This document shows, piece by piece, positions 1 through 64,000 of a stretch of 64,000 bases of DNA. Location of the stretch: assembly GCA_019787685.1 (NCBI GenBank), contig JAHNUO010000048.1, positions 1 through 64,000 on the forward strand, given 5' to 3'. Below the pieces are notes generated by a model, which searched no databases, was not told where the DNA came from, and saw only the letters and a list, made by a program, of their open reading frames with translations. Within the stretch, counting starts at the first letter, position 1; each line of letters begins with the position of its first letter. Position numbers and translations under genes: made by a program. This DNA is from Chiua virens (Eukaryota > Basidiomycota > Agaricomycetes > Boletales > Boletaceae).

Positions 1-1462
1 TCCCCACTCACTCTGGCAATGGACCCATTCACAACCACTCAGGAGGCCAAGTCAACACTCACTCTGGCAAGGGACCCATCACAACCACTTAGGAGGGCAG
101 GTCCCCACCACTCTGGCAAGGAACCCCATGCATATACCCACTGGGGACCCATAACCACAGCAGGCAGTTCCCAGTCACCTTCTGCAATGGACCCCATTCA
201 CACCCACTTAGGAGGGAGTCCCCACTCACTCTGGCAATGCACCCCATGCACACCCACTCTGGCAGTGGACCCCATTTACACCCACTCAGCAGGCAGTTCC
301 CACTCACTCTGGCAATGGACCCCATTCACACCCACTCAGGAGCAGTCCCCACTCACTCTGGCAATGGACCCCATTCACACCCACTTAGGAGGGAGTCCCC
401 ACTCACTCTGGCAATGGACCCCATTCACACCCACTTAGGAGCAGTCCCCACTCACTCTGGCAATGGACCCCATGCACACCCACTCTGGCAGTGGGACCCC
501 ATTTACACCCACTCAGCAGGCAGTTCCCACTCACTCTGGCAATGGACCCCATTCACACCCACTCAGGAGGCAGTCCCCACTCACTCTGGCAATGGACCCC
601 ATTCACACCCACTTAGGAGGGAGTCCCCACTCACTCTGGCAATGGACCCCATGCATACCCACTCTGGCAGTGGACCCCATTTACACCCACTCAGCAGGCA
701 GTTCCCAGTCACTCTGGCAATGGACCCCATTCACACCCACTCAGGAGGCAGTCCCCACTCACTCTGGCAATGGACCCCATTCACACCCACTTAGGAGGCA
801 GTCCCCACTCACTCTGGCAATGGACCCCATGCATACCCACTCTGGCAGTGGGCCCCATTTACACCCACTCAGCAGGCAGTTCCCACTCACTCTGGCAATG
901 GACCCCATTCACACCCACTCAGGAGGCAGTCCCCACTCACTCTGGCAATGGACCCCATTCACACCCACTTAGGAGGGAGTCCCCACTCACTCTGGCAATG
1001 GACCCCATGCACACCCACTCTGGCAGTGGACCCCATTTACACCCACTCAGCAGGCAATTCCCACTCACTCTGGCAATGGACCCCATTCACACCCACTCAG
1101 GAGGGAGTCCCCACTTACTCTGGCAATGGACCCCATTCACACCCACCCAGCAGGCAGTTCCCACTCACTCTGGCAGTGGACCCCATTCACACCGACTCAG
1201 CAAGCAGTTCCCACTCACTCTGGCAATAGACCCCATTCACACCCACTCTGGCAGTGGACCCCATTCACACCTACTCAGGAGGCAGTCCCCACTCACTCTG
1301 GCAGTGGACCCCATTCACACCCACTTAGCAGGCAGTTCCCACTCACTCTGGCAATGGACCCCATTCATACCCACTCAGCAGGCAGTTCCCACTCACACTG
1401 GCAATGGACCCCATTCACACCCATTCTGCCACAGAACATTCACAACATTCTTCCACTGACAA
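1..1462. repeat. 50-bp minisatellite array with 28-bp short units
   Basis: Direct tandem repeat of a unit of about 50 bp (GGCAATGGACCCCATTCACA, then CCCACTYAGGAGGCAGT and CCCCACTCACTCT). A short 28-bp form lacking the AGGAGG..CACTCACT part is interspersed (for example near 465-492, 640-668 and 1005-1033). Units differ at few positions (CAG/TAG GAGG, GCAGTTCC/GGAGTCCC, CATTCA/CATGCA/CATTTA). All three forward frames are nearly free of stops, so long ORFs with MDPIHTH-like repeats appear, but the 50-bp period is not a multiple of 3, so no frame keeps a constant peptide. I regard these ORFs as by-products. The array continues beyond the left edge. Confidence 0.95.
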
Positions 1463-1659
1463 CCTAAATCCCACCCATTGATGCTCACTCTATCATTAGA
1501 TCTGATTTACATCTGCTCTGCTAACCCCTGCTCTGCTACTGGACCCCATTTACACCCACTCTGCCATTGTATACCCATTCTGCCATTAGATGCCATTCAT
1601 ACTCACTCTATAAGTAGAACCCACTCTACCTCTCAGTCTCAGTTCTAACCCTAGATTAT
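1463..1659. other. Degenerate minisatellite edge, no gene
   Basis: The sequence still shows scattered ACCCACTCTGCCA and GGACCCCATTTACACCC pieces of the 50-bp repeat, increasingly diverged, up to the start of the Helitron remnant. No coding potential was recognised. Confidence 0.6.
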
Positions 1660-2060
1660 GGTTGGGAATTTCAGCAGCCATGTCCACCCGAAGTCCATCC
1701 TACAAAATCCTATCAACCTAGGAGGTGGTGGCATGTTAGACTGAGGAAAAGGTGGTGGTGGTGGTGGTGGTGGTGAGCGTAGACGGCGCATTCTTTGAAG
1801 ATCATGATGAGCAATCTGATGACGTGGAATACCTGGATATTGATTCACAGGCACAGGAGGATGATACTGAATCTTTTGGTTAGTATCATAATGAACATGT
1901 AAGAATTTGAACACACCATTAAAGCATCAGCAATATTTTGAGGCATTTGAGCAGGATAAGATGGACGGCGACGGGATGGAGGAGAACCAAGAGTTCTTTG
2001 ATCACGTTCAGCCTGGCGAGAAGCAGACCATGCACGTTGAGGAGAAGTTGGAGGAGAAGC
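1660..2060 (-). pseudogene. Helitron remnant Z, N-terminal exon pieces
   Basis: Two exon remnants of the same Helitron family as A, B and C. Exon 1 (about 2060-1919) encodes the PPTSPQ..RQAERDQ and SRRRPSYPAQMPQNIADAL segment. Exon 2 (about 1880-1660) encodes HPPVPVNQYPGIPRHQIA, then a poly-proline run from a (TGG)n tract. Exon 2 is cut short after the proline run, so the zinc-finger, Rep and helicase regions are absent. The non-coding DNA upstream (2066-3378) is collinear with the leader of copy A. This is a 5' fragment or internal deletion derivative whose body has been replaced by, or joined to, the 50-bp minisatellite. Confidence 0.75.
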
Positions 2061-3378
2061 CCTAATATTTAAATGTCAATCACATCACACAAAGTAGCAT
2101 ATTATAATATTATTACTCACATTGAACCAGAAATTGAATTTCAAGAAGAGAAAATAAACTGGGATGCACCTGAATACACTCACTGCACTCTGTACCAGAT
2201 GTTACTGAAAGGCAACCAAGGCACAGAGAATGACAGAGCACAAAGGCAAAAGCCTGAGATAAAGAGAATGGCAACTGCAAGCAGAATTGACAGATAGAAC
2301 ACCTGTCAAACTACCTGGCTGAGACAGCCCCACCAATCAATCTCAGCTCTGTAGTGCTATCAGAGGTCCCAGCCAAAAGGCCTTAGCAACCAGCAAACAC
2401 ACAGAGTTGAATCTGTGAAGCCAGGTAGTAGGGACTTGACCAGCACTTCACTGTGAGATGGTTCTCACTCTGGATTAAGAGTAGACAGCAAGAAATATAG
2501 GCACAAATCTACCAGAATACCTCTCTCTCGTTTCCCAAGATATACGTCTCTTGATCGGATGACCGTTCGGACAGTCAGAGCCTCTGTTCACCCAGATTTG
2601 TCCTCATGCGGACGACGTACTCAGGAAACGGACTACCTGTATATACACACCCACTACTGAAAAGTCTATGATCAGTATATACAGACATATAATATAATCA
2701 AACTCACCAAAGAAAACCAAGGATTTCCTTGAAATATACCAAAAAATGCAAAAATATCAGTTATCCTTGACAAAATCATGTCAGAAGTGTAAAATAAGAA
2801 TACAACTCACCAGAAGAAAGGATCAGATCCCTAATCCCTAAGATATATAAGCAATGATCAGAGAGAGATCTATGAACCATTGTTATCAGTTGAGATCATG
2901 ATGATAATCAGAATATGTGGCCATTTTAAATGTCATATTGCACCAGTTGACCGAAAAAATGATGTATTTACCTGATTATATTTCAAGTTTGAGGGGCAGG
3001 GATGGGGGGAAAGGACAATGAGTTGAAGTGTTGAGGCTGGCAATGATGCTAGTGTGGGTGGAGACAGGTTGTGGCTGTGCTATGTTGCATCGTCAGTCGA
3101 CGTGTCAGCCGCGTCAGTCACAGTCATATTGTCAGTCACGTCACATCACATCACGGTACTACTGAACGGACAACAGATCGGGTTGCCAGCCGAGCCACAT
3201 GGTTTGGTTGAGCAAAAAAGGAAGGAGTGTATTGGTAAGCGACGGTTACAGAGATAGCCGACACAGCCGCTCACACCCGACACAGCCGACACAGCCGAAA
3301 AATACGCGGTACGCGAAAAAAGCGTCGGATGAGCATCGTAAGTACTGTCCCACAGCCTGTTCTCCGTTAAACTTATTG
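2061..3378 (-). other. 5' leader of Helitron remnant Z
   Basis: Non-coding. It matches the leader of copy A in order and wording: AAGAGAAAATAAACTGGGAT, CTCTGTACCAGATGTTACT, the GGACTTGACCAGCACTTC block, ACTCACCAGAAGAAAGGATC, and the terminal CCACATGGTTTGGTTGAGCA and AAAAGCGTCGGATGAG blocks. It also holds short CGACACAGC direct repeats near 3250-3300. A small upstream exon ending in TTCTGGTTCAATG|GTGAGT (minus strand, about 2125) is possible. The 74-aa ORF at 2073-2297 is antisense to this leader and is not believed. Confidence 0.6.
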
Positions 3379-3409
3379 ACGAGGCGTTTCACCCGAGTCG
3401 TTGCCTCGT
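3379..3409. repeat. Helitron head-to-tail junction hairpin J1 (A 3' end / Z 5' end)
   Basis: Inverted repeat ACGAGGC - 17-nt loop containing CACCCGAGTC - GCCTCGT. On the plus strand it is followed by AAGGTTAATTT and preceded by GTTAAACTTATTG. The same arrangement occurs at J3, J4 and J5 and in altered form at J2, J6 and J7. It marks where the 3' end of one unit meets the 5' end of the next. Confidence 0.8.
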
Positions 3410-3599
3410 AAGGTTAATTTGGGGGTTTGTAAAGTTTGAATTTGAATAAGTATAATAGATTTGTTTAGGATATCAAAATTCAAATCCACAATTTGTAAAA
3501 TCAAGTGTCTTTTGTTGTATAGAAGTTTTATTCAGTATCAAGATATATATATTGTGATTGTACAAAGAAGCAAGAGTAAGTATAAATATGAAGTAGATG

Positions 3600-5452
3600 T
3601 TAAATATTCAAAGTTCTAAAGACTTCTGACCAAACTACATTTGTTACATTGGTATCTTCCTCATGTGAGAATAAGACCTTGATGTTTCTAGGGTGAGTAC
3701 AGCGAGAGAGAGCAACATAGAGTTGACCATGAGAGAAAACAGAAGAACTGAGATTGAGGCCAACATGTCTGAGAGTTTGACCTTGAGCTTTATTGATGGT
3801 CATTGCATAGGCCAGATGGATAGGGAATTGGAGACGACGAAAGGGAACAGGAGAATCTTCTAGACCAGAGTCCAAGGCCATCCTAGGAATGAAGACCACA
3901 TTTCCATCACCATTTTCATTGAGAACACGACATTCCAAGATCCTAGGGGTAGATCTCAATAGTCTGAGTCTTGTACCATTGTAGAGACCATGAAAGGGAT
4001 CTAGATTGCGCAATAGCATGAGAGGAGCACCAATCTTGAGGTTCAGTTTGTGCAAAGGAAATCCAGAGGGATTGAAGGTATGAAGAACCTCAGGTTGAAT
4101 GTAGTCATATTCTCTATCAGTGACAGAGTCAGCACTGAGATAGGTGGATGTTTCTGGAGGAGCAACAGAGTTGAGAATAGTGGCATTGATTTCATGCATT
4201 TGAAGATTTCTAGGGGAGAGAATGGTATGATCCAAGAAGTACTGATCTGGAAGATAATTGTTGCCAATAATAAGATCAGAGTAGAGGGCATTGATAAGAT
4301 CATCCATTGAGTCACCAGCTTTCATATGATCAGGAAGAGCAAGATCACCATCAGTGATGCCTATGTGAAGAAGATGTTGGGCCCAATTATCAGACTCAGG
4401 ATCCTGGCCAAGACGCATGTTTTGATGAAGATAGTGGACAGACATGTTGACCCAAAGGTTGGAATGAGTGAGAGTGGCAGGAACAATCTGCTCTCTTGAA
4501 CCATGTTGGATAACAGGCAAAGTCTGTCTAAAGTCACCACTAAAGAGAATGGTGATACCTCCAAATGGCTGGTTCCTGTTGAGCAAATCACGAAGAGTAC
4601 GATCCACAGTCTCAATAACATGACGATGCTGAGAGGCAGCTTCATCCCAGATGATGAGAGAGGTTTGCTGAAGGAGTTGATGATTGAGATCATCCTTTTT
4701 GATGTTGCAAGTGCTCTGATCATGGCAAGGAATTGGAATCTTGAATCTTGAATGGGCAGTACGACCACCAGGGAGCAGAAGAGAGGCCAGACCAGTGGAT
4801 GCAACACAAAGAGCAATTTGACCTCTGGCACGAACAGCAGAAGCAATAAGTTTGGAGAGATAAGTCTTGCCACAACCACCACCACTGTGAAGGAAGAACA
4901 TGGTGCCTTGATTTTGGGCAATGCTATTCATGACAGCATGGTAGAGTGTGGTTTGGTGAGGATTCAAGGTAGCCAAACCTGTTTGAACAAAGGCTTGAAG
5001 CTCCTCTCTATCATAGGCTCTTTGCTCATTGATCAATTGATTGCCTTCAACAATATCCCAAATTTCCTGTGGCAAAGGCATGTTTGCATAGTCATGAAGG
5101 TGCTTTCCATGTTTTCTAAGAGCTTTGGCAATGAGGTATAGGCCATAGTCATAGATCTGATCTTGGGTTGGCTCAGGAATATGATATGTGTGAATGAGCT
5201 GATAGGGAAGATCATCACAAAGACTATCTCTTGTGGCCTCCCATAAACGATGAGGATCCACAGGAGAGCAATGGACCAGAATGATAGTGAAGAGATTGCG
5301 TAATTGAGCACCCATTCTAAAATGAGCAGCCTCTTGAAGACATGACAACCATTCTCTATCATCTTGAAGAAGACCATGAGCACGACAAGCTTCTTTGAAT
5401 GTTTCATGAAGATGACCATTGACAGTACGAAGATCTTCAAAGGAAGTAGCAC
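3600..5452 (-). CDS. Helitron A PIF1-type helicase exon
   Basis: Last exon of the Helitron RepHel gene, open from the splice acceptor at about 5452 to the stop at 3600 (about 617 codons). The 5'-to-3' DNA helicase of the SF1 Pif1/RecD class drives strand displacement in rolling-circle transposition. Visible motifs are Walker A GGGCGKTYL, motif Ia CVASTGLASLLLPGG, Walker B IIWDEA, motif III LFSGDFRQTLPV, motif IV NMRLGQDPESD, and the C-terminal motifs V/VI LAYAMTINKAQGQT and HGQLYVALSRCTHP. The order is complete. The intron before it starts at VVKG|GT.. near 5506. Many antisense ORFs over this region are shadows. Confidence 0.92.
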
Positions 5453-5506
5453 CTATGAGAAAAAATGATCAATGTTGATCTATATGTGTATAATAAGCAA
5501 TCTGAC

Positions 5507-7291
5507 CTTTGACCACAGTGAGCAAAAGACGCAAATAGAAAGCCTCTCCAGCAGTGGCAGGAATGGAATACATGCGTCCAATAGCCTCGTATCTCTGACG
5601 AATCTTCCAAACAGCATGGCCTTGATGCCAAACAAACTTCTTGGGAAAGTCTTGGTAAAGGTAATCATGTGCTCCAGCAGCAATGAGATCAGGATCTTGA
5701 TTTGCCTTGAACCATCCAAGCAGTTGAGTGTCCTTGGCATTGTTGATAACCTCTTGCAAAGCAGCTTCAGCACAAAAGACAACATTTTGCCTGCCTGGAA
5801 GATGGACAGAAAGACGATAGATGGCTGGCCATTCCATGTGCATGGGGAACTCAAAGATATTATGGCAAGCTTGGGTGGAGGAGATGTATCTGGCATCAAG
5901 ATAGGAGCGAATTTCATCATGACCTTCTGTCTGAATGGTAGCACGATCTGGACCCTTGTAGATATACTTGTGAATATATTTGACAGCTTTGATGGACCCA
6001 CAAACTTCCAAATTGATATGACAGTTGAACTGAGTCACCAGCTCCCTTGGATGAGGGACCACATGTCTGTTGTCAAAGGTATCCTCCCTCTTTTGAATGG
6101 TCCTGCCATTGTCAAGGCGAGCATAGTCAGGATAGCCATCCTCTTTGATAATGGTGTGAGAAGAAAAGGGCTTGGGAAAGCGTTTTTTGCAGACATTGTT
6201 TTCAAGACACCTCTGAGGAGAGCAAGGACCATGGAGCATGGATCTGGTGATAATAGCATGAAGTTGGGGATAAATCTGAGGATCTGGAATTTGGGCAGAG
6301 ATGATGGCATCAACTTGTTGCACAGTATGAATCTTGTCTGGCCCTTCTAAGAAGATCAAGAGATGCATGTGAGGCAGACCACACTTCTGGTATTCAATGG
6401 TATAGACAAAACCAGCCACACCACCATAGTAGCCATCACGGATCTTCTTAAGCAAAGCTTTCTGCTTGGCATGAAAGACTCTGGTGACCAGATCAGGCCT
6501 ATCCACAGCACTTTGACCTATTGTGATATATGGTGATCAGATTGTGGTTAGACACAATGAGTAAGAAAACAAACCTGGAAGCAAATTCTGAGTGATCTCT
6601 GGCCAGCTTCCATTGGCAGTCATGGTAAGAAACAGGTCTGGCTTTCTATATTCACGACAAATGGCTAGAGAATCTTGAAGAAGCTGCTGCATATAGCGAG
6701 GACCACCCTTATGAGTAGAGGGAAGAATGACACGTCCAACCTGAGCCATATTCTGAACACCATCCAGATGAGCCAAGCGGTCTTGTAATCCTTGATAGAG
6801 ATCAGCTCTAAGCTTGGTTTAATTGTTGGCAATCCAAGTGAGATTACACTGGTCAATAGAAGCCCAAGCATCACAGATCAACTGCTGGAAAAGCCTTCCT
6901 CCTTTGAAAGATTGGGTGGTTCTATGTGTGGTGGACGAACATGCAGTCTATAGGCATACCAAAGCAATTGGGTGACCTTTTTGGAGCGATGAGCACGACC
7001 ATGACGAACATCTTGGAGTGGAATATCCAGGTGCCAGCCTTCCTCACCATGTGGAAAGAAGAGAACATAGTGAAGAGGAAGATAGGATGGATGGAGATTG
7101 CTGATACGATGTAGACCACCACCTTGAAGACGAAGAATAATATCACGATCCACTCTTGTATTTTCTTCACCATCACCAGGAACAATTGCAGCTATCTCAT
7201 CCACAGTAGGTAGATTGTATCTTCTGGCATCATCCCCTTGTTGTAAATAGAGTCTCATGCGCACATCAGTATGCTCCTCTGGAGATTTGGC
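5507..7291 (-). pseudogene. Helitron A Rep (Helitron_like_N) exons, broken
   Basis: Two exons, about 7291-6575 and 6517-5507. The first starts AKSPEEHTDVRMRLYLQQGD and contains GPRYMQQLLQDSLAICREYR. The second holds the HUH motif CGLPHMHLLIFLE and the paired-tyrosine motif AVKYIHKYIYKG, so the catalytic half is intact. The first exon is not: near 6912 one base is missing relative to B and C (AATCTTTCAAAGG against AATCTCTTCAAAGG), and codon 6821-6819 is TAA where B and C have CAG (ANNQT). Rep nicks DNA with its tyrosines at the element ends, and this copy would need a partner for that. Confidence 0.85.
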
Positions 7292-7346
7292 CTATATGAT
7301 TAATATTATTAGCTTGTGTGATGAAATAAAAAATACATAAACTAAC

Positions 7347-9199
7347 CCTCATGATTTCATAGGCTTGTTTATAGAAGGGGCATAAGGATGAAGATCTCTA
7401 AGAGTTGTATGCAACTCAAGCAAAATGCCAGCATCCAGCTGAGGATTGCGTTGAACACGTCTATTGGTTGCTTCCTCTGGATCATAGATGTAGAGCTGAG
7501 CAAAAGAGGGCTGAAGATCATCTGGTGGTACAAGAGCTCCCATAAGATGATGAAGTGTGCCATGAATACGGAATGATGAGGGCCCAGATCCTTGAATAGC
7601 TTGATTGTCCATATTCACACCCACAGAAGTGAAAGCCAAAGTATTGTTATATTGTCGAATTTTCTTTTTGAACTCTCTATGATCTTGTGGGTCATCAAAG
7701 AGGTCCTGAAGCACACGTGGCCATTGCTGGATAGGAGGCAAAGAGACCTGGCCTTGAAGACAGCAGCTACCAAAGCGAGGATTATGAACACCAGAGTTTA
7801 CCAGCTTCTCAGAGATAAAGTGAAGAGCATGACAGTTTGGACATTGAACATTCATAGGGCCCAAAGAGTGGATTTGAACAGGCTCAGCATATGGTCTTGC
7901 ACCAGGAGGAACATAAGCAGGTGGTTGAGGATCAATGGAATCATCAGAACTACTGGAGCTAGAGTTATCAGGATCAGGATTAGGTGGTTGAGGAACATCT
8001 TCAGAGGAATTAGAACCAGAATCAGATGGATCAGGATCAGGATCAGATGGTGGTGGTGGTGAGCTTAGAGATCTGGATACAGATGGTCTAGGTGATGGTA
8101 GTGAAGAAGAACCAGCATGGTTATTTTGCTGCTGCTGTCTTTGTTGATCCTGCTCATAATGCTCTGCTGAACGTTGACTATGCTCACTAAGAGCTTCTGA
8201 GAGCAAAGCTTGAGACAATTGACGTATTTGACTGAGTGCATTGTTTTCTTGAGACTGATATTCTTCCTCCTGTTGAAGTAGTGCCTGATGTTGCTCCTGA
8301 TCCAATTGTCTTTGTTGTTCCAATTCCTGTTGGTGAAGTACCAGTAGTCTCTCTTGCAATTGTCTTTGCTGCTCTAACTCCTGCTGATGTTGTCTTTGTT
8401 GCTCTATCTCCTGTTGCCTTTGTAATTGCAACTGTCTCTGCTGTTCCATTTCCTGCTGATATTGTCTCTGCTGCTTTATCTCCTGTTGCTGTTGTAATTG
8501 CAACTGTCTCTGCTGCTCTAACTCCTGTTGACATTGTAGTTGCCATAGTCTTTGCTGCTCTGACTCCTGTTGATGCTGGATCTCTGGTTGTAGCTCCAAT
8601 TGTCTTTGGTATCCTATTTGCTGGTGTAGAGCCTGCTGTTGTAATGCCAATTGTCTTCTATGCTCCTCTTGTTCAAACAACTGCATTTGAAACTGTTGTT
8701 GTCTTTCTTGAACTACATCAGATTGAAAGCTGATGACAGAAGAGTGACTGGAGACAGGACCAGATGGAACACTGGCAGATGGAACAACAGAAGAATGACG
8801 ATTAGATCTTCTGTTACGACGATTTTGATGAGTTGAATTGAATCCTTCCAACAGCCTGGCATTGTAATCCACTCTGTTTTCCAAAACATTTCTTTGAAGA
8901 ACATTCATAGGTTGTTGAAATGGCTGAGCAAATGTTTGAGGCTGAGGCAGAGGAGCAGGTGGAAATATTGGCTCAGGCATACCAAACTGAGGTATAGGTG
9001 GTGGTGGATGGAAATGAGCAAGAAACATAGGAGGTGGTGGTGGGGGTTCAGCCATATTAAACTGAGGTATAGGCTGTGGTGGATAGAAATGAGCAGGAAA
9101 CATAGGAGGTGGTGGAGGGGGAGAGCGTAGATGATGCATTCTCTCAATCTGATGACGTGGTATGCCTGGATATTGATCCACAGGCACAGGAGGATGATA
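7347..9199 (-). CDS. Helitron A N-terminal Gln/Pro-rich exon with Cys motif
   Basis: Exon between acceptor TTTAG|TATC (about 9199) and donor ATGAG|GTTAGT (about 7347), open throughout. It begins YHPPVPVDQYPGIPRHQIE. Next comes a proline-rich part with PPPPPMFxAHF repeats, then about 180 residues of coiled, Gln-rich sequence in repeats such as EQQRQLQLQQQQEI. Ser/Asp-rich acidic runs follow, then the conserved CPNCHALHFISEKL..GSCCLQGQV block (a putative CxxC/CC zinc-binding site) and VGVNMDNQAIQGSGPSSFRI. The Cys block is the usual N-terminal part of Helitron proteins. The Gln region differs in length from B and C. The plus-strand valine-rich ORFs across it are antisense to the CAG/TTG repeats. 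Confidence 0.85.
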
Positions 9200-9255
9200 C
9201 TAAAGTATTCAATTAGCATTATATATGTGGTCATAGTTATATGACAATGACATAC

Positions 9256-9400
9256 TCTCAAAGCATCAACAATATTCTGAGGCATTTGAGGAGGATAAGC
9301 AGGACGGCGACGGGATGGAGGAGAGCCAAGTATCCTTTGGTCACGTTCAGCCTGACGACCAGCATTCCATGCACATTGAGGTGAGGTTGGAGGAGATGCC
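9256..9400 (-). CDS. Helitron A upstream small exon
   Basis: Short exon conserved in Z, A, B and C, encoding ASPPTSPQCAWNAGRQAERD followed by SRRRPAYPPQMPQNIVDAL. Acceptor TTCAG|GGCAT is at about 9400 and donor GTATGT at about 9255. The start codon lies further upstream. A preceding exon ending near TTCTGGATCAATG|TAAGTG (about 9462) is possible, so the true N-terminus is unresolved. Confidence 0.65.
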
Positions 9401-11136
9401 CTGAATATAAAGCATCAATCATATTATTCAAAGAAAAATATCATAGAGTACACTTACATTGATCCAGAAATCAAACCTTGAAAAAGAGAAAATAAACTGG
9501 GATACACCTGAATAACTTACTGTGCTCTGTACCAGATGTTACTAAAGGTAACCTAGGCACAAGGAGTGACAGAGCACAAAGGCAAAAAAGCCTGAGAGGA
9601 AAAGAATGGCAACTGCAAGAAAATTTGACAAAGTCAAACTTCTTGGCTGTGACAGCCCCGCCAAACAATCTCAGCTCTGTAGTGATATCAGAGGTCCTAG
9701 CCAAAAAGGCCTCAGCAACCAGCAAACACACAGAGTTGAATCTGTGAAGCCAGGTAGTAGGGACTTGACAAACACTTCCCTGTGGTGTGGTTTTCACTCT
9801 GGATTAAGAGTTGACAGCAAGAAATCAGAATACAAATCTACCAGAATACTTCTCTCTCACTTCCCAAAGTATGTCTCTTGATTGGATAACCGTTTGGACA
9901 GTCAGAGCCTCTGTTCTCCCAGATTTGCTCTTGTAGCGACGTATCTGAGAAATGGCTTATATGAAACTACCAGCTGTTGATATGTCTATATTAAGCACCA
10001 AGAAAAAGATAAATAAACTCACCCAAGGACCCTCTAAGATATTATTATTGGATTGAATCCTGGAAATACACCCAGAATATGTCAAACCAATATAAATATA
10101 CATTAAATATTTGTTAAACTCACCAAGTGGAGACAAAGATTGAGTTGAATCCTTGAAATACACAAAGAATGCATAAAATATCTATTGTTGTCAGTCAATG
10201 AACAAAAAAGAGTGATATAACATACCAGAATAGAAAACCTTTTCAAGATCAGTACCAATATATGTGAAGAATTGGTCAAACTCACCAAGTAGAGACAAAG
10301 ATTGGGTTACACAGAAAATATCTGTTACTGTGAGCCAATGAACAGAGAAAGAGTGATGACACATACCAAAATAGAGGACCTTTTCAAGATCAATACCAAT
10401 AATATGTGAAGAATTGATGAAACTCACCAGTTAGAGGCAAGGGTTGGGATGAATCCTTGAAATGCACACAGAAAGTGCCAAATATACATTGTTATCAGCC
10501 AATGAATAAAGAAAGAGTGATGAAACATACAGGAATCAGCAAAGTTCCAAGTGTTTGATTTTATGGTGGAAATAGACCAGAAATGTGAAAAGACCAGTTA
10601 TCTTTGAGAACATGATGTGACAAAAGGCAACTCACCAGAAGAAAGGGATGGATCAGATGAGATCCTCAAGAGATCTGCAAAGATCAGTTGTTATCAGATC
10701 AGATCAGAGGACATGAGCAAAGATAAAGTGGAATCACACCAGAGAATCACACCAGAGGACCTCAAGAATGATGTATGATGTATTTACTGCCCAGTTGTGC
10801 TGAAGGGGAGGTACTGAAGTGTTGAGGAGAGGTATTGAAGTGTTGAGGCTGGTGATGATGTGGGATGGCCAACTGACGTGTCGTGCGAAAGCTGAGTTTG
10901 AAGGCTGCCTACTGAACGGACAGCGTATTGCGCGAAAGCTGAGTTCGAAAAGCCACATGGTTTCATCGGACAAAAATGGCAGGACTGCATTGGTAAGCGA
11001 AAGAAGCGACAGCTGTCGAGATAGACGAAAAAAGCGTCGGGTAGGCCTTGCAGCCGACACAGCCGCAACAAGCGAAAAAAGCGTCGGATAAGTGTGGTCA
11101 CGACTGTCCCACACCCCGTTCTCCGCTCACTTTTTG
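9401..11136 (-). other. Helitron A 5' leader
   Basis: Non-coding DNA between the first recognised exon and junction J2. In minus-strand order it holds the terminal module shared by every unit (CGACGCTTTTTTCG, CCATGTGGCTTTTCG, GTCCGTTCAGTAGG), then a tandem cassette (separate entry), then blocks collinear with Z. No gene was recognised. Confidence 0.6.
10090..10545 (-). repeat. Tandem ~140-165-bp cassettes with splice-donor-like sites
   Basis: At least three diverged direct copies. On the plus strand each contains AAACTCACCA(A)GT, AGAGACAAAGATTG, CAATGAACARAGAAAGAGTGAT, CATACCARAATAGAR and CCTTTTCAAGATCA. The AAACTCACC boxes lie near 10116, 10278 and 10421. On the transcribed minus strand the first and fourth elements read TTGGTGAGTTT and CTGGTATGT, which look like 5' splice sites. 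Single, non-tandem relatives lie at about 2700 and 10630. Confidence 0.65.
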
Positions 11137-11168
11137 ACGAGGTGAGCGTGCCTCGAGGCGTTGCCTCG
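11137..11168. repeat. Junction hairpin J2 (B 3' end / A 5' end), variant
   Basis: Variant of the junction hairpin: ACGAGGTGAGCGTGCCTCGAGGCGTTGCCTCGC. CGAGG and GCCTCG arms are kept but the loop is changed and contains an extra CCTCGAGG palindrome. It is preceded by ACCCCGTTCTCCGCTCAC and followed by AAGGTGGTTCAAGT. Confidence 0.7.
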
Positions 11169-11463
11169 CAAGGTGGTTCAAGTAAAACATTATTTTTGTT
11201 TGTTTGTAGTAGTAGTCTGAGATTGTCTGAGTCAAGGTAAATTATGAGCATGGTTTCATTTGAGTATTTGCACAAAAATCAGATATAGACTCATGTAGTC
11301 AAATTTGTAGTCAGATTGTAGTGAGACATAAGCAGGTTCAATTGAAGGTTCAACATGGTGGGGACAATGTAAATTCTTGGTTTATGTAAGGTGTACATTG
11401 GAGATATAAGTACAAAGCCAATAAGTACAAAGATTATAGTAGGGAAAATTGAAGAGGTGTATA

Positions 11464-13322
11464 TCAAATGTTCAAAGTTCTAAATACTTCAGTCCAAACA
11501 ACATTGGTAGCTTTTGAATTTTCTTGACCATGAGGAAAAAGAATTTTTATGTTTCTGGGATGAGTACAACGTGACAAAGCAACATAAAGTTGTCCATGAG
11601 AGAAAACAGAAGAGCTCAAATTCAACCCAACATGCTTGACTGTCTGACCTTGTGATTTATTGATTGTCATAGCATAGGCTAGATGAACAGGAAATTGCAG
11701 ACGACGGAAAGGAATGGGAGAATCTTGAAGACCAGAGTCAAGGACCATGCGGGGAATAAAGACCACATTGTTGGCATTATCTCCACCTAATACTCTACAC
11801 TCCAGAATCCGGCGAGTAGACCTGAGAAGCCTCAAGCGAGTACCATTGCAAAGACCATGCATGGGATCCAGATTGCGTAACAGCATGAGTGGTGCTCCAG
11901 TTTTAAGCTCCAGCTTGTGAAGGGGAAATCCAGAGGGGCTAAAGGTATTGAGGACTTCTGGTTGGATGTACTCGTATTGTGGCTCTGTCACAGAGTCTGC
12001 ACTGATGTATGTGAGCTTTTCCTGAGGTGCAACAGAGCCTAGAATGGTGGCATTGACTTCATGGACTTGTTCATTCCTGGGACTGAGAATGGTACGATCC
12101 AGAAAATATTGATCAGGAAGGTGCTCATCTTGGGTGAGAAGTTGGGAGTACAGGGCATTGATAAGGGATGCCATAGTGTCACCACAACGCATGTGCTCAG
12201 GAAGCATCATATCTCCATCTTTTACACCTATCTGCAATAGTTGTTGGGCCCATTCATCAGACTCTGGATCTTGACCTAGACGCATATTTTGATGAAGATA
12301 ATGAATGTTCATTCTTGGCCATAGATTGGAGTGGGTAAGAGTGGCTGGGATGATTTGTTCTCTTGAGCCATGTAAGATAACAGGAAGTGTTTGCCTGAAA
12401 TCTCCACTGAATAGAATCGTAATTCCTCCAAATGGATGGTTGGGCTGATCCAACAGGTCACGAAGAGTACGATCCACAGTCTCCACAATGCAATGATGCT
12501 GAGAGGCTGCCTCATCCCAAATGATAAGAGAGGTGTCTTTGAGAAGTTCATGAATAGGATCATTCTTTTTGATGCTACATGTGCTTTGCTCATGACAGGG
12601 AATGGGAATTTTGAAATGTGAATGTGCAGTGCGACCACCAGGAAGGAGAAGAGCTGCCAGACCAGTAGAGGCCACACAAAGAACAATCTTGTCTCTTGCA
12701 CGAACACCAGCAGCAATAAGTTTGGCCAAATAGGTCTTTCCACATCCACCACCACTATGAAGAAAGAAAGAAGATCCATGGGAGTTGAGAACACTATCTA
12801 TGACAGCATCATAAAGAGTGATCTGTTGAGGATTGAGAGTGGGAAGTCCTCTGTCAACTTGTTCTTGTTGTTCTTCTCTGTTGTAATTTCTTTGTTCAAA
12901 GATAAGTTGGTTTCCTCTGTGACGGCCCCAGTCGTTTTGTGGTCTAGGCATAGAAGGGAAGTCTTCCAATCCTTTTCCATGTTTTCTGAGTTCTTGGTCT
13001 ATGAGATGCAACCCATAGTCATGGATTTGCTCCTGATTGGGCTCAATGACATTAAAGATACGAATGAGTTGATGTGCAAGGTCATTACATAGATGATCCT
13101 TTGAGGCTTCCCATAATCGATGAGGATCCACAGGAGAACAATGGACCAGAATGACAATGAACAAATGGCGTAGCTGATAGCCTGTCTTGAAGTGAGCTGC
13201 CTCCTCTAAGCATAAAAGCCATTCCCTGTCATCTTGCAAAAGCCCACGTGCACGACAGGCCTCTTTGAAATTCTCATACAGATGACCCTCAACAGTACGA
13301 AGATCTTCATAGGATGTAGCAC
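11464..13322 (-). CDS. Helitron B PIF1-type helicase exon
   Basis: Open from acceptor near 13322 (GATSYEDLRTV..) to the stop at 11464, about 619 codons. It carries the full SF1 helicase set: GGGCGKTYLAKLI (Walker A), IIWDEAASQHH (Walker B), ILFSGDFRQTLPV, MRLGQDPESDEWA, LAYAMTINKSQGQTV and GQLYVALSRCTHP. It ends VVWTEVFRTLNI. The minus-strand 3' DNA up to TACTTGAA (about 11180) is shared with D, which helps define the common 3' part of this subfamily. Confidence 0.92.
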
Positions 13323-13377
13323 CTATTAATGAGAAGATATGAATGTTATTTCACAAACTCATAATGATTTATCTCAC

Positions 13378-15162
13378 CTTTGATTACTGTGAGTAGAAGA
13401 CGCAAGTAAAATGCTTCACCAGCAGAGGGAGGAATAGAGTACATGCGTCCAATGGCCTTGTATCTTTGACGAACTGTCCAAACAGCACGACCTTTGTTCC
13501 AAACGAAATGCTTGGGAAAATCTTGATAGAGATGATCATGTGCTCCAGCAGCAATGAGGTCAGGGTCTTCATTGGCTTTGAACCATCCAAGTAGTTGAGT
13601 GTCCTTGACATTGTTGACCACATTCTCAATCTCTGCTTCAGCTTGGAAAATCACAAACTGACGACCAGGAAGATGGATAGGTAGACGGTAGACAGCTGGC
13701 CATTCCATATGCATGGGGAATTCAAAGATGTTGTGACAGGCTTGAGTAGATGATATGTATCTGGCATCAAGATAGGAGTGGATTTCATTCTCTCCTTCAG
13801 TTAGGACAGTGGCACGATCTGGGCCCTTGTAGATATACTTGTGGATGTACTTGACAGCCTTGATAGATCCACAGACCTCCACATTGATGTGACAGTCAAA
13901 CTGTACCAACAACTCTCTTGAATGAGGAACCACAACTTTGTTGTCAAAGACATCCTGACGTTTTTGAACAGTCCTTCCATTGTCAGGGCGAGCATAATCT
14001 GGATATCCATCCTCCTTGATGATAGTCTGATTGGTAAAGGCCTTGGGAAAGCGCTTTTTGCAGACATTGTTTTCCAAACATCTTTGAGGAGAGCAAGGTC
14101 CATGGAGCATGTACTTGGAAACAGTGGAGTAAAGTTGGGGATGGATGTGGGAATCAGGGATTTGTGCAGAGATAATGGTATCAATTTGCTCCACAGTGGA
14201 AATCTTGTCTTGTAGCTCCAAGAAGATCAGAAGGTGCATGTGAGGAAGTCCACGCTTTTGATATTCAATGATGTAAACAAATCCAGCCACTTGTCCAAAG
14301 TACCCATCACGGATCTTTTTCAACAATGCTTGTTGTTTGGAATGAAAAACACGTGCAACCAAGTCAGGCCTATCCACAGCTGTTTGACCTAGATGAGAAT
14401 GAGTGATTGGCTTTGTTAATAATGTCCAAGTTGAAATGTACACACCAGCAAGCAAATTTTGAGAGATTTCAGGCCAACTTCCATTAGCAGTCATGGTGAG
14501 AAATAAGTCGGGCTTTCTGAATTCTCGACAAATGGCCAAAGAGTCTTGAAGCAGCTGCTGCATGTAGCGAGGCCCACCCTTGTGAGTGGAAGGAAGGATG
14601 ACACGACCAACTTGACCTAAGTTTTGACCTTCACCACCATCTCGACGCATACGATCTTGCAATCCTTGATACAGGTCTGCTCTGAGTTTTGTCTGATTGT
14701 TGGCTGCCCAGGTGAGATTGCACTGCTCAATAGATGCCCAGCCATCACAGGTGAATTGTTGAAAGAGCCTTCCTCCTTTGAAGAGATTTTGTGCCTCTAT
14801 CTCGGGTGGGCGTGTATGAAGTCTGTAGGCATACCAGAGAAGTTGTGTGACCTTCTTGGAGCGGTGTCCATTTCCGTTGCGCTGCTGCAAGGGTATGTTC
14901 AAATGCCAGCCCTCCTCTCCATGTGGAAAGAAGAGCACATAATGTAGTGGAGATAGGATGGATGAAGATTGCTGATCCGTCGTAGACCACCACCTTGCAA
15001 ACGTACAATGATGTCACGATCCACCTTCACATTCTCTGAACCATCTCCTGGAATGACTGCAGCTATCTCCTCCACAGTAGGCAGATTGTATCTTCTAGCA
15101 TCAGCTGCTTGTTGTAAATGAAGACGCATACGAATATCAGTATGTTCTTCTGGTGGTTTTGC
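13378..15162 (-). pseudogene. Helitron B Rep exons, one frameshift
   Basis: Exon about 15162-14446 (AKPPEEHTDIRMRLHLQQ..) and exon 14388-13378. The second contains the HUH motif RGLPHMHLLIFLE, Cys motif HGPCSPQRCLENNVCKKRF and tyrosine pair AVKYIHKYIYKG. Near 14948 the sequence has CTATCTCCACTAC where the family frame needs one more base (HPSYLPLHYV in A and C), so translation shifts just before MLFFPHGEEGWH. The intron between the two exons happens to be open, giving one 530-aa ORF (14938-13346). In the real transcript it is probably spliced, as in A and C. Confidence 0.85.
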
Positions 15163-15215
15163 CTATATATAATGCCATGAATGATTTTATCCTGTAATAA
15201 TTGTAAGTACTCACC

Positions 15216-16813
15216 CTCATAATTTCATAGGCCTGTTTATAAACTGGAGCATAGGGATGAATTTCTCTGAGAGTGGTATGAAGATCAAGCAAGATGGTGC
15301 CATCAAGCTGAGGATTGCGTTGAGCACGTCTATTGGTGGCTTCTTCTGGATCATAGATATAGAGCTGAGCATAGGATGGCTGTACTCCATCAGGTGGTAT
15401 AAGAGCTCCCATGAGATGGTGAAGTGCACCATGAATACGAAAAGATGCTGGTCCAGAGCCTTGAATGGCAGTGTTGTCCATGTCGGTGCCAACCGAGGTG
15501 AATGCCAGGGCATTGTTATATTGTCGAATCTTCTTCTTAAAGTTTTTGACATCTCGAGGGTCATCAAACAACTCTTGTAGGACACGTGGCCATTGTTGTA
15601 TGCGAGGCAGATCAACTTGACCCTGAAGACAACATATTCCAAACCGAGGATTGCGAACACCTGAGTTGCTAAGCTTTTCCGAAATGAAATGGAGAGCATG
15701 GCAATTAGGACATTGAATGTTCATAGGTCCAAGAGAGTGCACTTCAACTGGCTCGGTATATATTCTACCACCAGGTGGAATGCGATGTAGAGGCTGTGGA
15801 TTACCATGGGCATTTTCAGAGTCACTGGAACTGGAATCAGATGGATCAGGATCAGGAGGTGGTGGATGTGGAGATCTTGGAGCTGGTCCCAGTGATGGAC
15901 TTCTAGATACAGATTGTCTGGGGAATGCATGAGAAGAGGGAGGAGGAGATCCAGCATCAGAATGATGGTGTTGTTGTTGTCTCTGTTGATCTTGATTATA
16001 GTGTTCCGCAGAACGCTGACTATGTTCATGCAATGCTTCTTCAACCAAAAGCTGAGAAAGCTGTTGTATTTGACTGATTGCATTTTCCTCCTGAGATTGA
16101 TGGATTTCCTCCTGTTCCTGTATTTCCTGGTGCCGCTGTTGCTCCAATAGTCTTTGCTGTACTAATTCTCGTTGCAATTCCAATTGTCCAAGTCTTTGAT
16201 GTTCTAACTGTTGTTGCATTTGCTGTAGATCCAATATTCTCTGCTGCTCCAATAGTCTATGTTGTGCCTCTTGTTGTCGCTCCAATTCTCTTTGATGCCA
16301 GTGTTCCAGTAGTCTTTGGTACTCCAAGGCCTGCTCTTGTAATTCCAATTGCCTCCTATACTCCTCTTGTTCCAATTGTCTCCTATATTCTATGTGTTGC
16401 ATTTGTGCTTGCCGTAGTCTCTCCTGATTTTGAAAATCAATCGTGTCCTGATATTGTTGGATAGGAGGAGGAGGAGAATGTGCAGGACCAGCTTGGGCAT
16501 TCATTGATTGAACAACAGCAGGACGACGATTGGACCTTCTGTTACGTCGATTTTGATGAGTGGTATTAAAGTTGTCCATCAATCTGGCATTGTAATCCAC
16601 TCTGTTCTCCAAAGCACTACTCCGAAACATATCACTGGGTGGCTGAGCAAATGTAGAAAAGCCCATAGGAGGTGGAGCAAACTGGTCAAAATGATGTGAT
16701 GGTGCAGCAGGTGGTGGGGGTGAGTGTAGACGTCGCATCCTTTGAACATGTAGATGCTCAATCTGGTGACGTGGTATACCTGGGTATTGATCCACAGGTA
16801 CAGGAGGATGATG
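15216..16813 (-). CDS. Helitron B N-terminal Gln/Pro-rich exon
   Basis: Open exon beginning HHPPVPVDQYPGIPRHQIEH. It continues with a short Pro/His part and a Gln/Leu/Glu-rich coiled region of about 130 residues (ELQEQALEYQRLLEH-type repeats, shorter than in A and C). A Ser/Pro/Asp tract follows, then CPNCHALHFISEKL..GICCLQGQV, then TSVGTDMDNTAIQGSGPASF. It ends YEIMR before a GTGAGT donor. The arrangement is that of A and C with lower identity in the repeat part, as expected for unstable CAG/CAA codon runs. Confidence 0.85.
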
Positions 16814-16869
16814 CTGAATTTTGAATCAATGCCATATTATATAGCAGTATGTGACAAATATAACATACC

Positions 16870-16992
16870 ATTAAAGCATTAGGGACATGTTGTGGCTGGC
16901 GGCGTCCAGGTGGTGAACCCATCTGACGTTGCATCCGCTCAGCTTGGCGAGCAGCTTGTTGTGCTCGTTGTGGCGATGTAGGTGGTGTTGTC
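16870..16992 (-). CDS. Helitron B upstream small exon
   Basis: Encodes TTPPTSPQRAQQAARQAERM followed by GSPPGRRQPQHVPNALM, with donor GTATGT. It is homologous to the small exons of A, C and Z. The initiation codon was not identified. Confidence 0.6.
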
Positions 16993-17586
16993 CTAATTAT
17001 TATCAAATTTATTAGATAGGATGTTTTATAGTACACAGATTGCACCATTACACACATAATTTTGTTGATTCCAAGCTCAATATTCAGTTTTGTACCCACA
17101 AATGCTCTACACAGGGCTGCAGGGGAAGGGTTTGATTGCAATCACTCGAGTATACTTCAATCTAATTGAAGTAGCAGCCTTGTGTAGCAAATTTGATAGG
17201 TTGTGTCAAGGTATTTGACTTGTTATGTAACTCGAGTTGCCTACTTCCCCCATATATGACCCAGCCATTTTTTTGGTCACACATGTCACAGCGCACATGA
17301 GGCGTGAGTTTTAGTGTCCACTAAATCGCGTTCAACACAATTGTGGCTGTGCAGCCGCGACTCGGGTGGTGCCGCGCAGTGGCTGTACTTTAGCCCTACT
17401 AACGGACAACAGTATGGTACTTAGGCGAGCCACATGGTTTTCGTTGAGCAAAAAAGGCAGCTTTGTATTGATAAGCGAAATAAGCGACGGGTAAGTACAG
17501 AAGCGAAATAAGCGAAATACGCGAAAAAAGCGTCGGATAGGTATGGTCAGACCACTTTCCCGCGCTGTTCTCCCTTTAGTTTTTAG
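16993..17586 (-). other. Helitron B 5' leader
   Basis: Short leader (about 0.6 kb against 1.7 kb in A). It holds CTCGAGTATACTTCAATCTAATTGAAGTAGC near 17145, a short inverted repeat, then the terminal module with CCACATGGTTTTCGTTGAGC and AAAAGCGTCGGATAG. No gene was seen. Confidence 0.55.
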
Positions 17587-17617
17587 ACGAGGCGTTTCAC
17601 CCGAGTCGTTGCCTCGT
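17587..17617. repeat. Junction hairpin J3 (S2 3' end / B 5' end)
   Basis: ACGAGGC - CGTTTCACCCGAGTCGT loop region - GCCTCGT, followed by GAGGCTAGTTTTTTGGGGG. Same structure as J1, J4 and J5. Confidence 0.8.
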
Positions 17618-17759
17618 GAGGCTAGTTTTTTGGGGGATTGTAAAGTTTGAGTAGGTAGTGGATTATCTGAGTCAAAGTAAATGGTTTTATTTTATTTGAG
17701 TATTCAAGTATGTACAAAATTCAAATGTAGACTCATGTAGTTCAATTTATGATTGACAG

Positions 17760-19835
17760 TGAAATAAACATACCAGAGTGAAATCAGGAAGGGTCAAGGG
17801 AAGTGGGGTAACTGGGACATGTCGCAGCAGTCTCGGGTTGATGTAAAGGCGGGAATAGGACCTCAATAGAGTAAGTAGAGTGGGCACCAAGGGGCAAATC
17901 AACTGGTCGCGAAACAAACGTACCACATTGAAATTGAGACAAAGGGGGATGGAGGCAAGAGGAGTGACTGGGACATGTTGGGGCTATTTGATATTGATAT
18001 AGAGGTGGGAATGGCGGCTAAATAGACTAAATGGAGTGAGCATGAATTGACGAATCGATCGACAGCGAAACGAACGTACCAAAATGAAATTGAGATCTAG
18101 GGAGGATCGAGGCAACCGGGGAGACTGAGATGGATCGGGGCCATTTTGGGTGGAAGTAAAAGCAGGACTGGTACCTAAATGGACCCAATGGAGTGAGTAC
18201 AAAGCAGCGAATCATTCAGTAGTGAAACGAACGTACCACAGTGAATTTGAGGTCCAAGGGGGGTCGAGGCAAGTGGGGCGGCTTGGTACATGTCGAGGCC
18301 GTTTTGCGCAGATGTAAGGGCGAGAATGGCACCCAAATACACTCAATGGAATGAGTACTGAGCGCTGAAACGATCGGGGGCGAAACGAACGTACCACAGT
18401 GAATTTGAGGTTCAAGGGGGGTCAAGGGATGTAGGGTAACCGGGGCGTGCCGGGGCCGTTTCGGGTCGACATAAAGATATGAATGGGACCTAAATAGACG
18501 TAGTAAAGTGTGCCCCAAGCGGCGAATGAACCGGTTGTGAAACGAACGTACCACATTGAAATTTCAGTCCAAGGGGGAGGGGAGGCAAGGGGAGCGACTG
18601 GGACATGTCGGGGGTGTTTCGGGTCGACGTAAAGGCATGAATGGGACCTAAATAGACGTAGTAAAGTGTGCCCCAAGCGGCGAATGAACCGGTTGTGAAA
18701 CGAACGTACCACATTGATATTTCAGTCCAAGGGGGGAGGGGAGGCAAGGGGAGCGACTGGGACATGTCGGGGGTGTTTCGGGTCGACGTAAAGGCAGGCA
18801 TGGCACCTAAATAGACTCAGTAGAGTGGTCCCCAAGCGGGAAATCAATTGGTCGCGAAATGAACGTACCACATTGAAATTTCAGTCTAAGGGGGGAGGGG
18901 AGGGAAGAGGAGCGGCTGGGACTTGTCGGGGCCATTTGAAGTCGATATAAAGGTAGGAATGGTGGCTAAATAGACTAAATGTAGTGAATACGAAGCGACG
19001 AATCGATCGACGGCAAACCGAACGTACCAGAGCGACAATAAGATCTAGGGAGGGTCGAGGCAAGTGGGGTGACCGGGATGCGTAAGGGCTGTTTCGGGTG
19101 GATGTAAAGGTGGGAATGGGACCTAAATATGCTCAATGGAGTGGGTAGCAAGTGGTGAAACGATCGGTGGTGAAACGAACGCACCACACTGAATTTGAGG
19201 TCCAAGGGGGGTCAAGGCATGTAAGATAACCGGGACGTGCCGGGGCTGTTTTGGGTCGACATAAAGGTGTGAATGGCACCTAAATAGACATAATAGAGTG
19301 TGCCCCAAGCGGCGAATGAACCGGTTGTGAAACGAACGTACCACATTGATATTTCAGTCCAAGGGGGAGGGGAGGCAAGGGGAGCGACTGGGACATGTCG
19401 GGGGTGTTTCGGGTCGATGTAAAGGTAGGAATGGTGGCTAAATAGACTAAATGTAGTGAATATGAAGCGACGAATCGATCGACGGCAAAACGAACGTACC
19501 AGAGCGAAAATAAGATCTAGGGAGGTCAAGGCAAGTGGGGTGACCGGGATGTATTTGGGCTGTTTCGGGTGGATGTAAAGGTGGGAATGGGACCTAAATA
19601 TGCTCAATGGAGTGAGTACCAAGTGGTGAAACGATCGGTGGTGAAACGAACGCACCACACTGAATTTGAGGTCCAGGGGGGGTCGAGGCAAGTGGGGTAA
19701 CCAGGATGTGTTGGGGCCATTTCGGACCGACGTAAAGATTGGAATGGGACCTAAATACACTGAATGGAGTGTGTACCAAGCGACGAAACAAACAGCAACG
19801 AAATGGACGTACCAGAGAGAATTTGTCCAAAAGGT
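17760..19835. repeat. ~158-bp satellite array in S2
   Basis: About 13 monomers. Each has AAACGAACGTACCA, AATTTGAGGTCCAAGGGGG, GGCAAGGGG.GACTGGGACATGTCGGGG, CGGGTCGACGTAAAGG, GAATGGGACCTAAATAGA and TAGAGTG.CCCCAAGCG boxes in that order. Successive AACGAACGTACC boxes are 153-160 bp apart (about 18068, 18225, 18380, 18538, 18697, 18856, 19016, 19175). Neighbouring monomers alternate between subtypes (TTTGAGGTCCA, ATTTCAGTCCA, AAGATCTAGGG), suggesting higher-order units. The 60-180-aa ORFs here are repeat artefacts. Confidence 0.9.
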
Positions 19836-19867
19836 GAGGTCGAGTCGAAAGCGAAGGGACAGCCCAA

Positions 19868-19985
19868 AAAGGCAAGCACGTGGGATTTAGCGACTGAAGC
19901 GACCGACGCGACCGACGCGACCAAAGCGACCGACGCGACTGAAGCGCACAGCCGAGCGAGGAGCGAGAGAGCCGAAATAGGCGTC
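19868..19985. repeat. GCGACCGAC 9-bp tandem tract
   Basis: Short tandem GCGACCGAC / GCGACTGAA units followed by AGCCGAGCGAGGAGCGAGAGAGCCG. It lies inside the 5' module of S2. A longer sister tract is in S1 at 22140-22255, and shorter CGACACAGC versions occur near 3250 and 11000-11090. Confidence 0.75.
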
Positions 19986-20026
19986 GGGTAAGACTTTCCC
20001 ACACCCCGTTCTCCGTTAACTTATAG

Positions 20027-20057
20027 ACGAGGCGTTTCACCCGAGTCGTTGCCTCGT
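20027..20057. repeat. Junction hairpin J4 (S1 3' end / S2 5' end)
   Basis: ACGAGGC..CACCCGAGTCGTT..GCCTCGT, followed by AAGGTTAATTTTTTGGG and preceded by CGTTAACTTATAG. Confidence 0.8.
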
Positions 20058-20199
20058 AAGGTTAATTTTTTGGGTTTGTAAAGTTTGAGTAGGTAGTGGA
20101 TTGTCTGAGTCAAGGTAAATTATGAGCAAGGTTTTATTTTATTTGAGCATTCAAGTATGTACAACATTCAATGTAGACTCAAGTAGTCAAATTTATGAT

Positions 20200-22110
20200 C
20201 AACAGTAAAACAAACATACCAGAGTGAACCAGGACATGTCGCAGGAGTCTCGGGTTGATGTAAAGGTGGGAATAGGACCTAAATAGAGTCAGTAGAGTGG
20301 GCACCAAGGGGTAAATCAACCGGTCACGAAACGAACATACCACATTGAAATTGAGACAAAGGGGGATGGAGGCAAGAGGAGTGACTGGGACATGTCGGGG
20401 CTGTTTGATGTCAATATAGAGGTGGGAATGGCAGCTATTCAGACTAAATGGAGTGAGCATGAATCAACGAATCGATCGACAGCAAAACGAACGTACCAAA
20501 ATGAAATTGAGATCTAGGAAGGATCGAGGCAACTGGGGAGACTGGGATGGATCAGGGCCATTTTGGGTCGAAGTAAAAGCGGGACTGGTACCTAAATGGA
20601 TCCAATGGAGTGAGTACAAAGCAGCGAATCATTGAGTAGTGAAACGAACGTACCAGAGTGAATTGAGTTGCAAGGAGGGTCGAGGCAAGTGGGGCAGCTT
20701 GGTACATGTCGAGGCCGTTTTATGCAGATGTAAGGGCGAGGATAGCACCCAAATACACTCAATGGAATGAGTACTGAGCGCTGAAACGATCGGGGGTGAA
20801 ACGAACGTACCACAGTGAATTTGAGGTCCAAGGGGGGTCAAGGCATGTAGGGTAACGGGGGCGTGCCGGGGCCGTTTCGGGTCGACATAAAGGCATGAAT
20901 AGCATCTAAATAGACATAGTAAAGTGTGTCCCAAGCAGCGAATCAACCGGTCGTGAAATGAACGTACCACATTGATATTTCAGTCCAAGGGGGGAAGGGA
21001 GGCAAGGGGAGCAACTGGGAGATGTCGGGGGTGTTTCGGGTCGACGTAAAGGCAGGAATAGCACCTAAATAGACTCAGTAGAGTGGGCCCCAAGCGGCAA
21101 ATCAATTGGTCGCGAAATGAACGTACCAGATTGAAATTAAGGTCCAAGGGGGGAGGGGAGGCAAGAGGAGTGGCTGGGACTTGTCGGGGCCATTTGAAGT
21201 TGATGTAAAGATAGGAATGGTGGCTAAATAGACTAAATGTAGTGAATACGAAGCGACGAATCGATCGATGGCAAAACGAACGTACCAGAGCGACAATAAG
21301 ATCTAGGGAGGGTCGAGGCAAGTGGGGTGAGCGGGATGCGTCGGGGCTGTTTCGGGTGGATGTAAAGGTGGGAATGGGACCTAAATATGCTCAATGGAGT
21401 GAGTACCAAGTGGTGAAACGATCGGTGGTGAAACGAACACACCACAGTGAATTTGAGGTCCAAGGGGGGTCAAGGCATGTAAGATAACCGGGACGTGCCG
21501 GGGCTGTTTCAGGTCGACATAAAGGCGTGAATGGCACCTAAATAGACATAATAGAGTGTGCCCCAAGCGGCGAATCAACCGGTTGTGAAACGAACGTACG
21601 ACATTGATATTTCAGTCCAAGGGGGAGGGGAGGCAAGGGGAGCGACTGGGACATGTCGGGGGTGTTTCGGGTCGATGTAAAGGTAGGAATGGTGGCTAAA
21701 TAGACTAAATGTAGTGAATATGAAGCGACGAATCGATCGACGGCAAAACGAACGTACCAGAGCGAAAATAAGATCTAGGGAGGGTCAAGGCAAGTGGGGT
21801 GACCAGGATGTATTGGGGCTGTTTCGGGTGGATGTAAAGGTGGGAATGGGACCTAAATATGCTCAATGGAGTGAGTACCAAGTGATGAAACGATCGGTGG
21901 TGAAATGAACGCACCACACTGAATTTGAGGTCCAGGGGGGGTCAAGGCAAGTGGGGTAACCAGGATGTGTTGGGGCCATTTCGGGCCGACGTAAAGATTG
22001 GAATGGGACCTAAATACACTGAATGGAGTGTGCACCAAGCGACGAAACAAACAGCAACGAAATGGACGTACCAGAGAGAATTTGTCCAAAAGGTGAGGTC
22101 GAGTCGAAAG
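20200..22110. repeat. ~158-bp satellite array in S1
   Basis: About 12 monomers of the same satellite as in S2, with the same subtype alternation. ORFs on both strands such as 21853-22281 minus and 20629-20970 minus reflect the repeat and are not called as genes. Confidence 0.9.
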
Positions 22111-22139
22111 TGAAGGGACAGCCCAAAAAGGCAAGCACG

Positions 22140-22255
22140 TGGCATTTAGCGACTGAAGCGACCGACGCGACTGAAGCGACCGATGCGACCGAAGCGACCG
22201 ACGCGACTGAAGCGCACAGCCGAGCGAGGAGCGAGACAGCCGAAATAGGCGTCGG
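22140..22255. repeat. GCGACCGAC 9/18-bp tandem tract
   Basis: Runs of GCGACCGACGCGACTGAA then CACAGCCGAGCGAGGAGCGA in the S1 5' module. One or two units longer than the tract in S2. Confidence 0.75.
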
Positions 22256-22305
22256 AAATCGTTGTCGTGAGTCGCTCCCACACCCCGTTCTCCGTTAACT
22301 TATTG

Positions 22306-22336
22306 ACGAGGCGTTTCACCCGAGTCGTTGCCTCGT
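22306..22336. repeat. Junction hairpin J5 (C 3' end / S1 5' end)
   Basis: ACGAGGC..CACCCGAGTC..GCCTCGT followed by AAGGTTAGTTTTTTGGGGGG. The 3' tail of C on the minus strand ends TTTACAACCCCCCAAAAAAC. Confidence 0.8.
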
Positions 22337-22424
22337 AAGGTTAGTTTTTTGGGGGGTTGTAAATTTGAGTAGGTATAATAGATTGATTTTGGATGTCATT
22401 GTTACAAATGTATAGTAGTACAAA

Positions 22425-24289
22425 TCATATTTGCAAGTTTCTAAATACTTCATTCCAAACGACATTTGTAACTTTGGTAGATTGATGATTGTCTGGATCA
22501 GAAGGAAAGAGAATTTTGATGTTTCTGGGATGAGTACAACGTGAAAGAGCAACATAGAGTTGACCATGAGAGAAAACAGGAGAAATCAAGTTGAGACCAA
22601 CATGGTTAAGGGATTGACCTTGAGATTTGTTAATAGTCATTGAATAGGCAAGATGGACAGGAAATTGCAAGCGACGAAATGGAACAGGGGAATCCTCCAG
22701 ACCACTATCCAAAGCCATGCGAGGAATGAAGACAATATTGTCATTGGGATTGCCACCCAAGATACGACACTCTAAGATGCGGCGAGTAGATCTGATGAGC
22801 CTCAAGCGAGTGCCATTGTAGAGACCATGGATAGGATCAAGATTGCGCAACAACATGAGTGGGGCACCATTCTTAAGCTCCAGTTTGTGCAGGGGAAAAC
22901 CAGAGGGACTGAAGGTATGGAGGACTTCTGGCTGGATATAGTCATATTCTGTGTCAGTGACAGAATCAGCACTAAGATAGGTCATCTTCTGATCAGGTGC
23001 CACAGAGTTGAGAACAGTAGAGTTGATATCATGGACCTGGACATTCCTAGGAGCAAGAATAGTGCGATCCAAAAAGTACTGATCAGGAAGAGGTTGGTTT
23101 CTGGCAAGGAGCTGAGAGTAGATGGCATCAATGAGAGATTGCAAGTCATCACCACAGTGCATATGGTCAGGAAGAATGAGATCTCCAGGAGTAATACCAA
23201 TATTCAGAAGCTGTTGTGCCCATTGATCAGATTCAGGATCATGGCCAAGACGCATATTTTGAAGGAGATAGTGGACAGTCATGTTGGCCCAGAGGTTGGA
23301 GTGGGTAAGAGTGGCAGGGACAATCTGTTCCCTTGAACCATGCTGAATGACAGGAAGAATTTGTCTAAAGTCCCCACTGAACAGGACAGTGATACCCCCA
23401 AATGGCTGGTTTCTATTGAGAAGATCCTGGAGAGTACGATCCACAGACTCAACCACATGATGATGCTGAGCACCCACTTCATCCCAGATGATAAGAGATG
23501 TCTGCTCAAGAAGCTGGTGATTGAGATCATCCTTCTTGATGTTGCAAGTGCTCTGTTCATGACAGGGAATAGGGATCTTGAAGCGTGAATGGGCAGTGCG
23601 ACCACCAGGGAGTAAAAGAGAAGCCAAGCCAGTGGATGCAACACAAAGGACAATTTGACCTCTTGCACGAACAGCAGAAGCAATGAGCTTGGCCAGATAG
23701 GTCTTGCCACAACCACCACCACTATGAATGAACATCATGGAACCAATGGAGTTGATGACACTGTTCATAACTGCATCATAAAGAGCTCTCTGTTGAGGAT
23801 TCAAGGTAGGGAGACCTCTGTCCACAAAGGCTTGCTGTTCCTGTCTGTCATATGCTCTCTGTTCATTAATAAGCTGGTTTCCTTGGTTTTCTTCCCAGAT
23901 GTGCTGTGGTCTAGGCATAGATGGATAGTCCTCCAAGCGCTTGCCATGTCTCCTGAGATCTTTGGCTATGAGATGCAAGCCATAATCAAAGACTTGGTCC
24001 TGGGTAGGGTCAGGGATGTTGAGAGTGTGAATGAGATAATGTTGTAAATCATCACAAAGGTTTTGCTTGGATGCCTCCCATAAGCGATCTGGGTCTACAG
24101 GAGAGCAATGAACCAGGATAATGACAAACAAACGGCAAAGTTGATAGCCCATGCTAAAATGAGCAGCCTCCTGAAGACACAACAACCATTCTCTATCATC
24201 CTGCAAGAGACCATGTGCACGACAGGCCTCTTTGAAAGAGTCATGGAGATGGCCATTGAGAGTACGAAGGTCTTCAAAGGAAGTAGCAC
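22425..24289 (-). CDS. Helitron C PIF1-type helicase exon
   Basis: Exon from the acceptor at 24289 to the stop at 22425, about 621 codons, starting GATSFEDLRTLNGHLHD. Motifs are HSGGGCGKTYLAKLI (Walker A), CVASTGLASLLLPGGRTAHS (Ia/Ib), LIIWDEVGAQHH (Walker B), VLFSGDFRQILPVIQHG, MRLGHDPESDQWA, LAYSMTINKSQGQSL and GQLYVALSRCTHPRN. The Walker B surroundings are DEVGAQ where A and B have DEAASQ. The acidic pair is kept, so activity is plausible. It ends NEVFRNLQI. Confidence 0.92.
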
Positions 24290-24343
24290 CTATAAGAAGA
24301 AGTGATCAATGTTAATCTATCTATGTATAATAAGTGAACTGAC

Positions 24344-25354
24344 CTTTGACCACAGTGAGCAAAAGACGCAAATAGAAAGCCTCTCCAGCAGTGGCAGGAA
24401 TAGAATACATGCGTCCAATGGCCTTGTATCTCTGACGAACCTTCCAAACAGCATGGCCTTGATGCCAGACAAACCTCTTGGGAAAGTCTTGGTAGAGGTA
24501 ATCATGTGCTCCAGCAGCAATGAGATCAGGATCCTGGTTTGCCTTGAACCATCCAAGAAGTTGAGTGTCCTTTGCATTGTTGAGAACATCCTGCAAAGCA
24601 GCACCAGCCTGAAAGACAACATTCTGATTACCTGGGAGATGGACAGAAAGACGATAGATGGCTGGCCATTCCATGTGCATAGGGAACTCAAAGATGTTGT
24701 GGCAAGCTTGGGTAGAGGAAATGTATCTGGCATCAAGATAGGAACGAATCTCATCATGACCTTCTGTCTGAATGGTGGCACGATCTGGGCCCTTGTAGAT
24801 GTACTTGTGAATATATTTGACAGCCTTGATAGAGCCACAGACTTCCAGATTGATGTGACAGTCAAACTGTACTACCAACTCCCTTGGATGAGGGACCACA
24901 TGTCTGTTGTCAAAGGTATCCTCCCTCTTTTGGATTGTCCTGCCATTGTCAGGGCGAGCATAGTCAGGATAGCCATCCTCTTTGATGATAGTGTGAGGAG
25001 AGAAGGGCTTAGGAAAGCGCTTTTTGCAGACATTGTTTTCAAGACACCTCTGAGGAGAGCAAGGACCATGGAGCATAGACCTGGTGATAACAGCATGAAG
25101 TTGGGGATGAATCTGAGGATCTGGAATCTGAGCAGAGATGATGGCATCTACTTGTTCCACAGTACGAATCTTGTCAGGCTCTTCCAAGAAAATCAAGAGA
25201 TGCATATGAGGGAGACCACGCTTCTGGTATTCAATGGTATAGACAAAACCAGCCACACCACCATAGTAGCCATCACGGATCTTCTTGAGCAAAGCTTTCT
25301 GCTTAGCATGAAAGACTCTGGTGACCAGATCAGGCCTATCCACAGCACTCTGAC
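24344..25354 (-). CDS. Helitron C Rep catalytic exon
   Basis: Open exon encoding the nicking half of RepHel. It begins GQSAVDRPDLVTRVFHAKQK. The HUH metal-binding motif is RGLPHMHLLIFLE. A Cys-rich segment HGPCSPQRCLENNVCKKRF and the conserved KEDGYPDYARPDNGRT follow. The active tyrosines lie in AVKYIHKYIYKGPDRA (Y-x3-Y pair). The exon ends LRLLLTVVKG at GTCAGT. By knowledge of the family, the first tyrosine attacks the donor end and the second the target. The plus-strand 353-aa ORF at 24309-25370 is the antisense image of this exon. Confidence 0.92.
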
Positions 25355-25411
25355 CTATTGTGATATATAGTGATCAGATTATGGTCAGACACAATGAGTA
25401 AGAAAACAAAC

Positions 25412-26126
25412 CTGGAAGCAAATTCTGAGTGATCTCTGGCCAGCTTCCATTGGCAGTCATGGTGAGAAAGAGATCAGGTTTTCTATATTCATGACAGATA
25501 GCCAAAGAGTCCTGAAGGAGCTGCTGCATATAGTGAGGACCACCCTTATGAGTGGAGGGCAGAAGTACACGTCCAACCTGAGCCATGTCTTGAACACCAT
25601 CCTGAGCCAAACGGTCTTGCAATCCCTGATAGAGATCAGCTCTGAGTCTTGTCTGGTTGTTGGCAGCCCAAGTAAGATTACATTGCTCAATGGAAGCCCA
25701 GCCATCACAGATCAACTGCTGAAAGAGTCTACCACTCTTGAAGAGATTGGGTGGCTCTATGTTTGGTGGACGGACATGGAGTCTATAGGCATACCATAGC
25801 AACTGGGTGACCTTCTTGGAGCGATGAGGGCGACCATGACGAACATCTTGAAGTGGAATATTCAAGTGCCAACCTTCCTCACCATGAGGAAAGAGGAGAA
25901 CATAGTGAAGAGGAAGATAGGATGGATGGAGATTGCTGATGCGATGCAGGCCACCACCTTGAAGACGAAGAACAATATCACGATCTACTCTTGTATTCTG
26001 TTCACCATCACCAGGAACAATGGCAGCTATTTCATCCACAGTAGGCAGATTATATCTTCTAGCATCATCCCCTTGTTGTAGGTAGAGTCTCATGCGAACA
26101 TCAGTATGCTCCTCTGGAGGTTTGGC
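25412..26126 (-). CDS. Helitron C Helitron_like_N exon
   Basis: Open exon between acceptor CATATAG|GCCAAACC and donor CTTCCAG|GTTTGT. It encodes AKPPEEHTDVRMRLYLQQGD, RRYNLPTVDEIAAIVPGDG, LHPSYLPLHYVLLFPHGEEG, LFQQLICDGWASIEQCNLTW, KGGPHYMQQLLQDSLAICHE and FLTMTANGSWPEITQNLLPG. This is the conserved N-terminal Helitron domain, and it is intact here while A and B carry frameshifts in the same exon. Confidence 0.9.
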
Positions 26127-26186
26127 CTATATGATTAAAATGATTAGCTTGTATGTATAATGAAAAATATAGAGAGAGAGACCAAC

Positions 26187-27965
26187 CCTCATGATTTCAT
26201 AGGCTTGTTTGTAGAGAGGGGCATAGGGGTGAAGATCTCTAAGAGTGGTATGCAAATCAAGCAAAATGCCAGCATCCAGTTGAGGATTGCGTTGAACACG
26301 TCTATTGGTTGCTTCCTCTGGATCATAGATATAGAGCTGAGCAAAAGAGGGCTGGTGACCATCTGGTGGTACAAGGGCTCCCATAAGATGATGAAGTGTG
26401 CCATGGATACGAAATGATGAGGGCCCAGATCCTTGAATAGCTTGATTGTTCACATCTACACCCACAGAAGTGAAAGCCAAAGTGTTGTTGTACTGACGGA
26501 TCTTCTTTTTGAACTCTGTACGATCTTGTGGGTCATCAAAGAGATCTTGAAGAACACGTGGCCACTGCTGAATGAGAGGAAGAGCAACTTGACCCTGCAA
26601 ACAACACATGCCAAAGCGAGGATTACGAACACCAGAGTTGGTAAGCTTTTCTGAGATAAAGTGAAGAGCATGGCAATTAGGACACTGAATGTTCATGGGT
26701 CCTAAAGAATGGATTTCAACAGGCTCAGCATACTGCCTTCCACCAGGGGGAATATGATAGGGTGGCTGAGGATCACCAATGGCATCTTCAGAATCACTGG
26801 AGCTGGAGTCAGATGGATTGGGATCAGGATTGGGTGGTAGTGGACTTGGAGATCTTGGAGCAGGACCTGGCAATGGACTTCTGGGTAAAGATGGCCTAGG
26901 AGATGGAGATGGAGATGAAGGCAAAGATGATGATGGAAATAAGAGAGGAGAGCTGGAATTGGAATTGAGATATTGTTGTCTCTGCTGATCTTGCTCATAT
27001 TGTTCTGCAGAGTGTTGACTATGCTCACTGAGAGCCTCTGAGAGCAGAGCTTGAGATAGCTGTTGTATTTGAATGAGAGCATTGTTCTCTTGAGACTGAT
27101 GCACTTCCTCCTGTTGACGTAGTGCCTGTTGTCTCTCTTGCTCCAATTCTTGTTGACGTAGTGCCAATAGCTGTTGTTGCAATTGTCTCTGTTGCTCTAT
27201 CTCCTGTTGTTGTTGTTGTAACTGTTGATATTCCCATAGTCTTTGCTGCTCCACTTCCTCCTGATGTAGCTGTGCTTGCTGTAGTTGCCATAGTCTTTGC
27301 TGTTCTATCTCCTGGTGGTGGAGTGGTAGCTGCTGTAGTTGCCATAGTCTCTGCTGTTCTGCTTCTTGCCAATATACCAGTTGTTGCTGCAGCTCCAATA
27401 GTCTTTGCTGCTCCTGCTGTTGTTGCTGGTGAAATGCCTCTTGTTGTTGTTGTTGTTGTTGCCATAGTCTCTGCTGCTCCAAATTCTCCTGATATTGGGC
27501 CTCCTGTTGTAGCTCTAACTGTCTCTGATACTCCACTTGCTGATACAAAGCCTGCTGTTGTCTTTCCTGAGCTACATCATGCTGAAAGTCAATGATATGC
27601 TGGTATGGCTGAATATTTGGTATCACAGGAGGGGGGTAAGCAGGCCCAGGTTGAGCATTGGCAGACTGAGCAACAGAAGAGTGACGATTAGATCTTCTGC
27701 TACGACGATTTTGATGAGTGGAATTGAATCCTTCCAACAATCTGGCATTATAATCCACTCTATTCTCTGGAATTGGATATAGTTGAGGCTGAGGTAGAGG
27801 AGCAGGTGGGAATACTGGAGGTGGTGGAGGATAGAATTGAGCAGGGAATATAGGAGGGGGTGGAGGTGAGCGTAGACGACGCATCCTCTGAAGATCATGG
27901 TGTGCAATCTGGTGACGTGGAATACCTGGATATTGATTGACAGGCACAGGAGGATGGTGCTGAAT
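26187..27965 (-). CDS. Helitron C N-terminal Gln/Pro-rich exon
   Basis: Open exon starting IQHHPPVPVNQYPGIPRHQI. It has a Pro-rich segment, then a Gln-rich region of about 230 residues with repeated QQRLWQLQQ/LQQEAEQQ-type units, the longest of the three copies. Next come Ser/Pro/Asp runs, then CPNCHALHFISEKL..GMCCLQGQV and TSVGVDVNNQAIQGSGPSSF. It ends YEIMR at a GTTGGT donor. The Gln part is probably a flexible or coiled-coil segment. Its function in Helitrons is not known to me. Confidence 0.85.
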
Positions 27966-28016
27966 CTTTTAATTAGCATCATATATATGGCAAACATGTC
28001 AGAATTTGTACACACC

Positions 28017-28161
28017 ATTAAAGCATTAGCAATATTTTGAGGCATTTGAGCAGGGTAAGATGGATGACGATGGGATGGGGGAGAACCAAGAGTCCTTTGG
28101 TCACGTTCAGCCTGGCGAGAAGCAGTCCAAGCACGTTGAGGGGAGGTTGGAGGGGAAGCCC
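28017..28161 (-). CDS. Helitron C upstream small exon
   Basis: Encodes ASPPTSPQRAWTASRQAERD followed by SHRHPSYPAQMPQNIANALM, donor GTGTGT at 28016. Homologous to the small exons of Z, A and B. A further 5' exon must supply the start. Confidence 0.65.
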
Positions 28162-29353
28162 TAATATTTAAATGTCAATTACACATTACACAAAGCAATA
28201 TACCATAATATTATTATATTATACTCACATAAGAAAGGACTCAGATCTGATAGAGGATCAAAGATCAAAGATATCTGTAAACCAGAAAGAAAAAAAAAAA
28301 CACTGAGTACTTGGACAGCGGAGTTGCAGGATAGGAACCGGAAATTTCAGAACTTTACTCGTCGTTCCTAGCTAGCCAGCACTACTTCGTAGGTGAAGTA
28401 TTGACCATGTGACGTTATGGGTATCACACGAACCCACACAGGTTACAACCCTGGAACGTTCCTACACTGCAATATGGAAATGCCAATGGCACAGCAAATA
28501 CCCGTTTTGATTCCCTGATAAAACACAGGGGAAATCTGGTGGATATGACCAGGAGGCACAGTGCAATGCCAAACTACGCTTTAGATCTGGATCGTATTCC
28601 CAGGGCGTTCACGTAGCCAACGGTAATTTATACCCCTACAAGGGCAATGCTTTAACCCTAGCTCCGGGTGCTCTTTAACGTCAAGAGTCGTAAGACGTGA
28701 GTGCGTGGAAGACAGCAAACACTCAGGAAGTGATGCTAAAAGAAACAAAAAAGGCATCAAAGATAGTGTTATCAACCATGGACACATATTGAAACAACAA
28801 AAGATGAAATACCAACAGGAGGGGTGCTTGTCTATACTCCAAGCTGTAAATGTAAGTAAACATGTGAGGAAAGAAAGAGGAAAACACACCTGAGCACCAG
28901 GATACAGTGGTTGATCAGTTATCAGATCACTATCAGATCAATAAATTTCATGTATGAAATGATGTATTCACTTGAACAGAACTCACCCTGATGGACTCAA
29001 AACTCAATCGCAATCGAAATCTAATTTTTTCTGATTTTTTCCGATTTTTTGGGAGGCTGTATGTTGTGTAGAGCCAACTGTAGCAGGGAGTAGCAGGGAA
29101 ACAGGCGACGACTTGATTACATAATCACGTGCACTCATCAACGGACGACGGATTGGGTGCTTAGGCGAGCCACATGGTTTCGTCGAACAAAACAGGAAGG
29201 AATGTATTTGTAAGCGACGGTTAGAGCAGTAGCCGAAATAGCCGAGACAACCGCTCACACTCGAGAGAGGCGAGACAAACGAACTACGCGAAAAAAGCGT
29301 CGGATGGGTATGTTCAGACCGCTGTCCCACGACGTTCTCTGCTAACTTATTGA
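28162..29353 (-). other. Helitron C 5' leader with a foreign-looking block
   Basis: Only the distal part (about 28950-29350, with CCACATGGTTTCGTCGAACA, AAAAAGCGTCGGATGGG and CGTTCTCTGCTAACTTATTG) matches other leaders. About 28300-28760 has no counterpart in A, B or Z. It contains ACCCTAGCTCCGGGTGCTC, AATTTATACCCCTACAAGGG and GTGACGTTATGGGTATCACAC and could be an old insertion such as a solo LTR. I could not find its ends. No gene was recognised. Confidence 0.5.
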
Positions 29354-29531
29354 TTGATTTCACTCGGGTATCTTTGTTGTACTGTTGATCATAAATTTGA
29401 CTACTTGAGTCTACATTTGAATGTTGTACATACTTGAATACTCAAATAAAATAAAACCTTGCTCATAATTTCCGTTGACTCAGATAATCCACTACCTACT
29501 CAACTTTACAACCCCCCAAAAAAAACCTTAA
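29354..29531 (+). mobile_element. Inverted satellite-type Helitron 3' end
   Basis: Plus-strand copy of the S1/S2 3' tail (GTTGATCATAAATTTGACTA, ACATTTGAATGTTGTACATA, CAAATAAAATAAAACC, TCAACTTTACAACCCCCC). C ends here in the opposite orientation, so 29353/29354 is an inversion or head-to-head breakpoint. The same tail precedes P2 at 50812-50988. Confidence 0.7.
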
Positions 29532-31165
29532 GAGGCAACGACGAGGGTGAAATGCCTCGTGGGCTTGTTAATATCTTTCAGGCCATACAATGAAGACAGA
29601 CATATGTGAGAATTTCACCCATGGTGAACATGCTAAGAGACAGAAATGTCGCAGACCTGGCACGAGCGGGAATGTATGAAAACAAGCACCAAATATTTGG
29701 ACCACACGCAATTGATAGAATATGTATATAGTCGAGACTCGAGACTCACCCACGTAAAAAGTGAGGTATTATGTGAAAATTATATCAGTCAGTGGTAAAT
29801 ATGTGCGTGCATGGGCGCATCCCCGCCTGTGTCGGGGATGCGGGCATCTGTGTACAACTGACACATACAGATGAGGCAACAAATTGGAATAATGGTGCGT
29901 AAAATGGTGTACATGCGCCATGGTCAGAACATATGAGGCACAAATCCCACCACCTGCGGGAATCCATGCATGAAAGAGAAAACCCATAATATATGGTTAT
30001 CTGTCATGATGAATATCAGATATGATATCTGAGTCGCTACTTCAAATTGTTGTCCACTAAATATAATACACCTGATAGATAGTGTGACGACGTATCAGAT
30101 ATACCTTGGTATCTCTGACAATACAGATATTGTGTCTGCTTGGATTTGTACATTTATGTGAAAGCTAAGTAGGCGACTTGATAGCACTGATATGATATGT
30201 TTCTCAAAACGGTGTTTGATGTCCATCTGTGACATTTGTGGTATAATATGTCTTGTGTGCAGTTGATGTGTCTGAGAATAAACCATGTCGTATGTGATGG
30301 TTCAAACTATAATAATAAAAATCCATCCATCAGTGATCCCCATGACATAAAATGGCGTTGTTTGATAGAGTGTGGTTATCTAAATCACATGGACTTTGCG
30401 GATCTTTCAAACATGACACATATAGATGTACGCAATCCCGCATATGGCGGGTATGCGAGTAATAAATGAACGAACAATTATGTCATTAGATAGCCGCATT
30501 TGCGTCTGTGGCGGGTATGCGATGTTTCGGGACAATGACTCAGTATTGCGATGTACAATTACAACACAAACGAGCAATGGGAAATAAAGTGACATTCAAT
30601 ATCGCATTGCCGCCATGTGTGGGAATGCGGACAAAAGATGTACAGTTACAACACAATCGAGCAATGTGGAATAAAATGACATTCAACATCGCATTGCCGC
30701 CATGTGTGGGAATGCGTGACAAAATGTGTCAACATTCAATATCGCATTCCCGCTATGTGTGGGAATGCGGACAATATATGTCAAACATGTGTCCGCATTC
30801 CCACACATAGCGGGAATGCGATATTGAATGTCATGTTATTTCCCGTTCCTCCTTTGTGTTGTAACTGTACATCACAATACTGAGTCATTCATTGTCTTGA
30901 AACATCGCACACCCGCCACAGACGCAAATGCGGCTGTCTAATGACATCATTAATCATTCGTTTATTTACTCGCATACCCGCCATACGCGGGAATGCGTAC
31001 ATATATACATCTCATGTTATGAAAGATCCGCAAATTCTATGTGATTTGGATGACCACACTCTAGGAAATATATATTCCGCACTTGACGACATGGTAGATT
31101 TGCGGCTTTTGGGTGTGAATTTGTAGGTCTTACCTCTGTCTAACCCCCTCTGAATTAGATTAGAT
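29532..31165 (+). mobile_element. Palindromic hairpin element P1
   Basis: Begins at a junction-type inverted repeat (GAGGC..GCCTC, 29532-29560) and ends at CCCTTTAAATT, where its similarity to P2 stops. It contains no believable gene. Long imperfect inverted arms (about 30360-30772 and 30791-31070) enclose a perfect 41-bp stem, and at least eight ~27-bp mini-hairpins of the form CGCATnCCCGC..GCGGGnATGCG are scattered through it. Apart from a 20-22-bp insertion (ACATACATATGTACGTGATAC in P2) and scattered substitutions it equals P2, so it was copied as a unit. The 60-100-aa ORFs in it are on both strands and follow the palindrome. Confidence 0.75.
30732..30831. repeat. Perfect 41-bp-arm hairpin in P1
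   Basis: Arm 30732-30772 (ACATTCAATATCGCATTCCC to GGGAATGCGGAC) is exactly complementary to 30791-30831, with an 18-nt loop. It sits at the centre of the larger palindrome. The matching P2 hairpin (about 52213-52313) has mismatches such as AGCGTGAATG for AGCGGGAATG. Confidence 0.9.
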
Positions 31166-31400
31166 CCCTTTAAATTCCATATGATTCCGCTCTGCAGACC
31201 TTAACATAGATCTGTGGACCTTCGGTATCTCAAACAAATCTCATTTGTAGAATGTCCAAACTGATCATTTCGTTATGTATTAACATACATCCAACTCTGC
31301 AGATGAAATTCTATTTAAATTGATATCTACAGGAGGACTTGGTCCTGATATTATTTACTGAGTGATATCCATTTGATTAGGAAAACCTTTGCCCTTTTTC
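31166..31400. other. AT-rich spacer
   Basis: No gene or repeat recognised between the end of P1 and the minus-strand gene. Confidence 0.5.
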
Positions 31401-31479
31401 TCTTCGTACCATCCTGTGGCCTTCAGGAAAAAAAAGGTCTTGTGGGTAATTATGTCGCAGAAGGCCGTGAGGGTAAACG

Positions 31480-33600
31480 AATGAGTTAGAGCCTGGATGG
31501 AGAGGGAAGCCGAACAAGTGACAGCCTGGAGGGGGAGGGAAGGCGAATGAGTTGGAGGTGGGAAGGGGAGGATGCATGGGTTTCAGACACGGATTGATCG
31601 AGCGAAGCCAGCGGAGCAAAAGGAAAATCTTCGGCGGGATCCGCAGGGGTCATGGTACAAAGAGCAGGCGTTGCAGGGCAGGGGGAGGCACAGGCAGAGA
31701 ATGGAGAATGGGGTGACATGTGAGAGGGAGAGTTTAGGATTGACAGTGGGCCAGAGTCTGGCGTGGCTGGTGGGGTCGTCTGAGGCATGCGGGATGGAGA
31801 AGTGGTGGATGCGTCTGGCACCAGAATATGAGGGCTGCCAGGAGAGGAGACACTTGAAGGACCCGGGGCCATGGGTGGAAGCTGAAAGGGGAGCACAAGG
31901 TGTTCCTTAAGGTCCTTGGATGTACCACTAACCTGACGTCACGTTCCCTCGACAACTCGACTCATTGACCCATAGCCTATCCGTAAGTTGCGGATCTCCT
32001 CTTGAAGTGAAGAACGTTCAGCCACTACTGCCCTCAACTTTGCTTGTAAGAGCTGATAGTCCTGCTCCCATCGGAGCAGGGCTTTTACTCCTTTGTCCCA
32101 TTTGTCCTGCATTTGCGCCAATTCTTGCTGGAAACTGTGTAGCTCCTCCTTAAGTACATCCAATTCTTCTTTTGTAGCCATGGGGACTCCAGTCAACGAA
32201 TATGCTCGTCCTGGTGTGAGGGCCCTTGTGGTAGAGTTGGTGGCAGCAGTAGCAGGAGGGACAGAGTGTGGGTGGATGGGACTGGAGCGATTGACAGACT
32301 TGTTACGATTGTGGGAAGGTCCAGCGACGGGCAAGGGGGAGGGGCATTGCTTGCGGCTAGGAACAGGCTTCTTGATCAGTTTTGAGGTTATGACTACCTC
32401 CGCTACAATTGTCACGGAAAGGATCAGTTATATGTATCATCAAATTGAATAATGCCATATGAATCAGTTTCTTTGATGAAAGACCTGACTGAGATTGTTC
32501 TTTCATATGCGCCATGGGAGAGGGTGATGGCGGCTTCGACAGAGCAGGTGTCTTAGACCGTGTATGGGATTGTGCACGCACTGCGTAACGTCCCCACAGC
32601 TTGTAATTGTTGGAATAGTTGCAGCGATGCTTGCCTGTCTTGCAAGGCAGGCATGCAGTGCTGTCTCCGTCCACCAGCCGGTAGCACCATGGATTTGCTT
32701 TCTTAGCACATTTGCTACATGGTTCGTTGTACAAGTTGCCATTTTGGGCCGCCATGCCCTTCTTGCTGGGTGTCGCTGAAGTAGACTTGACTGGTAATAG
32801 AATCGATTTGGGAGTCAGTCGCTGGGTATCATCGCCCTGAGTCGGAAGTATCCTCCTTCGCCTGGGATGACCATATTCAGGGTTTTCATTACTCCCTTTG
32901 ACGCCGTCGTCCAGAGCTTTATTCTTCCTCTGCACATCATTTTTCCGCACTGCATCGTCCTTTGTGTCATCGAGGCATTTTGGATTTTTGTCATCATCAT
33001 GCATTCACCTACACCGCGTTCAACATCCTCACTGTTGTTGTGGGGGTTATCGTCCTGCACCTTTTTCTTCCCATCGATCTTCTCCTTGCAACGTGCTTCT
33101 GCCCGTGCATCCTCATCAATCTCCATCACATCCTCTTCCTGCTCTGCTTTGCCTTCCTCCACCATGACTTCCACAGCCTTGCGCTTTCCCAGAACAGACT
33201 TTGAAGACTGACCTTCCACTCCATTCCCTTTGACTCCAATTGCCTTTGGCCACCACTTGTGCTTCTCCAACGTGGCTACATCTGGATTGCAAATGCTTTC
33301 CTAGTCTGGCCAGTTGTGATTCTTTGGCCAAAATGCGTCGACCGCAACCAGAAGTTGCAGGATCTCTGTGGCATCAGGCATGGCTGGTTTTACCAACGCC
33401 TGGTAAACTTTAAAGATACGGGACAGAATGCAATTAGAATGATTTCGTACCATTTCTTTGTTAATCTGGGAGACTGCCTGGATCCACTTCGGCGCCAGAT
33501 CCTCATTAGTTCCATACCCTGCCGCTATGTCTCTCCGGAGGATATATTCGATAGCTTGGTTTGTGGATTCCAGAATTGCATTTGCGTTCTTGGCATTCAT
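31480..33600 (-). pseudogene. Cys-cluster / coiled-coil protein gene, broken
   Basis: Unrecognised gene on the minus strand. From 33600 it reads MNAKNANAILESTNQAIEYI and KNHNWPD, then an in-frame TAG (33303-33301), then in the same frame ESICNPDVATLEKHKWW and a Lys/Glu-rich part. Near 33000 the frame changes to one containing a six-Cys motif EPCSKCAKKANPWCYRLVDG..ACLPCKTGKHRCNYS (C-x2-C-x7-C-x10-C-x2-C-x6-C). An intron with GTCTTT..TTGTAG ends (about 32495-32405) joins to EVVITSKLIKKPVPSRK. A coiled coil (ATKEELDVLKEELHSFQQEL) follows, and a Ser/Pro-rich tail lies in another frame (31896-31486). I know such Cys-cluster proteins as basidiomycete lineage-specific families without assigned function. 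The stop and the frame change suggest decay. Confidence 0.5.
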
Positions 33601-33896
33601 AGTTAATCGAAGATGGGAGATGAGATGAGAAATAAAAGCGAAAAAAGTTGTGTTGTGGTACCTTCAGTTTCAACAAACAAGGGAATTCCCACGGGTCACA
33701 ATAAACCACATTGATCTTGCGCCACGACTAAGTTCATTTGAATTCTGAAGCTCATCTGACGTCCGCAATCAGTCTCCACCTTTCCTTCTCACTCAGTCTC
33801 CCACTTCAATCATCAATCATCAATGCCACCATGTGTGCGCCATGTCAAATTTGTGCGTCATGGTAAGAGCTCATTTATATAGCTCTGAGTCAGTTC
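33601..33896. other. Intergenic region between divergent decayed genes
   Basis: No coding potential or clear repeat. It could have served as the shared promoter for the two flanking genes. Confidence 0.4.
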
Positions 33897-35540
33897 TTGC
33901 AGTGGAAATGTTCATCTTGCCATCATCATCCACGAGCTCGATTGAATCCGAAAAAGAAGTTCGACAATCATCAGGGTACTTCAGCACCAACGTCTGCGGA
34001 CAAATTACTTCCTAAGCCATCACAGCTCCGCTTTCCCTCTCCACCTGATACAGGCAGCACGAGTGGGGTGCCATCCGCACCCCATAATGACTTTGTTCCA
34101 CTATCACAGCTCAAATTTCCAGCTCCACCAACCAAGCGAAGATGAGATGTCGATACCAGCATCAAAGAACCCGATGGACCAATCAACTCCATACCACTCT
34201 CTCAACTTCACTTTCCCCGGCCCCCTACAAAGCACCCAAGAACTGATGCTGACTCTCCCTGCACAAGTCGCGACATTGTGGATCATGCACAGTCCAATAT
34301 CCATAAGGGTGAAGATTTGATTCTGTCCAAGTCAACGGGACAGAAAAGCCGATCTCCAACAGAGCTGGAGTGTCTGCCTCCTCCTCGTGAGCATCTTACA
34401 CCTTTTCTCTTACGCCTTTTCAGAACATTGACAACATCCCTCTGTCCCAGCTTAAGCTTCCCTCTCCTCCGGTCAAGCATTCTCTGCCTCCTCAAGACAT
34501 TGACAACACCCCCCTGTCACAGCTTAAATTTCCTTCCCCTCCAATCAAATCTCTGAGCCCTCCTTGAGGCACTGACAGGATGCCTCGTTTTCAGCTGAAG
34601 TTTCTGCCACCTCCCGACATAACTCGAACACCTACAAGTACCATGCCGTCTTCTCAGTGTCTACCAAGTACTGAGTGCCAAGTGGCCCCAGTGGACATCA
34701 ATACCACACCACTCACAGAGCTCAAGTTTCCATCACCTTCTGTCACACGTGCAGAGGCAGAGTCATCATGTGGCCCTGATATGATCCTCACATTTACACA
34801 AATGTCCACTCCAACAACTTCCCATTCAATTGTGGTCTCCACTTCTAATGAAATGGATATGCAAGCAATGGCTACAGGTGGGTATTGACCCATTTCATGT
34901 CACGAAGAGAATGCTGAATAGTAACTAGGGATTGTGCCATCCGATTGCCCTTCATCTTTGCCACAATTCTTATTTTGGCCTTTAACGGAAGATTTATCGC
35001 AGGAGGTCTTGCAATGGCGTGATCCAGTGCAATGTATAAAGGAAATGGAGAAGGTGGTCCAATTGATGCAAAGATTTTGTGAGTTTCACAGGTAGTTTGT
35101 TTCAGCCAGAAAGTAAACTGAAGTTTGTCATTTATTCTCTGCTTTAAAGCCCCCAATGTGGTAGAAAATGAGGCTGAGCGCTTGCAGGCGGATGAGGGAT
35201 TTGAACTACCTGCTGGAATTATTCTAGGTGTGTCTTTTCTTACATAGTATATGACCCCATGTTAACAGTCCTTGAGACATACTGGAAGTGCGGGAGAATC
35301 TTGAAGACAGGCACGAGCATCTACGCTACAACGGTGAGTATGACAAACCCATTCTCAACATAATCAATCGATTTTGGCATAGGTTTGCCAGCATAGCAGA
35401 AAAGCAGAGGGCTGTACAACAGGAGATATTGATGAAATGTGAAGTATTAGAGCGGATTCAGGATGAAGGCAGTGGACGGAACAGATCATTAATTAAACCA
35501 TGCATTGCTGAGTCGTTGTCGCCTGCAATAGGTAGTATCT
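33897..35540 (+). pseudogene. Gene with repeated PLSQLKFPSPP motif, broken
   Basis: Unrecognised. Across 33950-34760 the plus strand repeats a motif of the form PLSQLKFPSPP in changing frames: SQLRFPSPPDT, SQLKFPAPPTK, SLNFTFPGP, SQLKLPSPPVK, SQLKFPSPPIK, FQLKFLPPPDI and TELKFPSPSVT. Spacing between motifs is irregular (about 45-110 codons in total between outer ones), and several stops and frame changes intervene. Downstream exons encode VVENEAERLQADEGFELPAG and a helical part (ENLEDRHEHLRYNGEYDKPI, EKQRAVQQEILMKCEVLERI). This looks like a degraded low-complexity protein with a coiled C-terminus. No function is proposed. Confidence 0.45.
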
Positions 35541-35559
35541 ACCCTACCTATTTCCATCC

Positions 35560-35670
35560 ATTGAGAATATATGGGCCCACATGTTGTATGGGCCCGTATA
35601 TCACACCGAGGTTATGGTGATCTCATGTTTGTTCGTACCGAGTGCATGGGCCGGCCTGTCTCATCCTGGT
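35560..35670. repeat. GGGCCC minisatellite, left piece
   Basis: First piece of the ~84-bp minisatellite (consensus parts GGGCCCGCCTGTCTCATCC, GGTTGCATCCACCATGCCC, GTGGGCCCACACATG). It ends with the 8-bp target ATCCTGGT. Confidence 0.7.
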
Positions 35671-36004
35671 TAGGGATCTGCATGGGTATGGGTATGGGTT
35701 GGACTTTGGATACCCATACCCATACCCATACCCACACCATGGGTACAGTGGGTCCATAGCAAGGTGAGGGTAATGATGATGATGGCTTACCATGAGTGAG
35801 TGAGGTTTAGCTAAGTTAGGATAAGATATAAGATAACAGAATGAGTATAGATACAATGTTTAGAACAAGGTTTAGTCTATAGTTTAGGCTTGGTACTACT
35901 AAACCCATGGGTACAGTTTTTGATACCCACAGGAAAACCCATACCCATGGCATGGGTATGGGTATGAGCTCTGATACCCATGGGTGTACCCACACAGAAC
36001 CCTA
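35671..36004. mobile_element. hAT-type MITE, 334 bp
   Basis: Ends TAGGGATCTG and CAGAACCCTA (9 of 10 bp inverted match) and is flanked by a perfect 8-bp duplication ATCCTGGT (35663-35670 and 36005-36012). 8-bp duplications are the mark of hAT insertion. The subterminal parts are rich in GGTATG/CATACC hexamers that pair with each other. No coding region. Removing the element and one target copy restores a normal minisatellite unit. Confidence 0.85.
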
Positions 36005-36173
36005 ATCCTGGTTGCATCCACCATGCCCGTGTGGGGCCACACATGAGATTTTGTTGCCATCCGCAAAGCATGCATGTGGGCCTGCCTGTGGGATTAATGT
36101 TGCAGCTACCATGCCGATGCAGGGCCACACACATGATTCGATTTTCCTGCACAAAGTGTTCATGGGCCCGTGT
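36005..36173. repeat. GGGCCC minisatellite, second piece
   Basis: Two units of the ~84-bp repeat between the hAT MITE and the LTR insertion, ending in the target CGTGT (36169-36173). Confidence 0.75.
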
Positions 36174-36545
36174 TGTAGAAAACAAATAATAGGTGATATG
36201 AAGAAAGGTAGGGTGATAGGTTCATCCCAAGGGGGGTTATATTTGAAGGAATGAAGGGTTCAGGTTTGTCTAAGAGTCCTAGAGGCTGCTGAACGATCCG
36301 GAATGAAAAACGGTCGATGTAAAAGTATCTGGGTGGAGGTGAGGCGATGAGAGTATTGGTTTGAGTAGATGAGACACAGAGGAACGATAGGACGAGGTAA
36401 AAGAGAAACTATCCAGCTCACTCACACATGGGAGAGTAAACAGGAGATCTCCTGAATGCAGAAAGATAATATTTTTGTGTTAGAAACATGGTTTTATAGT
36501 CCTGGGCATAACCCAGGACTGTTAAAGGTAATCTGACCCTAAGTA

Positions 36546-36768
36546 CAGTGACCTCAAAAACCCTTTCCATACTAACCGCAACTGCAGTGCGCGAAGCGCA
36601 CTGCCAGACACTGTGGGAATCTTGCTTAGCTTTGGTGGAGTTATAAATAGCACACACTCTCAGCTACAAATCAGCCCCAAGATCATGTGATTTGGTTCAC
36701 ACGCCATTAAGATATGATCATTTTGAAACAGCCATGTCATGGAAAGGGTTTTTGAGCTTTTGAAATCA
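36546..36768. repeat. Left ~222-bp terminal inverted repeat
   Basis: Matches the reverse complement of about 37675-37896 with few differences (for example CGCAACTGCAGTGCGCG against CACAACTGCAGTGTGCG). Each arm carries CTCAAAAACCCTTTCCAT at the outer end and its inverted form ATGGAAAGGGTTTTTGAG at the inner end, which are candidate transposase binding sites. Confidence 0.9.
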
Positions 36769-36787
36769 CAAGGGTATTTGGATATTA

Positions 36788-37546
36788 TTAGTACTTGGTA
36801 TAGCCTCCTTTGGCTTTAAGCACTGCCTGAACCCTCCTAGGCATGCTCTCAATCAATTTCTGACACTCCTCAACTGGTATCCTCTCCCACTCCATCTGAA
36901 CTCTTTCCCACAACTCATGAATCCCATTAGGAGGGTTTTCATGCTCTGCAAGCCTCCTTTTAAGCCATTCCCAGAGATGTTCTATAGGGTTTAGGTCAGG
37001 AGACTGTGCAGGCCAACCCATGGTATCAAATTCCTGCTCCTCTAGCCATTCCTTGACCTTCTTGCAGGTATGCTTGGGCGATTAATTTTGGTCTCATCAG
37101 ACCATATTACCTTCTTCCAGTCCTCTACAGTCCAATCCTTGTGGGCATAAGCAAAATCCAAACGAGCCTTGCGATGCCTAGCAGAGAGAATAGGGCGTTT
37201 GGACTTGACCACAGCCTTCATACCAGATTTCTTCAAATGAAGACGAACTGTACTGGCAGAGAGAGGTTCATTGATGATATTGGAGAGAGCTCTGGTCACT
37301 TGGACAGCATTTTCAGCTCTGCCAGAGGTGATATGTAAGGTGCTGGGCATGGCGAATGTTGGCAGGAGAAAGCTTGGAAGGATGACCTCCAATAGCTTTG
37401 GGAAGGGTAGAATGCTTCTTGGAGCGAAGTTTGGATATAGCAGAAGGGCTGAGACCAGTTTGCTTGGCAATGGCTTCACCAGAGTGGCCAGCATCAAGCA
37501 AAGAAAGAATAGTGTTTTGCTGAGTGAGAGAGAGGGATTTAACCAT
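36788..37546 (-). pseudogene. Tc1/mariner transposase with central deletion
   Basis: The N-terminal part has a helix-turn-helix (MVKSLSLTQQNTILSLLDAG, HSGEAIAKQTGLSPSAISKL) and a second one (RALSNIINEPLSASTVRLHL). A frame change near 37315 joins them. The catalytic domain begins with DWKKVIWSDETKIN, containing the first Asp. Immediately afterwards (near 37080) the sequence jumps to PKHTCKKVKEWLEE in another frame, then MGWPAQSPDLNPIEHLWEWL with the third acidic residue region. The roughly 60-70 residues holding the second catalytic Asp are gone. The protein cannot be active, but the element could be moved by a relative. Confidence 0.9.
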
Positions 37547-37674
37547 GATAGTAGTTGAGAATTAAGAAGTGTGTGAACTTTTTAAAACTCAGACATGCTA
37601 TTTACATGTATATCCTTGTTTGCATTAACAAATAATGACAAATATTAAATGATTTGATTGAGATCCTAATTATC

Positions 37675-37896
37675 ATTTCAAAAGCTCAAAAACCCTTTCC
37701 ATGACATGGCTATTTCAAAATGATCATATCTTAACGGCATGTGAACCAAATCACATGATCTTGGGGGCTGATTTGTAGCTGAGAGTATGTGCTATTTATA
37801 ACTTCACCAAAGCTAAGCAAGACTCCCACAGTGTCTGGCAGTGCGCTTCGCACACTGCAGTTGTGGTTAGTATGGAAAGGGTTTTTGAGGTCACTG
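37675..37896. repeat. Right ~222-bp terminal inverted repeat
   Basis: Partner of 36546-36768. It has the same inverted outer and inner boxes. Confidence 0.9.
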
Positions 37897-38205
37897 TAAG
37901 TGTACAGGATCGATGTAGGGTGAGTATGCTAAGAAGGAGTGTCAACCCTTGTAGATAACAAAGAAAGAAAAGGTGTTAGGATAGTAATGACCTTAATAAG
38001 GCCAAATCGAGTAGAACAAGTCAAATCAGATGAAGCAGAATACGTATGATGGTTGGACTCAGATTGGATTCGGATGATCTGTAAATGCTAGGAATGAAAC
38101 CGGGCTGGCACGAAGTCGATGGCGGATGAGATGGGAGATGATATGACATGATGAAGAGCAAGGAAAATGTATCCTACAACTGTAGGAAGTATCTAACTAC
38201 TACAG

Positions 38206-38897
38206 CGTGTCTCATCCAGGCTGCGTCCACCATGCTTGTGCGAGCCCACATCTGCAAAGAATGCATGGGCCCACCTATATCATTGTGGTTGCATCCACCA
38301 TGCCCACACATGTAATGAATTCAAGTTCCACCTGCACAGAGTGGCATGGGCCCGCCTGTGTCATCGAGGTTGCATCCACCATACCCATGTGGGCACACTT
38401 GTGAGATCTGGTTGCCATCCGCAAAGAGGCCCATCTGTGTCATCAATGTTGCGGCCACCATGCCAATCGGGCCCATACATGTGATTTGATTTCCATCCAC
38501 AAGGCGTGCATGGGCCCGCCTGTCTCATCTAGGTTGCAACTACCATTCCTGCATGGGTCCACACATGAGATTTGGCTTCCGCCCACAAGGCCCACATGGG
38601 CCCACCCCGGTCATCGAGGCTGCCGCTACCATACTCGGTCGGACCCACATGTGTGATCTCATGTTCATCCACATAGCATGCATGGGCCTGCCTGTCTCAT
38701 CCAGGTTGTATCCACCATGCCCTTGCGGGCCCACACATGTGATCACATGTCCGGCCACCGAGCACACATGGGCCCGCCTGTGTCATCCTGGTTGCAGCAA
38801 CCATCCCCATATGGGCTCACACGTGTGATTGCATGTCTATCCACCAAGCACTTGTGGGCCCGCCTGTCTTATCCTTGTTATAGCTACTATGCCCTTA
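38206..38897. repeat. GGGCCC minisatellite, third piece
   Basis: About eight units of roughly 84 bp. GGGCCCGCC boxes lie near 38345, 38515, 38599, 38684, 38769 and 38848. It ends at the TTA target (38895-38897). Confidence 0.9.
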
Positions 38898-39017
38898 GAG
38901 CCCGTTCGGAAACTTGGATGTTGGCAAAATTTGGTACTATGTTGCATTGTTTCTAACCACCACCATGGCTGAGCTTGGGTCTGAGTTTGAAGTCCAAACT
39001 TTGTTTTTTTCCAAGAG

Positions 39018-40415
39018 ATGGATAATCGCGATGAATCCAGGCGTATCCTGGTCTCCCTCGCTTCAGTAGCAACTCTACTGACTCGCTGTGTCATTTATCA
39101 CTATATGCACTCTAGGATGTCCAAAGCTCCCACCGAAAAAGCCTCCTGGAATGCGAAGGAGGTGGAGGAGCTTGTCAACTATCTCTATACTCATCGTGCA
39201 CAAGGCGAGGGTGGTAATTTCAAGCCTGTGATATTCAATGGTGCCGCAGAACATCTTGCACAGTTCTGGACGTCAGGGGCAGCAAAGACAGGGCAATCAG
39301 TCAAGAACAAGTGGAGTACCTCTGTACGTATATTGATCTTGCTCGCCTTGCACTACTGACATCCAAATAGATCTGAAAGATGCACATGGAGATCGAGACC
39401 TATCGGAATTTGTCTGGCGTTCACTATGATGATGAAAACGGGGCTGGCATTGATGGGGAATATGTGGAGAGTGTTTGGAAGGAGTATACCAAGGTATGCA
39501 TCCTATCGGATTGATCTGCAGCTTCAATTTATTTCTCTACAGCAACACCCTCAACTTCGCCCTTTCAAAAATGGTGGATGGGAGTTTACCAAGTACCTAC
39601 ATGAAATTATGCCTGAAGCAGGCGCCAGGGGGCAGTACGCATTCGCCCCATCCAAGTCCACCCGCATTGGAGCTGCAGAAACCAGTATCACAGCCAGCCC
39701 AGGACTCCAGCTGATCAATGGTGCCACCAATAGTGGCTTGGGGAGCAGCAGCAGCACCACTTCTGCAGACCCAAAGGGCAAGGAACACGCAATTCCTGCC
39801 ATCGATGTGACCACGTACATTCCCATACCGACTGCTGCCACACGTCCCTCTGCCCCCTCCAGCATGGGGAAGTGATCACACTCGGACATGACTGGTGATG
39901 ACTCGGCATCAATCGCAGCATCGTCTGCTCTCCCCTTCTCCAGTGCATCATCTCCTCTCCTTTTCTCTAGTGCGTCATCCACTGGTCCCACTGCCAAACA
40001 GATGAATCTCACTGTGGCAATGGCAACTGCTGCCATTGCGCCTCCATCACACAAGTCTGCCCCTACTCGGCCGTCTCCAAGTCACACCACTGAGACTCTC
40101 ATGCTTGGGATGCAAGGGTCCCTCAACCTCCTCACCTCCTCGCTCACAAACACGGCTACCTCCTCTGAAGACAAGGCCTCAGCCCGTCAGGAACTGGCAA
40201 TGCGAATGTTGCACGAACAGGACAACGATCTGCCAAAGGATGTCAAAGTGTTCATCTGGGCGATGATCGCACATAATGTAGGCTTCACGGAGGTATATAC
40301 ACTGACCGTGGACAAGGACGAGCGTTTGGACTTTGTAAGAGTGGAGGTCAAGGGCATGAGAAACAAGTCGAATGCTGGAGAGCCCGCACCGATTGCACTC
40401 CCTAACACTTTCTAG
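39018..40415 (+). pseudogene. Harbinger Myb/SANT-like protein gene, one premature stop
   Basis: ATG at 39018. Exon 1 encodes EKASWNAKEVEELVNYLYTH and SGAAKTGQSVKNKWST, a trihelix/Myb-like domain, and ends at GTACGT (39325). Exon 2 encodes MHMEIETYRNLSGVHYDDEN, GIDGEYVESVWKEYTK, then an intron 39494-39541, then QQHPQLRPFKNGGWEFTKYL. A single in-frame TGA at 39873-39875 (SSMGK*SHSDMTGDD) interrupts an otherwise continuous frame to the stop at 40415. CGA to TGA is the simplest origin. The C-terminal half is Ser/Ala-rich, then helical (DKASARQELAMRMLHEQDND). In this superfamily the Myb partner helps bring the transposase to the ends. Confidence 0.85.
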
Positions 40416-40530
40416 ATTGTATTGTCATTTGTACTACTGCTCTGTTGTCATACTGTACTTGTATGCAATCCCCGTTACGAGTATTTGATTGAAAAACATG
40501 TGAGATTGATACACATTGTGGTATTGTATT

Positions 40531-41900
40531 CTACTCGCCAACATCAGCATCATCCTCCAGGCCACCATCTTCATTGTCCGTCTCCTCGTCAACAAAGATG
40601 TCCCCATTGTCCACATTGTCCCCCTCGTGAAGAATACACTGATAATCATCCCACATAGCTTGAGCGATGCGATCACGGAATGAACGTGCTACATGTGTGC
40701 ACTCATCATCTTCAGCCCCACCCTCCCCATCCCCTCCGTCCCCTCCAACTTCTGAGTCCCGTGAGCTCGACCAGGAAGGCCGTCTGATATCATCCTCAAA
40801 TGTGTGATCTCTGTCCCCTTCAAGAGCATCTTCCAGATCGTGGATGCGAATGAAATTATGGATAGTGCCAAGTGCCGCAGGAATGCGGGCTTGGACATCC
40901 ATACAGTACTCGGGGGAAAGTAGAAGAATCCGGAATCGACGCTTGAGTACGCCAAAGATATGTTCAATGACATTTTGTGCAGACTCAGATGTGTGTCGAA
41001 GGTTGAATAATTCTTCTTTATTTGCTGGCCTATCAAAGTTGTACTAGTAGTTAGCAGCGTCATGATGATTTTGCGCTGACATAGTACATACCTCAGCTGT
41101 GCTCGACGCCACTCAGCTAGGTGATAGTGAACTCCCCGATACAGGACGAGCATCTCAGGACACAGTGAAAAACCAGCGTCTCCAAGAAAATATCTCCCAT
41201 CCAGAACATACAAATCCTTTGAGCACGTGTCCTGGTAGATTCGTCTGTCTGTAGCCGATCCCTCCCACCCCGTTAGTGCATAGGTGAATAGCATTTCGAA
41301 GTCACACGCAAAAAGACAATTTTGAGAGACAAACCCTTTGCAATTCCGAAATGCTGCTCGGCATGATGCAGGGGGTGCCATGTTGATGTGACTACTGTCT
41401 ATAGCACTGATTGCACCCTTGAAAAAGGGCCAGAAGCGGGGGTTCATATGGATCTTTGTGTGGATCTTGTCATTGGCTGGCATGTGGACAAATTTTGTGT
41501 AGAATGGTGGGGACGAGAAGATAAAAAGCATTTTGTGGAAATACCTAGTGAACGGAGTGAGGGCCAGAGGGTTGGGGCAATAGAAATAATACTCACCATG
41601 AGATCATCTCATTTGACCTTTGAAAGCGCTCCCTGACATGCCTGATTGTCAAACCTGTAACACTCGAGTAGAGGAAGATGGCGAGTTGTTCTTCAAGCGA
41701 TACAAACTTTGAGTTGCCATGTCCAATGGCCCGAAGCTCAGATACAAGTTTTGCAAAGATGTGTGCATGAATTCCTAGTTCACACCGGATCCATTCTGGA
41801 TGGCCCACAAGCAGCTCTATGAGCCATGCTTCCCCAGTGAGCGCCAACGTATGATAAGGTTCAGGCTGTTTCTTGGTGATCTTGCTTGATTCCAGTAAGG
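40531..41900 (-). CDS. PIF/Harbinger DDE transposase
   Basis: Minus-strand gene in several exons. The N-part has GEAWLIELLVGHPEWIRCEL and EEQLAIFLYSSVTGLTIRHV, then an intron. The catalytic core shows FFKGAISAIDSSHINMAPPA (first D), YALTGWEGSATDRRIYQDT (second D), DGRYFLGDAGFSL (GDAG block) and NVIEHIFGVLKRRFRILLL (Glu region). It ends with an acidic tail (GDNVDNGDIFVDEETDNEDG) at 40531. The start codon is uncertain: the open frame extends above 41847 without a clear ATG. The catalytic residues appear intact. Confidence 0.85.
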
Positions 41901-42131
41901 CTGTAGTAGCGCAGAGAGTAATGCTGAGGAGTAAAGTTGTGAAGTGTATAATTCGCTGTCGGATCAGTGCTCAATGACACTTGATCTGTGTCTCAGAGTC
42001 AAAGTCCATTGGCATAGTGGTCATCCTGATAAGGTTCAGTATAGACAATGCCGCACGGCACAAATGATTGAAACTCAGACATTGGGATTCTCACAATGAA
42101 CTTTGCAGTTTTGGGGTTTCCAAATGGGCTC

Positions 42132-43030
42132 TTATGGGCCCACACATGTAATTGCATTCCCACCCACTGAGCATACATGGGCCTGCCAGTTGCATCCACC
42201 GTGCCCTGTGGGCCCACACATGTGATTCAACTTTCATCCACAATGCATGCATGGGCCCGCCTATCTCATCCAGGTTGTATCCACCATGCCCATGCAGGCC
42301 CACACATGTGATTCAATTTCTATCTGCACAGCATGTGTGGGCCCACATGTCTCATCGATGTTGCAAATACTATGTTCATGTGGGCTCACACATGTGATCG
42401 CATGTCTATTTGCTAAGCACTCATGAGCCCGCACATCTAATCAAGGTTCTGGCTATCATTCCCATGTGGGCCCACCCAGCTGATTGTATTTCCATCTGCC
42501 GAGCACACAAGGGCCCGCACGTCTTATCGAGATTCCATATATTATGCCAGTGCAGGCCCGCACATCCTGGTTTGTATATTGATATGGGCTGCTCGTCTCT
42601 CCTAGGCTCCATTCAACTATCTTTCTGGGCCCGCCGACCTAATGCTCCCGCAGCTGCCATCTGGTCTGTATTTGGATGTGGGCCTGTTTGTACGATCTGT
42701 TTCAATCCAATATGCCTACTTGTCTCTATGTGACCCTGTCTATCTTTGTCTGTGGGCCCGATCATGTGATTGGGATGACGTCCGCTATGCCCTTGTGGGC
42801 CCTTTCATGTTTGCTCACCTGGTCCACATGGATATATGGATTCTATACCCTGTCCCTTGGCGGGTTCCCTTGTCTATAGGTTTGTGGGCTCCTATACACC
42901 ATCTGGGCCCATCTCGTTGAAAACAATTCATACCTCCCCCTGCTCAGGCAGGCCCACCCACATATATATGAGTGCCTTCTGGGCCCACAACAGGTTCTCC
43001 ATGTGCATGGTGATATTGTCAGTCTGGGCT
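42132..43030. repeat. GGGCCC minisatellite, right piece
   Basis: Resumes immediately after the Harbinger TTA with TGGGCCCACACATGT. About seven clear ~84-bp units to roughly 42620, then increasingly diverged (GGGCCC boxes up to about 42985). Confidence 0.85.
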
Positions 43031-43090
43031 GCTCGTGTGCATTGTGATAATGTGACTGCATTATGTGGGTATTTTCTGAAGGTTGGTACA

Positions 43091-43760
43091 TGAAGCTGAA
43101 CGCTATTCCTGACACCACTACCCCCAAGAAGATCTTTGAAAACCTAGTCACAGACTTCTCCACAGTGTTCATACCCACCACCCTAAAGGACAGAGCCTGC
43201 ATGACTTTTCAAGACATATGAATGGAAGGACCTCCCTTCAATGGGAACTTTGATGCCTTCCAGACTGCTTTCCAACTTGAATCCGCCCATAGCAGACTCT
43301 CTGACCAAGGGGTACTCAAGGACCTCCTAAAGTGAGCTATTTCTTCCCGTCTCGCCATAATGATGACAGCCATTCCTGACAAGCCAGAGATGGCTGAGGC
43401 TTGGTTGGCTAAGGCCTCCCAATTTTATCACACCATCATCAAGATGGAATAGCTATGCAAGGGACGACACTTGTACATCTCCTCCACTGCCGTCTCTACC
43501 CCCTCTTGGTCGAGAGACTCTGACGCTATGGACGTTGACTCCATCAGGCTTTCCCCCACTGAATGCACCGAGCACTTGAGGAATAACAAGTGCTTCATTT
43601 GCCATCAGCCTGAATGTTGCTCCACCAACCACAGGAAAAGATCCGGATCGCCCAGGAACGCCACCCCACACTATGCACTGCCACAGTGCCGCCAACAGAC
43701 TATTCATACCTAGAACATGGGAAATTAGAGCTCTATGGTAGTGCAACCACTACCAGGGGA
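43091..43760 (+). pseudogene. gag-like gene of the gypsy element
   Basis: Reads KIFENLVTDFSTVFIPTTLK, EGPPFNGNFDAFQTAFQLES, MTAIPDKPEMAEAWLAKASQ, then NNKCFICHQPECCSTNHRKR, a Cys/His knuckle-like segment. Stops break the frame at DI*MEG (43219-43221), LLK*AISS (about 43333) and KME*LCK (about 43450). Each could come from TGG, CGA or CAG by one transition. Confidence 0.75.
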
Positions 43761-44179
43761 CCCTCTGACCACCTATGTAAAGGCACAAGGACTTAACTCT
43801 GCAGAGGCCCTCAGAATGCTGAAGGTGTGTCTCGAAGAAGACCTTGATGAAGAAGGACATCAGGTCAACCACATTCTGCTTGCGACCAGAATGGGTTTTT
43901 AGATCAAGGGCCTATGCTGGCATGTAGCCCCTCTCATGTCATCTCGCCTGTATTTGTATCCCAAAGAGCCTCTAGAGCAATGCTTATTCCCATTTCACTC
44001 TATGCCCAGGAACAGGGAGAAATCGCCGACACTACCACACTCATAGTGTTACACAAGAGTGTACTGCAACTAGTGACCAACAAGACTTGTCGAGAGCTCA
44101 GGCGGCAATGACTTACCCACACTTTATCTCAAGAAGTATAAGACCTACAGCTCAAGCGCTGAAGGTAATATATCCCAGC

Positions 44180-44775
44180 TGTAGTGCAATACTCAGGGGG
44201 ATTGAAAGAAATAGAAAGAGGGTGAAGGAATGCGATTCCGTTCGACCCAGGGACAACACTGAGTTGGTGAACGACAAATAATGGTTTTTGAGTAGTCCGG
44301 GATGAATCCGGGGCGAATCCGGATTAAAATGGATAGAAAGGCGGACGTGGCAGTCCGATCTGGATCGAGAAAATATGAGGAGAGCGAGAGAAAATGAACG
44401 TCGACCGAAAACGATGTGAGACAGATGCGCACGGGCAAAAGCTACTGTATTTTTGTCAATACAGTGAATTTATAGTCCTTGGGAATACCCTCAGACTTGT
44501 CCTAAGTAAGGATAATGATAAAAGAAGAAGGTTTTCGTACGGTATAAAGTTCAAGAGGCACCCGAATGTCCCTGCAAGGGCTGCATGACATGGTCTAGCC
44601 AATGCTAAGTACGAATAAGGAGCATCAAAAATAAAATAAAAGAGTCTGAGGCAAAACGGGCGCGGATACAGCAATCCGGATGAGTTCGCACATGCAGACA
44701 GATCAGGATCAGGATCGGGTGACGACAGGGTGCGGAAACGTGCTATGCGAGCACAGGGAATACCTATTCCCTACA
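44180..44775. mobile_element. LTR-like insertion in the gypsy remnant
   Basis: Starts TGTAGTGC and ends CCCTACA. Inside it has TTTGTCAATACAGTGAATTTATAGTCC, similar in position and wording to TTTTATAGTCCTGGG in the solo LTR at 36174. No convincing target duplication was seen, so it may be one LTR of a larger broken element that includes the following bases. Confidence 0.4.
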
Positions 44776-45300
44776 GCACAGCAACATCCAGGTTAGGGAA
44801 GAGGGCACTTGTCTGCCAATGCTGAGGATCCTCGACTGTTAGTGAAAGGGCTCACACCAAGGGGAGACCAAGAAGTACGCTGAATTGTGCAGAACTAGTT
44901 AAGGGACATGGAAGTCACAAAGCAACTTATATATGTAAAGACCATGGATATAAAAGGAATCTATCTGGATATAGAAGGCATCCAGAAGGAGAAGCGGTGG
45001 TCCATGTGGTGAGCTATGTATGAATACAGGATGCTACCAAAAAGAGTCATCTGAAAGAGGAAGGTGGAGAGCCACAAGACGAATAAGGAAGCATATGTAA
45101 AAGGCAATGTGGTACTCCTACAGAGTGGATCAGGAATGAATCCGAGGAGCCCATAGAGGAAGGAATCATAGCCACTGATCAGGATTGCTCTTGAACCAGC
45201 TGCCAGTCATCGAAGAAGGAATCAAATGGTTGACATCTGGCCAAGTAAAGTAATTGTCTAAAGAAGGAAACCCATCGTGTAATGGTGTTTTGTAAGGAAG
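44776..45300. other. Unassigned decayed element DNA
   Basis: No stop-free reading frame of note. Short stretches such as GHGSHKATYICKDHGYKRNL on the plus strand hint at retroelement origin, but no family could be named. Confidence 0.4.
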
Positions 45301-45841
45301 AAAAGAAAAAGAAAACATGCCATCTGATTCCTCTAGTGATGTAGCTGATAACCAATCCTCTATGGGAAAATCTGTAACACATAGACTCCAGAGCAACCTG
45401 ATATTTCATAGACATGGGCTTTGCAAAGCGCCATCATTTCCCTGTTACTCAGCTGGAGAAACCCCTTTCTGTCAGCAATGTGGACAGAACCCACAACAAA
45501 GCTGGGGAAATACACTTCAAGGTCAAGGTGACCTTACGCTACTGCAATGTTGAAAATGTTTGAGAACTCTTTATCATAAACTGCAGATCTCAGAACGTCA
45601 TTCTGGGGATCCCCTGGTTGATCAACATCAACCCCACCATTGGCTGGGCCCAAGGATAGGTAACTATTCCCAACAGGGTCGCTGCACTGTGACACAACTT
45701 GCCTATAGTCAAAGCCCAGAGATATCTGGTACACTACTTCAAATACGACCATCAGGACGGTCTCCACTGTCACCTGGAGAAATACTTCTCTATTGCCTTT
45801 CCTGACAACCCATATATCATCAACAAAAGATTACCCTTTCA
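45301..45841 (+). pseudogene. gypsy protease region remnant
   Basis: Contains NVILGIPWLININPTIGWAQ, matching the segment between the aspartic protease and reverse transcriptase of Ty3/gypsy polyproteins (usual form VILGxPWLxxxNP). Stops and frame changes flank it. The protease active-site Asp-Thr/Ser-Gly was not found. Confidence 0.6.
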
Positions 45842-47016
45842 ATGGAGCTCGCTGCTGCCGTGAGAAAGGAGAAACCCAAACTTTCCCCACAATTTGCTGC
45901 CTACTCCTCCATCTTCAAAGAGCCCTCCAACACCTTCATCCCACCCTTGTGTGACTTTGACCATACCATTGACCTCAAGGAGACATTCTCTCCCTGCCGC
46001 ACTAAAGCCTACCCTCTCAACCTGACAGAATGCTCCGCTTGCCTCCACTTTATTGAGGAACATATGAAGAAGGGGACCATTCATCCTTCAAAATCCCCTC
46101 AGGCGGCCCCTTTCTTTGTCAACAAGAAAGACAGCAAGCTACACCCCTGTCAGGACTACTGCTACCTCAATGAGCATACAGTCAAGAACGCATATCCCCT
46201 CCCCCTCATCTCGGATTTAATGGATTGTCTCAAGGACTCCACTATCTTCACCAAGATGGATATCCAATGAAGATTCAACAACATCCACATCAAGGACAGC
46301 AACCAATGGAAGGCTGCCTTCATCACTCCCTTTGGGCTCTTCAAACCCCTCATCATGTTCTTTGGAATGTACAATGGTTCCCTGACCTTCCAGGCCTTCA
46401 TGGATCACATCTTTGGTGACATGATTGTGGAAGGATGGCTGATGATCTACATGGATGATCTTTTAATTCACAGCAATGACCTCACACTCCACAAAGATTG
46501 TACCCGCCGTGTCCTCATGAGAATGCAAGAACACCAGTTACACTTAAAGCTTGAAAAGTGCTCATTTAACATCTCAGATGTTGAGTACCTCGGGATGGTT
46601 ATCAAGGACAGTGTTGTCCAGATGGACCCCACCAAGCTCTCTGCCATTCGTGACTGGGAGAGCCCCATCTCTGTCAGGGAAGTCCAATTGTTCATCAGTT
46701 TCTGCAACTTTTACCGTAAGTTCATTCTGAACTTCTTCGAGATCACCTGCCCCCTCCACGCCCTTACTCAAAAGATGTCTGAGTGGCAATGGGGCCCCAA
46801 ACAGCAATATGCCTTTCAATCCCTCAAGAATTTGTTGCTTTTGAACCTGGTCCTCTACATGCTGGACCCCTCATAGCCTTTCAAGGTCATGACCTCTCTC
46901 ATCGCCTTGGGAGCTGTCTTGATGCAGGCAGACTCCAACAGGGACCTGCATCCCTGTACCTACTTCTCAGAGACATTTTCTCCCGCAGAACACAACTACG
47001 ATATCTACAATTGTAA
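45842..47016 (+). pseudogene. gypsy reverse transcriptase / RNase H remnant
   Basis: The N-part has KPKLSPQFAAYSSIFKEPSN and the finger/palm blocks APFFVNKKDSKLHPCQDYCY, NEHTVKNAYPLPLISDLMDC and FTKMDIQ. A TGA (46268-46270) follows where the family has Trp-Gly (TGG to TGA). The frame continues RFNNIHIKDSNQWKAAFITP, FGMYNGSLTFQAFMDHIFGD and the catalytic MIYMDDLLIHS (YMDD present), then the thumb and SDVEYLGMVIKDSVVQMDPT. After a TAG at 46874-46876, [20 protein letters not shown] and [14 protein letters not shown] are the start of RNase H, where the sequence breaks off at the hAT remnant. Confidence 0.85.
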
Positions 47017-47032
47017 GTAGTAATGTGCAAGG

Positions 47033-48090
47033 CTTGGGCTCAAGCCCTGAGCCCTGCCTGACCTGGCCCCTGAAGCCTGAGCCTGGCCTGGCCCTTCTCA
47101 AGGCCTTATCGGGCTCTGGGCTCGGGCTTCCATTTTGGTTGACCTTTGGCCTGGGCCTAAGCCTGGGCTTGCAACTGTATAGTTAAGTAGCCACCGGACC
47201 CACGGTCTTGGCCAAATATAGCACTTCGCTTGTTCTTACCCCACTCATCCCCATATAGTACAAGCTTGGCATGGAAAATGAAAAGTCTCAACCAAAGCGG
47301 ACTGGGGCTCTGTTGGCTAAACTACATGATCAAGACAATGCAGCCACACCTGAGCTTCGTTCCCACCAACATGCTCCTGATGTGGCAAGCATTTCTGTCC
47401 TCCACAACGACCCAGTAGACCCGACGCACCCCACAGACAAAAGTCCACCACCACTACCCAACCACAAATGCAAGACTGGCCTGTGTGCTAACAATCAATG
47501 TCATGGTCACAATCAAGATTCAAGTGATGGAGATAAGAGTTCACTGCCAAAGGAAGTGGGGTCACACAAATGGTGTATGTTCCACTCGTAATCCTTCTTC
47601 ATTTCACTGACTCTCCATCTATAGTCTCGAAAAGGCATGCCAGAAGGGCCAGAACATCCAATCTGCCACTCAGACCACTTGAGGGGATCACGATGGTGAG
47701 TACCATGACTTTCTTATATTATCTACTAACTCATTGACTTGAAACAGTCCTGACATCTACAATACCACGGGACAACCTACGACATCGACGAGTTTTTCTT
47801 GCCCATTTACCTCGACGATAATGGCAAGAAGCTACATAAATGCAAACTTTGCTCGTAAGTGACTTAATCCAGTGTTTGTAACTCACATTTAACAGATGTT
47901 TAGGATGTGCACACATGTAGTAGCACTTGTCCCAGACATATCCACGTTGCAGCATCATATAGAGTGGCATCACTAGGATGCATACTTAGCCTGGGCAGAA
48001 GCAAATGGATTCAAGTCCATGCTTCCCAAAGACACAAAAGAGTGGAAAGAAAATAGCTCAGGTACCCAGCAGCAAAGCCAGTTGGATACT
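47033..48090 (+). pseudogene. hAT element 5' part with BED-finger transposase start
   Basis: 47033-47185 is a subterminal region of GGGCTC/GGGCCT-type hexamers, usual near hAT ends. The left flank GTAAGTAG and a TTAAGTAG near 47189 leave open that this part is itself a MITE. From 47271 the plus strand encodes MENEKSQPKRTGALLAKLHD.., SRKGMPEGPEHPICHSDHL, then YDIDEFFLPIYLDDNGKKLH and KCKLCS|GTAAGT, then AWAEANGFKSMLPKDTKEWK. This is the N-terminal BED-type zinc finger found on basidiomycete hAT transposases. The catalytic RNase-H-like domain is absent because Helitron D sequence begins at about 48091. Confidence 0.65.
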
Positions 48091-50731
48091 CACCTGCCAC
48101 TGTCCTAACTGAAGGGGAGAATGAAATCCACTCCTATCTTGATGCCAGATACATATCATCCACTCAAGCCTGTCACAACATCTTTGAATTCCCCATGCAT
48201 ATGGAATGGCCCGCTGTCTACCATTTACCTATCCATCTTCCTGGTCATCAGTTTGTGATTTTCCAAGCTGAAGCAGAGATTGAGAATGTGGTCAACAATG
48301 TCAAGGACACTCAACTACTTGGATGGTTCAAAGCCAATGAAGACCCTGACCTCATTGCTGCTGGAGCACATAATCATCTCTATCAAGATTTTCCCAAGCA
48401 TTTCGTTTGGAACAAAGGTTGTGCTGTTTGGATGGTTTGTCAAAGATACAAGGCCATTGGACACATGTACTCTATTTCTCCCTCTGCCGGTGAAGCATTT
48501 TACTTGCGTCTTCTACTCACAGTGATCAAAGGTGAGATAAATCATTATGAGTTTGTGAAATAACATTCATATCTTCTCATTAATAGGTACTACATCCTAT
48601 GAAGATCTTTGTACTGTTGAGGGTCATTTGCATGAGAATTTCAAAGAGGCCTGTCATGCACATGGGCTTTTGCAAGATGACAGGAAATGGCTTTTATGCT
48701 TAGAGGAGGCAGCTCACTTCAAGACAGGCTATCAGCTACACCATTTGTTCATTGTCATTCTGGTCCATTGTTCTCCTGTGGATCCTCATTGATTATGGGA
48801 AGCCTCAAAGGATCATCTATGTAATGACCTTGCACGTCAACTCATTCGTATCTTTAACATCATTGAGCCCAATCAGGAGCAAATCCATTACTATGGGTTG
48901 CATCTCATAGACCAAGAACTCAGAAAACATGGAAAAGAATTGGAAAACTTCCCTTCCATGCCTAGATCACAGAATGACTGGGGCCGTCACAGAGGAAACC
49001 AACTTATCTTTGAACAAAGAAATTACAACAGAGAAGAACAACAAGAACAAGTTGACAGAGGACTTCCCACTCTCAATCCTCAACAGATCACTCTTTATGA
49101 TGCTGTCATAGATAGTGTTCTCAACTCCCATGGATCTTCTTTCTTTCTGCACAGTGGTGGTGGATGTGGAAAGACCTATTTGGCCAAACTTATTGCTGCT
49201 GGTGTTCGTGCAAGAGACATGATTGTTCTTTGTGTGGCCTCTACTGGTCTGGCAGCTCTTCTCCTTCCTGGTGGTCGCATTGCACATTCACATTTCAAAA
49301 TTCCCATTCCCTGTCATGAGCAAAGCACATGTAGCATCAAAAAGAATGATCCCATTCATGAACTTCTCAAAGACACCTCTCTTATCATTTGGGATGAGGC
49401 AGCCTCTTAGCATCATTTCATTGTGGAGACTGTGGATCGTACTCTTCATGACCTGTTGGATCAGCCCAACCATCCATTTGGAGGAATTACAATTCTATTC
49501 AGTGGAGATTTCAGGCAAACACTTCCTGTTATCTTACATGGCTCAAGAGAACAAATCATCCCAGCCACTCTTACCCACTCCAATCTATGGCCAAGAATGA
49601 ACATTCATTATCTTCACCAAAACATGCGTCTAGGTCAAGATCCAGAGTCTGATGAATGGGCCCAACAACTATTGCAGATAGGTGTAAAAGATGGAGATAT
49701 GATGCTTCCCGAGCACATGCGTTGTGGCAACACTATGGCATCCCTTATCAATGCCCTTTACTCCCAACTTCTCACCCAAGATGAGCACCTTCCTGATCAA
49801 TATTTTCTGGATTGTACCATTCTCAGTCCCAGGAATGAACAAGTCCATGAAGTCAATGCCACCATTCTAGGCTCTGTTGCACCTCAGGAAAAGCTCACAT
49901 ACCTCAGTGCAGACTCTGTGACAGAGCCACAATACGAGTACATCCAACCAAAAGTCCTCAATACCTTTAGCCCCTCTAGATTTCCCCTTCACAAGCTGGA
50001 GCTTAAAACTAGAGCACCACTCATGCTGTTGCGCAATCAGGATCCCATGAATGGTCTTTGCAATGGTACTCGCTTGAGGCTCCTCAGGTCTACTTGCCGG
50101 ATTCTGGAGTGTAGAGTGTTAGGTGGAGATAATGCCAACAATGTGGTCTTCATTCCCCGCATGGCCCTTGACTCTGGCCTTCAAGATTCTCCCATTCCTT
50201 TCTGTTGTCTGCAATTTCCTGTTCATCTAGCCTATGCCATGACAATCAATAAATCACAAGGTCAGACAGTCAAGCATGTTGGGTTGAATTTGAGCTCTTC
50301 TGTTTTCTCTCATGGACAACTTTATGTTGCTTTGTCATGTTGTACTCATCCCAGAAACATAAAAATTCTTTTTCCTCATGGTCAAGAAAATTCAAAAGCT
50401 ACCAATGTTGTTTGGACTGAAGTATTTAGAACTTTGAACATTCGATATACACCTCTTCAAATTTCGATACTATAATCTTTGTACTTATTGGCTGTGTACT
50501 TATATCTCCAATGTACACCTTACATAAAACCAAGAATTTACATTGTCCCCACCATTTGAACCTTCAATTGAACCTGCTTATGTCTCACTACAATGTGACT
50601 ACAAATTCGACTACACGAGTCTACATCTGATTTTTGTGCAAATACTCAAATGAAACCATGCTGATAATTTACCTGGACTCAGACGATCTCAGACTACTAC
50701 TACAAACAAACAAAAATAATGTTTTACTTGA
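48091..50731 (+). mobile_element. Helitron D: 5'-truncated, inverted relative of B
   Basis: The only Helitron coding copy on the plus strand. Similarity to B starts in the middle of the Rep exon (GCCACTGTCCTAACTGAAGG) and ends at GTTTTACTTGAA, just before the terminal junction module of B, so both ends of the element are missing. Most differences from B that I could read are C-to-T or G-to-A. Confidence 0.88.
48112..50475 (+). pseudogene. Helitron D Rep C-terminus and helicase, two stops
   Basis: The Rep remainder (NEIHSYLDARYISSTQACHN to LTVIKGEINHYE) is followed by an intron (about 48530-48586) and the helicase exon. TGA at 48790-48792 replaces CGA of B (DPH*LWEAS), and TAG at 49408-49410 replaces CAG (DEAAS*HHF). 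The helicase otherwise keeps HSGGGCGKTYLAKL, ILFSGDFRQTLPV and MTINKSQGQTV. The Arg in the last motif has become Cys (VALSCCTHP; VALSRCTHP in B). Confidence 0.9.
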
Positions 50732-50988
50732 ATATTGCCACCTTTGCATTGACACAAGACTGCCACAACATGTGCCAGTTACCCAACTTCCCTCAACCCT
50801 TCCTGGATTTTAATTTCACTCGGGTATCTTTGTTGTACTGTTGATCATAAATTTGACTACTTGAGTCTACATTTGAATGTTGTACATACTTGAATACTCA
50901 AATAAAATAAAACCTTGCTCATAATTTCCGTTGACTCAGATAATCCACTACCTACTCAACTTTACAACCCCCCAAAAAATAACCTTAA
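50732..50988 (+). mobile_element. Satellite monomer piece and satellite-type Helitron 3' end
   Basis: 50740-50812 resembles one 158-bp satellite monomer end in inverted orientation relative to S2 (CAGTTACCCAACTTCCCTCA, CCCTTCCTGGATTTTAATTTCAC). 50812-50988 is the plus-strand S-type 3' tail, nearly identical to 29354-29531. Confidence 0.7.
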
Positions 50989-52664
50989 GAGGCAACGACG
51001 AGGGTGAAATGCCTCATGGGCTTGTTAATATCTTTCAGGCCATACAATGAAGACAGACATATGTGAGAATTTCACCCATGGTGAACATGCTAAGAGACAG
51101 AAATGTCGCAGACCTGGCACGAGCGGGAATGTATAAAAACAAGCACCAAATATTCGGACCACACGCAATTGATAGAATATGTATATAGTCGAGACTCGAG
51201 ACTCACCCACGTAAAAAGTGAGGTATTATGTGAAAATCATATCAGTCAGTGGTAAATATGTGCATGCATGGGCGCATCCCCGCCTGTGTCGGGGATGCGG
51301 CCATCTATGTACAACTTACACATACAGATGAGGCAACAAATTGGAATAATGGTGCGTAAAATGGTGTACATGCACCATGGTCAGAACATATGAGGCACAA
51401 ATCCCACCACCTGCGGGAATCCATGCATGAAAGAGAAAAACCCATAATATATGGTTATCTGTCATGATGAATATCAGATATGATATCTGAGTCGCTACTT
51501 CAAATTGTTGTCCACTAAATATAATACACCTGATAGATAGTGTGACGACGTATCAGATATACCTTGGTATCTCTGACAATACAGATATTGTGTCTGCTTG
51601 GATTTGCACATTTATGTGAAAGCTGAGTAGGCGACTTGATAGCACTGATATGATATGTTTCTCAAAACGGTGTTTGATGTCCATCTTTGACATTTGTGGT
51701 ATAATATGTCTTGTGTGCAGTTGACATACATATGTACGTGATACCATGTGTGTCTGAGAATAAACCATGTCGTATGTGATGGTTCAAACTATAATAATAA
51801 AAATCCATCCATCAGTGATCCCCATGACATAAAATGGCGTTGTTTGATAGAGTGTGGTTATCTAAATCACATGGACTTTGCGGATCTTTCAAACATGACA
51901 CATATAGATGTACGCAATCCCGCATATGGCGGGTATGCGAGTAATAAATGAACGAACAATTATGTCATTAGATAGCCGCATTTGCGTCTGTGGCGGGTAT
52001 GCGATGTTTCGGGACAATGACTCAGTATTGCGATGTACAATTACAACACAAACGAGCAATGGGAAATAAAGTGACATTCAATATCGCATTGCCGCCATGT
52101 GTGGGAATGCGGACAAAAGATGTACAGTTACAACACAATCGAGCAATGTGGAATAAAATGACATTCAACATCACATTGCCGCCATGTGTGGGAATGCGTG
52201 ACAAAATGTGTCAATATTCAATATCGCATTCCCGCTATGTGTGGGAATGCGGACAATATGTGTCAAATATGTGTCCGCATTCCCACACATAGCGTGAATG
52301 CGATATTGAATGTCATGTTATTCCCCGTTGCTCCTTTGTGTTGTAACTGTACATCACAATACTGAGTCATTCATTCATTGTCTCGAAACATCGCACACCC
52401 GCCACAGACGCAAATGCGGCTGTCTAATGACATCATTAATCATTCGTTTATCTACTCGCATACCCGCCATACGCGGGAATGCGTACATATATACATCTCA
52501 TCTTATGAAAGATCCGCAAATTCTATGTGATTTGGATGACTACACTCTAGGAAATATATATTCCACACTTGATGACATGGTAGATTTGCGGCTTTGGGGT
52601 GTGAATTTGTAGGTCTTACCTCTGTCTAACCCCCTCTGAATTAGATTAGATCCCTTTAAATTGA
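50989..52664 (+). mobile_element. Palindromic hairpin element P2
   Basis: Second copy of P1, nearly identical throughout, starting at the GAGGC..GCCTC junction (50989-51015) and ending at CCCTTTAAATT. It carries an extra ACATACATATGTACGTGATAC near 51724 (absent from P1). The central hairpin arms have diverged slightly. The DNA beyond 52664 is unrelated to that beyond 31165. Confidence 0.75.
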
Positions 52665-52922
52665 GTTGTGGCTCATGTTGATCCTGTGTTGTTATTTGCA
52701 TGGGATGAATAGTAAACAACAGACGAGCCTCTTTCAAGGTCTCCCGCTTGCCGCTCATGACAAAGCTATCCAGATCTGAAATACCTGTGAGCCAAAAGAA
52801 GCGAGTCCGCGATATTTAAACGCACATTCATCACGAAGACAGTTATTGTCTACAGACTCTATGCGTAAAGTGTGCCTTCAAGAACGTTAGTTCATTAGAA
52901 TCAAACATCATCGTGGAAAAGC
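52665..52922. other. Spacer
   Basis: No gene or repeat recognised. It is probably the former 3' flank of the next gene. Confidence 0.4.
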
Positions 52923-55280
52923 CTACAGGGAACCACAAAGCTGGGATTGAGAATTCACCATCAGAATCAGAGAACGACCAACACAAAGATCTTGTTTCAT
53001 GGGGTAATCTACTTCGAAGTTTGGCTGCTCCTGCATACCCTCTTGTTGTATACAAGGAAGAGAATCGAAGAGAACCCGACAGATCTTATCAACAATACTC
53101 TCAAGATATTCCTGAGCCTGATCCCTTGCGGCTGCGATAGCGTCCTGCAGTGCAGGCATGGTAGACTTGAGGTGCTCAAGGTCTGCGGTGAAATCTGGGT
53201 CACTGGCGAGAGAAACCTCGTTTCTACTTTCTCTAAGTATCTCCCAAATACTCCGTCTGTCAATGACCGTCGATTTAGTTGAAGGGTTGGCTTGCATCGC
53301 GATCTCGTGGTGAATAGTGGCCAGAGTGGAATGAAACTTCTTGTTGCCATCATTGAGAACCGAATGAGTGAGTCTAGTTAGCTGACTCCCGCTTTTGATT
53401 CCGAGTCTTTTGGATAAGTGAAGGACACGGAGGATCTTCTCCTTCGACTTCCTGAAAATTTCCTCGTTTATGTTCGTACAGTCGGCTTTACAAACTTCAT
53501 CAGCGATATTCGCCGCGAGTTGCGAGTGGATTGTTGTCAGTTTGGAATAGGATTCTGGGACATGATATCAGCACCAGCACGAAATAACTACATGAGGGCT
53601 GACGACTTCGTCTAAATTTGTCGTCTGGGGCAAGAGTTGAGACAGACATGAAGCATCGGCTACGGTCGAGCATACTATAAGTACCTACCGGAATGAGTAA
53701 GGACCCAGAGGAAAGAGAAAATGGAACGAACGGATAGTGGGAAAATATAGCATCAGTAACTGCGAACCGAATGCTCATTTCCGTCTGTGTTCTAGCTTCG
53801 TTTACTTCAGTATTGATATTCTTTTACTGGACCCCTATGTCATTCTGGCACCCAGATTTGAGGACTGTAAATGCTTCCGTCCATGCACTACAGGCGTCAG
53901 GGAAACGCTTCTTGAACCCCAAGCGCACGAGGTAGTCGAGTGATTTGGGACTGATGGATTCCGAATTTGTAGACATTCATTCGTCCTGCAAGAAGTCAAT
54001 GAGGCATAAGGACAGACTTGGCCAAAATCGCTACAAAGCATCTTGTAGAAGAGGTGTGCTGATTTTGAAGGAGTTGAAAGCCTTGACAGAGTGCCTAGTT
54101 GGCACGTACTTCGTCGTCATGAATCCTTGTCTCGTTTCGCCTGGCAACAGGCGGGGCTTGAGTGACTCAGGGTCCTTATTACACCATGGATGCCCTCCAG
54201 ATACGAAGAGTTCATCGGAGGTGCACTGAAAAGTCACGTGTTCTACATGGACTGAAACATGACATCAAGCTAACATACCTCAAATCCTCGACAAATAAAG
54301 ACAAGTCCCTTAGGTTTCTTCATTTCAGATACCTTGGAAATTGGATTCGCATTGCCCCCAGAGATCAGGGCTGTAACTTGATCATAAAGCTTTGTCAGGT
54401 ATCTACGAAACCAAGTTCGTGCGTGCGAGAAATGCGTTCACAATGTCCTCACCACATGAAAATAAAACAATTTTGTCGCACCAATGGGAAAGCATCATCA
54501 TCCCATGTTGAATCTTCTGGCCAATAGATGACATACATCTTTTCCACTGCACCACCAGAATCTGAAACACAGCATATGTATAAGCCTGAGCGGAGAGGTA
54601 GTCTTTTAACTCCATCGCTATTGAAGTCTCAGACACAATACGTGAAGCATGGGCTGGATACACGCATACCTGGTGTTGTCAATGACTGCGATGGAGACCA
54701 AAAAGCGAATAATCTCTGCTTTACTGCCATAAATCCCAATGGGCTTGATTTAGAACTTGTCGAGTGCCCCGAAGTCGACCTTGGTCAAGGACAAGCAAAC
54801 ACCGGGAGATATCTCATCCAGGAAGCGCCAAAAAGAGTCTTGGGCAACGACGACCTTGTCGACTTCGCGAATGTCAGAACCGACATAAGACATTGTGATG
54901 GATCATACCCGGTTCACTGGCACTATGCTCGCGGATTAAGTCAAGGATGCAATACATTCCTGGGACGGATACCAAAGAAAGATCCTCTTCAGGTTGAGGT
55001 TGTGAGTGTCCCTCAATGCTGCCCTACGTACAATATAGAACAGGATTATAAGCGCATATTTAGGTATCATCATGAGTAGATATGGAATGCTCACCTCTTG
55101 TCCTTCAACACTGAGGTATGAAGAATTGGAGTCTGACACACACACGGAGACATCCAAAAGACTTATTTCATGTGCGCGGTGCGTTGGAATGAGATACGCA
55201 TCCTGATCTCCGAGAGAGGTCGGGTCAATACCGATATATAAAGGATCCAACTCCAAGTCCGAGATGGTCGTCATGTGCAT
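52923..55280 (-). pseudogene. Broken multi-exon host-like gene, family unknown
   Basis: Starts MHMTTISDLELDPLYIGIDP, continues AHEISLLDVSVCVSDSNSSY, then by plausible GT..AG introns GSIEGHSQPQPEEDLSLVSV, PGMYCILDLIREHSASEP, VDKVVVAQDSFWRFLDEISP and KVDFGALDKF. Here TAA (54751-54749) interrupts the frame, which continues IKPIGIYGSKAEIIRFLVSI. Later pieces are MELKDYLSAQAYTYAV, EKMYVIYWPEDSTWDDDAFP, YLVRLGFKKRFPDACSAWTE and a long helical end (NINEEIFRKSKEKILRVLHL, STKSTVIDRRSIWEILRESR, QEYLESIVDKICRVLFDSLP). I recognise the style of basidiomycete-specific proteins but no named family. Divergent to TDP1. Confidence 0.55.
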
Positions 55281-55390
55281 GCATGGCCTGGGCCAGTCGA
55301 AGTCCCACCGGATGTGTCTATCAGAGTCGAACTCGCTGATAGTGTGGGATGCCCAGTTGTGGGAAAAATCTTAACCAATCCATCGCGTGG

Positions 55391-55927
55391 ACACAACAGA
55401 TTTTGGGATATTTGGGATAGGTTTCAATGTGAAGCTTTATGTCAATCCAATATTTAAAATTTAGTTCAACATATCCACCGTGTCAAAACTTAGAATATAG
55501 ATGCACTTTAAAATCTTTGCCAGTACTTCAAGTATTCACGCAAGTGTTGCCAACAATCTATATTGTTGGCTATATTTGGGATATGTACAAACAATAAAAC
55601 TGATTCCCATATTTGAAGTTAAAACTAGAATATCGCACATAGAACTGGCTTATATGCAGGTACAGGCCAAACCATACACTGTATTTGCATATAAACCAGT
55701 TCTATATGTGATTTTTATTGTTCACACATATCTCAAATATAGCCAACAATATAGATTATTGGCAACACTTACGTGAATACTTGAAGTACTGGCAAAGATT
55801 TTAAAGTACATCTTTATTCTAAGTTTTGACACACTGGCAGTGGGTATGTCGAACTAAATTTTAAATATTGGATTGACATAAAGTTTCGCATTGAAACCTA
55901 TCCCAAATATCCCAAAATCCGTTGTGT
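55391..55927. mobile_element. 537-bp fold-back MITE
   Basis: Terminal inverted repeats of about 250 bp beginning ACACAACRGATTTTGGGATA, then TTTGGGATAGGTTTCAATG. The two arms match closely with a few substitutions and a short GCCAGTG difference. There is no coding region and no clear target duplication (GTGG / GAAT flanks). It occupies most of the 760-bp space between the divergent starts at 55280 and 56040. Confidence 0.85.
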
Positions 55928-56039
55928 GAATAGGTCTTCGCAGAAGAAGCAAGCTTAGTCAGACACGCACCACCACAGACTATAGATACTTTGTCTAGAA
56001 GCTCAAACCTAGTACTTTAGGACAATAGCTCCGAGCTTG

Positions 56040-58470
56040 ATGGAAGCGCAGGAACACTCGCTTGATACTGGTAGCAGTGGCACCGGACACCAAAACGACA
56101 GCCATGACATAGATGCTTCAAACGATGAAGACCAACAGTTCCAGAAAGATCTTCAGCGCGCTATAGAGGCATCTAAAACCGAGTCTCAGAAACAGTGTAC
56201 CACTGTTCCAATACAGAGAATCCAAACCGCTCAGGGCGCACAGACAACTTTTCTCTCTGAACGTGCACAACTGGAGAAAGAGAGGTTAGCTAGACTCAAA
56301 CGCTATCGCGGAGAAAGCGATGATCACGAAACTTCCGAGGAGCGGTTACTTCAACCACCCATGAAGCGGCCGCATCTCTCGTCTGTTGAACCAACTGATT
56401 GCAGATTAAAGAAGCTCCAGTCGATGTCCTCTAGATGTAATAGCTCGTCAAGTTTGAGCATACACGGAGCGTCCGGTTCAAATACCGCTGTGATACATTC
56501 AGATCCTGTTATTGATCAACTATTCTGGGACGGTGAACTCCACCCGACTGCAAACAAGCATTCACTCCCAAGAGAAGACGGAAAGGCAACTTTCAGGTTA
56601 TCTGAAGTATTAGGTCCTGTGCGTATCCAGTGATGCATTCTTCTTCCGTGATGATCATAATTTTTCCCTCAAGAAAGCTGATATCTCGCTTGCCATCATC
56701 TCCTCCTACTCTACGTCTGTCTCCTGGATCTATGAGTTTTTTGATCCACGTACACCTGTCATTATTGTTACCCAGCCTGATTCCTCCGGACAAGCCACTG
56801 TCAAAAATGTCCTTCCCCACTGGATAATGACCGTCCCATTCCTCAGAAATGGTTATGGTTGTCAACATATGAAAGTGCGTCTTGCGATTATTGCCCTTGT
56901 GTGCTCTACATATTCACATTGTTTCCTCTAGTTCATGCTGGTAGGTTGATTGTTTCCGTCTGTTGGGATACTCACTGATGCTCACTATTTCTTTCTTCGT
57001 AAGATCTTCTACAGAAGTGGACGTCTCCGGGTTGCAGTATCCACTGTAAATCTTATAGACTACGATTGGCGTGATGTTGAGAATGTCAGTCGCTCGACTC
57101 ACTTCATTTCCACGTGGTTTTGACGTTTTATAGGCTATATGGGTGCAAGACATTCCCCTACGTTCAAACCCTGTAGTCCACGAACTGAAAGTAGCGGACG
57201 ACTTTCCATTTATTATGCAAAGGATCTTGCATGCAATCAATGTCCGTCCTGCGTTGTCAAACATGCTAGTGAATGATGTGTGTGTAAACCCTCGTATTTG
57301 GTCCTGCCCTTATGACGTTCGTAGCATCCCAACCTCCCCCTCCGTTCAATGGAGGACCTTCATTCCAAATGGGATTTCTCCAAGGTTGTCGTCAAACTCA
57401 TTCCATCCATAGCAGGAAAACACGAAGGATGGGCAGCAGGTGTGCAGACAGGTCACACTCACCTCATGAAAGCTGTGCGCGATCTTGGTTTGCGGACCGG
57501 AAAAGGCAAGTCTGCGAGGGAGTTGGTCCTGGAATGTCAGGTACGTTCGCACATGTTTCGCTGTGACCAACGGCTGATTGGGTAGCGAATAGGGTTCGAG
57601 TACCGGAACATATTCTACGCAGTGGATGAATGAATTTCATTGGTCTGCACGTGGTGAATCTGCAGAGGATTGGCTCGACGAACCCAAAACTCGCCGATCT
57701 AAGCTCCCATGGCCGCCCGTAAAGGTCATTTTCCCAAACGTCAAAACAGTCGGGGCTAGCGTTTTGGGTGAACCTGTGCGTGGAACATATCCGTTGCTGC
57801 TCTTCCTGTACTTGAAATGTGCCGTTTGACAGGGAGGTGGAACCATGTTCTGTCGAATGAAGCAATGGGAAGGAACAAAATTTCCTAGGGAATTGTTTCA
57901 TGACTCGAATAGCACGGGCGGTCGCGTGCTGATGCACACCAAGGTTTGATTCACTTGCAGTGCGTCAATACTTTATTAACTCATAAGTTGCAACCTCGTA
58001 GATGATGGTTGCAACCTTCCGCCGAACTTCACCATTCGCAAGTATTTCTAAATCCGATACCAAAAGCAAATCTACGCATCCAAGTGCTTCAGACAGCGGC
58101 AAATCTAAGGTTGTTGTCATCTCCGACAGTGAAACAGAGTCAGACAGTGATGTGGAAGAGTGCGCACTAGAAGCACAGAAGGAGGCCATAGGCTGGGCGT
58201 ATGTTGGTTCCCACAACTTCACGCCTTCAGCCTGGGGAACATTGTCCGGTTCTGCATTCAATCCGACGATGAATGTAGGTTTTGTGTCAAGTACTTGTGT
58301 TCGGTTTCACCTTTGTTACGTAATGTTCCAACGTTCAGACGGACGATGACACATGCCAGGCGCAGGTGTGGCGTTCCTTGTCAACACAAACTGACGCGTC
58401 GCAACCTAGCTATCCAAAGGAGATGATGACGACGACGACGGAGGCGGCGGTGGCGGTTGGTGACCTTTGA
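56040..58470 (+). CDS. TDP1: Tyrosyl-DNA phosphodiesterase 1
   Basis: Hydrolyses the phosphotyrosyl bond linking stalled topoisomerase I to DNA 3' ends, in the nucleus. Ten exons in phase 0: 56040-56618, 56674-56874, 56932-56940 (9 nt), 57004-57084, 57134-57277, 57325-57540, 57593-57775, 57833-57943, 58002-58274, 58339-58470, giving 642 residues. Both HxK-N sites are present: GYGCQHMK then FML with STVNLIDYDW, and GGRVLMHTK with VGSHNFTPSAWG. The N-part has a UIM-like acidic helix (EDQQFQKDLQRAIEASK). The final exon (TDDDTCQAQVWRSLSTQTD..) does not resemble the usual C-terminal strand blocks of the family, so the tail may be lost or replaced. Start: the ATG at 56040 is the first in frame. Confidence 0.9.
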
Positions 58471-61400
58471 CAGCAATCCACTTGTCCTTGGCTGTCGTCT
58501 GTTGTTGTTCCTTGGCGTCAGACGTGGCGCCGGCAGGTTTATCCGGTGACGTCATACTCTCCTCCGTGTCGGCTTCGATACCGCCGTTGCTGGTGTCCGA
58601 CTCCGAGGATGACACGGATTCAGAGTGAACAACGGGGATGACTGCGTCAGCGGGAGTGCTGCTTGCAGGGGCGGCGGTGGCACCTTCGAGTTTCATTACT
58701 GTCTCGGCACGGTGGGCCTTCTTAGATTTCGCTCGATTCCTTTTCTCGAGCTTCTGTACATGGTGCGAGTCACGTTGGGTCAGAAAAGGGATCATGAAAA
58801 CAGTGAGAAAACAAGGAAATGTTTGCGCTAACCTCTCTCGTCTCCCTCTCGTTTTGCTAGATTCAGAAAGTAGATCAACACAACTGGGTCGGGTCAAGGA
58901 AACGTTTTGAATTTACCTCCTTGGCGGCCTTCTCTTCCTTCTGCGGAGCATTGTCAACAAAGACTGGAACTGGCATATAGGATGGACGGTTACCTCTGCG
59001 TTCTCTTTCTTCCGCCAGCTAACCACGTTGCCAATCAGTCAGCGTGGTGATTGGGTTTAAAGCATCGCTGCATACCTCCTTCTTTTCCTTTGCCTCACGC
59101 TGTGGCCACGTCAGCCATTTCGAGTTGACAGTTTGCAATGAGTAGAGACATACCTCAGCCTTTTCCTTCTTGAGTTTTTCGCGTGTCTCACGTTCTTGAA
59201 TGATCCTGGGAGGTGGTTGTCAGCCACCTTTCGGAAATGTTCGGATGTCAACAGACCAATCGCCAACTTCGTCTACACATTCCCTTGGACGAACTTTATT
59301 CTTCAAGAGGTATCCTTGCAAGGCCGCCACCTGCGATAACTTGGGTGCCAGGGAAGGGAACCTAAATGACAAATGGAGACCCACGCTAAGTTCGCCCTCG
59401 GGAATGGCGTCAGCAAACCTCTTGGCAAGCTCCGCAATCTCAGCCTCTTCAAGCACGGGAATGGCATGCCCGGGTCCACGTTTTGGCAGAGGGAGATTCT
59501 TCTGCGACACGTCAATCTTCTCCTGTGATGTGGACGACGGCGATGCAGCTGGCTTGGAAGGGAAGAAACATTTGAAGATACCCTCTGCTTGCCACTTTGT
59601 CGCGTGGGTAAAGTTCACCCAGACATCCATGCGACCCGGACGGCTGAGGGCCGGATCGAGACGCTCAATATGGTTGGTGGTGGCAAACAGCAGGCTTTAG
59701 ATGAAGGGGTGTGAACATCAGCAAAAAACCCGCAGCCCAGCTGTTCCGGACACAACTCACCGGCCCTCTGCCGCAGCTACTCCGTCAAGGCTGTTCAACA
59801 GGCCACTCAAACTAAGGGTCGAGCCATCATTTGCATCATTACTGTTGGGCGTTGATGGAGACGGTGCGGGTGCCCCAGTGGATGATGAATCACGACTGAC
59901 GGAGCGCGTGAAAGCAGCATCCAGATCTTCTATGGATGTTTCTGGAATCCGCGTTTTAACGAGGATATGCCCATCATCCAATCCTGTCAATATGGGGAGC
60001 CTGTTTCGACGCGCGACGTGAGTGTACTGATTCAAAAGATGCGTACTGTTATAATCGAGAGAGATGGACCAAACGCACCATTGCTTTGTCAAAGAATACC
60101 TGCACCAGCTCTGGATGGTATCTCCAATATGAACGAGCTCAAAGAACTGTAAGAGCGGTGAGACGCTCGTCGTGTCTTGATGTTCCGCAGGCTTGTATGA
60201 TGACATGCGCTCAGTCGCGCTACGGCAGAGGCTTCAGCGACGAGGAAGAGCGAGGAGGGAGTGATGGACTGGACTGACATTCCAAATCCCCACGAGATAT
60301 GCCCCGCCCCAAGGGCACTCAACAACTCGCAAAAAGCCTCGTCAAGCGTCTCGCGCACGCGCGTTCCCGTCGCACCAGGGTACACGGCGAATGTCTCGAG
60401 GCGTTTTATTGGATCTCGGGCGGTGTGGATGAACTGCAGCGAGACGCCGAGTGAAAGTAACAGGTCGAGAGCCTCACCGGATGTCGACGTGCACGGACCA
60501 CTAGATGGCGTGGTGGAAGCGCGCAATGCCTTCACCATGGATCCCTGAACATCTTTGGTAGACGTCATTTTCGTACTCACAACGTCCGACGTCGAGCTGG
60601 TTCGCTTGGATAAACCGATATCAGAAACCTCGTTCTCGTGGGCCCGACTTTCTGCAAGGTCGCCCCATCCAGCTTCGTCTTCCACACCAACGCGGTCACT
60701 TCCTTCTCTGTCCCCTTCTGCATGTGCGTCTTCGTCTTCATCCTCGCACACCTCAAACAGCGTCCCATCCTTTCCAAAGCTCTCATGCCCATTTTCTGCG
60801 GGTGAATCCATCTCTGGGGCCAAACCGACGCCGGGAACACCATTTCCTCCCCACCGTTGGGGATTTAACATTGAAATTCCCTGAACGACGCCCGTGCCCA
60901 CGGCTCCGACCCCAGTTCCGATTGCGGCGCCCATACCCATACCGATGGCATCCACAACATCCACGCCAGCACCAACAGCACGCGGGACAACAGTAACGGG
61001 GAGGAGAAGCATGTCAGTAAAGGACGCGAGTACGTTGCGTTTCATTTGTGCGGGATTTTGAGAGTCGAGGAAGCGTGTCTGGGGTTGAGAGGCTTGTGTT
61101 TGAGAGTTTGATCGACCATCGAGCGCCATCTTGTGCTAAGAGGAGTGAGAAGGGACAGCAGAGAGACAAAATTAAGAGTGAATATTCACCTTCGAGGATG
61201 TCGTGATCGAGACGGAACGTTCCCAGTCCTTGCAGATCAGTTCAAACGCACGTTTGAGTTCCTCCATCTCATCATCGAGGTAGTCGTCCATGTTGGGTTC
61301 AAACATTTTATAGCTGTTATTTGTGGTAGGAGCTGTGTCGCAGAGTAGGATAGGACGGATACGCACATGATGTCCTCGGGTTGCTCCACTTTGACTGCTC

Positions 61401-62077
61401 TTACCTCGCCCTCGCGTCCTCCGCTATGTCGAGCATCTGACCGCCGCTCACGTATTCGAAGACCATGTAGTAATGATGTTGATGGATGATCATTTCGCGC
61501 ATGCCGCAGATATAGGGATGGTGGAGAAGCATGGATAAAGCAGCCTCGCGGATCGTTCTGATTTCCTTGGAGGCATCCTTGGAGGCCTGCTTTGCGATAG
61601 CCTCTGGAGAAGCGTTTGAGCCGTTGGGGAGAGATGTAGAAGGGTGAACGCGGGGAAGGATTTTTATAGCGAGCTAGAAGACAAAACAAGACGGGGAGGA
61701 TAAGTGGGGGCGTGCAAGGTGTTGTGAAGAGGATGCACCTTTTCTTCCGTGACATTATGAATCGCGAGCTTGACTTTACCCATGCTGCCTGCGCCGAGGG
61801 TCTTGGTGAGGGTATAGTCGCCGAGGACTCTGTTTGCGGTGCGAGACTGTTTGGAAGTGGAGCCATCCTTGTGCTGGCGGTGCTTCTGGTCGGACATGAG
61901 CTGTTTGTCGCGATCCGACGAGCTGGTCTGAGGGGAGCTGTAGGACTGCGGGGGCATAGAGAGAGGTCGAGGTCTGGGGTTGACCCATGGCCTCGCGGCA
62001 GGTGCGGGGAGAGGCGTGGGGTGGTTGAGGTGGGTGTTGGGGAAAGAGAATATGTGATGCTGTGATGTCCCCACCAT
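58406..62077 (-). CDS. KIN1 - recyclin - BCS1 chimeric gene, open when spliced
   Basis: Eleven exons (62077-61739, 61673-61405, 61313-61190, 61135-60279, 60219-59761, 59694-59257, 59205-59154, 59099-59076, 59018-58994, 58933-58917, 58753-58406) give 2,952 nt, 983 residues, no internal stop. Residues 1-195 are the start of a KIN1/MARK-type Ser/Thr kinase (glycine loop [32 protein letters not shown]), ending at GGQMLD before HRD and DFG. About 196-568 are recyclin ([60 protein letters not shown]). A 59-residue linker follows. About 628-983 are the BCS1-like AAA end ([50 protein letters not shown]) and a charged tail. Each donor part lacks essential pieces (no kinase catalytic loop, no F-box, no Walker A). 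Exon boundaries are inferred. Confidence 0.7.
60089..60120 (-). other. Recyclin breakpoint with old frame visible
   Basis: After HIGDTIQS the minus strand reads [10 protein letters not shown] in the next frame, the recyclin continuation (usual MVQVYFDKE), so one base was lost here. The new frame instead runs open into the BCS1 part. An alternative intron GTATTC..AACAG (about 60099-60048) would also keep the frame. Confidence 0.6.
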
Positions 62078-62495
62078 TTTCTTCGGGAACTCGTCCCAAC
62101 ACCATCGCGACTGGCCCTGGGTAGAACGTTGTCATCGTCGTAGGCGATCCCCGCCCGCTTACTAAGAACTCTCCCTCAATGGCAGTGCGGTCTCAACTGA
62201 GTAAATCCGTCTTCAGGGCCGTTGAGCCTTCCCAGAAATAACCCTACTCAGATCTCTCTCGCGACCATGCGTCTTACGAGTCGCCGGGTCATCATTCTCC
62301 CCTGAAATTGGACCGCTCTGTAGTCTTTACCCAAGACCCACTGGCAGTACCGCAGCCCAGAATGGATCCCTTGCTGCGCCCACGTCAAACACTGAAGCCA
62401 TAGAGCGCAGTCAGACTAGGCTGATACGGTCTGAAGCCAGATCCCTCACATGTTCGTGTGCGTCTCTGTTATGACGCTGAACCACCGGTTCGATC
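62078..62495. promoter_or_regulatory. Divergent promoter region
   Basis: 418 bp between the kinase ATG (minus) and the regulator ATG (plus). No TATA box was clear to me. It presumably holds both promoters, one of them formerly the KIN1 promoter. Confidence 0.5.
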
Positions 62496-64000
62496 ATGTC
62501 TTCTGCCGAGGAGGATTACAACGACCTCGAAAACTCGTCCACGGTCACCCCCAATAGCAAGAAATGGCGGGTTCAACGAGCATGCGATACATGTCGCCGC
62601 AAGAAGAGTGCGTCTTTCTCTTCGCGTTGGAATCAAGAGGGTCACTCATGACAGTTTCATATAACTCGGTCGGGGTAACCAGTTCGATGTAAGCGGTCTC
62701 TCTCGACGGCACTCGAGTATGCTGATATAGGCGTTCAGGCGATGTGAGTCAGATGCCGGGAAATCGTTGTTCCAATTGTATCGTGTATAGTTTCGAGTGT
62801 ACGTACGTGGAGGCTACCAATGTGGGTCCCCTCCGTGCTCTCCGGTCGCTTCATATCCACGGCTCACCTGACACCAGAAGCGTGGGTCCTCCAAAAGGGT
62901 GCGTCACTTGTTGAGATGTGTCACGCGTTACGCCTTCTCATGCTCCCCAGATACATCGAATCACTCGAGAATCGTCTGGAGAAAAAGGAAAGGCTTCTCC
63001 AAAAGGTAGGGCATTCGATTGCATGGGGGTGAGGCTCGTGCCAATGACGTGTTACTGCCAAGGTCCGTCCGGATGCGTTTCTCGCAAGAGCTGGGCGGTG
63101 GTGTCCGAATAGACCGGGAGATGTGGCAGAAAGGGAACGCATCCGCCAACGCGGGCCAGACAATGAACGCCGCGGGGTATGGCAGCGCGAGTGCTCCAAT
63201 GGACAACCTCGTCCTGAGCGACGACGAGGACATCATGACCCTTCGGCTCTCGGCGAGTTTCAAGTCGATGAATTTAGTGCCCCGTCGGCGTGCACGCTTC
63301 TTTGGCAAGTCGAGCGGTGTCATACTCATTCAGAAAGCGATCGGTCTTAAAAAGGAAGCAACCGGTGCGGACGAGGGTGACCCGATCATATTTCGCCCGG
63401 TCGACGACGACTGCTATCCGGTCCGTCCTTTTTTCTCTTGTGCACACCTGTCTTGATCACACCCTCAACAGTGGGAACTCGCCGCGAGAACGATCGCGGA
63501 ACCAGAGACACGTTCCCCGACAACGGTCTCGGCTTGGGCCTTGTCCATCTTTATTTCGTGCACATCAATCCTTTGTCGCCGTTTTTGCATCGTCCGAGTT
63601 TTGAGCGCCAGGTCCGGCAGGGCGTGCATTCGCGCAACTCGTCATTCGGCGCCGTCTATCTTCTCGTCGGTGCATGCGCATTGCGTTACTCGGACGACAC
63701 GCGCGTCTTTCTCGATTTCGTCGAGAGCGGCATTCACGAACACTCGGCGGGATGGAAGTATTTCGAGCAAGTACAGATGGTCAGGAGGACGTTGCTCGGA
63801 CCGCCCTGTTCGGAGGACTTGCAGACCTATAATGCATGTGTATTTGTCTTTGTGCCGACAGGACTTATAGTCACAGTTGTCTGTCCAATTCTTGCAAGGG
63901 ACGTCGGCGCCGCAGGCGTGCTGGACGATCGTCGGGATAGGTATTCGACTGGCACAGGATGTGGGTGCGCATCGGCGCAAATCGTACAACGAGAAGAACT
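62496..64000 (+). pseudogene. Zn2Cys6 transcription factor, 5' part, apparent frameshifts
   Basis: Starts MSSAEEDYNDLENSSTVTPN. The binuclear zinc cluster RACDTCRRKK-IRC-DVSQMPGNRCSNC-IVYSFEC fits C-x2-C-x6-C-x9-C-x2-C-x6-C only if a 6-nt exon TTCGAT (62683-62688) lies between introns 62608-62682 and 62689-62738. The linker and coiled coil follow (GPPKG, YIESLENRLEKKERLLQK). The regulatory domain shows ARFFGKSSGVILIQKAIGLK, LHRPSFERQVRQGVHSRNSS, VYLLVGACALRYSDD and GIGIRLAQDVGAHRR up to the window edge. Frame is lost near 63077 (RPDA | FSQELGG) and near 63513 (ETR | FPDNGLG), so the gene is probably decayed, unless these are assembly errors. The family activates metabolic genes. The target here is unknown. 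Confidence 0.75.

Follow-up and report, generated by a model that had tools for sequence, protein, structure and literature searches.

Helitrons of maize and Pack-MULEs of rice form chimeras of gene fragments in which introns are kept, the parent genes remain intact elsewhere and reading frames are occasionally open. Mosaic segmental duplications, and B or accessory chromosomes made of core-chromosome material, are patchworks of pieces of several loci set among repeats. Regarding fungi, the transduplication by a hAT element in Pyrenophora tritici-repentis is termed, in extracts of the report, the first transduplication by DNA elements in this group (PMC3538342). Extracts of the report on the Helitrons of Pleurotus ostreatus describe no capture of host gene fragments, and copies that carry extra genes after the helicase (PMC4289320). 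For Fusarium, the excerpted parts of the Helitron study describe non-canonical ends, list 27 putative capture events and give no evidence of an important role for capture (PMC5148889), and accessory chromosomes are described in Tremella in the available part of a further report (PMC13066641).

The locus described here is a mosaic of gene pieces in Chiua virens, a bolete of the family Boletaceae, and includes a chimera of KIN1, recyclin (RCY1) and BCS1 fragments. The window is the stretch of 64,000 nucleotides at positions 1 to 64000 of contig JAHNUO010000048.1 (C48; the other C numbers are contigs of the same genome). As in the maize and rice systems, pieces of several genes stand side by side, their introns are kept, their parents are intact elsewhere and a frame can be open; in those systems the two ends of an element enclose the pieces, whereas no enclosing ends were found at C48. 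In the Pyrenophora case, too, a fungus has duplicated gene material and a frame that is chimeric, but that case, as far as the extracts go, concerns one gene within a defined TIR element with many near-identical copies, whereas C48 has many donors and two or three copies (PMC3538342). Compared with the Pleurotus Helitrons of the extracts, host fragments at C48 abut a Helitron-family end, on its outside (PMC4289320). A multi-locus patchwork among repeats is a likeness to mosaic segmental duplications and, on the available part of the Tremella report, to accessory chromosomes (PMC13066641). No report of this locus was found in the literature, nor, among titles and the openings of abstracts, of a multi-donor gene-fragment mosaic in a bolete.

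Donor loci and joins of the mosaic

Positions 57900-62700 of the window were used as the query against the genome (48.3 Mb in 136 contigs). The pieces are as follows.

52660 to 58315, no strand assigned: piece of a locus on C31 (C31:57808-62944), 93-94% identity
about 55387 to 55932: foldback insertion inside the C31-derived piece, self-complementary at 82% over 55391-55927, present in C48 and C23, absent from C31
58322 to 59930, minus strand: 3' piece of BCS1, residues ~306-658 of 658 (tblastn), 98% identity to C8:1790108-1791724
59930 to 59981, no strand assigned: 52-bp filler, a copy of C37:234832-234883 (also on C7 and C1), 96% identity over 52 bases
59982 to 61427, minus strand: middle piece of recyclin (RCY1), residues ~431-847 of 1048 (tblastn), 97% identity to C37:239385-240831 and to C7
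61428 to 62469, minus strand: KIN1 piece with the 5' region and first exons, ending within the kinase N-lobe, 97% identity (gaps aside) to C56:102797-103980 and to C62
62473 to 64000, plus strand: piece of a transcription-factor-like gene from C5:74947-77403, 96% identity, running on past the window to C48:64921

Five donor loci thus supply pieces that are set end to end over 52.66-64.9 kb of C48, in the order, rightward from 52660, of the C31 piece, BCS1 (C8), the 52-bp filler, recyclin (C37/C7), KIN1 (C56/C62) and the C5 piece. The KIN1, recyclin and BCS1 fragments lie on the minus strand at the places given by the original prediction, with the introns and splice signals of all three donors kept, and the exon at 60219-59761 which it described exists. 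A retrocopy was ruled out, as the introns of all three donors are kept.

The KIN1 piece differs from C56, of which C62 is a near-twin, at 28 of 1042 sites, the recyclin piece from C37 at 46 of 1446 and the BCS1 piece from C8 at 36 of 1605. The kinase piece, which corresponds to positions 34-90 of the 263 of the PF00069 profile (30.3 bits, under the cut-off of 31.7), is without the catalytic part. The BCS1 piece contains neither the BCS1_N domain nor the Walker A stretch; the donor protein has GVPGSGKT, which we take to be the Walker A motif. In the C5 piece, Fungal_trans scored 19.9 bits, under the cut-off of 23. The intact genes that the original prediction would look for elsewhere in the genome were found at the donors, recyclin and BCS1 at full length and KIN1 with both halves of its kinase domain (on C56). 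The recyclin of C37 matches residues 1-1048 of the Boletus edulis protein, and that of C7 is likewise full length, save one or two residues between matched pieces; for BCS1 on C8, residues 1-525 and 541-658 of 658 were matched, and the gap falls in the micro-exon region. Identity is 98.5% between C37 and C7 (over 9.9 kb) and again between C56 and C62 (over 8.5 kb), and both pairs are probably haplotypes. Within 10 kb around the BCS1 donor, the copied 1.6 kb alone recurs at length (on C23 and C48); apart from it, C17 has a 75-bp match at 99%, and two matches of some 127 bp reach 72-75%. Such copying is therefore not everywhere, as judged from one donor locus and not from a random control.

Further copies from the donor loci were seen away from C48. 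A separate recyclin fragment (residues ~98-452) at C63:58042-59319 and on C47, with 93% identity to C37:240712-241996, is a second duplication of the recyclin gene. C1:3459580-3465582 is a 6-kb copy, at 93%, of C37:233001-239045, beside the recyclin donor. The match on C17 (C17:75427-75501) is a copy of C8:1789116-1789190 in the BCS1 donor locus, short and filler-like.

No bases are shared at the recyclin-KIN1 join or at the filler-recyclin join, one base is shared at the BCS1-filler join, the KIN1-C5 join has a 3-bp insert, and at the C31-BCS1 join a few bases match neither piece. These join types rest on the joins of the chimera, those aligned to donors ending left of 64.9 kb. In the donor, 4.5 kb separate the source of the filler from that of the recyclin piece, with order and orientation unchanged, so that filler and recyclin could both stem from a single 6-kb donor stretch that lost internal sequence, or from two template contacts near each other. 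The three gene pieces of the chimera are copied from intact loci elsewhere, and the joins are near-blunt with a templated filler, as would be expected of segments joined by DNA repair.

The mosaic extends beyond these pieces. Past 64921, the search listing gave matches to C29 (93%), C1 (90%), C14 (91%) and C12 (86%), continuing to at least 72000, the end of the query; an open frame at 69904-70755 of C48 carries part of an EPSP synthase domain. To the left of the mosaic lie a C26-like piece (91-93%) with transposons inside and a repeat with a 5'-truncated Helitron helicase.

Copies on C23 and C22 and the adjoining Helitron repeat

Two larger features extend leftward from the mosaic.

31173 to 64000 and on to C48:64388, no strand assigned: block shared with C23:105045-135940, 97-99% identity piece by piece
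42032 to 52661, plus strand: repeat with a 5'-truncated Helitron helicase (48095-50732), PIF1 helicase domain within 49411-50475

The C23 copy is without 2.3 kb directly after the helicase repeat. A third contig, C22, matches C23:138013-132370 at 97% over C22:130452-136112, and its KIN1 joins are identical. The KIN1-recyclin and KIN1-C5 joins are therefore present on three contigs, the recyclin-filler-BCS1 and BCS1-C31 joins on two, with sequence differences of 1-3% between the join-bearing copies. On C22 the KIN1 and recyclin frames are open to their ends, recyclin being cut at 478 bases. The C5 piece on C23 breaks at 135940 and is followed first by 41 bp that match C3 and then by a stretch of a dispersed repeat, about 33 bp long. 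From 136114 rightward C22 matches C25 (98% over 3.9 kb); considered as an empty site for C22, C25 was matched on the right side only, its next 6.3 kb having no match to C22:120001-136113. On either side, the blocks on C48 and C23 have different flanks in the stretches compared, and the two may be alleles, separate loci or products of one segmental duplication. C23:136216-137801 resembles the first 495 bases of C9 and C50, plus a repeat on C43, C9, C32 and C127, and is possibly subtelomeric; TTAGGG runs of at least two units were not found in the stretches searched.

The right end of the helicase-bearing repeat (..CCCTTTAAA) is common to all nine places aligned (two in C48, two in C11, and one each in C23, C36, C10, C47 and C32), a lower bound, 40 of the 92 candidates having been scored. 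The next base is T in seven places and A in two, and the left ends of the copies differ where compared. C36, which had been considered as a donor, was rejected as such, being another copy of the repeat. The hairpin near the common right end is weak, and the scan of four copies for canonical Helitron ends (5'-TC, 3'-CTRR with hairpin) gave no convincing CTRR end; nor was an inverted copy of the common right end of at least 12 bases found in the stretches searched. In both C48 and C23 the mosaic starts directly after the right end at 52661, an adjacency that fits read-through capture and equally a repeat inserted beside the mosaic or joined to it. The gene pieces sit outside this end, and no outer Helitron end enclosing them was found at the joins read; an end-bypass unit may enclose them.

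The rest of the window is rich in mobile elements. Three Helitron-like elements stand in tandem order on the minus strand (3600-9199, 11464-16825 and 22425-27968), all three with PIF1 helicase domains; the one tested for Helitron_like_N carries that domain in the frame 13346-15013. Between two of them lies a tandem array (17791-22050; 26.7 copies of units of about 157 bp, 66% matches). An element of about 1.35 kb with 224-bp inverted ends (36544-37898) has at least about 30 near copies in the genome, and a reverse-transcriptase fragment (46271-46873; RVT_1, 59 bits) lies within the helicase-bearing repeat.

The reading frame and its possible constraint

Three features of the minus strand bear on the long frame.

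61313 to 61405, minus strand: cryptic donor ..GAG/GTAAGA (exon end 61405) and native recyclin acceptor (exon start 61313), both required by the long frame
60001 to 60078, minus strand: 78-bp native recyclin intron, the splicing of which does not affect the frame; spliced in the public C23 model (by eye)
58941 to 58993, minus strand: BCS1 intron, which the long frame has to retain so as to pass a 2-bp deletion in the micro-exon before it; the public C23 model likewise keeps it (by eye)

From the ATG at 62077 a long frame can indeed be drawn, of 993 codons in 12 exons if 58993-58941 stays exon, or, with the 78-bp recyclin intron spliced too, of 967 codons in 13 exons (for the latter figure the 78 bases were removed about six bases off the native intron 60078-60001, the frame being unchanged); exactly 983 residues in eleven exons, as originally predicted, were not obtained. 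Native splice sites keep the donor frames open across the copied parts. The proposal that both breakpoints keep frame was not confirmed. The KIN1-recyclin join is open only by way of the cryptic donor; this donor sits within a recyclin exon and its use removes a stop, and when the native donor is used instead the frame stops at residue 204. If the cryptic donor is combined with the splice sites of the donor genes, the 2-bp deletion in the BCS1 micro-exon brings the frame to an end at residue 871. What had been taken for a 59-residue linker is recyclin read out of frame after a 1-bp deletion, followed by the 78-bp intron and the 52-bp filler from the recyclin donor region. Both deletions, that of 1 bp which shifts the end of the recyclin piece and that of 2 bp which shifts the micro-exon, are common to C48 and C23; in the C23 copy, recyclin moreover contains a TAG and KIN1 has lost 1 bp. 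Read from an ATG at 62105, the KIN1 5' deletions of C48 give a stop at residue 110; their interpretation as a frameshift was dropped, as a KIN1 start at 61957 would place them in the 5' UTR.

The best protein match to the chimera was Chiua virens JVU11DRAFT_10854, a public gene model that covers recyclin and BCS1 in the C23 copy. It starts directly after the in-frame TAG, with the 78-bp intron spliced and the BCS1 intron left in (by eye), and its start and this unspliced intron hide the frame breaks of that copy. Among the best 120 of 868 matches, no protein of another species covered more than 48% of the fusion. None of the 56 coding substitutions makes a stop, an outcome to which a neutral model gives P = 0.31, so that the open frame of C48 is not clearly above chance.

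In the donor frames, C48 and C23 are separated by 27 synonymous and 23 nonsynonymous differences. Their coding divergence (50/2814) is like the noncoding one (21/1263), and noncoding CpG sites differ about four times as often as other sites. The nonsynonymous share between the two copies was 23 of 50, compared with 67.5% expected (p = 0.002); for the whole chimera lineage, donor-lineage changes included, it was 40 of 87 (p = 5e-5), for changes private to C48 10 of 22 (p = 0.038) and for those private to the broken C23 copy 11 of 22 (p = 0.11). The adjoining transcription-factor piece served as a control, with 17 nonsynonymous among 25 differences between C48 and C23 (dN/dS 0.61; 0.39 for C48-C22 and 0.46 for C23-C22), and the comparison of chimera and control gave p = 0.09. 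Of the seven deletions private to C48, six are noncoding (p = 0.011), provided that KIN1 starts at 61957; these six all fall in a stretch of about 300 bp in the KIN1 5' region and may not be independent. The seventh, inside coding sequence, is in frame. The few amino-acid changes and the mostly noncoding deletions point, weakly, toward what may be some constraint on these sequences; the signs are judged weak because the broken C23 copy behaves alike and conversion from unsampled donor alleles could mimic them. Where the two donor alleles sampled for recyclin disagree, C48 and C23 mostly match each other (by eye), so that these alleles give no sign of gene conversion.

Origin and meaning of the mosaic

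Both the fragments and the joins between them are real and recent. The locus is read, with a probability of roughly 0.7, as a gene-fragment chimera that arose by end-joining or template switching in a transposon-rich island and is not maintained as a gene. Copied pieces of three separate full-length genes and of at least two further loci abut base to base, and they would have been joined by end-joining and template switching during the repair of broken DNA, a step suggested by the joins only, that is, by the blunt joins, the 3-bp insert and the short templated fillers (52 bp here; 41 and 33 bp on C23). The finished mosaic would then have been copied and re-broken. The long frame would be a by-product of coding pieces on the same strand, one frame-changing deletion, the cryptic donor and the retained intron. 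A transcript from the KIN1 5' region carried along is conceivable; judging from the missing sequence, its product would have neither kinase catalysis nor BCS1 nucleotide binding, so that no selected function would be expected. What reads as an in-frame gene most likely came about by chance when coding pieces were put together.

Helitron capture or shuffling, which the original prediction held conceivable, would here take the form of a non-canonical Helitron that read past its own end at 52661 and took downstream gene pieces stepwise, with C48, C23 and C22 as products. The nine places with one common right end, the start of the mosaic right after it in C48 and C23, and the helicase repeat and mosaic that these two share between flanks that differ in the stretches compared all argue for it; with a Helitron-family end abutting the mosaic, the transposon may have made the mosaic. 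This origin is nonetheless unlikely, as the chimera lies outside the common end with no enclosing element or outer end found at the joins read, more donors follow past 64.9 kb, C22 has the KIN1 joins with no helicase in the common part and no Helitron end at its right edge, and the blocks on C48 and C23 may reflect alleles or a single segmental duplication; in the extracts cited above, the Pleurotus Helitrons are moreover without capture of host gene fragments (PMC4289320). An ancestral KIN1-RCY1-BCS1 neighbourhood reduced by two deletions, which had been proposed as another source, would account for three pieces on one strand, but the donors are on different contigs, so that the pieces are not remnants of one neighbourhood, and pieces of other loci adjoin the chimera on both sides; the positions of the donors refute this proposal. 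Misassembly, named originally as what would refute the chimera, is very unlikely, because the joins recur on C23 and partly on C22 with sequence differences between the copies.

The newborn fusion gene of the original prediction stands as a recent fusion of three host genes and not as an in-frame gene, for which non-native splicing is required and of which the C23 copy is broken. That C48 nevertheless holds a functional fusion gene, one that selection would maintain and that the KIN1 5' region would drive, appears a little more doubtful than Helitron capture. The frame of 967-993 codons, the nonsynonymous deficit, the mostly noncoding private deletions with the single coding one in frame, and the public gene model for the recyclin-BCS1 part of the C23 copy are consistent with such a gene. 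The frame, however, relies on a cryptic donor and a retained intron and is not open with native splice sites; it is not kept in the sister copy, which, though broken, has a similar nonsynonymous share; an open frame is compatible with chance; the catalytic parts are missing; and among the best matches no protein of another species covers most of the fusion. Helitron capture and a functional fusion are not mutually exclusive. Their combination, in which a non-canonical Helitron family gathers multi-donor gene pieces beyond its own end and spreads the mosaic while the C48 fusion is starting to be kept by selection, is improbable to a slightly greater degree than either; if true, it would mean that new multi-gene reading frames arise in growing islands of a mushroom genome.

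On the preferred reading of a repair-joined chimera, the donors and joins, resolved to the base, show how a plausible three-gene frame arises without a demonstrated gene, and the public gene model of the sister copy (JVU11DRAFT_10854) should be treated with care. The island is a more interesting object than the fusion frame, and it would permit a direct test of Helitrons versus break repair as builders of multi-donor gene mosaics in fungi.
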